From: Hybos culiciformis
Taxonomy: Eukaryota; Arthropoda; Insecta; Diptera; Hybotidae
DNA: 64,000 nt
NCBI GenBank assembly: GCA_964007475.1
Contig: OZ023273.1
Span: forward strand, 84,889,712-84,953,711
Direction: 5' to 3'
Below the pieces are notes generated by a model, which did not search any database, was not told where the DNA came from, and saw only the letters and a list, made by a program, of their open reading frames with translations. This document shows, piece after piece, positions 1-64,000 of this stretch (position 1 is the stretch's first letter; each line of letters starts with the position of its first letter). The position numbers and the translations under genes were made by a program.

Positions 1-41
1 GTACCAATTTTTGTTAGTTAGCATCTTTTATTTATAAAATT

Positions 42-92
42 CAAAGTCAGAAATACTATCAAAGTCAGAAATACATTCAAAGTCAGAAATAC
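42..92. repeat. Short tandem repeat, 15-bp core in three copies
   Basis: The 15-mer CAAAGTCAGAAATAC occurs three times with an 18-bp period (42-56, 60-74, 78-92). It adjoins the MITE at 131-318. No coding potential is seen. Confidence 0.85.
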
Positions 93-130
93 AAATCTGC
101 AGTTGCTTCGGCAAGTAAATGAAATGAATA

Positions 131-318
131 CACCTAATTCTGTTTTTACACGGACTTTTTTTACACGGGTTTGATTTAACACGGTCTAGAAAAGAAGCCT
201 TTTCAAAGAAATTTTAAGGAAAAATATTTTTTTTAACCGTAATTGTTTAGAATTTTCATGTCTTTTTTTACACGGTTTTTTATGGAACGTATCTACCGTG
301 TAAAAACAGAATTAGGTG
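131..318. mobile_element. 188-bp MITE with TA target duplication
   Basis: The ends are inverted: CACCTAATTCTGTTTTTACA on the left and its reverse complement on the right. TA flanks both sides (129-130, 319-320). The TA duplication suggests a Tc1/mariner-like non-autonomous element. The interior repeats the word TTTACACGG. The element is too short to code for anything. Confidence 0.85.
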
Positions 319-1107
319 TATTTATATTTTTTGTTCCTAATTTGAGTTATTAATTTTAAGATATTATTTAATTACGTACTTGACCTTGTTACCATTATTA
401 CGGTCCTTTTTTTTTATATTTATATTAAATAAAATATTGTTTTAATAAATTTTATTAATTTTGTAAAAAAAATTTTTTTGTCCCGATTTGTAGTGGGGAA
501 AATCTGGTAACCCTACTTAAACTATGTAGGTAGGTATTTATAATTAAAAAAAAATTAAAGGTAGATATTTTTGTTATTTTATTAGAAATTTAAAATTATA
601 TTTTTAAGGTGACTATAACTAGCTAACACCATTTCGAAACTTTTTGAAAACATTTTTTTTGATAAAATTAGTTTTCACTGTAAGCAATTTATCTCTGCTG
701 ATAGATAAGCAACATGGCTTTGTGAGTGGTTGGTCGATTGTGACCAATCTTATAACCGGTTAGTGCCGGTTAGGATAACAATTATTTAGTTGGAAAAACA
801 AATTGAAATAAAAAATTCTGGCAATGCTGATTGAAGATTTTTGCAATATTTCATTCCCATTTCGTTTTCAGACTTGATAAATAAAAATATATCTTTAACT
901 TGAAATTGTAAAAATAAATTTATTATCAATTTAATTATTAATAATAATTATATAAATAAAAATTATTATAATAGGAGAAAACAAAAAAAAAAAAATTTCA
1001 TAAATTTAATTAGTAGGTAACGTAGGTATAAAATATCTAAGTAGGTAAACCGGCGTATTATAGTATCGGTATCCCTGAGAAAACCAATAAAAATCTATTT
1101 CTTTTTT

Positions 1108-1818
1108 GGGAGCGTCTACAGTTACGGCAAACGTAACTCTTTTTTTTTTTGAGAGTTACGGCAACCGTAATCCTGTTCAAAATTGACTAAAGTTATGGCA
1201 AACGTAACTCTTTTTTTATTTTTAGAGTTACGGCAACCGTAATCCTGTTGAAAATTGACTAAAGTTACGGCAAACGTAACTCTTTTTTTATTTTTTGAGT
1301 TACGGCAACCGTAATCCTGTTGAAAATTGTTTAAAGTTACGGCAAACGTAACTCTTTTTTTTTTTTTGAGAGTTACGGCAACCGTAATCCTGTAGAAAAT
1401 TGTCTAAAGTTACGGCGGACGTAACTTTTTTTTTTTTTTTAGTGATTACGGCAAATTTTTTTTTGAGCATTATGACTTTTTTTTTAAATAAAAAGTTGTT
1501 ATGCTGAATGGGGGACGGCCGCCGCCTCCCCCAAACCCCCTAGGGCTTCTTTTTTTTTTTTTTTTATTTTGCCTTGGCGCTTCGCGCTTTTAATTTTTTT
1601 TTTTGTATTTTTGTATAACTATGTAAGGTTTTACTATTCTTGCATTTTTTGTATGACGATGTAAGGTTTTTACTTGTCAATAACTTTCACATGTACACAT
1701 AATTTATATTTTCTATTTTGTACACGTTTATAATTTTAATACTGTAGCCGAGAGGTAGAGTGGTAGAATGAAATGCTAAAGAACGAGGTTCGAATCCCGA
1801 AGAAAGGGTTAAGACAAA

Positions 1819-1849
<31 letters not shown>

Positions 1850-2073
1850 AAATAAAAAAAAAATAAAATTAAATAAATTTTTTTTTTTTTTCGAAAAAAA
1901 AAAAAAAAAATTGCCGTAACTTTAAGCATTACCTAAAAGTTACGGTTGCCGTAACTTTAAAAAAAAAAAATAAGTTACGTTAACCGTAACTGTTAAAAAA
2001 AAAAATAAGTTACGTTAACCGTAACTGTTAAAAAAAAAACTAAGTTACGGTTGCCGTAACTGTAGCCACTCCC
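1108..2073. mobile_element. 966-bp TIR element made of an AGTTACGG/CCGTAACT keyword array
   Basis: The left end GGGAGCGTCTACAGTTACGG matches the inverted right end (GGGAGTGGCTACAGTTACGG). Nine identical bases, TTCTTTTTT, flank it (1099-1107 and 2074-2082), although this is low-complexity sequence. The left arm holds about ten alternating AGTTACGGCAAACGTAACT-type words, and the right arm holds the same words inverted. The centre (about 1510-1590) is GC-rich (GGGGGACGGCCGCCGCCTCC, then a run of Cs) and is followed by a tRNA-like module. No transposase is present. An 8-9 bp duplication would fit hAT or Mutator-like mobilisation; the family is not assigned. Confidence 0.8.
1743..1806 (+). repeat. 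tRNA-like module with A-box and B-box
   Basis: TAGCCGAGAGGTAGAGTGG resembles an internal polymerase III A-box, and GAGGTTCGAATCCCG, about 30 bp further on, is a good B-box. A long A-rich tract follows (1815-1910). The acceptor stem does not pair well, so this looks like a tRNA-derived SINE head rather than a working tRNA gene. It sits in the middle of the TIR element at 1108-2073. Confidence 0.55.
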
Positions 2074-2394
2074 TTCTTTTTTATATTAAGTGGCGCCGAG
2101 GTAGGAAGGTCGATAGTAGTTACTTTACCTTACTATATTAAATCTGAATATAAAAGCAGTTAAAATCTTTCGAAATTAAAATGTTTTCCGAATAAAAAGG
2201 TCACGGATAGGGATTTATTCGTGTTGGTAGTTTTACCGGAAAAAACTAAATACACCTAGGTTAGGTAGGTATTCACGACAAATAATTTAGGTACTTTCTT
2301 TGTTATAAACTTTTAGTTTGTGGTTACCTACCTATTATGTTCAAAATCCTTCATCAACTCATTGACGACAATAAATCAAAGTTTACTTACTAAC

Positions 2395-2692
2395 TAGGTT
2401 CTTCTTCAATGGCGCTACATCCCATTTCGGGCCTTGGTCTCCTCACTTGAGGTTTCGTGACTCAAAATGTTGAGCAGTAGAGCCGTGTCAGGACTTTGCC
2501 CACCTTCATGTAGAAGGACCTCAGCACTTGCAGTTTCTGGTAGTTCAGTTAATGGTTATTAAAAGAACCTGTGCCCAGTGGCCACCACAAGGAGATAGAA
2601 CAAGCACTTCGTCAAGAACAATTGCGTCATTGGGTCAGCGACCAGTCAATGATTTCCTTGTTTGTACTAACGCAGACCACCACTAGGTTAGG
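2395..2692. repeat. Probable dispersed repeat, higher GC than surroundings
   Basis: This stretch is clearly less AT-rich than its neighbours and has no open reading frame. On the minus strand it ends in GGGATGTAGCGCCATTGAAG followed by GAA repeats, the kind of 3' end seen in insect retroposons. This is compositional and motif evidence only. It could also be old unique sequence. Confidence 0.3.
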
Positions 2693-3107
2693 TAGACATT
2701 AATGCATTCACTAAAATATCTAAGACTTCTATCTAAGTTAAAATAATCTATATCTAAGTTACCTAGTATATTGGTTTTTGAGAAAACTTGAATTAAAGAA
2801 ATCATAATAAAGGTATTTGATTGTAAAAATCTAAAAGATAGAAGAATGTTTTAATTTATTAGGTAGGTAGGTAAGTATAGGTTTTTATATCAATCTAAAA
2901 ATTCAGAAATGATATTAAGATCAATCACCTTGGCTAGAACTTCTTTTTTATTTATTTATTTTTTTTTTTCTTTCATTTAGGGAACAAAATAATGAAAGAT
3001 TCTGAGATTCTGAACTTTTCTAACATTATTGACAACGATATTTCAACTATAAATTGAAACAGAAACTGATTTCGAAATTAACAATCCAAACGATAATTTT
3101 TTTGAAG

Positions 3108-6100
3108 ATGAATTTCTTTGAAATTAAAAAGAAGAAATCTATGGAAAATAAAGTTAATGAGGTAAAGAAAAATTTCCACTATTTCTAAATCAAATATTTC
3201 AATTATTTTAATTTTAAGAAACACTATTTTTTTTTTTATTTATTTTTAGCTCACTTATGATATTCCATTTGAAACTGAAATATTAAAAGGATTCGAAGAT
3301 TTTTTAAAACTGTTGAGGGTATTTCGAGTTTGCACCAGTGCCAATCATTACAATCATCTTATAACTAATATAAAAGATTTATTTGATTTAGTAATGAAAT
3401 CATTTCAAAATATTGAAAAGCAATTTGGAATTAAACTGAAAACAATTAAATACCAAAAAAGTATAGCCAATGATGCTAGAAAAGAATTAACCAAATCTCA
3501 ATTGCAATTGAATATATTTTTTGAATTTCTTGAATTTTTGAAAAATGACAAAAAACTTTTAAACCATAAAATTGAAAAATATTTAAAGGTATTTTTAAGC
3601 TTGAATTCAGTTTTTTTTTTCGGTTATATCCTTATTATCAAAATTCTTACTTTTATTTTTGCCTTATTTACAAAATCTTTAATTACAAATTGTTTAATTT
3701 CAAAATCTTGTTTTCAAAATCTTTAAATGCATAATCTTTAAGTAATGATAATTTTCGAAAATTTTAAAATATGTAGTGAAACATTAATAGCTTAATAAAT
3801 TTGTTTAATAATTACATAAAAATAGTTGTTACAATTAAAAAATATACGCAAGAACTTTGTTTAAAAGTAAATTTCTTTTTTAAAATTTTGTTATTAAAAT
3901 ATTTTGTATTTAAGGATTAGAAAGATGTTGTCAAAAAGATTATGTAACTAATGAAATCGTGACCAACCGCTTTTTTACCATACGTTTTTTTCCATCTTTA
4001 ATGATTAACTATTTTAATTGTAGGAAAACAATATATTAAAAATAAAAAAATCAAGGTTAGACAATAACTTCGATAATGATAAAAGTCTCGAAACAGAAGC
4101 TCAATTGGAGCATACTACAATACTTAATGATAATTTATCGAGGACAGTTTTAATTTCTAATGAAAATGAAAATGATATTATTGAAGAAACAATCAATGCT
4201 AATTCAGATACACAAAACTCTTTTACAAGTTTAAATTTACAGAATGATAATAACGTAGGCTTAGTAGATTCTGAAAGTGAAAGTGAAGGCAATGAATTTT
4301 TTGAGGAAATAACTTTAAAACCAGAAATTTCCAAATTTAAAAATAATTATACTAAATTGAGTTCCGGAGAGTTGCAGTGTAATTTTTGCGATAAAAAATT
4401 ACCAACTTATTCAGGATTTCTTCGACATTGTATTTTTCATGAAGAGCAAACTCAACTTTGTGAGTATTGTGGAAAATATTTTAATACTCATCGTAAATGT
4501 ATGACTCATTTGTCTGTTTGCAAAAGAAAAAAGGATATGGATGATAATACAACTGCATCTGAAAAAAAGCGGAAAGTCAGAAATTGTGATACATCAACGA
4601 TTCCTTGTCCGTTAAATAAATGTGCAAAACGTTTTTTGACAAAAAATTTCCGTTATTATGAACATCGTGATTTCCACAAAAAAATCAAACCGTAAGTCCT
4701 AAAACTTTTTTCTAGTATAATCCTTCAGTAGAAAACCATTGTTAGTAAAGTGAAAGTATTGAAAATAAGGTAAAGTAAAAAAAAAAAACCGAATGAGCTG
4801 ATAAGCATAAACAAATAAGGCTTATCATGAAGAAAGTTGAGCTTCTATTATTTAGATTCATTCGTACAAATAAACTAAATTATATTTTATTGTGGAATCT
4901 ATGGATTCCTTTAATAACCGTTGATAGAATTGTTCATAATATTGAAAAATGTTTTAAAAATTATAAAATACTTTTATTCCCTTTTTCTTATTTCTTTTAT
5001 TATATTCTATTTTTTTTTTTATTTATAAAATTGATCTTAAACTTATGCCGACTAGTTTTGAAGTCTTACCTCATCATAGCTGTAGCTATAGGTAAAGTAG
5101 ACCTCGAAATTAGTCGGCATTAAATTAAGATTGTAGTTTTAGCCCTGTAGGTGAGTTAAAACCTCGCCATAAATTTAAGATCGGAAAAATTAATAATTGC
5201 TAGAAAAATAAGAATTTAAAAGTGTGATATAGTTATTATAGTCTGTTACCAAATTGTGAACAATTTATTCAGAAATTCTGCCAGGCTCATAGGAAATTTA
5301 TTTTATACTTTTTAGTGCGCAAGAAAATAGTTGTTTTTTATAAAATGTATTTTTTATGATGTAAAAATTTTTTCCTTAATTTTATTGAATAAAACTTATT
5401 GCATATTTTATTTTTTTCTAGATATTCTTGCAACACATGTTGTAGAACATTTTCGTATGCCTACAATTTGTTTGCACACCTAGAAGCAAAGTCAAAGTGT
5501 TCTTTGAAGAAATGCTCATTGCCTGAATATGCACCAAAAGTGGCTAATTTGAAAGAATACAACGAATTGGTAGCCATTGACTACATATGCGCCTATACTT
5601 GCGAAATTTGTGACCGAAAATGTGAAACTGAATTCAAATTACTTGAGCACACTATGTCTCATACAAATGATAAGCCCTATTCATGTTCATGTGGAGCAAC
5701 TTATAAGAATTTTAGTAATTTGAGAACCCATACAACAGCAACTAATTGTGATATAAAGAAATGTCAGTTCCCGCAGTATTTTAAAGGAACTCGGCTCGGC
5801 GAAAAATCAAAAATGACGAAAAAACAAAAACTAATGGAATTTTCAGAAGAAAAAAGCTCGAAAAAAAGAAAAGCACAATACATTTGTCTAAAATGTAATA
5901 TAGATTTTAAAACTTATGCAAAACTTAAATGTCACATTCAAAGTAATCATTTAGAAAAAAACTTTGAATGTTCTGAATGTAATCGCAAATATTCAACTCA
6001 AGTACTATTAAATGCTCATGTCAGAAGATATCATTTGGGATCGTATTACTGTAATTATGAATTATGTGATACGAAAAAAATGACGTACGCGAAATTTCGA

Positions 6101-6508
6101 TATCATGAAAAAAATTATCATTATCAAAATAGTTTAGGATTATTCGAATGTCGTGTTTGTAAAATGAATTTCGAAAAGAATGAAGAATCTATAAAGCACA
6201 TTAAAGAAACGGGTCATTCAGGGGGCATTATAAATGTAAATTGTTTAATTTGCAATAAAAGATTTGAGTACCTTGAATATTTGAAGCATTTAGAAGCTGA
6301 AGATCATAAAAATTTAGAATTGAGTTGGAGACAAAAATTTTCTATCAAAAATTTTGAATGCTTCTATAATTGTGAAGAGAATTTTCAAAATTTAGGAAGT
6401 TTTTTAAAACATTTGGAGGCCAAACATAAAAATTCAAGATTTGAAGCAAGTCAGAGGCAACTAGAAAGGTTAAATTTAGGGATTGCAAATTTACCGAAAA
6501 TCTGATTT
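3108..6508 (+). CDS. C2H2 zinc-finger protein, four exons, about 714 residues
   Basis: Exons 3108-3161, 3250-3588, 4024-4691 and 5422-6505 (stop follows) join in one open frame through GTAAAG..TTTTTAG, GTATTT..TTGTAG and GTAAGT..TTTTCTAG introns. The start is the ATG at 3108; an exon further 5' is possible. Exons 1-2 encode a Lys/Asp-rich region with no recognised domain (about 130 residues). Exon 3 has an acidic Ser-rich stretch, then three Cys/His fingers. Exon 4 has about nine more, including CSECNRKYSTQ..H..H and CLICNKRFEYL..H..H. Several are C2HC or have unusual spacing, and TGEKP-type linkers are mostly absent. It is probably a nuclear DNA- or RNA-binding protein, but the target is unknown. 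No stop or frameshift was found, so this is the one host gene in the window that appears intact. Intron 3 holds a small inverted repeat (about 5031-5133). Confidence 0.85.
5031..5133. mobile_element. Small inverted-repeat (MITE-like) insertion in a zinc-finger gene intron
   Basis: ATCTTAAACTTATGCCGACTA at the left is mirrored by TAGTCGGCATTAAATTAAGAT at the right, with some mismatches. The centre contains a second short dyad, ATAGCTGTAGCTAT. It lies wholly within intron 3. No clear target duplication was established. Confidence 0.5.
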
Positions 6509-6829
6509 AATTTTTTTTAAATGCAATAAAACTATGTAGTAAAATTTCTAGGTTTCTGTCGAACCTACTTTCAAACCATGAAAAAAAAATATATATTTTA
6601 TATGGCAAACCAAGTACCAAACAGAGAACGAACTTATTTTTTTCTGCAAAACATGGAATTCAATGTTTGTAACCTGAAGTGTAGCGAAGCTTTTAAATTC
6701 TTGATAAAAGTATTCATAATTTTTAGTATTTATGTTTCTGCAATAGCAAGTTATTATTTAATGTTTTATTAAAAAGATAAAAGTTATTAATATGTAAATC
6801 AGATTTTATGTATGCAGACTGGTATTTTT

Positions 6830-7650
6830 CTCTGAACAACTGGTAAAAAATAATCCAGTTGCACAATTGACCAGTTGTACAATTTACCAGTTGTACAGAC
6901 AAATTTACCATTTGTACAATTCAGTTATCACCACTTGTACATTTTAGACCAGTTGTACAATCCTTTTTTTTTCAAATTAACCACTTGTACAATGTTTGAC
7001 CAGATGTACAATATTTATTTTTATAAAATTAACCACTTGTACAATTTTTAACCAGTTGTAGAATTTATCTTTTATCAAATTAACCACTTGTACAATTTTT
7101 AACCAGTTGTACAATCTCTAACCGTGAAAAACTAAGCAAAATGTATGTAAAAGCTGTTGTGCATAATGGGTGACCGTGCCCTAGCGGGGGATGGAAATAA
7201 GGCCGCTAGGATTTTTTGTTGCGGTCTTATTTCCCGCCGCCCTTCTGCCCCCTGCCCTGTGTGCTCACCTCACAAGATTTTTTATTGAGGTCTTATTTCA
7301 TTTTAAAACATGAAATTAGACCTCCACGCGGCCTTATTTCACTGCGCCGCCCTAGCGCCTTTTCCAAAAATTGTACAAGTGGTAAATTACAAAAAAAAAA
7401 AGATTGTACAAGTGGTTAATTCGAAAAAATCGAGATTGTACAACTGGTCTAAAATGTACAACTGGATTGTACAACTGGCACTAGTCTGTACAAGTGGTCA
7501 ATTGTACAAGTGGAATCTTTTTACCACTTGTACAATCCAAACAACCAGATGTACAATTAAATTTTAAATTGTACAAGTGGTATTTTGGATTGTACAACTG
7601 GTACAAAAAAATTGTACAACTGGTAATTGTACAACTGACATGCATCCGAA
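6830..7650. mobile_element. Keyword-array element: ACCA(C/G)TTGTACAA and inverse around a GC-rich core
   Basis: From about 6836 to 7130 the words ACCAGTTGTACAA and ACCACTTGTACAA recur about every 20-40 bp. From about 7370 to 7640 the same words recur in inverse orientation (TTGTACAAGTGGT, TTGTACAACTGGT). The core (7165-7360) is GC-rich and contains its own inverted words (CTAGCGGGGG..CCGCTAG, GGTCTTATTTC..GAAATAAG). There is no convincing ORF. A target duplication could not be fixed, so the ends are approximate. Confidence 0.65.
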
Positions 7651-8109
7651 AATTTTAGTAAACATTTTTCTGTGCACCTTAGGAACTATTTCCCCCGAAA
7701 CAAAGTATTTTAAAATAGTAGTAATAGTAAAAGTAGCCAAAAATAATGTACATACAGATATTTTGATAATGAATATTAAGTTTTAGATTTTGGTTTAAAA
7801 TTCTATGTCTCAAATTAATAAATCAACTGCCTTATTCTTATAATAAAATTGTTTTATTGAAATTTTTGAAATAACAGATTTATAATAAGAATTTGTGTTA
7901 AATGTTAACAGCAACCATTCCAGCGAACCGTTCTCTAAATTATTTATCCGACTGTGATTATCAAAAATTAAAATAATTTCGAACAATTGGAATTTGGAAC
8001 ACAAATATATAATTTTTTTAAGGAATTTAAATGTTTTGAACCATATTACCTTTACTTTAAATTGAAGTCAAAAAAATAAATGGTCTTAACCAGAGACCGA
8101 ATGAAATAC

Positions 8110-8525
8110 TTAATTTTTTCAATTACTCTGAAAATAACTCTTAAAAAAAGTTTTACTTCTTAGTCAAAAAATAATACTTTTTTTTTTAAGTTTTATTTTT
8201 TACTCAAAAAAAGAACACTTATTTTTTAATTATTATTATTTAATAATTTTCCAAATACTCTTTTAAAAAACTTTTAAGTACTCTTTTCCAAAGTAAAAAA
8301 TAAAAATCTTTTTATTAAATTTTATTTTTTGAATTTTGTCCAAAAAATAAGAAATTTTCTGCTTATTGAGTATTTAAATAAAATTAAAAAAAAAAAGATT
8401 ATTTCAAAAAAAAATTTAAAATTATACTCAACTAAAGAGTATTTGAAAATATTAAAAAAATAAAACTTGAGTAATAAGTATTTCAAATTTTTCAAATACT
8501 CTTCACTCAAAAATTAAGTATTAAT
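8110..8525. repeat. AT-rich keyword array (AAATACTCTT / AAGAGTATTT / ACTCAAAAA)
   Basis: Variants of AAATACTCTT and ACTCAAAAA occur repeatedly, mainly as AGTACTCTT on the left side and GAGTATTT on the right. The layout resembles the other keyword arrays here but is more decayed. Terminal repeats and flanking duplications were not found. Confidence 0.45.
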
Positions 8526-8807
8526 TTCAGTCTTATCTCGTACCTCAACGAATAAAGATATTGTTGGTTTTAATTCCGTTTTTTATATTTAATTGTTTTT
8601 TTTTTCTCTCTCAAAAACACACGTTTTTGAGTCTTTATTTAGTACAAAGTACAATAATACTAATAATTATTCTGAATAGAAAAAAATTTCAATAGAAAAA
8701 AAATAAAAAATAAAAATACTTTGCGTAACATAAATTAATTAGTTATTACATCTAAAAAATATCAAAAAACCGCATTGGACTAAGTTAGGAAGTATATTAG
8801 GTATAGG

Positions 8808-9214
8808 ATGGCTTTTCAATCTTTTCCTTCTCTGCAATACAAAAAAAAAAACAAAAAACAATTTGCACTATCTAATAGCAAAAAAGACCGCCCAAAATAT
8901 GTAATAATAAAAAACAAAGACCCTAATACTCCCATCAAAAATCTTAATATTTTTCTAATTACCAAAGCTATAAAAGGAATTACGGAAATTTTTTTAGATA
9001 TATCGTACACCAGGAATGGGGACTTACTTATATTAGCAAAAAATGAACAGCAAGCTGCTAAATTTGTGAAAACAAAAACACTTGCCGGTATATGTGAGGT
9101 TGAAGCTTTGTTACATCCTACTCTGAACTCATGCAAAGGAGTTGTTTTCGCTCCAATAATAACCAGCTTAAATGAAAACGAAATTACTGAGGGATTAAAA
9201 GATCAAGGCGTAAT
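8808..9214 (+). pseudogene. Non-LTR retrotransposon ORF1 (nucleic-acid-binding) fragment
   Basis: The reading frame from the ATG at 8808 begins with a basic Lys-rich stretch. It continues into a region typical of jockey/RTE-like ORF1 proteins, with ISYTRNGDLLILAKNEQQAA, then AAKFVKTKTLAGI, LHPTLNSCKGVVFAP and LKDQGVI. That series (conserved beta strand, then SKGVI-type, then ELKDQGV-type) marks the gag-like ORF1 of insect LINEs. The similarity stops at about 9214, where a CTCGGACTCG repeat begins; the zinc knuckles and the reverse transcriptase are missing. It is a truncated, presumably dead copy. Confidence 0.7.
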
Positions 9215-9215
9215 T

Positions 9216-9312
9216 AGGGTTTCGGGACTCGATTCGACTCGGACTCGACAAGGATTTGGGAAGTAACTCGGACTCGGTACTCGACCTTGATACTCCCGAG
9301 TCCCGAGTCCAA
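9216..9312. repeat. CTCGGACTCG / CGAGTCCCGAGTCC short repeat
   Basis: GGACTCGATTCGACTCGGACTCGAC is followed by GGACTCGGTACTCGACC and then by CCCGAGTCCCGAGTCC, the same word in inverse orientation. This makes a miniature inverted array that abuts and truncates the LINE ORF1 fragment. Confidence 0.6.
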
Positions 9313-9870
9313 GTTTCTAAAATATTTTTTGCAAAATTGTCACAAAGAACGATCAAAACTTGATATAATTTTGAAAATAGAGAAACAAAAATTTTTGCTT
9401 TTTAAAAATTCTGGAAAACTAACAAGTGATATTAATGTATATACAACCCACTTTCCTCTTTAAAATAAAATTCAAACGAAAGAACTTTTGCAATAAATGG
9501 TGGTTTTTGTACTAAAATCAGATCGAGACTTGCTAAAAAATCTATATATCTTTAGTATTTATGAAACATTTCAACAATTATCTACATTAATTAATAAAAT
9601 AATTAATAAAGTAAAATCTAACTGTCCAAATAATAAATCTACTAGGTATTATTTGATTTTGAAGTTAATTTTTAATTGTAGTACATTTTGTTTTAATTTA
9701 TTTTTATTTTAATATATTGGATATCAATAACAATTCTCATTGCTCTTTGTAAAAAAAATAAATTACTAAAACTACTACTAACTATTACTAAAACTAGAAT
9801 TATTTATTATATAACAAGAGTTTTACCTGAGATTTTTGGTTCTTGGCGTTGTGGTTCTAGGCGTTGTAAT

Positions 9871-10648
9871 CATAGGCGCCCGCAGGATTTTTTCTAGGGG
9901 GGGGCAAGAAATTTTTTTTAAAAAGCTTATAAATATGTTTTTCTTCAACGATGAAAATAAAAAAAATGTGTTGAGAATTAAGTTACATGTATCTTATATG
10001 AATCTTTTCTTTTTAAAAGTAAAAAATAACAAACATAAATTAACATTTTTAATAAACGAATTCACTTGCTGGATTAGATAATAAAAAACAAATAAAAAAT
10101 AAATAATATATAATACATATATAAAGAAAAAAAAACCAGATACCTTCCGTCTTCCGAATCGTTTCAAAACTTTCAGTAACTCGCCAATTAGAAGAAAAAC
10201 AAAACCAACGAAGATATTTTAGACGTAGTTCATGCACGTATGCGACATAAAAAAGACACATTATATGAAACTTTATGAGGCGTATTATACTCAAACACGT
10301 AAATTGAACTTCTCCGGCGTAAAAGTTAAAAAAATAATCTTTTATATTTATACACCATAGATATTTCTACACCATAAATATTAAGAAATGCAATTGCTTT
10401 ATTTTTTTGTAACTGAACAGTTATTTTTTTATTGTAACTGAACGATGATTTTCTTCTTATAAAAAAGTTATTGTGCGAGATAATAAGTTTTTTTTTTGTT
10501 TGAAAAATGACAAACATTCTAATATTATTTAAATTAAAATCGGGTTTCTAATTTGTACGAGTTTAGTGTTTAGGTCTCATCGCTGATTAAGTTTTATTTT
10601 CTTCATCAAAGCCAGGGGGGGGGCAAAGCCCCCCTCCGAGTGCCTATG
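9871..10648. mobile_element. 778-bp TIR element with GC-rich ends
   Basis: The left end CATAGGCGCCCGCAGG matches the inverted right end CATAGGCACTCGGAGG, and G-runs (GGGGGGGGCAAG, CAGGGGGGGGGCAAAGC) lie just inside each. If the element proper starts at GGC, the flanking dinucleotide is TA. The AT-rich interior has no recognisable protein. Confidence 0.6.
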
Positions 10649-10874
10649 GAGTATATACATCATTATAAAATACAAGATGGAAAAATAATCAGTTTTTCTA
10701 TTGGGTAGAACTTAGAAATATAAATCATTATAAAATATAAGAAAGAAACATAATCAGTTTTTCTATTGAGTAGAACTTAGAAATATACATCATTATAAAA
10801 TATAGTAAAGTTTTTCTACTTATTATAAAAATTTATATTTATAAATTATTATTATTATGCTTCTTCGACAATAA

Positions 10875-11309
10875 TTAACCTTTGCATTTTGTTGTGACCC
10901 CTTCAATAATTAACCCTTGCATTTTGTTGTTAACCCCTTCATTTTGTTTTGGTAATTTCTGCCTTCTTCTGCGTTGAATTTGTTTCTTCCGTTTTTGTTC
11001 TTTTATTTTTTTTAATTCTTTCCTCATCCGCTCGTAATCTTTAAATATAAAATTTGGACCGTAACGATATCGTTCTGGACTTCTATTATTACGTCTGTTA
11101 TTATAACGATATCGTTCCGGACTATAACGATATCGTTCTGGACTTCTATTATTATATCGTTCCGAACGTCTGTTATTATAACGATATCGTTCCGAACATC
11201 TATTATTATAACGACATCGTTCCGGACTATAGTTATCGCCATCCCTATAATGATGACGTTTGTGATATCGTTCCCTATAGTAATATCGTTTCGTACTATA
11301 ATCGCTCAT
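10875..11309 (-). CDS. Hypothetical repetitive Arg/Tyr/Ser-rich protein, 144 residues
   Basis: The ATG-started frame has an N-terminus rich in Tyr, Arg and His (MSDYSTKRYYYRERYHKRHH), then degenerate repeats of the type SPERYRYNNR (about residues 28-85), a charged helix-prone segment (MRKELKKIKEQKRKKQIQ) and a tail containing a further short repeat. RS/RY-rich composition is seen in RNA-binding and splicing-related proteins, but no RRM or other fold is visible. The underlying DNA is a tandem repeat of the palindromic word ACGATATCGT, so both strands stay open and the frame could be a by-product of repeat expansion. Codon evidence alone does not settle this. Confidence 0.4.
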   Translation of the reverse strand: MSDYSTKRYYYRERYHKRHHYRDGDNYSPERCRYNNRCSERYRYNNRRSERYNNRSPERYRYSPERYRYNNRRNNRSPERYRYGPNFIFKDYERMRKELKKIKEQKRKKQIQRRRRQKLPKQNEGVNNKMQGLIIEGVTTKCKG

Positions 11310-11329
11310 TTTCTGTAAATATAAAAAGT

Positions 11330-11665
11330 AAAAAGTCAGATCATAGGGTAGGAGGTCAACAAATTTTTTGTTACGAAATTTGTGTGTAATCAGTTCTTCT
11401 TTTTACGTACCAAATTTGAATGAAATCGAACGAACTTTTGAAGTCCGCCCCCGGAGGAAGTCGCTGAGTAGGAGGTCAACCGCTGGACCAATTTGGCTGA
11501 AATTTTGAAGTTAAGTAGCATTGGGACCCGAGATGGTTATAGGGTACTAGAAATTTTGATACGAAGCCCCGACGGGGGGCTACCTTAGAAGGCGGTTTTG
11601 AAATTTAGGTGGCCAAATTACTCTTGGACTTCGACTTTTAGGGATCGTCTCTACCCTTTCACCAA
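11330..11665. repeat. Unclassified moderate-GC stretch, probably repeat-derived
   Basis: GTAGGAGGTCAAC occurs twice (about 11349 and 11469), and GGACCAATTTGGCTGAAATT lies between GC-rich blocks such as CCCGACGGGGGGCT. No open frame survives. The wording resembles invertebrate interspersed repeats, but no family is recognised. Confidence 0.3.
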
Positions 11666-11669
11666 ATTT

Positions 11670-12570
11670 TTTTTTTTGAGCAATTTTTGTCAAATAAAAA
11701 AAAAGATTTAAAACTTATTACCCAATAGTTTATAAATAAATATTTTTTTTTCTTAAAATGGCAACAATAACTTCTTATTCTCTTTTGCTTTTCGCATGTG
11801 AACGGCGTTGAGCATAACAGGTAAAAAAACCAGTTTTTTTTATTTTTTTTACGTGCGCATACGCGCGTGAACTACGTCGACTGTATCTTTAGCATTAAGA
11901 ACGAAATTGTCGATTATTTGAAATTAAGGTTTCATAAGAAAGATATTATTTTTAAACAAGAAATTATTAAAGCATTTTTATTTTAGTTTCAATATTTGAA
12001 TGATATTTACAAACGATTAGTATGTATAATAATTAAAAAGTATTTTATCCTAAATTTGGATTATAATTGTTAGTTCTTGAAAAAAATTCTTAAAGAGGAT
12101 TTTTTCCTAGATTTCGATTATAATTGTTAGTAAGTATTGTCAATTTCGTTCGGGCAGTGTACTTCCTGCGGATTCAATTCAATTTTGTCAGTTCAAGTTT
12201 GTCCGAGTGTCAATTTTTTTTACTACACAAACATTCAGATAGTATGAAAAAATAAATTGTTACAAAAATTGTCTTCTTTTTTAATCCTTTAACACTTTCA
12301 ATAAAAAGTGGTCAACCGTTAAATGTAACAAGAAGCGTAAATTAAAATTTTCTATTCTCCAAAATCAATAAAAAAAAATCCATGAGGAATAAAATTGATA
12401 AAATTGACACTATTATTTCAATGCAATGAACCACAATGATATGCACTGTGGTATTATCCTTTCAAATAACCTTCTTCGAACAGAATTTCTTTTATTTTCG
12501 ATTTTAGCACTTTTTCTTTTTCAAATTTATTAAATTTCTTTTTTTTCGTTATCCCATGCAACGATAAATA
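11670..12570. other. No gene or repeat recognised
   Basis: AT-rich sequence with short ORFs only. No splice-linked coding, tRNA fold or terminal repeat was noticed. Confidence 0.5.
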
Positions 12571-12691
12571 ATCCCAATATACCACGAGTCAGTTATTTGT
12601 CTAGTTCATTGGAAATAAAAAATATCATTTGTGAACTAACTTAGTATACTAATGATATGAACACGTTAGCCACAAGGATATATGTTTAGTA

Positions 12692-13639
12692 CACTAAAAA
12701 AAAAATGCAATCAAAATCGAAAGCAATTGTACTTCATTTCAATTTTTGTCCGTAATTGATACTTTTGAAGTCAAAATCTGTTGTTTTATTTGAAGACATC
12801 CTGAATGAAGTTCCAAAATGAAATACCAACTTTACAGACAATTTTAAGACTGAAAACCTGTCCTTATTTTAGGACTTCAAATATTTTCTTTCAAAACAAA
12901 AATTATTACTTCATTTGAATTGCAATTGATTTTATTTTACCTTGCATTAATGAAACTATGTTCTTCAAATTAATGTTTTTAGTTGCAATAAAATAAAATT
13001 AATAACTTTAGATTGAAATGAAGTAAGTCCTGTTTTATTTTCATTCATTTTATTATATTTTCCATTTTACACATTGTCGTAAATTCAGTTCATAGCTCAG
13101 TGGCAGAGTTGGTGGATTGCAATGTTTAGGACAGTGGTTCGAAGCTACAAGCGGGCATAAAAAAAAATTATTAAAAAAAATATAAAACAAAAATAAAAAA
13201 ATTTAAAAAATAATTAAAAAAATTTAATAAATAAAAAAAATTAAATAAAATAAAAAAAAATCAAAAAAAATTAATAAAAAAAAAAATAATAAAAAAAAAA
13301 AAAAAAAATTAAATAAAATAAATAAAAAATTAATAAAAAAATAAAAAAAATTAATAATTAAAAAAAAATTTAGTCTAGCAATTTTTTTTTTTGTATTTGC
13401 GGTGTTTTTGCTGATGAATTTGAAAGGTTTTTGGTTTTGGGGTAATAAACTTTGTTTTATTTTTACTTGAATTATTTTGTTTTCAATTCGAAAGATACTT
13501 GCTAATTTCTGATTTCGATTTTGAAATGAACTATCATTTGTTTTCAAATCGAATAATTCTCTGTAGGGACAATGCGAAGAAATCTCACTTTAAATTGAAG
13601 CAATTTTTTGTTGTTTTGATTGCATTATTTCTTTGAGTG
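12692..13639. mobile_element. 948-bp MITE (CACT-type ends, TA duplication)
   Basis: The left end CACTAAAAAAAAAATGCAAT and the inverted right end CACTCAAAGAAATAATGCAAT frame it, and TA lies on both sides (12690-12691, 13640-13641). The related element copy at 26100-26146 lacks the insertion and has a single TA at the same place, so the empty site is visible in this window. The arms repeat ACTTCATTT/AAATGAAGT words. The centre holds a tRNA-like module and a long A/T tract that gives meaningless ORFs. Confidence 0.85.
13090..13158 (+). repeat. tRNA-like module inside the MITE
   Basis: CATAGCTCAGTGGCAGAGTTGG is a good A-box region, and CAGTGGTTCGAAGCTACAAG is a B-box-like region about 45 bp downstream. 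The anticodon and acceptor arms do not form a clean cloverleaf. An A-rich tract follows (13160-13360), as in the module at 1743. Confidence 0.5.
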
Positions 13640-13917
13640 TAAGACATAGATCGTATATAGGTGACAAATAACTGACATTGCTAGTTATTTGTAACCGTAA
13701 ATTACGACTGAACGTTAGGTATGCGACAAGCATTAAGGTAAAGAATATAGCTGACGTAGCCGTTAGTTATGAAATTAACATATAAATCAGAATTGAAACT
13801 GTCTCCAAGATCAGTTATAAGGCTGACTATCAAGATAGTTGTAAGTCTTACTTAAATGTCAGTTATAGGACGGACATCGAAGGACAATTCTATGACTGCC
13901 GTCGATGCTAATTTTAA

Positions 13918-14205
13918 AACATACTTTAATGTAAGCTCACCGTTTTTGCCCTCCTAAAAGGAGGACCTATTCAGAATATTTTTAGTTTTTCGAAAATATC
14001 TCGAAAACGGTGCGTTTTCAGCGTTTTTGAAGTTGGCCACCCTACGATGACTGTAAATCCAACTTTTAATTACCGATTCAAAAAATGCTGAAAACACATC
14101 GTTTTCGAGATATTTACCGAAAAACTAAAAATATTCTGAATATGTCCTCCTTTTAGGAGGACAAAAATGGCGAGCTTACATTAAAGTATGTTTTAAAATT
14201 AACAT
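13918..14205. mobile_element. Long palindromic (hairpin) insertion
   Basis: ACATACTTTAATGTAAGCTC at the left is mirrored by GAGCTTACATTAAAGTATGT at the right. Nested arms include CTCCTAAAAGGAGGAC, ATATTTTTAGTTTTTCG and ATATCTCGAAAACG. The central loop is about 70 bp. A shortened copy with the loop largely deleted lies at 25655-25845 in the related element. Confidence 0.75.
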
Positions 14206-14345
14206 TAACATTAAAATGGTCAGCTCATTTAATGGTAACTTTGCTAAAGTAAAAAAAACTGTTGTAAAAAAAAAGGGCAAACATAAGAATCAGATACAGT
14301 TAATGTTGAAGTACTATTTATTATTTAACATGAAAATAATAAAAA

Positions 14346-15487
14346 CAAACAAATTAATGTGACAATGATATCATTGAAAAGCGTTGAAGGTACTTATACT
14401 TATTAATATTATTATAATAAAAATGTGTGGAAAAAATTCATAGAGATAAGTACTTCCAGAATAAAAATTTAAAATCTTTGAACTGATAATGTTCATTAAA
14501 TAAATTAATACCCATAATAAAATGAATTTTATTATGTGTTTTCATTAGTTAAAATATTCGAACGAAAATTTGACCATAAAAATTATATGCACTTTACATA
14601 ATATTGGATTTTAAGTAAATTTTAAAATTATAAAAATAAATATTTAAGTTTATCGCATGCCCCATTAGTAATATCTTTAATCGACTAAGTATGCAATGTG
14701 AGTGAAAAAATTGTTCGTTGACGTAAATCTTTGTTTCATATTCACTTAATACGAATAGTTAGGATCTTTATACTTGTATGTATATTATAAGAAAAGAATC
14801 AAAGGATTCTGGTACAACAAAATTGTTTTAAAAAGATATTACTAATACTATACAAATACTTATATTTTGCTTCTGTCTGTTTACAATTCCAGAAATACTT
14901 AGTATCACTCAAAAAATTTAATTCAATTTATGTATCTTTTTTAATACCCTTTGAATAAAAATTTAAAATGGAATTGAAGCAGCAGAAAAAAACGTAATGT
15001 CAATCATGAGATCAAATTTATAAAATGCAAATTGATCTTTTTGTTCGAGTGTAAAATTTACATTTCTCCAAAAATAAAAACAATGTCAACATACTTTCAT
15101 TACTTTTATCAGTTGTATTCTGTAATAAATACATAATTTTAATATTATCTGTTCTTATAACAATAATATTACGTAATAATTATATAAAATATAATAATAT
15201 TAATTATATAGTTTGTACTTTAACTACTTCAACATTTAGAATACAAATATATCACAAACGATAAATATTAATTAACAAAAATGTCAGGCTTACCTAGTTG
15301 CTATTAAATTATTTTTTAATTTAACTTGTTTAACAAATATTTTCTTTTCCTTATTAATATTAGCGTTAAAGCTAATACACCTCAAAGATCGTAAAATATT
15401 TTTAAAATTATAAATTTTATAGTAAAGAAAATTAAAAATGATACTTATATACTAATTCAATAACAAAAGCATCGAAATAATTTTAAA
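14346..15487. other. No gene or repeat recognised
   Basis: AT-rich spacer between the CCCAATATACCA element end and the large transposon. It has only short spurious frames. Confidence 0.5.
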
Positions 15488-16833
15488 TAGTAGATTACAA
15501 TACATTTTAAGAAAATTTGTTATTCTTGCGAGTTTTGTATACACACAAACACATAGACACGAGTCATGTTTATATCACGAGACCGAAGGTCGAGTGATAT
15601 AATATTGACGAGTGTCTATATGTTTGTGTGTATACAAAACGAGCTGTATAACAAATTTGATTAACATGTATTGTATACTGCTTTAATGTGCATGTGAGAG
15701 GGAGTTGAAAACAATACATTTATAATGAAAAAAATAAACAAAAAAGTTCAAAATGAAGCAAGGAAATAAAATTTAATAAGGAAGTTTATTTATTTATCGA
15801 AATGATTTCAAACCGGAAGATTCCTAAAATATTAAAAAAAAAATTAGTAATTTTTCCAAAAAAAAATTATTCATTTTCTTTTTTGCAAAAAAAAAAATCG
15901 AATAATTTTTTTTTAGAAAAATTACTAATTTTTTTTTTATTATTTTAGGAAATAATGGTCTTCTTAAATTTTACTTAATTTTATTTTTAATTATTAAAAA
16001 AAATAATAATAATTTTATAATTATTTTTTTTATAATTAAAAATAAAATCAAATAATAATTATATAATTATAATTTATATTTACAATAAATAATCTCCTTG
16101 ATGCTGCCATTTTCTTTGTTTGTTGATAGAAGAAAAAAAAATTCTTACTTGACATTTGACAATCACAGCAAACTTTATAATGACAACAAATATATTTTCA
16201 GGGTTACCATTGTTCTATTTTTATTCATTTTGTTTTTTTGAATAAAAATAAGTCCAATTTTTGAAGTGTGGTTTAAATTTTTGTACTAAAATCCAACCAC
16301 ACTCGTTTAAAAATTTAGTAGTAGAGGTTCGAAGATCCTTTAAAAATAGTAGATTGAAACACATGTTAAGAAAATTCATCGACTGATCGACTGGCCGCTT
16401 TTTAGAAAAAAAAAAAATAGCCGCGTATTTTTTTATTGGTTCTTTTTTTTTTTTTTGTTTGCTCAGAGGGAAAATATAGATTAGCTCAGAGGGAAAATTT
16501 AGATTTTAGCATTATAAACTAAGCTTTGATTGACATTGATATGATGCATGTGAGAGGTATACATTTGCAATTTTTTTTTTTTTTTGGTATTTGTCTGTAT
16601 TGAAATATTGTGAGTGTGAGTGATATTATTTTTGTTTATAGTATTACGCAGTTGAAAATGAAGAATGTAAATACAATATAGAGCAATGTAAATACAATTT
16701 ACATCACAGGGAAATGTAAATACAATTTACATTCCTCTATAATTGCATGTGTATTGATGCATGTAATGGACCATTTACCGAGCTAAATTTGCGAATGTAA
16801 ATACAACTTACCGAAGACATGCGCATTAAAATA
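15488..16833 (+). repeat. Left long TIR of the large transposon
   Basis: It comprises an outer near-perfect hairpin of about 200 bp around TATCACGAGACCGAAGGTCGAG, then TTTAATGTGCATG, two nested AT-rich palindromes (15850-16080), and an inner array of TGTAAATACAATTTACAT words. It ends at ATGCGCATTAAAA. Inverted or direct relatives are at 34315-35662, 40223-41562, 39326-39990 and 46308-46845. Confidence 0.8.
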
Positions 16834-17319
16834 TTTTTCATTTGAATTTTAGCTTTTGTCAATTTTACATTTATATATCAATCTTCTAAAAATTCAATAC
16901 AATTCCATGAACTTGATTCAATATCTACATAGCAGTAGTAAATTTATTCTTTTATTTTTATGTATAAAGGATAAATATACTTTCAAATAATTTTTCTCGA
17001 ATTAAATTCTACAAACTGCTTTAAGAAAAATATATATTAAAAGCAAATTTGCTAAAAATAGCAGCAATAATAATATTTAACGTTATTGAAATAATAGAAA
17101 TTTTTTCAGTTTTTTTCTGAATTACAGTCAATAAGATTAATGTAAAATTATGCGAAAATTCTTTATTTTTAAAGGCTTATTTAGCACATTCACATTTACC
17201 GGAATTGGTACATTTTCTTCATATTTTAAATAATTTATAAATAATATGAAAAAATTGCGAAAAAAAAAATTTAATATATATTAAAAATAAAATATTAAAA
17301 ATTGTACAAAAAAAAGAAT

Positions 17320-17780
17320 TGTAGGGGATGACTATCAACTACTAATAATACTTTTCTTTGGCTTTGATTAAAAAGACGATTGATTTTTATATATAATAAA
17401 GCCTTTTTATTTAATTTTCTTCTATAATTTTCTCTTTTAATTGATAAGAAAGCATAGGATTTTATTTATTAAATTTTATAGATTTTTATCTTAGTACCAC
17501 CAAGGACCATTAAATTGTAATGTTCACAAAGCGGATGCCAAGACAATTCTGATTTTAATTTGAAAAATATTCTATATTTATACTCTCAAAATTTTGTGGT
17601 TTAATCGAGCAACACTACAATTGTCGTGTTGCGAGAAGTTTCATAAAATTTTATGCTTTCGTCCTTTTAATTACATATCAAATATATCGAATTATATTTC
17701 AAATAAATGTATAAAGTCAAATTCAAATTTTAAATAACATAAAAATAATAATATTATAAAATGGGTTGTTGTTTGCTACA
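17320..17780 (-). repeat. 3' LTR of the gypsy element
   Basis: 461 bp, nearly identical to the 458-bp LTR at 29455-29912. The few visible differences include a short indel (GATTTTAATTTG versus TTTTAATTTG), consistent with fairly recent integration. On the element's own strand a purine-rich tract, CAGAGGGGGAGAA (rc of 17781-17793), directly precedes it, as expected for a polypurine primer. Confidence 0.93.
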
Positions 17781-17798
17781 TTCTCCCCCTCTGATGCA

Positions 17799-19270
17799 TT
17801 ACTGTCGACCCGACGATGCAGCAGGACTACTAGGTTTCTTTGGGCGACCTCGCTTTCTTATAGGTTTAACTGGTGGTGGTAACTCGTTAGCTGAACCAAT
17901 GTATGGTGTTAAGGCGGATGAATGATAAGAGCCGAGTGGAGTATCAAGATCACTGTTATTTGCAACGACATATGTGGAAGAACCCTTTTGTTGAATTATT
18001 GCGTAAGGTCCATCTCGTTTTGGAACAAATTTTGACGTAACACCCTTTTCTGCATTACTTAATACATGCGAAGTTACCAAAACTTGATCACCAACTTCAA
18101 AATTTGGATGTGGACGTCGATTTTTATCCACATATGCTTTATTTTTATCTTGGATGGCTTCAGATGTTTCTCTAACTGTATCCATAATGTTTGCAAAATT
18201 TTTTAGAAATGGAGTTATTTGTGGAAGCCAATTCTCTGAATGAAAATTTGCTTTTAAGTCGTGTTCGATATCATCAGCTGTGCGTAATTCCCTACCAAAT
18301 GTTAGGTATGTGGCAGTATAGCCAGTGCTGTCGCATTTTGCGGATTTCATCGCGAATCTGATAGATGGAAGATATTGAGACCATGTTGTATGCTTATCTG
18401 CTATTTTTTCTTTCTATAGGATTTGCTTCGGGATGATATTTTGGTGTGAAAACTGGTTTTATTCCCAAACAATAAACTAGTTGTTGCATAATTGCCGATA
18501 CAAACTGGGTGCCATTGTCGCTAATTAATCTTCTCGGAAGACCATAGCGTAGAAACACTTCATGAAATAACGTCAAAGCGCAGGCTTCAGCTGTGGCTTC
18601 TGTTAACGGAAAAATTTCCACCCAGCGGCTTGCGATATCTTCAATTATAAAAATCCATTGATAGTTTTGAGAAGTTACTGGCAGTGGACCAAATAAACCT
18701 ATAGCCACAACTTCAAAACGCTGATTACTGGCAACAGTTTGTAATAGACCAGCAGGTTTCATGTTGGATGCTTTACATCGTTGGCATTCAACACATTTCT
18801 TTACGTAGTTTGCGATGTCTGCTCTAATACCTGGCCAAAAATATCGATTAACGATACGTGTTGTTGTACGGTCAATTCCATAATGACCAGATGCTGGATC
18901 ATTGTGGTAAAATTTTAAAATTTTTGGACGTTTATTTTTTGGAATTACTAGTTGACCGTCTTCTGAATCTGCGTCGGGTGTATACCGATATAAAACACCT
19001 TCAGTAATTAGATAACCTCTGGAAGTCCAACGTCTGACGTTTTCATCATTATTTTCGAATGAATTTATAATTTCTTTTAATTCATTATCTTTTAATTGTT
19101 CCTCACGAACCTGATTCGGACCTTTCCGGGGAAAATCAACCGAAACGTTGCAAATGCTGCATTCACTATTGCTATTTTTATGAAGACTTTCTTGTAAACA
19201 TGGCGGTCTTGAAAGAAAATCTGCAACATAATTTGCTTTACCCTGAATGTAACTAATTTTAATATTGAAT
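17799..19270 (-). pseudogene. Gypsy integrase region of pol, defective
   Basis: Two frames (18394-19270 and 17799-18350) form the end of RNase H/tether, the zinc-binding HHCC region (HYGID..., CVECQRCK) and the DDE core (ISDNGTQF with the second Asp; the Glu follows further on in YHPEANPIERKN). They continue to a C-terminal domain ending in Pro/Lys-rich residues. The first catalytic Asp is replaced by Gly (AIGLFGPLP, near 18700), and an A-rich run near 18405 shifts the frame. The upstream part of pol lies across the inserted element at 26250. Confidence 0.9.
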
Positions 19271-19930
19271 CCCAATATACCATCGCGCCAGTTCGCAAAG
19301 AAATGTCAAGTATTTGTACTGGCATGGGCGTCGATTACTGAACAGGCCTACAAGTTCACTCATAGTTAACATATTTTTGGCACACCGGCTTAAAATATGC
19401 CTCCGACTTGTTTGTTAGTTTTGAAACTAACCTGAACACCAATAAACAGGAGTTTGTCCCGGCCGCCAGTTTTAAGGTCAGCTGAAAAGACCAATTTAAA
19501 TTACCGACTTTTGTGTCGGATATTGAACTATATTCTAAGTCGAAACAAATATTTGACCTTGCAGTCTATCTTATTTTTGAGTGTAAGCGACTAATTACGG
19601 TAATCTTTCCCTTCAAACGGTTACTGGTTGTACATAAATGTCAGTTTACGTAAAGCTGAGAGCAGCGTGAGTTATTTTTGTACAAATAACTACTATAAAT
19701 TGCTTTATTTATGTTGGTAATTCAAAGAAAATTGAAAGGCGTACATAAGCGCCAGTTTACGTAAAGCTGACAACAGCGTCAATTATTTGTTGCTTTGTTG
19801 ACTTTGTTGATAAGTTGACATTTATAATTTATTATATTTTGAAAAACAAGCACGTGATGGAAAAAATTTAAATAACAATAAAATAAAATAAATAAAAAAT
19901 AACAAAAAAGGTAAGTTTATTTTTTTTTAT

Positions 19931-20215
19931 TTATATTTTATTTAATTTGTTTTTAGATAAACAGTAAGAGCCGTCTTTTGAAGAATTTCCGGGAATTCGT
20001 TGTTTGGGGAGGTCGGCGTGCGTAACTACAGTTTCCTTGAACCCCTCAGAATGGGCTGAAACTTGGAGGGGGGGTAGAGGCGGTGCCCAAACTCCCAAAA
20101 CTGCAATCAGTTCTTGGGGCAAAGGCCCCGTTTCGGAGATAGGGCCCCCAAAGTTTTCTGGTAACACCGCCAGAATTATTTGTTATTGTTTGCCGCTGCA
20201 AGGAAAAGGAAAATA
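19931..20215. repeat. GC-richer unclassified repeat inside the JAK-bearing element
   Basis: A block of markedly higher GC with CCTCAGAATGGGCTGAAACT and several G-runs. It is open on both strands for 70-78 codons, but no protein is recognised. It resembles the stretch at 11330-11665 in style and may be another interspersed repeat. Confidence 0.3.
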
Positions 20216-20523
20216 ATTTGACAATATGTTTATTTTCAAAAAATAAAAGAAAAAAAAATAAAAATAAAAAATTAAAATTTCGATAAAAGTGTTATAAGAA
20301 AAAACAAATTTTAAAATTGATTGAAATTAAATGTGAAAAAAGTTGATTTTTGAAACGAAAGTTAAAAAAATTTATTTTTTTTTTCAGAAAAATAAGAAAA
20401 TCGAAAAAAATTGACGTAAAAAAAAAAAAAGAAAAAAAAAACAAAAAATGTTTATAATTTTATTTTAACAATACAAATAAGAAAGTTAGAATTAAAAGAA
20501 AATTAGAAAGTTAGAATTAAAAG

Positions 20524-23500
20524 AATTTAAAATTCACGGACCAATAGGAGGCGATTTTTCATATTCAAAAATTCGGCAATGCGAAAAAGAATATGATACT
20601 TATTATATAGACATTAATACGCGTGAAAATCAAACTGAAACATTTAAAATAAGTAGAGAATGTAAAAAATGGAATTTATTTATGCAGGAATGTATAAGAC
20701 CATTTGATAAATTGACTGATTTAGCGTTAAGTATTGAAACTACTTCAGAACAAAAATTTCGAATACCACCATCAGAATATGGTAAATGATTTTTATTTAT
20801 TTATTAATTTCAAATTATATTTATTTCAATAATTTTCATGTTACCCAATGTTTTTTATATTATTTTTTTTGGTGATAAAAATGATGTTTTAAATATATTT
20901 TGGTTCGAAGTGTTTTCATGACTAAACATTTTTAAAATAACTTTACTGCTCCTATTCATTGTTTTTGTTATAAAATCAGTCAACTATATTTTTATATTTA
21001 ATATTATATTTGCTGTTACGTACTTTGATTTTTATTGTTAGCAATTTATTTTATTATATTTTTAATTAGCAACAATTTCTTTCATATCACAGATAAACCA
21101 CCTTTGCTTCTGATATGCCTGCCTAAAAATCAAGTAACTGTAAAAAAGACTGTAGATGAAACATCTGAAGCTGGATTGCAAAAACGTCCTACTCAAATAA
21201 TTGATCCTAAAACTGATCTATTATGGTACAAAAGTAAGAGAAATGTGTTTTTTTCTTTGTATTTATTATTAATAAATAATGTTTTGTTTTTTAAGATTCC
21301 TACAAAGACTGTGATGGAGGTTTAATACCAATAAAAGCTGAATGGATTTTGCCTGGTGATATGCATAAAATAGTAACTTTAAAAGTTTTGAAATCAGAAA
21401 AATACGTTCCAGTAAGTAAAATCGTGAACTCTTTATAATCCTATATAATTTTTTTAAAATATATTTGTAATTTGATTTTAGGATTTTTTTAAATTAGCAA
21501 ATGTATGGTCGAAAACGAATTCTCCTGAATTTTTAAAGTTGTATGGAATTACTTTACAAACACCACACACAATGGTTATGGAATACTCCAAATATGGTCC
21601 GCTGAATGAATTTCTTTTGAAAGAGAAAACAAATGTATCACTTTTATGCTTATTAGAGGCAGTTCACAATTTAGTTAGAGCCATTGTTTACATGGTAGCT
21701 TATTTTTTAAATTCAAAATTAAATGAAGTGTGTAAAGAAATAATTAAATTTTAGCAAGAACATAAAATTATTCATGGTTTCATTCGATGCTCAACATTAC
21801 AAGTAGTTAAGTATGATGGTAAAAAGATTGTTGCAAAATTATCTGATCCAGGGTTTCCAAAAGCTACAGAGCAGAAGAGTAAGTTTACTTCAATAAATTA
21901 AGGGATTAACTAAATAAATATGTTGAAAATAATCTAAGTAAATTTAAAAAGGGTTTAAAGTTGTTAAAACATGAAAACTTGAAAAGGAAATTTTATTTAT
22001 TATCTTCTAATTTTATTTTTGTTTTATTTTATTAATTTATTAACAGTACAACATTAACAGTTTGCTTTGTAAATAGTTTTATTGCAGTTACTTATTATTT
22101 TTTTGTTATTCTTCAAAATTATCTACCTACATATATTTGCCAGAGCTTCCTTTATTTCTAATTTCCAATTGCAATTCATTAAACATTTCTAATCCAATAA
22201 AAATTCAAAAAAATATTTTTAGTCTTCCTTGGATACCTTTCGAATATCATCAAAGAATGGAGTTAGCGAAAGCAGATCCCTGTGCTGAGTTCTGGGCTTT
22301 TTCCACCACTGTGTGGGAGATTTTCGCTCGTGGCAAACCAATTGAGAATCTTAAAGCTGATGTTCTGAGGCAAAATTACAAATTTTATGGTGGTATCTTA
22401 CCAGAACCAGATGAAGTCGATTTCCCTGAAGAAATTTATCCTATAATACTTGATGGATGGAGTTCTGATCCTGAAAAACGTTTCAATCAACAATTCATAT
22501 TTTCAAGATTAGCATCAATAACAGAATCAAGTTTACCTAATTATTCAGACGTCGGAGCAGCTTCGTCTCATGCAACTGAGTTAACATCATTGCCGTCAGG
22601 TTCGTTACGTTCAAACAGTAGTTCTGGCATTACTGATCATACTACATTGAATGGAGGTACATGTTGCGGAAGTGCTGCTGGAAGTGATCCAGGCAGCATT
22701 AACTCATTTTCAGAAAATTCATTTTATTATGACAAAGCTCCGTTATTACACCAAAGACAACAACGAAATCGTTATAACTCTCACAATGGATCATTACTAC
22801 ACAATTCAATATTTTATCCAGAAAGTTATTTTGAAGAAACTCCCTCCGTAGTTCAATTATCCGATTCTAAAGTTATTTATAAAGAAAAAATTGGTGAAGG
22901 ACATTATGGAACTGTTTTTCGTGGTGAACTTCATTTCAGAGGTGAACGCAGAGAGCCTAAACAAGTTGCTATAAAAACATTAAAAAGTTGTTTCGATCAT
23001 AAAGCACTTAATCAAGATTTTATGAGAGAAATTCAAATAATGAAGGTACTCATAACTAACAATTTTAATTTTTTTTTTCAAATAATGAATTATTATTTTG
23101 TTAATTTCAGTCACTTAATCATCCGAACATCGTAAAAATTCTACGTTGGATAGAGAAACCACAAATATCTATAATTATGGAATATGTTGAATGCGGATCT
23201 TTTATTATCTACTTATCGTCTAAGCCAAATTTAACTAATGAAAAACTTCTAAGATTCGCTATTGAAATAGCAAGTGTAAGTTCAATTTCATTACTATACA
23301 ATATAAGTTCTTTAAAAGTTTTACAACTAATCCTGTTCAATGATTCTTTAAATTTTAAAGTAGGTTTTTTTATCTTCTTCATTCAAACTTCCGTTAAAAA
23401 AAGATAAGGGATTATAAATTTGGTTTAAAATTGAAAATTTTTGGATTCAACTGTTTCAATTTAAATTTAATCAATTGGTATTTAAACTTAAATATGATTT

Positions 23501-24270
23501 AAAAAAAAGTAAAACAAACCAAATCAGGGCAAAAATTATGTATCGTACATTAAATTATTAATATAATTTTTTAAGCTATTAAAATTTAAAATTAATTTTT
23601 AATTAAAGGGTATGGATTATTTGCGAAGTAAGAATGTCATTCATAGAGATTTAGCAGCAAGGAATATTTTAGTTGATAGTGAATGCGTAAAAATATCGGA
23701 TTTCGGGTTGGCACAAATTGCTGATTCAGATGGTTATTATTTTGTTAAAAGTGACCGAGAAATTCCGATAAAATGGTAAAAAAAAAATTGTTTTTCTTTG
23801 TTCGACAATTGTATTTTTTTTGTTTAACAGGTATGCACCCGAAACAATTAAGACCAATAAATTTAGCTTCCAATCTGACGTGTGGTCATACGGTGTTACT
23901 TTATTTGAAATGTTTTCTCGAGGACAACAGCCAAATTTAGATCAAACTAAAGATCTTAATCAAACTGAAATTTTAGATCGATTAGAAAATGGTGACAGGT
24001 AAACAGGAATTAAAGAAATATGTTTTTGAAATATTTGATGTGTGAATATTGATCAAATAATTTTCTTCAAATTGCAGACTTGGTTATTATTGTCCCAGGA
24101 ATTGTAATCCTGCATATTTTTACTTAAAATTGATATCAAATGGTTTGAATGGAGATTGTACAAAATTTGCTGATATTATAAAAAATAATTTCCAACAAGA
24201 GATAGACACAAGAACTATTGAATGGCAACAATTGGAAAGTGATAGTTTGAATCAAATTTATGCTATGTAA
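20524..24270 (+). CDS. hop: N-terminally truncated Janus kinase (hopscotch-like), ten exons
   Basis: Exons 20524-20781, 21093-21233, 21296-21411, 21482-21694, 21755-21878, 22144-23045, 23111-23275, 23609-23775, 23831-23998 and 24078-24270 have GT/AG borders and join in one frame to a TAA. Together they encode about 814 residues. Exon 1 is SH2-like ([16 protein letters not shown]). Exons 2-6 encode the JH2 pseudokinase (IIHGF in place of HRD, SDPGF in place of [11 protein letters not shown]). Exon 6, after a Ser/Asn-rich linker, starts JH1 with [12 protein letters not shown] and VAIK. Later exons have [18 protein letters not shown], the tandem activation-loop Tyr pair (DGYYFVK), YAPE and a normal C-terminus. 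All visible catalytic residues are present. The FERM domain that binds cytokine receptors is missing, and there is no evident start. The fifth junction needs the acceptor at 22142-22143, which adds about 23 unusual residues. JAKs act in JAK-STAT signalling at the membrane; whether this copy is expressed is unknown. Confidence 0.85.
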
Positions 24271-24554
24271 GTTGAAACGTTAAAGTAATAGGTATAAGAA
24301 CAATTCACTAAGGTAAACATTTATATAAACCAGTATAAACGCACCAGAATGTAAATGTTAATACTATATTAAAACACTATACAGCTGTATAAGAATGATT
24401 TTAATAGCTTGCTTTTCAGAAAATGGTTTATAAAAATGTTAACAACTATAGGTGTCTATCAGATAAATTTAAGTCCTCATTGAATAATCAAAAATTTAAA
24501 AAAAATATTTTTGTGTATACTTGTACGTAGGTAATAATATGATTTACATTTCAG

Positions 24555-24906
24555 TCGAAAAATATCATGGTTTTATCAAGTGATATTATTAATATCGAGA
24601 TCAGCTGTAGAAAGTCGTCGAAATTTCAAAAAAGAATTTACAGCATTTGGAATATTCATGATAACGTCAGTAACTTTAGCTGTAATGTATTCAACAGTAA
24701 TGGGTTTCAATCAAGTGACAGTTCAAGATATTGCTGGATCATTTTTTATGATATCAACAGAATTGATATTTACAGCCTCATATACAAATTGCTATATTTT
24801 TTCTGATTTGCTGCCTATATTGAGACGTGAAACTGGTGAAGGAAATTATAAATTGTCAGCTTATTATGTTGCTATCATATCAACACGGAACAAAATTTTT
24901 CTTTAA
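24555..24906 (+). pseudogene. ABCG (white/scarlet-type) transporter exon fragment
   Basis: After a good acceptor (TTTCAG) one frame reads WFYQVILLISRSAVESRR, then a membrane segment (FGIFMITSVTLAVMYSTVMG), an AGSFFMISTELIF segment, and FSDLLPILRRETGEGNYKLS AYYVA. This is the start of the ABC2-type membrane domain of ABCG half-transporters (pattern: W-RS--E-RR, GS-FF, LP-L-RE---G-Y---AY). The frame ends at a TAA shortly after the AYY motif, with no further ABCG exon. It follows the JAK stop by 285 bp in the same orientation, so it looks like a second captured gene piece. Confidence 0.75.
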
Positions 24907-25654
24907 GTAAAAATTTTTTTATTAAGTGTTTTTATTTAACTTTTTATCTTAACATGAGTTTAGAAAAAAAAATGGAACATTATAGTAGATATGTAGGTAT
25001 TTTCAATTCAGGACTCAAATGTCATCATATTATTCAATTAAATAGTAAATATTTTGAATAAATTAGAGCTCGATATAAAAGATTCAGAGTTATTGACCCT
25101 CGAATAAATTATAAACTTGTTAATATGCTTTTAACTAACAAACTGAACTACATTAACCTACATTAATAACTACATCTTAGAATGACTTAATTATCTTTGA
25201 CGACGCCGACGTTGCACGATTTATTTATTTTAACTTTAATGAACAAGTCAGTTGATAGAGTATGTAATAATGTATTATTAAGTTTCCATTATAAGGTTAT
25301 AAGGTTTAAAGATCATTTCCCTTTAATTTTTTATCAATCAGTAAAAATAAATATGCGTACATGCACTTACTTGTGTTATTAAAAGACAAATTTTTTTTGA
25401 AAATTGGGAGCAAAATAATTGCTAATCCATTTTATTTAATTTACGATACTTGTTAATTGTAACTTTAATTTTTATAAGAGAATTTATGTTAATTTGTTTG
25501 TTTTTATTATTTCTATGTTAAATAATAAATAGTAATTCAACATTAACTGTATCTAATTCTTATTTTTGCAATTTTGGTTACAACAGTTTTTTTTTTTAGC
25601 AAAGTTACCATTAAATGAGCTGACCATTCTGTTAATTGATATTAATGTTAATTG

Positions 25655-25845
25655 TAAAATATACTTTAATGTAAGCTCACCATTTTTGTCCTCCTAAAAG
25701 GAAGGCTTATTCAGAATATTTTTAGTTTTTCGCAAATATCTCGAAAACGATGCGTAAAAAACGCGCTGTTTTCGAGATATTTAAGAGATATTTAAGAGGA
25801 CAAAAATGGTCAGCTTACATTAAAGTATGTTTTACAATTAACATC
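25655..25845. mobile_element. Shortened copy of the palindromic insertion
   Basis: ATATACTTTAATGTAAGCTCACC...TCTCGAAAACG matches the left arm of the hairpin at 13918-14205. The right arm is collapsed (AGAGATATTTAAGAGGACAAAAATGG). It sits at the equivalent place in the related CCCAATATACCA element, so it predates the separation of the two copies. Confidence 0.7.
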
Positions 25846-26249
25846 GACGGCAGTCATAGAATTGTCCTTCGATGTCCATCATATAAATAACATTTAAGTA
25901 AGATTTACAACTAGCTTAGTAGTCAGCCTGATAACTGATCCTGGAGACAGTTTTAATTCTGACTTATATGTTAGTTTCATAACTAACGGCTACGTCAGCT
26001 ATATTCTTTACATTAATGCTTGTCGTATACCTAACGTTCAGTCGTAATTTACGGTTACAAATAACTAGCTCGAAGGCACTTGATGTATGGGCAATGTCAG
26101 TTATTTGTCACCTATATACGATCCATGTCGTACTTTTTATATATCCTTGTGGCTAACGTGTTCATATCATTAGTATACTAAGTTAGTTAACAAATGATGT
26201 TTTTTATTTCCGATGAACTAGACAAATAACTGACTCGTGGTATATTGGG

Positions 26250-27619
26250 AATGGTTGCAACAGTAACGCCCACCGAGCAAGTCGACCCGTAGGTGATTTC
26301 AATGTCATTAACCATTTTAACGGCTGATGATCAGTCAAAATTGTGATATCTCCTCCTTCAATATAACCACGAAACTTATTGATGACCCAAACAATTACTA
26401 ATGCTTCACGTTCAGTAGTGGAATAATTACGCTCTGCGTCATTTAACAGTCTGCTGGCATATTCTATTGGATGCTCGTTATCTTTCTCCCCCTGCAGCAA
26501 AACTCCCCGTATTGCATAGCCACTTGCATCAGTTTTAATTATAAATGGTTGATCTTCACGAGCCTGTTGCAAAACTGGAGCAGAAATTAGCAGTTTTTTT
26601 AGAAGTTCGAAAGCATTGGTTTGTTCTTCAGTCCATGACCATTTAACGCCTTTTTTAAGCAGGTTACTCAAAGGTTTGGAAATGTTGGCGTAATTTGGTA
26701 TAAAACGACGATACCATGATGTTGTTTGTAAGAATGACATAAGTTGTTTCACATTTGTTGGAGCTGGTCGATTCGAAATTGCCGCAGTTTTTTCAGCGTC
26801 GACGTGAATACCATCAGTACTTAAGATATGTCCGAAAAATTTTACCTTAGGACAGCAAAATTTACATTTTTCTCTTTTTACCTTAAGTGAAAACTTACGA
26901 AATTGACCAAAAACTTTTTCTAAATCTTGAATGTGTTTTTCAAAAGTTTCCGAACAAATGATTATATCATCAATATATGCCAAAATACATACGTCGGGGA
27001 ATATTGATGATGACTTAAATCGATCAATTAGACGTTGAAAGGTAGCCGGAGCATTACGCAATCCAAATGGCATTCGATTATAGCGGTACATTCCGAAGGG
27101 TGTAATGAATGCTGTCTTATCTAAGTCGTTTTTATCAATTTCTATATGGTAGTATCCCGTTTGCAAGTCAAGCGTTGACATGTAACGTGTGCTTTTTGCC
27201 TCGTGCAGTAAATCATCAATCCTGGGTAATGGGTATCGATCAGGAATGGTGATGGAATTTAGAAGTCGATAATCAATACATACTCTAACATTACCATCTT
27301 TTTTGGGTACGACCACCACTGGAGCTGCTCAAGCACTTTCGCATTCCTCTATAACATTTAATTTTAGCATCTTCTGTAAATCTATTTTCAGTTGATTTCT
27401 TATTAAAGGTGATAATCGATAGGGAGTGGTTGCGATAGGCTCATGTTCTTCTGTTTTGATTTTATGAACAGCGTAAGATGTTGGTGTAGTAATTTCATCA
27501 AAGATGTCTTTATGGTTTTTCAACATTGCATTTAGTTCATTCTTTTGTAATAAATTGATACCATTGCCTTCATCTTCATGTAAAATAATATCGAGTGCAA
27601 AAAAATCTACAGAAAACAA
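26250..27619 (-). pseudogene. Gypsy reverse transcriptase and RNase H region of pol
   Basis: Frames 27329-27619 and 27319-26250 are continuous except for one TGA codon (near 27330) at ECESA*AAPVVVV. Reverse transcriptase motifs are visible: VPKKDG, DYRLLN, LDLQTGYYHI, FGLRNAP and the catalytic AYIDDI. RNase H follows (KTDASGYA, TTEREALV, LTDHQPL). The frame is cut at LLQPF by the nested TIR element; its continuation is at 19270 downward. Confidence 0.93.
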
Positions 27620-28485
27620 TTCAAACCAATTTCCATGAGTTTCACAGTCGAAAAATCATGCTCTGAATAATCATTATTAACATCAATCATAGAAATATCA
27701 TTTGATGTTGTTTCGAGAGTGCCTGGAAGCGGACTTATTTTTGGCTGATTTTCTACCCAAGAAATAAACGCAGAAACTACTTCAACTATCTCTGACTGTG
27801 ATGATAATGTTTCTGTTTCTACTGTAAAATTTAGTTTTGATTGTTCATTCAATAGACTGTTTTCATTATTTTCGATGGCTTGAAGTACTTTTCTAGCAGG
27901 TAAGTTAGTTTGTTGAATATTGGTTGCAGCTATTTGAACTGGTTGATCATTTAGAAATTCAATTTTCTTTTGTGGTGTATCTGAAAAATACCACACGCGC
28001 TGGGCTAAGTCCATAACCAATCCAGCTTGCTCGAGGAAATCAATTCCGATTAAAGTTCGATTATTTTTAGCATTAGGCAAATTGATAAAACGGATTTTTT
28101 TGTGACGACCACCAATAGTTATTTGGGCAATTGCTGTGTAGACCATTTGCCGTTGACAATGTCCATCAGCTAGAGTGACGTCTGCAAAAACTTTTTGAAA
28201 ATTACAGCCGTTATTTGTTAATACTTGAAATAAACTTGAACTTGCTACGCTGGTTCGAGCTGCTGTGTCAAGATAAGCTGTTCCATTAACTCCAAAAATA
28301 TGTATATTCACAAGAGGTACCTCTCTACCAATTGTTGTTGTATTGATTGCTTGAAAACTCACAGGGTTCGGTGAACTTGGATTGTGTTTTGAGCATTTCG
28401 GGCAGTTGGATCTAAAATATCCAGGAGTACCACATCCATAACAAGAAAGCGTTGTTGGTAAGCTATCATTTGACTTTGTTGGCAA
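27607..28485 (-). pseudogene. Gypsy protease and adjoining pol region
   Basis: The frame begins with a CCHC knuckle (CYGCGTPGYFRSNCPKC) and continues to the retropepsin-like signature YLDTAARTSV and the later TLIGIDFLE motif, typical of retrotransposon aspartic proteases. The usual LDTGA/LDSGA is LDTAA here. It overlaps the reverse transcriptase frame by a few bases at about 27615, a possible frameshift junction. Confidence 0.85.
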
Positions 28486-28539
28486 ATTTGTTGATGCTGG
28501 ACGATTATCTTTTGTGGTTTGAAGGTTCTCCTTATCATT

Positions 28540-29204
28540 TTACGCCTTTTTGTTGCATTGGGTAATAGTGTGACCATTTTTACGACAATATGAGCATCTT
28601 ATTTTACCAGTATCATTTTTTGATGGATTTTCGTTATTTGTTATCACCAAACCTTTTTTTGATGATTCTAATTCGGCTAAATTCATTTCAACATTCCTAG
28701 CTTCTTTTAATATGTCTTGAAATCTGGTGCATTTATCTCGGGAAATTTTTTCGCGAATACAAAAATGAAGTAGGCCAAATATCATGTTTATTTTGATTTC
28801 TTCACTTAAATCATCAGCAAGTTCTGCAAAAAGCGATCGCTTGCCACAAATAAATTGGTCAGTTGGCTCGTTTGGTTGTTGTTTTTTTTCGAAAATATTG
28901 ATGTAAACTCGCCATTCTGGTCTAGGTGGAGCAAATGCTGATTTGAATAACTTTATTGCACTGTCAAAAGTAGTGGCATCGGTTTTAATACCTTGCCACC
29001 GCAGTTTGCAGCAAAATCCTCCAGTAATAACGGAATTCCTTTTATAGCATCGGCATCAGAAATGTTTTGTATTTCTTTGTAAACCGTAATTGTTGTTAAG
29101 AATTCTTCAAGCTTTAAAGAATCTCGGACCCCTTTAAACCTGGCTGTACATTCTGCAAATGAAGCAGCTGATGTTTTTGGATATGGTACTAGTTGTTCGA
29201 GCAA
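28540..29204 (-). pseudogene. Gypsy gag region, broken
   Basis: Two short frames (28953-29204 and 28540-28785) with the gag-like signature EFLTTITVYKE, then ARNVEMNLAELE and a knuckle CSYCRKNGHTITQCNK. The frame is interrupted between 28785 and 28953 and again before the next CCHC at 28485. The gag start is not clear. Confidence 0.75.
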
Positions 29205-29438
29205 TTACTTGAATTGTTCATCCGTTAAATTTGTCTTTTTTTTTTGGGAGCTGGATTTGGGTTCTTTTACAATTTTTCCACTTTTCAGTTCCACTTTGAA
29301 TTACTTGCCAATTATCTTCAAATTTTAATCTAAAATCTAATAAGAGTTTTGTGTATTTTAACTCAAATCAAAGTAATTAATTAAAAAAATTTTTTTTTTG
29401 GGAAATAATCCAAATAAGTTGTTTTAATGTTGGTTCGG

Positions 29439-29454
29439 TTTTGTTCGGCGCCAA
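29439..29454 (-). other. Putative primer-binding site
   Basis: Immediately inside the 5' LTR, the element strand reads TTGGCGCCGAACAAAA. TGGCGCC-type starts are seen in retroelements primed by tRNA-Lys or tRNA-Ser. The match to a specific tRNA could not be tested. Confidence 0.55.
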
Positions 29455-29912
29455 TGTAGGGGATGACTATCTTCAACTACTAATAATACTTTTCTTTGGC
29501 TTTGATTAAAAAGACGATTGATTTTTATATATAATAAAGCCTTTTTATTTAATTTTCTTCTATGATTTTCTCTTTTAATTGATAAGAAAGCATAGGATTT
29601 TATTTATTAAATTTTATAGATTTTTATCTTAGTACCACCAAGGACCATTAAATTGTAATGTTCACAAAGCGGATGCCAAGACAATTTTAATTTGAAAAGT
29701 ATTCTATATTTATACTCTCAAAATTTTGTGGTTTAATCGAGCAACACTACAATTGTCGTGTTGCGAGAAGTTTCATAAAATTTTATGCTTTCGTCCTTTA
29801 AATTACATTTCAAATATATCGAATTATATTTCAAATAAATGTATAAAGTCAAATTCAAATTTTAAATAACATAAAAATAATAATATTATAAAATGGGTTG
29901 TTGTTTGCTACA
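29455..29912 (-). repeat. 5' LTR of the gypsy element
   Basis: 458 bp, pair of 17320-17780, starting TGTAGGGG and ending GCTACA. GAAT follows directly (29913-29916). Confidence 0.93.
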
Positions 29913-30469
29913 GAATTTAATATAAATTTTCAAATAAAAATTAAAATATTAAAAAAATTATCGAAAGAAAAGTTGAAAAGTTAAAATTGAACCTTTTTTG
30001 AAGCGTTTCTTTTAAAAAAATCTTTAGCAGCATGGCAAATATTGTCGTAATTATAATATGAACTTTTATCCTTTTTTGCTTTATTACACATCTGTTATGA
30101 ACTGCAATAATTTCGTATAACGCTTGAAGAAAATTGTATCTAAAAAGACGTAAAAAATTTATTTGAATTGTGATAATTGATTAATTAAACTGTGTTTCAA
30201 AGTTACCATCATTTTCAGTATCCAATCCTTTTTTGGTAAGTCTATCCCATTTTATTTGAATGACAAATTTTTCATCCAATAGTTTCATCAATATTGATTT
30301 AACAAATCCATTAACTGCTTTTTTTTTGCATCACCTTTATAGGCGAACTGTGTGTACTCAAAAACCTAAAAATATATATATCAAATTGGCGTTAAAAAAA
30401 TAAAAAATGATTTAGTTACACATATTTAAATCTACTACAGTAAGTATACATAATTTAATTAGGTATATG

Positions 30470-31442
30470 CTAACGGCTACCAATATTTACCATGTCGTTT
30501 AGAAAATCCACAGCATTTAATTTGGCTTCGAATTCATTTAGCACTACTTTATTATTGATGCCTTGAAAAACTTCAATTAGCGGATTTCTTACAGTTCTTC
30601 TACCGGATTCTGCAACCATATCTATTAGGACTTTGTTCTGAGCTATAACAGTATTTAGCATATCGGTCATTGTAGCTATATCATTTTTTACACTCAGCAA
30701 ATCAAAAGAAGAGACTAAATAATTTTGGATTGAATTAACACTATCCTTAAGAGATATATTTGATGAAGATTGTGCACTAATGCTTTTGTGAGAATTGGAA
30801 TACTCAGATTGGTCTATAACAATAGCCTCAATGGGTTGTGATACAGGAGCTAAAACAATGTGAATTAGTTGCCTTTTCCGTGCTACCATTAGGAGCTTTT
30901 TCTAAACCATTGATGTAAATTGATGCTTCTTCATCTATTGTTTCCAGATTATCATTATTGATAATTTGATTATCAAAATCGTCAATGGTTTTTGACAAAT
31001 AATTGAAATCTGTATCATAATTTGTGGTTCCTGTGTAATAATTTAACTTATTTTCATATTTTCTGAAGAATCTGAATACGTTGAAGTTAGACTGTTCATT
31101 CTGTATTGGCATTCTAAATTTGCTGATTTCAAAGTATCTATATTAAAAGAAAGCTAATTCAATTAAAAAGGAATAAAATAACAAACTCTGTAACTTACCA
31201 AACCCTGTTTTCAAAATACGACAATTATATTTTTTCCAATATGCCGGGGGATCACCAATAGATTTGAGCTCTATATTCCAATTCTTTAGTTCTGGACACA
31301 AAACTGTTTTGCAGTCTTCCATAAGCCATTCAATTCTCACTACCTCAACAGTTTTCTCTTTGCCACTTTCAGGTGGAAATTCTATAACAGCATAATTATT
31401 TTTACGTTTCAGAGGGGTATGTTTCTTCATACTGTTATCCAT
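30470..31442 (-). pseudogene. DUF4806-like transposon accessory gene, broken
   Basis: The first exon (31442-31199) encodes a Lys-rich N-terminus then VEVVRIEWLMEDCKTVLCP and PPAYWKKYNCRILKTGFG, the usual N-terminal module of insect DUF4806 proteins, and ends in a good GTAAGT donor. The second part (31112-30470) changes frame near 30890. It ends in a coiled region (VKNDIATMTDMLNTVIAQNK) and a DUF4806-like tail (NPLIEVFQGINNKVVLNEFE..). Such genes are found beside this type of transposase; their biochemical role is not known to me. It lies directly 3' of the transposase within the same TIRs. Confidence 0.6.
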
Positions 31443-31955
31443 AAAATATTGTTATGTAAAATAATTACTTTTATGTTTAAATAAATCATATCAGTTATTA
31501 AAAAAATTAAATCGGTAAAAAATTTACAAAAATGTTTTAAAAATACGAAATTTAAAATAGAGTAATAAAAAAAAGAAAATAAATATTAAGAGGACTTGGT
31601 ACCAGTTTGGATTTTTTGTCCCAAAATTTAATTGAAAATCGTTTTAAATTATTTTAAAGTTTAATTTAGAAAAAACATTTCCTTCACAGCCTACAGACTG
31701 TTTCATACTTTATAAAACTTTTTAGAATCGGTTAAGGCTAAGTGCTCGAAATATCTTCAAAACTATTTTGTCATACAAGCATTTAAACTTAAACTTAACT
31801 TAAGCATTTAAACTTACCATTTTAGAGTATAAAACAGTCCGGAGGTTGTGAATGAAATTTTTTTTCTAAATCAAACTTTCAACTAATCTAAAACGGCTTT
31901 TCAAAAAAAATTTTGGGACGAAAAATCCAAACTTGTACCAAGTTCTCTTTTGAAT

Positions 31956-33962
31956 TTAAAAACTGTCAGTGCAGTTTTCCGAATTATTAAACATTGTTAG
32001 CGGAAAAAATGTTTTAGTTGAAGACACATAACTATCAGACATGGCAAAAAGCTTACAGTATAATTCTGAAATCTTCAATTTTTGCGTATTAGATGATAAG
32101 TTCTTTGTTTGAGATATATTAATTTTTGAAGATTGGAGGGGATATATATAAAAATTAGTTTTTTCAAAATATTGTTTGCATATCATATATACTACTTTAT
32201 TTTCTTTAATAAAATATAGAATCTCAAATATTCGATAATCCTTAGTTAAGACATATTTATTTTTATCGTCATTGGTTAATTTATAACCATGAAAACACAT
32301 TTTCTGTGTCCTTAATTTTACTATATAATTTGATATTTGAATAAGTTTTATCATTTGTTTCACTGACAGATAAAGAGTTGTTAATCTCATGCAATCTGTT
32401 TGAAAATTCGACTAAAGGGCTTTTATGACCTGCTAATAACTTTTTAAAGGGGTTCATATACGATTCAAAAGAAAAAGCTGAAAAAGAATCCAATGACCCT
32501 TTAAAATTCAAGACCTCTTTAGGCAGATGAATCAGCATATGAACGTTATGATTCACACTATGTGAACCGTACAAAATTGCATATTGCTTAACAAAGTCCT
32601 TCAATAAATCTGCAGAAAGCGAATTGTATTTGAAACACATTTCAGGATTGCAAAGTATTTTTATAGCTACATGTAACATTAAGAAATGATCATAGTATTT
32701 GTTCAAATGACTGGGTAAGGATTTAAGAACGAATGGACCATAATACAATAAAAAGGTTCTAAGCTCTGTTCCTTTGTACACCGAAAAGTGGTCTAACGAC
32801 CGAAAGTTGTTAGGTTTGAATTGGTTTAAATAAAGCATTTTAGAAGAAACTAAATTTTTGACTTGGTTTACAAACAATGGTTTTTTACCAAACCAAATTT
32901 TAAGGAGTTTTTTCATAACTCCCAAAAGGACAATATGTAAGTAATCCAATGCAATTTGAGAAACCATTCCAACATTTAATTGTTCTATGGGAGAATCAAA
33001 TAAATGAAATTCCGCGTCTTCTCTAAACAAAAAACTACTATCCGTTCGCAAAGAAGCTTTCTGGTCATTGTAACTCATTTTATGGTGAGTCTTACTAAAA
33101 GTTCCTCTAATAGTACATTTAGGACAACTTATATACGCGTTATAATGTTTTGTACCACACATACATGCTCTTGCTGATTCATCACATATTATGGCTCGGA
33201 TATTAATGGATTACTTAGTTTTATTAATTTCTAGTTCATTTTGAATTTGTTTCATTTCAGTAATAAACGGATTTAAAAATTTGGAAAAGTCTTGTGGTTT
33301 TTTATTGCCATGGTATATCCCTATGACAAAAACGGAATTTTTTGTTATATTTAGAAGTCGACCCAAGATTAACCAAAATGAGTGTCCGTGTTATCATGGA
33401 ATATAGGCAATCCATCTACATTAACAACAATATACAAAATTTGAGGATCTAAATCAATGACTGAAATAATACGTCTTAAGTTATTGGCTAAACCAATATG
33501 TATGTATTCTCCGACACATAAAAGTATTTTGTCTACTTTTCGAGGAGTTTGTAAAAGACTCCTAAAATATGCACGGAGATCAGGACTTTTCAATTTTAAA
33601 AACTTCAAAAGTTCAGAAATTACGTTTTTTTTAATATTATGCTTAACTGACCACTGCTGCAAGAAAGAATGTAAGTCAAGCTCTTGAATTGATAAAGATT
33701 CATCAGGGATGGAAATGTTACAATTTATCATTTCTGTAATTTGAGGTTGCACATGCTGAAAGCATTCATTATCTTCAGATGCTTTTGGAAAGAAACTAAA
33801 TGAATTTATTGGATCAAGATATATTGCATTCGAATTTTCCGTACAAATTGGGATTTCAATTTTTTTTTTGTCTTGATGTTTGAACTTATATTTTAAATTA
33901 TTAATATATTTTTTTCTTGTTTTCGAACAGTGTATAAGGGAATAACTCATTTTAAATTTCAT
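31956..33962 (-). pseudogene. Transposase of the long-TIR element, broken
   Basis: Successive frames 33962-33369, about 33368-33230, 33220-32281 and 32390-31956 read as one protein when frame changes are ignored. Visible motifs are ILYIVVNVDGLPIF, the following WLILGRLL...FVIGIYHG, ICDESARACMCG with CPKCTIRG, ALDYLHIVLLGVMKKLLKIW, GTELRTFLLYYGPFVLK and SLDSFSAFSFESYM. This order (VDG, then C..C finger-like, then LDY-H-V-LGVMK) is that of large insect transposase-like proteins related to the tnp2/EnSpm group. Defects are a frameshift at THFG/FWLILG (about 33370), a TAA before SINIRAIICDE (about 33215) and a frameshift at about 32290. It is non-functional as assembled. Confidence 0.65.
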
Positions 33963-34314
33963 GGTTTCTAAAAATATTGATTATGTAAACTTTTAAATTA
34001 AAAAAAATCGCGACAAATATTTAAAAAAAATTTAAAAAATATTTAAAAAAAAAAGCTTTATTGGATGTTGTTTCCGGCAATATTTTCTAAAAAAAAATAA
34101 GAAGTTTTAATATGTATTTAAGAAACACTTAAGAAATTAGTTACATTCTAACTGTATGATGAACAACAGAAAACTAACTACAGCCACCAAGACTGAACTG
34201 AATAAATTGAATAATAAATTAAATTAACTGGAGTCATTTATTTAACTGGAGAAATTTATTGCCTCAATATTTGTTGTTGTCAAGAAATTAATTAAGTAAG
34301 TTGTGACTTAAAAG

Positions 34315-35662
34315 ATTTTAATGCGCATGTCTTCGGTAAGTTGTATTTACATTCGCAAATTTAGCTCGGTAAATGGTCCATTACATGCATCAATACACAT
34401 GCAATTATAGAGGAATGTAAATTGTATTTACATTTCCCTGTGATGTAAATTGTATTTACATTGCTCTATATTGTATTTACATTCTTCATTTTGAACTGCG
34501 TAATACTATAAACAAAAATAATATCACTCACACTCACAATATTTCAATACAGACAAATACAAAAAAAAAAAAAAAATTGCAAATGTATACCTCTCACATG
34601 CATCATATCAATGTCAAACAAAGCTTAGTTTATAATGCTAAAATCTAAATTTTCCCTCTGAGCTAATCTATATTTTCCCTCTGAGCAAACAAAAAAAAAA
34701 AAAAGAACCAATAAAAAAATACGCGGCTATTTTTTTTTTTTCTAAAAAGCGGCCAGTCGATCAGTCGATGAATTTTCTTAGCATGTGTTTCAATCTACTA
34801 TTTTTAAAGGATCTTCGAACCTCTACTACATAAATTTTTAAACGAGTGTGGTCGGATTTTAGTACACAAATTTAAACCACACTTCAAAAATTGCACTTAT
34901 TTTTATTAAAAAAAAAACAAAATGAATAAAAATAGAACAATGGTAACCCTGAAAATATCTTTGTTGTCATTATAAAGTTTGCTGTGATTGTCAAATGTCA
35001 AGTAAGAATTTTTTTTTCTTTTATCAACAAACGAGGAAAATGGCAGCAACAAGGAGATTATTTATTGTAAATATAAATTATAATTATATAATTATTATTT
35101 GATTTTATTTTTAATTATAAAAAAAATAATTATAAAATTATTATTATTTTTTTTAATAATTAAAAATAAAATTAAATAAAATTTAAGAAGACCATTAGTT
35201 CCTAAAATAATAAAAAAAAAATTAGTAATTTTTCTAAAAAAAAATTATTCGATTTTTTTTTTTGCAAAAAAGAAAATGAATAATTTTTTTTTGGAAAAAT
35301 TACTAATTTTTTTTTTAATATTTTAGGAATCTTCCGGTTTGAAATCATTTCGATAAATAAATAAACTTCCTTATTAAATTTTATTTCCTTGCTTCATTTT
35401 GAACTTTTTTGTTTATTTTTTTCATTATAAATGTTTTGTTTTCAACTCCCTCTCACATGCACATTAAAGCAGTATACAATACATGTTAATCAAATTTGTT
35501 ATACAGCTCGTTTTGTATACACACAAACATATAGACACTCGTCAATATTATATCACTCGACCTTCGGTCTCGTGATATAAACATGACTCGTGTCTATGTG
35601 TTTGTGTGTATACAAAACTCGCAAGAATAACAAATTTTCTTAACATGTATTGTAATCTACTA
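34315..35662 (-). repeat. Right long TIR of the large transposon
   Basis: Inverse of 15488-16833, with only scattered differences seen (for example AAGACATG/GCATGTCTT and ACAACG/ACAAAG type changes). From 34323 onward it is also the start of the 4.55-kb block repeated directly at 40223. Confidence 0.85.
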
Positions 35663-36214
35663 TTACGTTATTATGTTAATCTAACTAATGTTAATACGAA
35701 ATTATCAATTTTACAATCGTTTTCTATTTTTCTTGCTTTCAAATTTACAAGCCAACTGTTGTTCTAGTCTTGCAGTCTATGAGACCGAAAATTTTTGATA
35801 AAACTAGAATCAAATTGTCATACTTTTCATTGCGTATTCAGTATATTTACAGCCAAATGTAATGCCATATTCTGCAGCTAAAAATAACAACACTATATAA
35901 ATAGACGATGGTAATTTATAGCAAATATTAATATTTCTAATAGAAATTTAATGCATGAAAAGATTTTTGATTATACTGAGAATATTTTTTTAACTATTCT
36001 AATAAACCCTTCCTTATTTATAATTAATTATCTTCGTTTTCGTATTTCTAAAAATTTAGAAATAAACACTTTATTACGGATATGTCCACTTTATTTTACA
36101 CAAAATTATGTGAAAAATTTTTTGGTATCAAATGAATAATATAGGAATTTTTCAGTTTTTAACACCATCATAACATGATAACATCATGCCTTAAAAATAC
36201 CATAAGGATTTTAA

Positions 36215-37355
36215 AATTATAATTTTATTTCAAAGATTACTTAATAACTTCCTTAAATTTACAATTCTTGCGAAATTTGTATTTATGGCCGTAAATCTTT
36301 TATATGGGTGAAAAAAACTATTTAATAAAATTCTTTGTAAAATTATTAAGTGTTAAAATGGGAGCGAGCCTCTTTGCAAATTCCATATTGCAAAAGTCTA
36401 TTTGGCCGAAAGCCACTTATCAAATTTGTATGTTTCGCAAATCTCCATTTCGCAAAAAAAACTCTTTAACAAAATTCCATTTGGCCTAATGCGACACTTC
36501 GCAAAAAGATATTTCTCAAAATACCAATTCACAACATTATATTAATTGAGACACTTCGCAAAAGTATAGTTTAACAAATTTTTTTTTACTGCACAAATAT
36601 GATGAATAGAATATTAAAGGTTTTTTTTAACTGTAAAAAAAAAAGCTTGTAGGATTTTATAGGCTCATGGATGAAATCCGAAAAGAAATATTGTACGTAT
36701 GTAACGACTGAAATAAAAAAATTTGAAATGGGTGGGCCACCAGCAGTAAAAAAAAACAAAATATTACTTAAAAGATAAAAAAATTTAAAATATTTTGAAA
36801 AGAAAAGACGATTATAGGGAAGTCAAACTATTATTTTTGATTGCCGAGAATTTAAAATTGAAATAATTTTTTTAAATAAAAATATTAATTTTCTAATATG
36901 TCCATACTGGTTATGTACGTATTGAATATTAAAAAAATATATATTAAGTTTTAATTTTTTAATATTATTTCTTATATTTACAAACTGGATTTGTATTAAC
37001 TTAAAAAAACAGATATTAAAAATTCAATAAAATTTCTTAAAATTAAAATGCATATAATTGGAATTGTTTAATTTATTAATATGCATTTATGATAATGCAA
37101 CATATTTTAGTGAATGCTAAATATACATTTCGCAACTACCCTTTTTGGCGTAATTCACATTTCGCATTTCGCGCGAAATGTGAATTACGCCAAAAAGGGT
37201 AGTTGCGAAATGTATATTTTGCCAAAAGTAGTAGTTGCGAAATGTCCTTATTCTAACTGGAAAGTTGTTAACTGTCTCATTAGGCTAAAGCGAACGTTTG
37301 TTTTTTGCCAAATGGAATTAGGCAAAATGTCTTCTTGCGAAATGTCATGCGAAAA
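36215..37355. repeat. TTCGCAAA / TTGCGAAATG keyword array with a perfect palindrome
   Basis: Words such as TTCGCAAA, TTTGGCC and TTGCGAAATG recur at irregular intervals. At about 37125-37217, 44-bp arms (ACATTTCGCAACTACCCTTT... and its exact inverse) surround a five-base loop. A second copy is at 42115-43255 in the duplicated block. Short frames across it are by-products. Element ends were not identified. Confidence 0.6.
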
Positions 37356-38874
37356 ATCATGCTTAATAGCTTTATTTAGAAATTCGTCTGAAATAAATAT
37401 TAATTCAACTGAATTGATACTTTCGAAAGGACCATCATCGTCATTGTCATCATCTTCATTGATTGCATAAATGTCATTTAAATTATTTGTAGATTTTGAA
37501 GTACAAACATATTGAGGTGGTGCAAAAATGTTTCGAGTTAAATCGTTTTCATCAAAATTTTCTAGAAAATTATTTGGCAAAATAATATGCAAAGATTTGG
37601 AAATTTCTGCGTTCCGCCGAAGTTTTTTCATTAAATTCTTTTTGCGTTTAATTTGTTGATGATTACCCCCAATTTTAACATGTTTATTATCTAAGGATTT
37701 ATGTCTAAATTCTTAAGAGACTATAAGAACTTTTTGATGTTTATTTGATAAATTATAATCAAATGTTGGTGAATTTTGTTGCAATATTCCATCTGAAGAT
37801 TTTGAATTTAACAATTTTACAGTCGATGACAAATTGGAACTACTTTGAGTTCCTCGAGATATTTTGGATTTACAACATAATAATGGATTAATAGGAGTTG
37901 ATGAAGTGCTTACGAACTGTTGGTTTGAGGACGTGGATGAAGCAGTAGTGCTTGTAGTGGCACCAACTTCATATTTACTGTGAATTAGACATAAATCAGC
38001 ACAATTATTACAATCTTTAATCGAATGAAATGAATCTGTAGCTGGTTCATTCAAACTTTTGAGAGCTAATGGTTTGGACGCTGTACATTTTGCGAATGTT
38101 ATAGAATTTCCAGCAATATTATTTGCTACTTGAGACGAATTCATTAAATTTTCTACATTATCTAAAATAAGTAAATGTAAAAAGTTAGTTCAAAATAAAC
38201 AATACACATCTTAAATATTTCTAAAATAAACTACCTGAGTTGGGAAGTGAATTCACAAATATTTGAAACTAGCATTTCATCGTTTTTATCTGAGTCAACA
38301 AGTTTAATAGCTATATTTTGTTTCATATTTTGATGTTGTGGCAGCTCAATTTCTGCTATTTTGTTATTGAAGATTTATTTTTGTTCATTGTTTCGGTTAA
38401 GCTTGAATTGTTCCGATAATGATTCTTGTATACATTTTTTAATTTTTTCGTTATATTTGCCAAATGAACGTAATATGGTCTGTATTGTAGATGTTGAATT
38501 TGGAGATTCTACTACCCGTGTTCCTTCATTCGAGTTATATACTAATTCGTCAAGAAGTACATTCTTGCAATCATTACATGTTTTTAATTTTAACAGAATT
38601 TCGATAAAATTTTTTGAAAAACATTGACTACAAGAAGATTTCTTAGAATTTGCTATTGAATTAATTGGAAAAGTTATTTTTGTACAAGAACTTGGATCAT
38701 TATGATGAAGTGGTGGTGGGGGTGGTGGGGGTAATAAATTTGAGACCGAGGATGAACCATCTGATGATACTGAATGCCGTTTTAATAATAATGATGAACT
38801 GTTATTTTGAAGATTTGTTGCTTTGAATTTGTTAATTTTATTATTGCCTGGTGTTTTTTAACGCTTTTACAATA
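37248..38874 (-). pseudogene. Degenerate unrecognised gene, copy 1 (5' truncated)
   Basis: An exon from the block border to 38235 (donor CTCAG|GTAGTT) and one from 38161 down to 37248 share one frame, interrupted by TAA at about 38375 and at 37713-37715. The protein is Ser/Asn-rich with a Pro run (SNLLPPPPPPPLHH) and paired Cys motifs (CSQC, CNDC, CNNC) that could bind zinc. It continues into KKLRRNAEISKS, an acidic tract (NEDDDNDDDG) and a tail made partly from the keyword array. I recognise no family. The same stops in both copies mean that decay preceded duplication. Confidence 0.5.
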
Positions 38875-39324
38875 ATCCCCAAACCACCAGCTTATTAACA
38901 TCACCCAATCACCGTCGTAATGTAGGCTCACTTTCAATTTTTTATAAATACCTTGTTGGAACGGATACGTGTTCACTGGAAGTAAAGGCCCTACTTCCTC
39001 CACTTCAAGTATTTTCACGCCAAACACGTACCGCTTCAACGTCACACCCATATTTCGTCAAAATTCCCAGATGCGATAGAACGAGCTTCGGAGATTCGTT
39101 TTCAATTCTCTCCCTTCAAAACTGTTCCCGACAGCTGGCGGACGCTTGATTTACGACTTTCGCCGCTTTAAGAAGAGTGTAAATGATTACCTACTAACTG
39201 TCCCACTTTTTAATCCCGTCTAAAGTTCCTGTCCCCATTACCAAATCCATACTTCTTTAAGTATAAAAGGTATCCCACCTAGTGATTTGGTAACTTTAAT
39301 AAAAAAAAAAAAAAAAAAAAAAAC
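38875..39324 (+). pseudogene. 5'-truncated LINE 3' end with poly(A) tail
   Basis: The plus strand reads as the C-terminus of a LINE reverse-transcriptase ORF: HRRNVGSLSIFYKYLVG, LPPLQVFSRQTRTASTSHPY and FVKIPRCDRTSF, the conserved tail of CR1/jockey-clade proteins. It then runs into a short 3' UTR (AAGTATAAAAGGTATCCCAC) and an uninterrupted A-tract of more than 20 bases (39301-39323). Composition is far less AT-rich than the surroundings. The 5' boundary coincides exactly with the end of the duplicated block. No target duplication is evident on the right, where another repeat starts at once. Confidence 0.75.
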
Positions 39325-39325
39325 A

Positions 39326-41562
39326 CAGACACGAGTCATGTTTATATCACGAGACCGAAGGTCGAGTGATATAATATTGACGAGTGTCTATGTGTTTGTG
39401 TGTATACACAACGAGCTGTATAACAAATTTGATTAACATGTATTGTATACTGCTTTAATGTGCATGGGAGAGGTAGTTGCAAAGAGAGAATATAGAGATA
39501 ATTTATAATAAAAAATTAAGATAAAAGAAATTGAGGGAAATATTCCACGTTAATTCTTCTTTAATTTCTCTTTCTTTTGCAGATAAAAGAGGATTTAGGA
39601 AATATTCCACGTTCATTCTTCTTTAATTTCTCTTTCTTTTGCAGATAAAAGATGATTTGGGAAATATTTCACGTTCATTTTATTTATTTTATTTCTTTCT
39701 TTTGGAGATAAAAGGAAAAAAGAGAAATATTCTGAGTGTGAGTGATATTATTTTTGTTTATAGTATTACGCAGTTCAAAATGAAGAATGTAAATGCAATA
39801 TAGAGCAATGTAAATACAATTTACATTCCTCTATAATTGCATGTGTATTGATGCATGTAATGGACCATTTACCGAGCTAAATTTGCGAATGTAAATACAA
39901 CTTACCGAAGCCATGCGCATTAAAATCTTTTAAGTCACAACTTACTTAATTAATTTCTTGACAACAACAAATATTGAGGCAATAAATTTAATAAAATTAG
40001 GACTTTTATGTACTTTAGTTTTACACTAAATAAATATTGTTATATTTCACAGTGGTTTTAATATCAAATTTCTAGCGCCGCTAAAGATTAAATTTCATAT
40101 TGTTTTTGTATTCTATGTTGATGCAATAAATTTTCGTAATTCAAGATATTTCACCAGAATTGAAAAAAAAAATTATACTTGAACATAATACAATCTTATG
40201 TATATATGTAAATGTTTTTAAAGCGCATGTCTTCGGTAAGTTGTATTTACATTCGCAAATTTAGCTCGGTAAATGGTCCATTACATGCATCAATACACAT
40301 GCAATTATAGAGGAATGTAAATTGTATTTACATTTCCCTGTGATGTAAATTGTATTTACATTGCTCTATATTGTATTTACATTCTTCATTTTGAACTGCG
40401 TAATACTATAAACAAAAATAATATCACTCACACTCACAATATTTCAATACAGACAAATACAAAAAAAAAAAAAAAATTGCAAATGTATACCTCTCACATG
40501 CATCATATCAATGTCAAACAAAGCTTAGTTTATAATGCTAAAATCTAAATTTTCCCTCTGAGCTAATCTATATTTTCCCTCTGAGCAAACAAAAAAAAAA
40601 AAAAGAACCAATAAAAAAATACGCGGCTATTTTTTTTTTTTCTAAAAAGCGGCCAGTCGATCAGTCGATGAATTTTCTTAGCATGTGTTTCAATCTACTA
40701 TTTTTAAAGGATCTTCGAACCTCTACTACATAAATTTTTAAACGAGTGTGGTCGGATTTTAGTACACAAATTTAAACCACACTTCAAAAATTGCACTTAT
40801 TTTTATTAAAAAAAAAACAAAATGAATAAAAATAGAACAATGGTAACCCTGAAAATATCTTTGTTGTCATTATAAAGTTTGCTGTGATTGTCAAATGTCA
40901 AGTAAGAATTTTTTTTTCTTTTATCAACAAACGAGGAAAATGGCAGCAACAAGGAGATTATTTATTGTAAATATAAATTATAATTATATAATTATTATTT
41001 GATTTTATTTTTAATTATAAAAAAAATAATTATAAAATTATTATTATTTTTTTTAATAATTAAAAATAAAATTAAATAAAATTTAAGAAGACCATTAGTT
41101 CCTAAAATAATAAAAAAAAAATTAGTAATTTTTCTAAAAAAAAATTATTCGATTTTTTTTTTTGCAAAAAAGAAAATGAATAATTTTTTTTTGGAAAAAT
41201 TACTAATTTTTTTTTTAATATTTTAGGAATCTTCCGGTTTGAAATCATTTCGATAAATAAATAAACTTCCTTATTAAATTTTATTTCCTTGCTTCATTTT
41301 GAACTTTTTTGTTTATTTTTTTCATTATAAATGTTTTGTTTTCAACTCCCTCTCACATGCACATTAAAGCAGTATACAATACATGTTAATCAAATTTGTT
41401 ATACAGCTCGTTTTGTATACACACAAACATATAGACACTCGTCAATATTATATCACTCGACCTTCGGTCTCGTGATATAAACATGACTCGTGTCTATGTG
41501 TTTGTGTGTATACAAAACTCGCAAGAATAACAAATTTTCTTAACATGTATTGTAATCTACTA
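39326..41562. mobile_element. Shorter derivative of the long-TIR transposon
   Basis: 39326-39916 matches the left TIR in part: hairpin, TTTAATGTGCATG, then TGTAAATACAATTTACAT words, ending GCGCATTAAAA. 39917-39990 matches the inverse of 34240-34322, the sequence just inside the right TIR. 40223-41562 is a full right TIR. About 230 bp of other AT-rich sequence joins them. It is therefore a non-autonomous, internally deleted relative without transposase. Its outermost left few dozen bases are replaced by the LINE poly(A). Confidence 0.6.
39480..39735. repeat. Tandem repeat of about 68 bp in the derivative element
   Basis: GGAAATATTCCACGTTAATTC...TTTGCAGATAAAAGA recurs about three times between 39535 and 39720 with decreasing similarity. 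It is not seen in the other TIR copies, so it expanded after this copy formed. Confidence 0.6.
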
Positions 41563-44500
41563 TTACGTTATTATGTTAATCTAACTAATGTTAATACGAA
41601 ATTATCAATTTTACAATCGTTTTCTATTTTTCTTGCTTTCAAATTTACAAGCCAACTGTTGTTCTAGTCTTGCAGTCTATGAGACCGAAAATTTTTGATA
41701 AAACTAGAATCAAATTGTCATACTTTTCATTGCGTATTCAGTATATTTACAGCCAAATGTAATGCCATATTCTGCAGCTAAAAATAACAACACTATATAA
41801 ATAGACGATGGTAATTTATAGCAAATATTAATATTTCTAATAGAAATTTAATGCATGAAAAGATTTTTGATTATACTGAGAATATTTTTTTAACTATTCT
41901 AATAAACCCTTCCTTATTTATAATTAATTATCTTCGTTTTCGTATTTCTAAAAATTTAGAAATAAACACTTTATTACGGATATGTCCACTTTATTTTACA
42001 CAAAATTATGTGAAAAATTTTTTGGTATCAAATGAATAATATAGGAATTTTTCAGTTTTTAACACCATCATAACATGATAACATCATGCCTTAAAAATAC
42101 CATAAGGATTTTAAAATTATAATTTTATTTCAAAGATTACTTAATAACTTCCTTAAATTTACAATTCTTGCGAAATTTGTATTTATGGCCGTAAATCTTT
42201 TATATGGGTGAAAAAAACTATTTAATAAAATTCTTTGTAAAATTATTAAGTGTTAAAATGGGAGCGAGCCTCTTTGCAAATTCCATATTGCAAAAGTCTA
42301 TTTGGCCGAAAGCCACTTATCAAATTTGTATGTTTCGCAAATCTCCATTTCGCAAAAAAAACTCTTTAACAAAATTCCATTTGGCCTAATGCGACACTTC
42401 GCAAAAAGATATTTCTCAAAATACCAATTCACAACATTATATTAATTGAGACACTTCGCAAAAGTATAGTTTAACAAATTTTTTTTTACTGCACAAATAT
42501 GATGAATAGAATATTAAAGGTTTTTTTTAACTGTAAAAAAAAAAGCTTGTAGGATTTTATAGGCTCATGGATGAAATCCGAAAAGAAATATTGTACGTAT
42601 GTAACGACTGAAATAAAAAAATTTGAAATGGGTGGGCCACCAGCAGTAAAAAAAAACAAAATATTACTTAAAAGATAAAAAAATTTAAAATATTTTGAAA
42701 AGAAAAGACGATTATAGGGAAGTCAAACTATTATTTTTGATTGCCGAGAATTTAAAATTGAAATAATTTTTTTAAATAAAAATATTAATTTTCTAATATG
42801 TCCATACTGGTTATGTACGTATTGAATATTAAAAAAATATATATTAAGTTTTAATTTTTTAATATTATTTCTTATATTTACAAACTGGATTTGTATTAAC
42901 TTAAAAAAACAGATATTAAAAATTCAATAAAATTTCTTAAAATTAAAATGCATATAATTGGAATTGTTTAATTTATTAATATGCATTTATGATAATGCAA
43001 CATATTTTAGTGAATGCTAAATATACATTTCGCAACTACCCTTTTTGGCGTAATTCACATTTCGCATTTCGCGCGAAATGTGAATTACGCCAAAAAGGGT
43101 AGTTGCGAAATGTATATTTTGCCAAAAGTAGTAGTTGCGAAATGTCCTTATTCTAACTGGAAAGTTGTTAACTGTCTCATTAGGCTAAAGCGAACGTTTG
43201 TTTTTTGCCAAATGGAATTAGGCAAAATGTCTTCTTGCGAAATGTCATGCGAAAAATCATGCTTAATAGCTTTATTTAGAAATTCGTCTGAAATAAATAT
43301 TAATTCAACTGAATTGATACTTTCGAAAGGACCATCATCGTCATTGTCATCATCTTCATTGATTGCATAAATGTCATTTAAATTATTTGTAGATTTTGAA
43401 GTACAAACATATTGAGGTGGTGCAAAAATGTTTCGAGTTAAATCGTTTTCATCAAAATTTTCTAGAAAATTATTTGGCAAAATAATATCCAAAGATTTGG
43501 AAATTTCTGCGTTCCGCCGAAGTTTTTTCATTAAATTCTTTTTGCGTTTAATTTGTTGATGATTACCCCCAATTTTAACATGTTTATTATCTAAGGATTT
43601 ATGTCTAAATTCTTAAGAGACTATAAGAACTTTTTGATGTTTATTTGATAAATTATAATCAAATGTTGGTGAATTTTGTTGCAATATTCCATCTGAAGAT
43701 TTTGAATTTAACAATTTTACAGTCGATGACAAATTGGAACTACTTTGAGTTCCTCGAGATATTTTGGATTTACAACATAATAATGGATTAATAGGAGTTG
43801 ATGAAGTGCTTACGAACTGTTGGTTTGAGGACGTGGATGAAGCAGTAGTGCTTGTAGTGGCACCAACTTCATATTTACTGTGAATTAGACATAAATCAGC
43901 ACAATTATTACAATCTTTAATCGAATGAAATGAATCTGTAGCTGGTTCATTCAAACTTTTGAGAGCTAATGGTTTGGACGCTGTACATTTTGCGAATGTT
44001 ATAGAATTTCCAGCAATATTATTTGCTACTTGAGACGAATTCATTAAATTTTCTACATTATCTAAAATAAGTAAATGTAAAAAGTTAGTTCAAAATAAAC
44101 AATACACATCTTAAATATTTCTAAAATAAACTACCTGAGTTGGGAAGTGAATTCACAAATATTTGAAACTAGCATTTCATCGTTTTTATCTGAGTCAACA
44201 AGTTTAATAGCTATATTTTGTTTCATATTTTGATGTTGTGGCAGCTCAATTTCTGCTATTTTGTTATTGAAGATTTATTTTTGTTCATTGTTTCGGTTAA
44301 GCTTGAATTGTTCCGATAATGATTCTTGTATACATTTTTTAATTTTTTCGTTATATTTGCCAAATGAACGTAATATGGTCTGTATTGTAGATGTTGAATT
44401 TGGAGATTCTACTACCCGTGTTCCTTCATTCGAGTTATATACTAATTCGTCAAGAAGTACATTCTTGCAATCATTACATGTTTTTAATTTTAACAGAATT

Positions 44501-44774
44501 TCGATAAAATTTTTTGAAAAACATTGACTACAAGAAGATTTCTTAGAATTTGCTATTGAATTAATTGGAAAAGTTATTTTTGTACAAGAACTTGGATCAT
44601 TATGATGAAGTGGTGGTGGGGGTGGTGGGGGTAATAAATTTGAGACCGAGGATGAACCATCTGATGATACTGAATGCCGTTTTAATAATAATGATGAACT
44701 GTTATTTTGAAGATTTGTTGCTTTGAATTTGTTAATTTTATTATTGCCTGGTGTTTTTTAACGCTTTTACAATA
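40223..44774. repeat. 4.55-kb direct duplication, copy 2
   Basis: Pair of 34323-38874. Beyond 44774 the degenerate gene continues upstream (44775-45005 and an exon near 45210-45240), which copy 1 lacks. Copy 2 is therefore likely the original location. Confidence 0.95.
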
Positions 44775-45240
44775 TTTGTTATTTATTTCGGCAGATTTCA
44801 TGTTTTTCGTTGATGCAGCATTGTTGTATTTTCTGTTAACTTGTTTAGTTACTGAATAAGGCTGATGAGTTTTGGGCGATAAAGAAGTATTAGAAGCATT
44901 ATTAACACCAGGCAATTTTTGCTATAGTAATTTATCAGTTGTTGAATTATGAGTTGTTGATGTTAGAGAGGGGACTTCATCATCATCAACATCATCTAGT
45001 CAACTAAATATTTTAGAAAAAAATTTTGAATTTTTATATTGAAAGTAAAAGAAAAGCTTAAAAATACATTTTTAAAATAAACTAAAGCCTGTTGACATTA
45101 TGACTTTATGGGACCATAACGTCCCAATTGAACCATAAAGTTCACAATATTCGGCTTTATTTTGCGGAAACGGAACTAAAAATTTTAAAAATAGGGACCC
45201 AGAATTAACTCACCTGATTCTTGAACACTATTATTACTGA
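43148..45240 (-). pseudogene. Degenerate unrecognised gene, copy 2 (with 5' exons)
   Basis: As copy 1, with additional 5' sequence: a possible first exon MISNNSVQES (about 45240-45208, donor TCAG|GTGAGT). A second exon follows after a TAG acceptor at about 45003 (DDVDDDEVPSLTSTTHNS, then a TAG stop at KLL*QKLPG). It reads on through a Ser/Asn/Lys-rich stretch, with a frame change near 44760 before rejoining the copy-1 frame. At least three stops and one frame change exclude a normal product. The first exon starts about 45 bp 3' of the ABHD17 stop on the same strand. Confidence 0.5.
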
Positions 45241-45320
45241 TCATTTCTGGTTTTTGTTACTTATTAATTTTTCAGCTTTTTGTCAGTTAACTAACTCAAC
45301 CGATGCAAATTGCTTTAATG

Positions 45321-46011
45321 CATGGGTGCACAAGTTTTTCAAGTGACGAGCCAAATTAAAATAAAACTATTTTACCGCGGGCCACAAGGAAAAAAATATT
45401 TTTTATTGCTTTTATATATACATATTAAATTTTACTTTTTTTTAATAATTTTGGAAATATTTGGAACTAATTGTGTTGTAGCCAGTACGTTATACGAGAT
45501 CGTAGCTTGCTTTTATTTATATTCATAATTGTGAAGATTTGTTCACATATATACGTTGAACCAAACAAAGATGCGTAACGTCCCGCCGTATCATATAAAT
45601 TTGGGTACTTGTCCTTATCCAAACATAGATAAAAATTTTCTTTGTCGCCGTCATTAAATTTTTGTTTTAATATTTCGCAGGATTGCAAGTATGTATATTA
45701 ATTCCAATTGTAGATGAGGACTAACTTCTTCTAGATTTATTGAAAAAGGATTTGAAAATACTTTAAAATCGAATTCATATTTTTTAAAATTCTCGAATTA
45801 TTTCTCAAAAATTTCTATTAATTTTCCAATCTTAATAGCATAAAGTCGACTATATATTTTATTTTTAATAAAACTTTGGCAATTTGGGAAATGAAAAGAT
45901 ATTGACCTTTCTTCTTTTCAAACTAATAAAAAATATGGTATGATCTGCGGGCCGCAAAATACATCATGAAGGGGCGCATGCGGCCTGCGGGCCGCACTTT
46001 GTGCGCCCATG
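45321..46011 (-). mobile_element. hAT-superfamily fragment in the last ABHD17 exon
   Basis: The ends CATGGGTGCACAAG and (inverted) CATGGGCGCACAAA, both followed inside by GGGCC-rich sequence, are hAT-like. The 8-bp flanks CTTTAATG / ATTTAATG agree at seven positions. The minus-strand frame at 45467-45688 reads YPNLYDTAGRYASLFGSTYICEQIFTIMN, the hAT C-terminal dimerisation region (SLFGSTY-CE--FS-MN pattern); the rest of the transposase is missing. Removing the insertion restores the ABHD17 C-terminal frame to its stop. Confidence 0.85.
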
Positions 46012-46307
46012 ATTTAATGTGTCTGAATATTGACCGTACATTTCAATATCATTATGTCCAGCACCCTAATAAAAAAAAAAAAACAATATTAAGTTTTTTC
46101 TTAAAAATTACTGCTCGATAAATTTTATGTACCTCAACCCATAATGGTTCCAGTTCCACAGCTCTTGGACATTTTTCATATATGCTTAAACCATGTTGGA
46201 AATCAATGACTTCATCTTCTGTTCCTTGGATAACAAGAACAGGCGATGTTACTTTGGGTACTTTATCAATACTGAAATTTTAATAAAATATTATGCACAC
46301 ACATTTA

Positions 46308-46845
46308 TAGTAGATTATTGAATATGTAAACTAAATTTGTTATTAATTAAGAGTTCTGTATACACAAAAATACATTGACACGAGTCAATACTTATATCAC
46401 GAGACCGAAGGTCGAGTGATATAAATTGACAAGTGTCAATGTATTTTTGTGTAAATACAGAACGAGTTGTATAACAAATTTTGTTTACATATCCAATATA
46501 CTGTTTTAATAAGTAGGGGAGAGGTAGTTGCAAAGAGAGAATATTTTTTCTTCTCATTTTTTCTCTTTTTTTTTTTTGTATTTGGCTGTATTGAAATATT
46601 GTGAGAGATATTATGTTTGTTTAGGTATTACGTAATATTCAAAACGAAACATCTAAATGATTTTATTATTTACGCTGATGCATCTAAATTTTTTCATTAT
46701 ATACGCTGATGCATCTAAATTTTTTCATTATTTACGCAGATGCATCTAAATGATTGCATGTGTATTGACGCATATAATACTCCATTTAGTGATCTAAATT
46801 CTATAGCACTAAATACAACATAACGATCCCCAACGCATTAAAATA
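46308..46845. mobile_element. Divergent member of the long-TIR family in an ABHD17 intron
   Basis: It starts TAGTAGATTATTGAATATG. It contains the hairpin around TATCACGAGACCGAAGGTCGAG, the GGAGAGGTAGTTGCAAAGAG and TGTATTGAAATATTGTGAG segments, and ends AACGCATTAAAATA. Where 15488-16833 has TGTAAATACA words, this copy has GATGCATCTAAAT words, in the same position and number range. The keyword has thus been replaced while the frame of the element is kept. Confidence 0.75.
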
Positions 46846-47559
46846 TATAATCATTTATTTAATTTTCTCCAGACAGTAAAATTACATACATCTGATTTTT
46901 AATTAATTATCTCGGAAATGCATCAAAAAATCAAGTTCGCTTGGTAGCAGGAAATGCAACTCTCATACCACTCATTAATGGCGAATGTAAAATAACAGCT
47001 CCTACTTCATAACGACTAGCTAAATCTACTGTTGGAACTGTTCCAATTGATTGACCATATAATATTATATTTTCGGGACTAATACCATAACGTTGTCTAA
47101 GCGATTGCCAAGCTGCATCTATGTCAGCATATAGATTTTTTTCTGTTGGTTTGCCATTACTTGATATTGATCTATAACTAGAAACGTGGGGCTCATTTTT
47201 GAGGTAATTTTTTATTATTTATTAATAAAAAATATATACCCAGATTTGGCAGTGCAATAAATAATTGCATCGAACTCGTCTGTACTTCCGACAATGATGA
47301 CTTAAAGTGACATTTCTTTTTTTTGTATTCAACTTATTACTAACATATACCGATACATATACATATACAGATTATTCACTAAAACTAACTTAAAATTTGT
47401 CATAATTTTTATTACAATTTTTTTTTTCTTTAGCGGCGTTGGAAGAAATTTGGTAGAGGGTAAAAATCCATTTTCATATAGAATTTTTCTGAGAATCGTC
47501 ATCATTTTTTCTGAGAATCGTCATCATTTTTCTCAGAAAAATTAGAATAAGAATACTTA

Positions 47560-47905
47560 TTTTTTATATTTAAGAAACCCAATATCATATGGACAATATG
47601 GCTTAGTGGCTAGAACATCGGACTGTAAGTCTGAAGGTGCCTGGTTCGATTCCCAATGAAAAGATTTTTTTTTAATTTCAAATACTATGTATATATAGGG
47701 CCCAATATTACAAGCAAAAAAATTACATATTCTACCAATAAAAAAATTATGTTCAAAAAAATTAAAATTATTATGTTCAAAAAAATTAAAAAAAAAATTT
47801 AAAAAAAAATGTATTCATTGGTGAATTGAACCTGGCACCTTCACTCTTATAGTCCGATGTTCCAGCCACTAAGCCATATAGCCCATATGATTTTGGATTT
47901 CTAAA
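47560..47905. repeat. Inverted pair of tRNA-like heads, unit 1
   Basis: The plus-strand head at 47594-47664 and the minus-strand head at 47813-47885 form arms of about 90 bp around an AT-rich loop. Both start from AATCATATGG/CCATATGATT. The arrangement could form a long hairpin RNA. Confidence 0.65.
47594..47664 (+). repeat. tRNA-Tyr(GTA)-like repeat
   Basis: TGGCTTAGTGGCTAGAACATC is the D-arm/A-box, GGACTGTAAGTCT is an anticodon arm with GTA, and GGTTCGATTCCCA is the T-arm/B-box. The acceptor strands do not pair, so this is a tRNA-derived repeat rather than a tRNA gene. Related heads are at 47813-47885 (-), 48064-48133 (+), 49422-49497 (-) and 49674-49743 (+). Confidence 0.7.
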
Positions 47906-48350
47906 ATATAATAAAAAAATTCTAATAAACCATTCATTTTTTTGTTTTTATTTTATTGTAGGAGAATAAAAAATAATACTCAAAAAAGAAAATAAGAAAA
48001 GAATTAGAATACTCAAAAAACGAGTTTGAAAAATTAACTAACACAAACAAAAATAAGCTCATATAGACAATATGGCTTAGTAGTAGAACATCACACTGTA
48101 AGTCTGAAGGTGCCTGGTTCGATTCCCAATGACGAGTTTTTTGTGAAATATTTTAATTTTTTTTTTTCATAATAATTAGTTTTTTTGAGATATTCAAACA
48201 AACCAAAATGTTTTTATCAGCCACTAATTTATAATTTTTTATACATATTCTATTTTTGAAGCAAAACACAGAGCTAAGTAAAATTGTAGCAAATTTGGTG
48301 GCAAAGGTTATTTTTTGGTTCAAAAAAATTTGCAAATTAGGCGCTCTTTG
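47680..48350. repeat. Direct repeat of about 670 bp, copy 1
   Basis: From ATATATAGGGCCCAATATTACAAGC through two tRNA-like heads to GGTGGCAAAGGTTATTTTTTGG this closely matches 49300-49935, with small indels. It marks dispersal or local duplication of a composite tRNA-derived repeat. Confidence 0.8.
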
Positions 48351-48399
48351 ATTTTTTATTTTAATTTATATAAATGGAAAAAACTTTTAATTAATAAAT

Positions 48400-49280
48400 A
48401 GTGTTTTATAATTTTATAATAAATATTATAAAATTAAAATGTAGTTAAAAACTTATTTGAGAACTTAGTTGAAAACTGTATAATTTCATATATGAATTAA
48501 TGCAAATGAATATTGCTATAAAATGGATGTAAAAAATATTGGAAACGTTGACAGATGCATAAATTTAAGTATCGAGATCCTATTTCATTTTAAAAATTTA
48601 ATTGTGAAAAAAAACTATCGTATTCAGAAATCAGTTTTTTAATAGCGAGTTGAATGAACTATTTTTCAATATTGTGGGCAGCGTTCTGCAATATTCACAG
48701 CTTTACGTGCAATCTTATTTTCACAATAGAATTAACATAATCTTGTCATCATTCATAAAAAATTTAGACACCGGATAATAGGTATATCACTAAAGTCCCA
48801 ACTAATTTTCAAACATGTTTTACCACTTACTATGACAAGACAGTTATATGTATATATGTATTTAAACAAGCATTTGTTAATCCTGTTGTAGTTAATAAGA
48901 TAATAAACGCTAAAAAAAGTACGAATTTCCCGGGAGAAAAATAAGTAAGAAAAGTGATCACATTTCATTTCATGTTTCATGTTTTTGTTTTATTTTTTTT
49001 ACAGAGATCATGTAACCACTAAAGTTATAAACATTATATCCTATAAAACAAATTTATAATATTGGACGCACTAAACTCGTTAATAATAATAAGCCTTGAG
49101 AAACAACATAGGTATATTTTGGCATTGATAGTATAGATATCGATCAAGTAATTTATCATTATAGGTTTTTCCGGCTCAAAATATGCAAAAAAAAAATTTT
49201 CAAAATAGGTAGCTCTGGTGAAATAAAGATTACCAGACCAAAAATTTTGGGTAGGAATTAATAATTATGGTACACTTTTT
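48400..49280. other. No gene recognised
   Basis: AT-rich spacer between two copies of the tRNA-derived repeat. It contains only short unsupported frames. Confidence 0.5.
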
Positions 49281-49299
49281 TAATTTCAAATATATATGT

Positions 49300-49935
49300 A
49301 TATATAGGGCCCAATATTACAAGCAAAAAAACTACATATTCTACCAATAAAAAAATTATGTTAAAAAAAATTAAAAATTATTATGTTCAAAAACATTAAA
49401 AAAAAATTTAAAAAAAAATGTATTCATTGGGGAATCGAACCTGACACCTTCACTCTTATAGTCCGATGTTCTAGCCACTAAGCCATATAGCCCATATGAT
49501 TTTGGATTTCTAAAATATAATAAAAAAATTCTAATAAACCATTCATTTTTTTGTTTTTATTTTATTGTAGAAGAATAAAAAATAATACTCAAAAAAGAAA
49601 ATAAGAAAAGAATTAGAATACTCAAAAAACGAGTTTGAAAAATTAACTAACACAAACAAAAATAAACTCATATAGACAATACGGCTTAGTAGTAGAACAT
49701 CACACTGTAAGTCTGAAGGTGCCTGGTTCGATTCCCAATGACGAGTTTTTTGTGAAATATTTTATTTTTTTTTTTCATAATAATTAGTTTTTTTGAGATA
49801 TTCAAACAAACCAAAATGTTTTTATCAGCCACTAATTTATCATTTTTATACACATTCTATTTTTGGAGCAAAACACAGAGCTAAGTAAAATTGTAGCAAA
49901 TTTGGTGGCAAAGGTTATTTTTTGATTCAAAAAAA
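49300..49935. repeat. Direct repeat of about 640 bp, copy 2
   Basis: Pair of 47680-48350, with tRNA-like heads at 49422-49497 (-) and 49674-49743 (+). Its end abuts the stop of the lysine-rich ORF at 49927. Confidence 0.8.
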
Positions 49936-50673
49936 CTTGCAATTTTCCCATGGCAAGATTTTCAATGTATTATGAGAGTCATCGGCGTCCTTTGAAAATA
50001 ACCATTCCATGTTTTTCATTATTTCTTTGCGATGGTCCTGAATTTTTTCGATTTTATTCTTCTTTATCAAACAACGCCTGACTCTTGTAAATGTGTGTTC
50101 AACAATGTTTTTGGAATATTGTTGAATATTTTTCTGCCAGAGCTCCGAACAGATTACTACGATATGATTTATCGTATTTTTGTAATCTAATTCTGAGATT
50201 TTTGTATTCTGGACATAAATCTTCGTGTTTTTACAATCCATCAAACTATAAAAATTTGACAGGAAATCAATTTTTTCATTACGATATTCATTTGAATTCA
50301 GTTGGCGCATCAATTCAAAATTAATCAGAATTGATGCCTCGTACGACAAGATGCTCATTTCGTCGACATCTTTTTGAATTTTATCATTTAAGCTGTCATC
50401 TTTTATGACGCTTTTTACTGATAATTTCACTGTTGTAACACGACTGCCAGCGTCTACCTGACTGTTTTTAAAGCCACTTTTGGCTTCACAGTTTCCAGGC
50501 GATTCCTTTTTGAAGCCGCACCAGTCTGCTTTTGCCGCTTTCCTTTTTTGATTCTTAGATGCCACTGGAATAACAGGTGCGTCTTTTCCTTTGGCTTCTT
50601 TTTTTCGTTTTCCAGTAGCATCAGTAGCATCATCTGCTTTTCTTTTTTGTTGCTTAGATTCCACTGGAATCAA
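49927..50673 (-). CDS. Unrecognised Lys-rich ORF, 248 residues
   Basis: The N-terminal third has nuclear-localisation-like repeats (KQQKRKADDATD, KNQKRKAAKAD). The rest is a helical domain with YEASILINFELMRQLN, FYSLMDCKNTKIYV and VRRCLIKKNKIEKIQDHRKE. No family is recognised. The frame overlaps the end of the OTU ORF by four bases (ATGA type) and reads the same way, so the two could be one gene broken by a frameshift or two ORFs of one element. The C-terminus runs into the tRNA-derived repeat, so the stop may not be original. Confidence 0.45.
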   Translation of the reverse strand: MIPVESKQQKRKADDATDATGKRKKEAKGKDAPVIPVASKNQKRKAAKADWCGFKKESPGNCEAKSGFKNSQVDAGSRVTTVKLSVKSVIKDDSLNDKIQKDVDEMSILSYEASILINFELMRQLNSNEYRNEKIDFLSNFYSLMDCKNTKIYVQNTKISELDYKNTINHIVVICSELWQKNIQQYSKNIVEHTFTRVRRCLIKKNKIEKIQDHRKEIMKNMEWLFSKDADDSHNTLKILPWENCKFF

Positions 50674-51044
50674 AGCATCAAAGTGTCATTTGTGGTGTTG
50701 CCACTGTGCTTCACTCTTTTTATTGGCACATTATTTTCCCCGGTTGCGCGATATTCTGCCCGAAAAACTTTACCAACGTAAAGGTGAAACGCGCAACCGT
50801 AAACATGTGCCGCAGCTTTTAGCTCAGCAGTGGATCCATATGTGTCACGATGTACCATATCTGACACATATTGATCAACACTGCCGTAAGGCTCACCGGT
50901 ATTCATCACCGTTTCAATACCGTACACGAGCCAATTTTCCTTAATGTATTCCACAATCCTCATTCTTATTTCACGAGAACGGGATTGTGTTCCATACATT
51001 AAATAACTTATCGAATTGAACAGGCATGCGCCATCCCCGTTCAT
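50670..51044 (-). CDS. OTU-domain cysteine protease-like ORF
   Basis: MNGDGACLFNSISYLMYGTQ matches the OTU active-site segment (GDG-CLF-S--; the Cys is present). It is followed by REIRMRIVEYIKENW, a GS..QYVSDM..DTYGS segment and ELKAAAHVYGCAFHLY, as in OTU deubiquitinases. The catalytic His region expected after RVKHSG may be N-DTLML, but is not clear. The frame is open some 15 codons upstream (QHFTEEKQKVKYQVIE), so the start may lie further 5'. OTU domains of this type occur in Helitron and other mobile-element proteins as well as in host genes. No helicase or Rep is visible here. Confidence 0.65.
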   Translation of the reverse strand: MNGDGACLFNSISYLMYGTQSRSREIRMRIVEYIKENWLVYGIETVMNTGEPYGSVDQYVSDMVHRDTYGSTAELKAAAHVYGCAFHLYVGKVFRAEYRATGENNVPIKRVKHSGNTTNDTLML

Positions 51045-51089
51045 TTCGATAACTTGGTATTTAACTTTTTGTTTCTCTTCTGTAAAATG

Positions 51090-53600
51090 TTGGATTATTT
51101 TTTTTTTTTTTCATTTAAATTTATTTGAAATCGTTAAAAAATTATTTATTATATATGTAATATGCAGGAAAATTAAAACAGAAATTAATTGCTCTAGACA
51201 GAATCAAACTAACAAAAGTAATTTTAAAAAATAAATCGGTCGAATTGATAAACGAAGCGGAAAACACAAAACCAATTCTAAACAACATATCGAAAACGAT
51301 ATATGAAACGTTATAAAAATCGAATCGTTAGCTTAATAGGAGGTGTAAATACTCTTTAACAATTATATTGTTGAAATAAGAATAATATTTATAAATAAAA
51401 TTGAATATTGATGATGTAAATAAATGCTTTATATATCCCTTCCAGCATTCCAGTATTCCAGTATTCCAGTATACCTGATTTTTGTTTCTAAAATCATCAG
51501 TCTGTTTAACAAAAAAAAAAATTAAATATCGATGGAAAACAAAATATGTTTTCCAGCAAAATATTAAATTCACGTTCTAATTCCAGTTAACAAAATTGTA
51601 CATTATGTAGTTTTAATAATAAATTATTACATTTTTGAAAATAGTTCTTTATCATCCTTTTCTCTCTATGTAAAACTAAAATATATTCATTCTATTTGAA
51701 AAGTTCTTAAAAGCCTGTGTACAAGTTGTAAAACGAATTTAATGTTTTCATTTTCAAAAAAAGGATATGGTAGTGAAATTCTTTTCTTTTTTAATAGCCA
51801 CATTTTAGGTCACCTTTTTTAAATGTGTTCACACTTTTTTATTTTGACGTTAAAAAGAAAAAAAAAAAAAAACTAAAACAACTAAAAATTTTAAAATTAA
51901 AATTTTAAAATTTTGTTCCAAATTTTTTTTTTATGAAATTTTTGTTGTTTATTTTTTTTTACACATTTCTTGTTAAATAAATTTTTTTTTTTTTTGACAA
52001 AAATAAAAAGTTCGGGAATCTCCAAATAGAAATTTTTGTTTATTTTTTTCTCACAGAGCTTATTTGTTATTTGATCCCTGATTTTCCAGTGGCTTTTTGA
52101 AAAGCCACTAGCGTTTTTATCTTTTTTTTTAGTTTCGAACCTTCATCTTTAGCATTGCAATTAATTAACTTAACTTTCTTAGAAATTAATGAAATTTCAC
52201 TAATAATTCGAATGATTTTCTAAAATCAAGTAAAATTTGTGATTTTCTGAAACAAGGTTTCTTGATTTATTTCCGTTGACAAAATTTTTGATCGTAACTC
52301 GAACAAAACATTTAGATTTAGAGAACAACCTATAAAATAATAATTCTTTAATTTTGGTACAAGTGATATACTAAGAATTTTTATAAATTATTATATTTCT
52401 AAAATTCATAAAAATATCATGAATTTCATGTTATATATTTTAAATTTTGTTTGACAGTATATTTCAATTTTACGACCACTAATTACCGATAGTGGCCAAC
52501 CGGGTACATATACATATAGTTGACAAAGTTGAATGGAAACAAGCGAGTGATGTTGACAAAACAAAAACAAATATAACACTATTTAATAAAATTTCAATAA
52601 GATTTACAAAAAACTTTATCAGAATTTAAAATTAAAATTTTTTTATCAAATAACTATTATTATAATATATTGTCCAGTAATCATCATGAATACAACTTAT
52701 TTATTACATATATCTAAAATATTGCATTTTAATAAAAGTTTCTATACATATACTAAGTGATGAAATTTTTATTGAATTAACATCATAAAAATGTTACTGA
52801 CAAATTTTTTAGTAAAAAAATATCTTCCATTTAACTAAGCACAAAATGTCATCAAACGAAACTAAAAATGAATTTCCGGTAGTTTTTTTGTACCACACGT
52901 TTTCACTAGTAAATACTTCAATTGTGATAAAGGATTAAAAAATAATGTCTTCGAATGTCGTGACCATATCAGGAAATATTTTCTTTTACATTGTACTTTT
53001 ACAAATTATTTTATTTTAACAACATTAGTAATATCAACAACAATGTACATATACAATTTTTTAATTTGTCTTTCAATTGAACAGAAAATAGTTTAACAAC
53101 ATAACAGAGTGTTATTATATTAAGCTCGTAGAAAACCCAAAGTTAGATTTTGTTAATTTGTGGCACACTGAATGTCCCTTGACCTAATAAAATTTATTTT
53201 ATAAACATAATTGTTGGATGAAATTGCATCTCTTAGCAATTTTATTTAATTTTGTTTTCGATGATCAGATAATAAAAATCAATATAATAAATATTATTAA
53301 TTATTTGACAGTTAGACAGATATTTTTGTGATTATATACTTTGAAATTCTTCATTTGCATAAATAGTTTTTAATAGTTACAAAGTCAGACTTTTTGTTAA
53401 ATCTTTATTTATATTTATACATTTAAAAAACAAATTTGAACATTATCACGACACTATTCATTACATAGTGAGGCTAAAAAAGATTTATGTAGTTAATTAA
53501 TTAACTTTTCTTTTATTCAAAAAAAAAAAAAATTAATTTGTTATTTAAAATTTTGATATAGGAAGTCATCCTGCCAATATGATTTCAATAATGTTTTTAA
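51090..53600. other. No gene recognised
   Basis: AT-rich sequence with mononucleotide runs. A short ATTCCAGT repeat occurs at about 51443-51472, and a small hairpin (AGTGGCTTTTTGAAAAGCCACT) at 52089. Neither the upstream exons of rdgC nor any tRNA was found. Confidence 0.5.
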
Positions 53601-53638
53601 CTTTGTTGATTTTAAAAGTTTTTTTTTTTTTTTAATAG

Positions 53639-54138
53639 ATATTCGATATTATGTGGAGTGATCCAAATGGTAATGAATGCGAGCCAAATAGTTTACGTGG
53701 TGCTGGAACTTATTTTGGACCAGATGTTACCCATAATTTTTTAAGTAAATATAAATTATCATTTTTGGTTCGTTCTCATGAGTGCAAACCAGACGGTCAT
53801 GAATTAATTCATGATGGAAAGGTAAAATTTAATTTAAAACAAAAATATCAAGCTTAGTATCTTAATATTAATATAATGTATATATACCTACATTCTTTAA
53901 TCTTAAGGTAATAACAATATTCTCAGCATCAAATTATTATGCAATTGGTTCAAATAAGGGGGCTTATGTAAAATTCAATCCACAAGATACACATTTTATT
54001 CAATACACTGCAGCTGCATCAAAGACACGAAAATTAACATTCCGTCAAATGTCGGTTTAATTGAGAGTTCAGCTTTAAGAGAATTAGGTGCTAGATTAAG
54101 AGAATCTCGTCCAGAATTAGAAGGTGACATGAAATAAC
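53639..54138 (+). pseudogene. rdgC: rdgC/PPEF phosphatase C-terminal exons, frameshifted and transposon-terminated
   Basis: Exon 53639-53821 (IFDIMWSDPNGNECEPN... to HDGK) and exon 53909-54138 ([23 protein letters not shown], then [20 protein letters not shown]) are the end of the catalytic domain and the linker of the calcium-regulated Ser/Thr phosphatase rdgC (PPEF). That enzyme dephosphorylates rhodopsin in photoreceptors. The metal and substrate-site elements WSDPNG and SASNYY are intact. After FRQ one base is missing (54047-54053), giving a stop. Ignoring that, the frame continues as [22 protein letters not shown] until the element at 54123, which supplies GDMK and a stop. The native end resumes at 56336. 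The EF-hand region and the front of the phosphatase domain are not in the window. Confidence 0.85.
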
Positions 54139-56327
54139 GCCCAAGGTATTAACGCCCAAAAGGCGTTTTTTCCCTCCGTAATGGGAAATAAAGCCCAAAT
54201 TGCGTTTAGGCTTTATTTCTCACAGTGATGGGAAATAACAGCCGAAAATATGAGGAATTAACACCCAAATGAAAGTAAAGAGTGAATTAAGGCCTAAACA
54301 AGTGTATTTTTGAAGTTGAACTTCTTTAGAGGCATTGTGATTGAGAGTGAAAAAAATGTAAGTGTCAAAAATGAAACGATTATTGTCAAAAATGAAACGA
54401 AACGATTATTGTCAAAAAAATAATGAAAAAAAAAGAAAAAAGAAAAAAATTTATGTGTCAGCTGATGATAAAACCGACAGCCGCTAGCAACTTAATGAAG
54501 CTTATCAGCGCAATAACCTACTCTATGTTGGCTCAGAACAAAAGTCAAAGACACTATTTTTTTTCATTGAAAGGGAAAAATAATTTATTTGAAATTTATT
54601 GAATAACAAATATTTCATTTATTAATTATTAGTGCTAATCTTCAAAAAGTTTTTGGAATACAAATATGTATTCTGAATAAAATAGTTCCAATGCACCTAT
54701 TTTGTAGATAATTTATTTTTGATATTAATTTTTCTTTGTGTAATTTGTAGTTTGTTAGTGTAATTTATTTTTGACATTAATTACACTAATAAAATGCAGG
54801 AGGAATATTATATAATTATACAATTCCTTTTCAGAAGAAGTACTAATAAACATTAAATTTTTCAGGCATATTTGAAAAAGTTATTTTAGGTTAAATTTTT
54901 CGGGCAACAAAAAGAAAACATGATTTAAGCCACGCTGCTGTTTTTCATACATTATTGTCGCTAATAATATAGTTGTAACCGGAATTGTGTTTACAGCTTA
55001 AAATATAGAAGAAATCAACTAGCAATCAGTGTTGCCATGCAGCCATTATGCCACTTAACTTTTTGAGGTTAAAAAGTATTTAAGAATTTTTAAATGTTTT
55101 TATCTCTAATATAATGTTCGCATTAGGAGAATATTTGAGGAATATGTTGTTTTCCGGAATATTTCAGGAAAATGAACTGGATTTTTCATATAAAAATATA
55201 TTCCGGAAATGACATTTTGCAAAATGACTTTTGTCCGCGATTGATTTTTCAAATTTTTAGCGGACAAATGTTATTTTGCAAAATGTCATTTGTCCGTGAT
55301 TGAAATTTTAAATTTTTAGCGGACAAATGTCATTTTGCAAAATGTTATTTGTCCGCGATTGATTTTTCAGTTTTTTTAGCGGACAAATGTCATTTTGCGA
55401 AATGTCATTTGTCCGCGATTGATTTTTGTGGGGGGCAGCGGGCGGGCGGGTGGACTGGTCCACCCGCCCGCCCGCTGCCCCCCACCGCCCTCTCGTTGTG
55501 CCGATTCTGAGTGGTTAACATCATCTGCACTTTAGCCTCAAATTTTTAGCGGACAAATATCATTTTGCAGCAGCATTCGAAGGGCAAAAATCAACTAGTC
55601 GCCGTCGAAAAAATCGATCGGCGTCATGTCTTATATGCACTTGGCCATTTTAAATATTTATTTAGCCTTCCCAGAAAATACTACTTGCCATCAAGTTTCA
55701 CTTCTTCGGTGTGTCCCGAGACTCACATATGTTTTATTTTTATTGGCAGCACCATCTGTTTTTTGTGGCTACATGACATAACCGCGAAATAAAAAATAAG
55801 TGTCATAACCGAGAAAAATGTTTTATATTTTTTTTTGTCATAACCGCGAAAAAATATGGCAAAAAATTGAAAAAATTTCGTTTCGCGGTTATAACAAAAA
55901 TTTTTTTTATAACCGCGAAACACTAACTCGATCATTTTGAAAATGTAAGCACACGGGGGGCGCGCGGGTGGTTGGTCAGTGGGATTTGCGGCGCTAGCCC
56001 CAAATCCCACTGACCAATCGCCCGCCCGCCGTCCTGCTGCCCCCCGTGTGTATACCATACAACATTTTTTTATCGAGGTCTGGTAAGCACACGGGTTGGC
56101 AGCAGGGCGGCGGGCGGCGGGCGGGCGGTTGGTCAGTGGGATTTGCGGCTTTGTGTGTTATTTCTTTTCTAACAAACAAAAAATGCAAAAAGGAATTAAC
56201 GCCCGTGGGCGTTATTACCCATCACTGTGAGAAATAAAGCCCAAACGCAATTTGGGCTTTATTTCCCACTACGGAGGGAAATAACGCCTTTTGGGCGTTA
56301 ATACCTTGGGCGTTATTTCATGTCACC
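54123..56327. mobile_element. 2,205-bp TIR element with 8-bp duplication, inserted in rdgC
   Basis: The ends GGTGACATGAAATAACGCCC are perfect inverted copies of each other and similarity continues for about 125 bp. The 8-bp duplication AATTAGAA (54115-54122, 56328-56335) is exact, as for hAT-type elements. The arms use several keywords: AACGCCCAAAAGGCGTT, GGGCTTTATTTC, then GCGGACAAATGTCATTTTGC (55210-55560) and ACCGCGAAA (55780-55930). The core has very GC-rich palindromes (GGGCGGGCGGGTGGACTGGT..., 55431-55483; and 55947-56145). No transposase was found. Confidence 0.92.
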
Positions 56328-56335
56328 AATTAGAA

Positions 56336-56370
56336 AACCAGTTCAGAAACATGATATTAATTCGATAGGT
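56336..56370 (+). pseudogene. Displaced 3' end of the rdgC coding sequence
   Basis: After the second copy of the target duplication the original frame resumes as NQFRNMILIR and a TAG. This shows that the insertion hit the last dozen codons of rdgC. Confidence 0.7.
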
Positions 56371-56399
56371 ATATATAATATTATTTATTATTTCACTCA

Positions 56400-57160
56400 T
56401 TAAAATCATTAAGTATAAAATAAATTTTTGTATATATATAAACATTATACAATAATTTTCACAGATTAAAACAAAAAGTCGCATATACTGCAAATAGTTA
56501 CCATAATAATTTTTAAAGGAAGAAAAGTCTTATTGAACTAATAAAATTCAAAGAAAAATTATTCAAATTATCCCAAATCCCGGCGGTTAATTAAAACAAA
56601 AAAACACCAACCTCATCTGTATTCATTATGAAAAAAAAAATTTTTTTTCTTCCTACACTTAAATATAATTTTAAGTCAACAAACTTAATTCGTTTAAATA
56701 AAAAAAACTCAATCTTATTTTTCATAAACGTGCTATATTTTCTAAAAAAAAATAAAATCTAATAAAAATTTATAAACAAAAATAGACATAAAACCATCAT
56801 AATATATTCGACAATTCGGCTACATAATCGTACAACATCAATTCTACGTAGTATATTATATCTACTGTATATAAAATACAACGATGGTGAATTTCATATT
56901 GCACGTATTTCATTTTGTGTTAGAAAAATTATGAATGAAAAATTTTTAAAATATATATATATGTAGTCTAAACTTAGAGTGACACTGTTGACCTCATTGC
57001 TCCGGCGACTCAAATTAATAAAATTGAATGATAATTATTCCTTGTTTAGTATGTATGGTGTATAAAAGAAGGACTTTTATTACGGATTATAAAAATATTA
57101 TTTGATTAGGTATTTATGTTATTTATATTTATTTTTGCTTTAAAAACATCAAGTGTATAG
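56400..57160. other. No gene recognised
   Basis: AT-rich sequence with short tandem ATAT tracts. No open frame or terminal repeat was noted. Confidence 0.5.
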
Positions 57161-57167
57161 ATATTAC

Positions 57168-57929
57168 CTTTTCAACTGTTCGACGTTCTAGTGGACGTTT
57201 TTGCAAACGCGGATCTACTGGAGAATGATGACTTGAGCGCGATACTTTAATTGCATTCTCTAATGGAGATTTTCGGCTACGTTCACGACGAATAATCTAA
57301 CAAAATATATAGAAAAAATATTTAAGGACTTATATACAAAATTATTTTCAACAATTTTGTTAAAACACTTTATTCAGTATTAACTTATTGCCATTAGTGG
57401 AATATTTGTGGGATATTCAGTTTTCCGGAATATTTCAGGTAAATGCCCATATAAAAATAAATTCCTGTATTTCTATTTCCCTTTTTCATATTCCACTTAA
57501 GTTAGGGTTCGGATTCCAAATTTATCAAAAAAAGTACATTTTTAGGTACTTTTTTAAATTATTTTAGGTTGGTCAGAAATTTTTTTGTCAAAGTGACAAA
57601 AAAACAAATAAAAAAACGTAAATAAATTTTTTTTTTGTATGAAAAAATAATAAAAAAAAATTATCAATTTATTTTTTTTTTAAAAGTCAATATATTCCAC
57701 TTCGTATTCCACTTAATCTAATGTAAACGGCAACTGAAATACCGGAATTTATGTGGGATTTATTAGGTGAATGGAAATAGCTTATAGCATAATCCAAGTG
57801 CTTCTATGTAATTACCTTATACTCGTTATCTGGTCGAATAGGTGAACGGCTACGCGTACGATTATGAATACGCTTACGATTACGACTTTCGCCACCACCA
57901 CCACGATATCCTCCTCCTACAACTGCATT
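57168..57929 (-). CDS. RG/RS-rich exons, unrecognised protein
   Basis: 57929-57819 encodes NAVVGGGYRGGGGESRNRKR and RTRSRSPIRPDNEYK between AG and GTAATT. 57298-57168 encodes IIRRERSRKSPLENAIKVSR and SPVDPRLQKRPLERRTVEK and ends in GTAATA. The two are in compatible phase. Such composition is typical of nuclear RNA-binding or splicing-related proteins, or of the methylated N-terminal tails of Piwi proteins. The order (downstream of the Piwi N-domain fragment) does not fit a normal Piwi gene. No stop was found in either exon. A keyword-rich AT stretch (ATTCCACTT, GGAATATT; about 57392-57770) lies in the intron between them. Confidence 0.5.
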
Positions 57930-57963
57930 CCTGCATTTATATTCCAAAACTGTTTGAGTGCTT

Positions 57964-58361
57964 AAAACTCATATAACATAACTCCATCTTCGTAATCATC
58001 TACTTCAGTTATGTAGCCTGGCCATATTTCAAATTATGTTGTGGAATAATTTTCGTAGCACTTGGATCGAATTGTTTTCGTTGAAAATGAATGCATTTAT
58101 TTAATGGCTTCTTTCGTTTATAAATGAATTTTATTTCAATTCTTGCCTCGGCTTGAATCGACTCAAATATTGTTATTTTATCTGATAAAAGTATTGGTAA
58201 ATATAATGTTGTTCCATCGAATATTTTAGTTCCCCCAAATTTCTCTTTATGTTCATTCAATAATTTCATACGTACTGAACGAGAATGAATAATTGGATCA
58301 AATCTTACTTCATATTTAAAAACCCCTTTGATTGGATTTGTGGCTGCATCAATAACAACCC
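57964..58361 (-). pseudogene. Piwi-clade Argonaute N-domain fragment, deleted and frameshifted
   Basis: After a TTTCAG acceptor the frame reads VVIDAATNPIKGVFKYEVRF, PIIHSRSVRMKLLNEHKEKF, KIFDGTTLYLPILLSDKITI and FDPSATKIIPQHNLKY, then, in another frame, WPGYITEVDDYEDGVM. This matches the N-domain to linker-1 of Piwi/Aubergine proteins, which bind piRNAs to silence transposons. About 20 residues between CIHF and the FDPS motif are missing compared with the family, a one-base shift separates KY from WPGY (about 58019), and the PAZ, MID and PIWI domains are absent. It is a dead fragment. Confidence 0.75.
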
Positions 58362-58439
58362 CTGAAATAGATAAATTGAATTGGAATTTGAAAAGATTCG
58401 AATAATGGGGGAATTTTCAGCTATTAAGTAAGAAATAAA

Positions 58440-60630
58440 TAGGACTGTTGACATAAATAAAGCATAAATAACATAAAGCTAAGTAGTCGATAGTTAGGAT
58501 ACCTATATTCAAGACGCTATCCTCAATAAGTTTGCGATTCATTTTTATCTTACCACTAAAATAACCTAGGAGGTATGCTTGAAAATATCTACTCAATTTT
58601 TAGAAAAGGATACAGCTCTATGAAAATCTGATGCAAGTAATCAAGACGGTCTTCGATTAGTTCAGAAGTTGTTAATGATAACGCCGAGAGGAGTGTTGCA
58701 TTAATGACGGAAATAATTTAACACATCGTTAACTTCTGACAAAACCCAAAAACAAATTATTCTCCAAATCGTGAGCCAGCATCAGCCAAACATGCCGATT
58801 ATTTTAAAATCAAATATTTTTAAAATTAATTGAAAAAAATTAATCATAAATAAATATAAATTTAAAACAATTTTTAAATTCTTAATTATTTGTATTCTAA
58901 ATCTCCTTTTTTGATTTTTATTTAAAAAAAATAGATCAGTTAACAAATGAATCAAATGACCAATACGTACGAAAGCGAAACTTTTTATGTCATAAAATTG
59001 TAGCTTAAAAGCCAGAACTTAATAGAATTTTATCTTTTAGTTATAATGCTAAAAATGATGAAAATGTATGCCAAATTTATAAAAAAAAAAAAAATGTTTC
59101 TCTTAAAATTAGAAAAGATATGGTGTCTTAAAGTAAAAATAAAATGGGGAAAAAAGTTTAAATTCACCTTTAGATAGTTGTAAAAAAAGGATAAGTCGCA
59201 TAGCCTTACGATGTTAACAAAAAATTAAGGGAGCATCAAGACAGTTAAACCAAAAAAAAAGGAGGAAAAAAAATTAAAAGAGAAAAAAGTTACAGAGTTT
59301 TGAACCCACCCTTTTTGGTCTAGGCATCAAAAATCACAAAAACTGGCTACGCTTGATGGGGGAAACAAAATTTCGAAAAATTAAGGAGGACGTATTTCGT
59401 TTCTTGATGTAAGCTTTCAGAATATGTATGAGCGTCAAAAAAAAATTTTTGTGAACCAGTCTAATGTTCATTGAATGTTTAAAATACCTACATAATTGCT
59501 ATTTTGGAAATAGTTTTTGGCAACTTGGTACCAGAGTTTATCTAATCTAAATGATTAATTTTTAAATATATATTTTTTTTTTTTTCACTCTTATCCATTT
59601 TATTTTTTGAATTAGTATGCTTTTCTAGCTCTATCTAATCTGCAGAGTTGCAAATAGTTTTATTGCATTAAACTTTAATATTGTTAAAAAAATGAAGATT
59701 GTTATGTATGAGATAATAAGAAGAAAATGAAGTGAAAACTGTTAAATGTTTGATTAAATGCATTAAAAATACATAAAAATATGAAATTGGCTACAAATTG
59801 AAATAACTACACTTATAAGATATTATAACAATATTTTTCAGTTATATTTTAATTTTTAGCTTAATATTTCCCTGATGGGGCCATAATTTTTAATTCAAAT
59901 CAAATTATGTAAAATTTATATAAAATTTCACAATTAAATTATTTGCATTAAGTATATATATTTTTCATTATTGTATATATAGGTACTGTATATCGCAATT
60001 TCCATAAAAAAAAGTACTTTTTTTGTACACCGTCCAGATTTTGATAGGAAAACTTTTTTATTTTTTACTACAATATTTCAAGGCAACAAAACTAACACTT
60101 AGAATCAAATAATTATTACATTATTGATTATCTGTATCTGAATCTGGATTATATTAAGACAATTATAAATTCAATTTTAGAATTATATTTCGAAAGCCGA
60201 TAATCTAATGAAAATTAATTTAAAAGAAATGGATCACTGTTATATTGATTTAGAAAGAAAAACCAAGATCAAATCTAACAAAAGAAGACAAAAAACGATT
60301 AAAGATTTCTTTAAAAAAAAAAAATTTTAAGAACCAAAAATGTACATTTTCTAATATGGATTAACATTTTATTTTGTAATCAAAAAGTTTTTTCAATGTC
60401 GAGATCATAAATAAATATAATCAATAAATATTTTTGTTTTTAATTGAAAATCCCCATACTAAGGTCGTATTGTTTTTAGGTTTCCGTATTTTAGTTAAAC
60501 GAAGAAGTACCGATTTCAATACTAAAACTTATTAGTCGATCTATTTAATACAAATAGTTGTTTCTGTATAAATTAAATATTTACCTATTATGAAAAAAAA
60601 GTCTTAAATATTTAAATTTATAGGATAATA
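58440..60630. other. No gene recognised
   Basis: AT-rich sequence. On the minus strand near 59270-59360 a weak B-box (GGGTTCAAAACTC) precedes a T/A-rich tract, perhaps another decayed tRNA-like module. Nothing else is supported. Confidence 0.4.
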
Positions 60631-60635
60631 ATGTA

Positions 60636-62348
60636 CACTGTAAATATTTGTTACTACTATTATAGTAGGTTATTCTGTTTCCTATTTCCAGAGTAGTAAA
60701 ATTACTAGTAAATTTTTTATCGGAGTTTTACTTTAAAAAAGAAGTATTATTTACTTCATAAATAGATTAATATTAAATAATTTTGATCGAAAAACCAAGT
60801 AATTTATATACTTTAAATAGAGTAAAATTGCATTTTCTGGATATTAATTTTAAACAACCAAGTTTAGTTTTCCTCTTAAAATAGAGTAATTTAAAAATAC
60901 AAACTGTCGTTTTTGAGCTATTTTGCTCGAAAACCGAAGTAATTTATATACTTTGAATAGAGTAAAATTACATTTATCTGGATATTAATTTTAAACATCC
61001 AAGTTTAATTTTCCTGTTAAAATAGATTAATTTTAAACTACATTACTTCATTTTTGGAGTCACATTATTTTGTGGTTTTTTATTATTGAAAAATCAATAT
61101 TTAAATTCATATATGTATTTCACATTTATGTGATATACATATAAGAATTTAAGATATCACATATATTATACAAAATCAAAATATTTTTACAAAAGAAAAA
61201 AATATGAATTCTATTTTTCAAATGATTACAACTTTACGTCCTTATTGTTATATAATTAATTATTAAGTTGCTTATTTTATTTGTATTAAAAGATTTGTTG
61301 ATCATCGTATATTTTTTTGGTTTCGTCAGTGAATGAACGTTCTAAAAAGATTTTTAATTAGAAATTAATTAAAGATTTGAAATAAATAATATACTTACTA
61401 TGACAAACCAAGGTATATTTGCTGGTATTTTTTCTCTTATATTTTCTACAGTAACTCCAACCTGCAATATATATATAGTATGTTAATTTATATATGTACA
61501 TATTTCGTTATATATTTACCTTAAATCGAATTTTCGATCAAAAAAATTATTCCGATTTTTAGCTTAGTGATGAGACCTGCAGGTCAACGAAATAGCACAA
61601 TATCTAGCATCTTTTTCAATAAAAGAATCTGGATATACATATGCAGCTTGGTGTGCAAGACTTCTGAGTATTGACATCGACATGTAATAATACTGACGAA
61701 ATTCACCTACGAATATTTTGATATAGTGTAATGGAAATTTAAAGATTTTTTATTTATACAAATACCTATTATTATGTTAGCAAAAGTATTCATAATTTCT
61801 GATTTTGATCTAATCGAAATTCAATTTTTAGCCAATTATTTTAATTATTTGTCGCTGCGCTGTTCTCTGTAGATGATGAAAGTGTTCCGCCATAAAATCA
61901 CAAACACTGCATTTTAATTTTTTTTAATTTAATAATTCAATTTATTTTTTAATTTAATAATACAATTAATTTTTAATTTAATAATTCAATAAATAATTTA
62001 CAAAAATTTTACAAACTTGAGAAAAGCGTCTTTTTTGAATACACGAACACGACTAATCATAATTTTTTTTCTTCTGCAAATTGAGCGTACTTAGAATTTG
62101 TACTAAAATTCCTCAATTTATGAAACATATCAAAATCAAAATTACCCTTGTTTTGGAGCAATTGATATTTTCGCAGCTTTTGTAGTCAATTTACTCTAGA
62201 ATTGAAGCACAATTTTTATTTACTTTAAAATTGAAGTAATTTTCCTACAAAAGTAAAATTACTCTATGAGGTAGCAATCAATTTTGAAACAAAAATCCTA
62301 CATTAAATGTAGTATAATTACTCTGTACAAATCGACGTTTTTACAGTG
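60636..62348. mobile_element. 1.7-kb TIR element with TA duplication and GAGTAAAATTAC keyword array
   Basis: The ends are CACTGTAAATATTTG and (inverted) CACTGTAAAAACGTCG, with TA on both sides (60634-60635, 62349-62350). The left arm repeats AGTAATTTATATACTTT and AGAGTAAAATTACATTT, and the right arm carries the inverse forms (AATTTACTCTAG, AAAATTACTCTATG). The design parallels the 12692-13639 MITE (CACT ends, TA, keyword arms). Two exon-like segments lie inside. Confidence 0.75.
61398..61697 (-). pseudogene. Two unassigned exon-like segments inside the TIR element
   Basis: 61697-61577 reads EFRQYYYMSMSILRSLAHQA AYVYPDSFIEKDARYCAISL between a TTCGTAG acceptor and a CAG|GTCTCA donor. 61460-61398 reads VGVTVENIREKIPANIPWFV I between TTGCAG and GTAAGTAT. 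The splice signals and protein-like composition are better than chance for this AT-rich DNA. The two segments are not in compatible phase when spliced directly, and I recognise no family. They may be captured exons of one or two host genes. Confidence 0.35.
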
Positions 62349-62930
62349 TATGTTTGTACATAATACGACAATATTGAATATTGTACAACTCAATACATAT
62401 TATTTTAAAACTTCAGTCTATAATTTTGATTTAAAGTCGATTTAGAAAAGTAAATCCAAATAAGGTTCAACTACATTTTTTTTTCATAACTGCAAATGAT
62501 ATATCACAAATTTAAAAACAAATTTTTTTATTGATTATTTATATTTTGTAAAATACCTATACAAATATTTTAATTTTTAATGTACATAGATATACCAAAT
62601 TTTTTTTTTTCTAACAATAACAACGAAGTACATATGATAAATAATAATCTCAAAACAGGATTATTTAATTTTTATTAGTTTACATTTTAAAATACATTGT
62701 CACAATGTTAACATTCCGTCGCGCCCGCGGCGCCAATAGTATTTATGTACAGGTCATCTATAATTACATCAATAACTATTAAATTTATTCAATATATTAC
62801 AATTTTTTTTTGAGATTTATTTATTTTTTGCTTAGATCAAACAATTTACAATATTATACTAATTAAAACAAATATACATATGATTTACGAATAACAAATT
62901 TAAATAACATTAATATTTTAAAAATTTAAT

Positions 62931-63860
62931 TTAACAATTTAATATCTCTTTTTTTAGAGTTTGTTTATTATAATTAAAATCTAAAATATGGCTAAATTTG
63001 TTGCAAGTCTGGAGCATCCTATTTATGGGTTCGAATTTGCCGTAGTTTGTTCGGTGAAATAAAATATTAAACAAATGGTTTACTCTAAGGCGTCTATTAA
63101 AATTGAATTTTAACTTAGAAGAGATACATGGCGACAGGACTTTTTTGTTTACAATTTCAAAAATAAAAATTACATCCGCCATTTCTCGTCTCTTTTCTAC
63201 AGAGGTCAAATTAACTAGTTTAAGTTGGTCCATATAAGGAGGTAGGATGAGGCTGAAAATCTCAAAAAGTTTCTTTGTACTGACTCAATTCTTTGAACAT
63301 GACTTTGGTAAAAAGGAGACCAGACTTGAGAAGCATATTCTAAATGGGGACGTACAAGACAAGTATAGAGTGATTTTAATAAAACCCAAGGTTGAATTAG
63401 CTTTGTTAATAATATTGTTATAGTGGTCTCTAAACGTTAGTTTATTGTCAAATAAAACTCCCAAATCTCTGATAGAATCTTTTTTTGCAATAATCTGGTT
63501 ATTAAACATGTATGCATTACTGGATTCATTTGTACGTCGTGAATATCTTACTAAGGCGTACTTGTCAATATTTAACTGCAAGTTGTTATTCATACACTAG
63601 TCAAAAAATATGTTTAAGTCGTTTTGAAGTTCAATTGAGTCTTCATCCGATTTCAAATCTTTAAAAATTTTCATATCGTCATTGTAGATTTTTATTTCGC
63701 ATTGTGTTATTATGGACACGACGTCATTAGCAGAGATGATAAAAAGAAGGAGGCCTAAATGACTACCCTGGGGTACACCAGACGTTGCACAATATTCAGA
63801 CGAAACTTAAGAACGGAAAACTACTTTATATGTCCTGTTTTTTAAGTAAGTGGATATCCA
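62931..63860 (-). pseudogene. LINE reverse transcriptase fragment, degenerate
   Basis: On the minus strand WISTYLKNRTYKVVFRS is followed by a stop, then SSEYCATSGVPQGSHLGLLL and IYNDDMKIF. These are the GVPQGS-LGPLLF motif and the YADD catalytic box (here YNDD) of non-LTR reverse transcriptases. The frame continues with MNNNLQLNIDKYALVRYSR, SIRDLGVLFDNKLTF and INKANSTLGFIK, then after a frameshift with the C-terminal part (62931-63233). Stops and shifts make it non-functional. The 5' part and the endonuclease are absent up to the window end. Confidence 0.8.
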
Positions 63861-64000
63861 CTTTACAATTAATTAGATATTCCGAAAAACTATAGAACTT
63901 ATGATTTATGTTATTTTACAATTAGAATTTAAATTTATATAAGCAATATGTTGTAAATAAAATATTATACCTTACATTTTTTTTAATTAAATTTTTATTA

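Follow-up and report, generated by a model that had tools for sequence, protein, structure and literature searches.

A probable stepwise-built Pack-TIR transposon with hopscotch (JAK) and brown cargo, nested in a gypsy element of the fly Hybos culiciformis

The shuffling of gene fragments by transposons is a familiar process in plants and one seldom described in animals, and most work on gene capture by TIR elements concerns plants. Helitrons have neither TIRs nor target duplications. In rice, more than 3,000 Pack-MULEs are reported, with pieces drawn from over 1,000 genes (PMC13317346), and the accounts of plant Pack-TYPE elements and of the rice Pack-MULEs (PMC13317346, PMC8903248) describe many host-gene fragments and the formation of chimeras, as in the fly family presented here, although plant Pack-TYPE elements operate on a larger scale. 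Insect Helitrons are also described as capturing gene fragments, like the present family (PMC4067079, PMC6544945), which, unlike them, has TIRs and a target duplication. In animals, a survey of Pack-TIRs (Tan et al., 2021; PMC8277862) counts 370 cases in 100 genomes, four of them multicopy and none from birds or from insect reference genomes. The text of the same survey refers to Ssk-FB4 of Drosophila melanogaster populations, a multicopy Pack element with a host gene, termed Pack-MULE, which has TIRs of about 700 bp and duplications of 9–10 bp, against the perfect 12-bp TIRs, the 3-bp duplications and the many cargoes of the present family (PMC8277862).

As the survey characterizes them (PMC8277862), animal Pack-TIRs are similar to the element described here in their TIR ends, the host DNA inside, a parent located elsewhere, microhomology at the breakpoints and the proposal of gap filling. 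Unlike the surveyed cases, the present family is found in a fly and has several multicopy cargoes, and the present element has a kilobase-sized, intron-bearing cargo that would derive from a two-step capture of two genes. This element, 6,979 bp in length, is located at 19271–26249 of a 64-kb window, i.e., the whole stretch of 64,000 nucleotides that was analysed. A sequence-only reading of the window had claimed precise ends and an AAT duplication, and both are found in the sequence, within the gypsy element that hosts them:

19268–19270: AAT target-site duplication, left copy
19271–19282, forward strand: left TIR, CCCAATATACCA, 12 bp, the same sequence in all 10 elements read end to end
26238–26249, reverse strand: right TIR, TGGTATATTGGG, 12 bp
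26250–26252: AAT target-site duplication, right copy
17320–17780, reverse strand: gypsy LTR, 3' in element orientation
18394–19270, reverse strand: gypsy pol beyond the insertion, integrase-like by eye
26253–27328, reverse strand: gypsy pol, reverse transcriptase and RNase H part
29455–29912, reverse strand: gypsy LTR, 5' in element orientation

The window contains three exact copies of the TIR 12-mer, one of which, at 12573, is the end of an older relative; with up to two mismatches there are nine matches, compared with a mean of 4.54 after shuffling, and at least nine were obtained in 7 of 100 shuffles. At that tolerance the 12-mer by itself is not beyond chance; what identifies the element is its pair of exact ends, together with the duplication, the restored pol frame and the further copies in the genome. 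As for the frame, gypsy pol had been said to rejoin once the segment is removed: about 65 bases from each flank, when joined, form an open frame, and the frame arithmetic of the ORFs concurs. The two gypsy LTRs diverge at 4 of 455 positions, and GAAT is found outside both. An Rfam scan of the window gave no matches, and two transposase-like ORFs (32284–33210 and 33372–33980) had no Pfam match above the cut-off.

Two host genes contributed to the cargo: hopscotch, the fly JAK, which is a signalling kinase, and brown, an eye-pigment gene. The hopscotch part has the following features:

20510–24041, forward strand: captured hopscotch genomic segment, copy of G000:C1:135221684-135225248
20574–20575: point at which 36 bp of the native SH2 region are lacking, without change of frame
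21859: position of a single-base loss within an A run, JAK exon 5; the frameshift leads to a stop in exon 6
22223–23045, 23111–23275, 23609–23775 and 23831–23998, forward strand: JAK exons 6–9, coding for the end of JH2 and for JH1 without its last exon

The genome search for a full-length JAK gene proposed in the sequence-only reading revealed a complete native hopscotch with FERM exons 50 Mb away, which rules out that the window holds the native JAK locus broken by assembly. The segment opens within a coding exon at the FERM/SH2 border, of which only the end is present; eight complete exons follow with their introns, and the copy stops 43 bp into the next intron. Introns included, it differs from the native gene by 12 substitutions in 3,528 sites (99.66% identity), and the native introns that it retains bear out the proposal of a capture as genomic DNA. 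The same reading had listed ten JAK exons from an SH2-like region to the stop: the exons are indeed JAK exons with introns, but they are nine, the first one partial, and the JAK stop is not reached. In fact, the TAA at 24268–24270 is ruled out as the JAK stop, the preceding exon being brown and the true last exon lying at the native gene. JH2 and JH1, described as intact, are not so: exon 5 is frameshifted, SH2 has lost 36 bp and there is no last kinase exon, and these three defects make the suggested alteration of JAK-STAT signalling unlikely. A weak alternative donor for the phase mismatch between exons 5 and 6 was also ruled out; its cause is the 1-bp deletion relative to the native gene, which sits in a run of A and is known from one assembly.

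The place of the last JAK kinase exon is occupied by the last two exons of the element, which belong to brown (ABCG transporter) and not to JAK. The junctions and the surrounding transposon parts are as follows:

19271–20487, forward strand: transposon left part, 98.2% identity to a brown-carrying sister element
20475–20525: 25-bp tandem duplication at the 5' capture junction, with GTT common to element and hopscotch at the switch
23999–24077, forward strand: hybrid intron, of hopscotch origin for 43 bp and of brown origin for 36 bp, with an ATGT microhomology at the join
24078–24266, forward strand: brown exon
24555–24875, forward strand: brown exon encoding the start of the membrane domain; similarity to native brown breaks off mid-exon and the frame continues to a stop ending at 24906
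25208–26249, forward strand: transposon right part, of which at least the last 753 bp are common to the other 19 right-end loci and 1,042 bp are shared with the closest two

The phase at the hybrid intron matches, so that exons 6–9 and brown share one reading frame, and after splicing 620 residues can be read without interruption from exon 6 to 24906. Both observations would suit an expressed gene whose kinase part is in frame with the membrane segments of brown and perhaps acts on JAK-STAT, but we regard this as very unlikely: the 5' capture edge falls mid-exon, the upstream frameshift brings a stop in exon 6, the end of JH1 is missing, and the five exon substitutions (3 silent and 2 changing), together with the two deletions, show no constraint. 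Because no captured promoter or start is recognised, and because of the frameshift and of the missing final kinase exon, the hopscotch–brown DNA is most likely a gene cargo without protein function; an RNA effect, through sense or antisense fragments, would be more likely than a working kinase.

The element belongs to a family that is widespread in the same genome. Each of the two family ends gave at least 40 matches at 97–100% identity, these being the best 40 of 161 and 147 candidates, respectively, and at least the first 677 bp of the element are common to each of the other 29 left-end loci examined. Host-gene pieces were found in nearly all the sampled relatives, the cargoes including pieces of a Wee1-like kinase, MED28, Pellino, IDH3, DGK and cpa, while the native parents located, among the family cargoes, are those of hopscotch and brown only. 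The Wee1-like fragment has 21 genomic copies, 18 of which are tied to family ends. Furthermore, 3-bp duplications flank 10 of the 10 elements read between both ends, i.e., nine others and the element at 19271–26249 (AAT, AAT, TAT, TAT, ATA, ATA, ATA, TAC, TAA and AGA).

These duplications narrow the choice of superfamily. MULE, hAT and P elements have 8–10-bp duplications, those of MULEs thus being longer than the 3-bp ones found here, and the three groups are ruled against by the ten elements; Tc1/mariner, with its TA duplication, is ruled against by the varied sequence and the 3-bp length. PIF/Harbinger elements have a 3-bp TWA duplication, a rule that fits one of the ten. A genome search with DDE_Tnp_4 gave at least 152 matches (150 scored of 403 candidates). 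Among the matches listed, 87 are on C1–C3 and C499, and the nearest of these lies 34.6 kb from one of the 76 family ends compared; the four other contigs with family ends have no DDE_Tnp_4 among the matches listed. Harbinger is not favoured, given the duplication sequences and the lack of DDE_Tnp_4 near the listed ends among the matches listed. CACTA/CMC elements have 2–3-bp duplications and CACTA or CACTG termini; the length agrees with that of the family, and the termini (CCCAA) do not. No transposase domain was detected in the 28 ORFs scanned inside elements (3 + 10 + 10 + 5), nor any Pfam match in four ORFs of an 11.8-kb element carrying cpa, and no autonomous member was encountered among the elements read. 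The family would be mobilised in trans by a transposase.

A likely order of cargo assembly can be read from the sister element (C1:77.44 Mb, 7.5 Mb away), which contains the same brown piece and both outer parts without hopscotch; the hopscotch segment replaces its bases 1215–7878, i.e., most of its inside. The sister suggests that JAK entered an older Pack-brown element. Because about 3.4 kb of inserted DNA interrupts the sister's brown part, this element does not show exactly what the recipient of JAK looked like. By divergence from the native genes, the brown cargo is older than the hopscotch cargo: the brown DNA of the sister differs from native brown at 20 of 942 and 18 of 505 positions, and that of the 19271–26249 element at 19 of 838, against 12 of 3,528 for hopscotch. 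Between the two elements there are 15 differences in 1,212 positions on the left, 19 in 2,125 on the right and only 3 in 835 within brown, a value close to that of the hopscotch cargo (0.34%). The interval between the divergence of the two elements and the acquisition of JAK is therefore too fine for these counts; likewise, the divergences of the LTRs, outer parts, brown and hopscotch do not order every step. An assembly artefact joining hopscotch, brown and gypsy might be suspected in a single assembly without reads; it is extremely unlikely, as the window lies within a 152-Mb contig, the sister repeats the structure from brown to the right end, the hopscotch copy carries differences that set it apart from the native gene and all ten elements read have 3-bp duplications.

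With TIRs, a target duplication, host-gene cargo and parents of both genes elsewhere without element ends (four stretches at the native genes had no TIR or backbone match), the Pack-type assignment of the sequence-only reading stands, and we consider it very probable that 19271–26249 is a Pack-TIR, with copied host-gene DNA inside a TIR transposon, built stepwise. The short homologies at the two junctions, GTT and ATGT, point to repair by gap filling. A double-strand break inside the Pack-brown element would have been filled by synthesis switching to the hopscotch gene, as in the gap filling proposed for animal Pack-TIRs, perhaps at the present gypsy locus. The earlier proposal of a capture followed by a move into gypsy keeps its first half, the genomic capture; the order is questioned by the earlier capture of brown and by hopscotch exon 6, whose matches in the genome are only in this element and the native gene. 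Hopscotch capture in situ, after insertion into gypsy, fits about as well. That hopscotch was captured elsewhere, for instance through fork stalling and transposition, and that the finished JAK–brown element then transposed into gypsy is quite possible, if short of an even chance: the perfect ends and the target duplication agree with it, the Wee1-like cargo spread to 21 places after capture, and, with 3 differences in 835 between the sisters' brown parts, JAK need not postdate the last move, whereas no second JAK-bearing element is known. The donor gene, the pre-capture sister and the end product are all present in one genome and can be aligned base for base, which makes gap filling and transposition testable against each other.

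Taken as a whole, the elements form a prolific Pack-TIR family, hosted by a brachyceran fly. The family is probably the animal counterpart of the rice Pack-MULEs, one whose members typically carry gene pieces and in which repeated gap-filling captures would have recombined pieces and introns of at least nine host genes at no fewer than 40 sites in a short time; if this is true, and if some chimeras are transcribed, an engine of exon shuffling would be at work in an insect. The family is also a trap for annotation, as near-identical cargo exons could pass as extra JAK, Wee1 and IDH3 genes.

Further cargoes were given provisional names. A DPP8/9-like assignment comes from two Pfam matches, both below the cut-off, and MFSD8 was named by eye, the MFS_1 match of the tool being below the cut-off; CD36-like, ABHD17, RSBN1 and Wee1, the last reported by the tool as protein kinase, are names given by eye only.

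The main finding is a young, prolific and serially capturing family of Pack-TIRs, TIR transposons with copied host-gene DNA inside, in the fly Hybos culiciformis, to which the JAK-bearing element of the window belongs. The ends of this element were used as queries in the genome (342 Mb in 509 contigs, the window being bases 84889712-84953711 of a contig of 152 Mb), yielding at least 40 matches at 99–100% for the right end (405 bases; 40 scored of 161 candidates) and at least 40 at 97–100% for the left end (590 bases; 40 scored of 147 candidates). By their coordinates, the scored matches form 15 pairs and leave 25 ends of each side without a partner, implying a minimum of 40 and a maximum of 65 elements among them. 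The part shared with the window element measures 753–1,042 bp in each of 19 other fetched right-end loci and at least 677 bp in each of 29 other fetched left-end loci, and the interiors of the fetched loci sort into groups of differing content. Ten elements, the window's included, were read end to end (5,876–11,828 bp) and all show 3-bp duplications, in nine cases other than TWA; an eleventh (IDH3) was read from its left end only.

The family carries pieces of many host genes. Domains above the Pfam cut-off are protein kinase (labelled Wee1-like by eye), Med28, Pellino RING and FHA, isocitrate dehydrogenase, diacylglycerol kinase, actin-capping alpha and fibronectin III, while major facilitator and dipeptidyl peptidase pieces fall below it; with hopscotch and brown, nine captured genes have firm and eleven have any tool support. 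Two cargoes above the cut-off combine two genes: one joins hopscotch to brown, the other fn3 to diacylglycerol kinase (DGK).

Contents of the 30 left-end loci, assigned by sequence group and ORFs, group membership resting on the read member of each group
Wee1-like: 8
IDH3: 6
MFS transporter: 5
MED28: 4
Pellino: 2
One each: JAK-brown, DPP-brown, cpa, fn3-DGK, unknown

The Wee1-like fragment occurs at about 100% identity in 21 places, on the three contigs C1, C2 and C3 and on small contigs, and 18 of these stand at constant distances from family ends in the list; the native gene may be among the other three. Native parents were located for two cargoes, hopscotch and brown. Towards their right ends, the cpa, MFS, IDH3 and fn3 elements (loci L064, L065, L067 and L068) have in common internal stretches a few hundred bases long, which would fit later captures being joined onto shared older cargo. 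Beyond the fn3-DGK element, about 1 kb from its right end, there is a short-chain dehydrogenase ORF (L067:4795-5403), so some family copies lie near host genes. No transposase domain was detected in 28 ORFs scanned inside family elements, and among the matches listed and compared no Harbinger transposase lies less than 34 kb from a listed family end.

Tan et al. (2021; PMC8277862) report 370 Pack-TIRs across 100 animal genomes, none of them in birds and insects, and four multicopy animal cases. Open-licence searches for insect Pack-TIRs from 2021 on found nothing beyond this paper, which does not imply absence from print; those for captured gene fragments in Diptera or insect transduplication returned Helitron, genome, fungal or plant work.

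The ends, AAT duplication and coordinates that the sequence-only reading had given to the window element proved right on checking. Gypsy reverse transcriptase and RNase H lie on one flank of the insertion and the remaining pol on the other, and the pol frame is continuous when the short flanks are joined; the two LTRs differ by four substitutions in 455 aligned sites. The features concerned are:

17320-17780 and 29455-29912: gypsy LTRs around the element, GAAT outside both
20510-24041: hopscotch cargo, copy of C1:135221684-135225248
C2:15091306: native brown, residues 123-648 within the fetched stretch
C1:77443790-77453823, minus strand: sister element of 10,034 bp, ends as in the window element, AGA duplication

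The closest proteins to the JAK of the element are brachyceran hopscotch proteins, one unnamed with 65% identity and that of Condylostylus longicornis with 59%. As a genome query, its exon 6 found two places, the window and C1:135223441, the latter being the native hopscotch gene. The native gene (C1:135220474-135225405), FERM included, aligns with a related protein from residue 7 to the last residue, 1091, through to the last exon, and its translated part is open as far as the stop. The cargo differs from it by 12 substitutions in 3,528 aligned sites (0.34%) and four indels; seven substitutions are intronic (1,343 intron bases) and the five in exons comprise three silent and two amino-acid changes. 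The copy starts partway through a coding exon and stops after the first 43 bases of the intron preceding the last exon. The view that JH2 and JH1 are intact fails for this copy, because the SH2 region is short by 36 bp, a 1-base loss in exon 5 causes a frameshift with a stop in exon 6, and the last kinase exon is absent, as are the FERM exons. The window JAK is a damaged passenger and not a new signalling gene.

The exon previously taken as the final one of JAK departs from the aligned JAK proteins and belongs to brown: with the next exon it matches C. longicornis protein brown at 64% over 98% of 172 residues, the two corresponding to brown residues 303-484. The sister element carries brown residues 173-484, interrupted by about 3.4 kb of inserted sequence, and also exons whose weak match to dipeptidyl peptidase 8/9 stays under the Pfam cut-off. 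Gypsy-type RNase H sequence adjoins it (L029:6630-6998), as with the window element. Apart from the JAK segment, the two elements match each other, over 19271-20487 (at 98.2%) and also over 24038-26249, and the segment occupies the place of sister bases 1215-7878. Element and hopscotch have GTT in common at the left junction, where it lies inside a 25-bp tandem duplication, and ATGT is common to both sides of the right junction. Gap filling with microhomology is argued for in PMC8277862.

The right junction is intronic in both genes, giving a 79-bp hybrid intron with matching phases, so that kinase exons 6-9 and brown share a single open frame (620 residues, stop ending at 24906). Since such in-frame joining is expected by chance about one time in three and damage lies upstream, we do not take this frame as a sign of function. 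Divergence from the native genes (2.1–3.6% for the brown cargo vs. 0.34% for hopscotch) indicates that brown was captured first and JAK afterwards. Between the two brown elements the difference is 1.24% in the left part, 0.89% in the right part and just 0.36% (3/835) within brown, values compatible with JAK capture either earlier or later than the last move. All these divergences could be skewed by gene conversion.

An older sequence related to the right end of the element occupies 12573-14357 in reverse orientation (pieces 87–97% identical), with AAT also preceding its end and no second end in the window at up to two mismatches; it is split by an insertion of about 954 bp (12684-13637) whose ends appear inverted by eye. 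Three minus-strand ORFs at 31956-33980 look CACTA-type transposase-like by eye, a Pfam scan of two of them giving nothing above cut-off. A C2H2 zinc-finger ORF is found at 5393-6505. Finally, 34309-38874 and 40209-44774 form a 4.57-kb direct duplication with 99.9% identity, ORFs included, of which a 1.35-kb part recurs inverted at 15486-16837 (98.4%).
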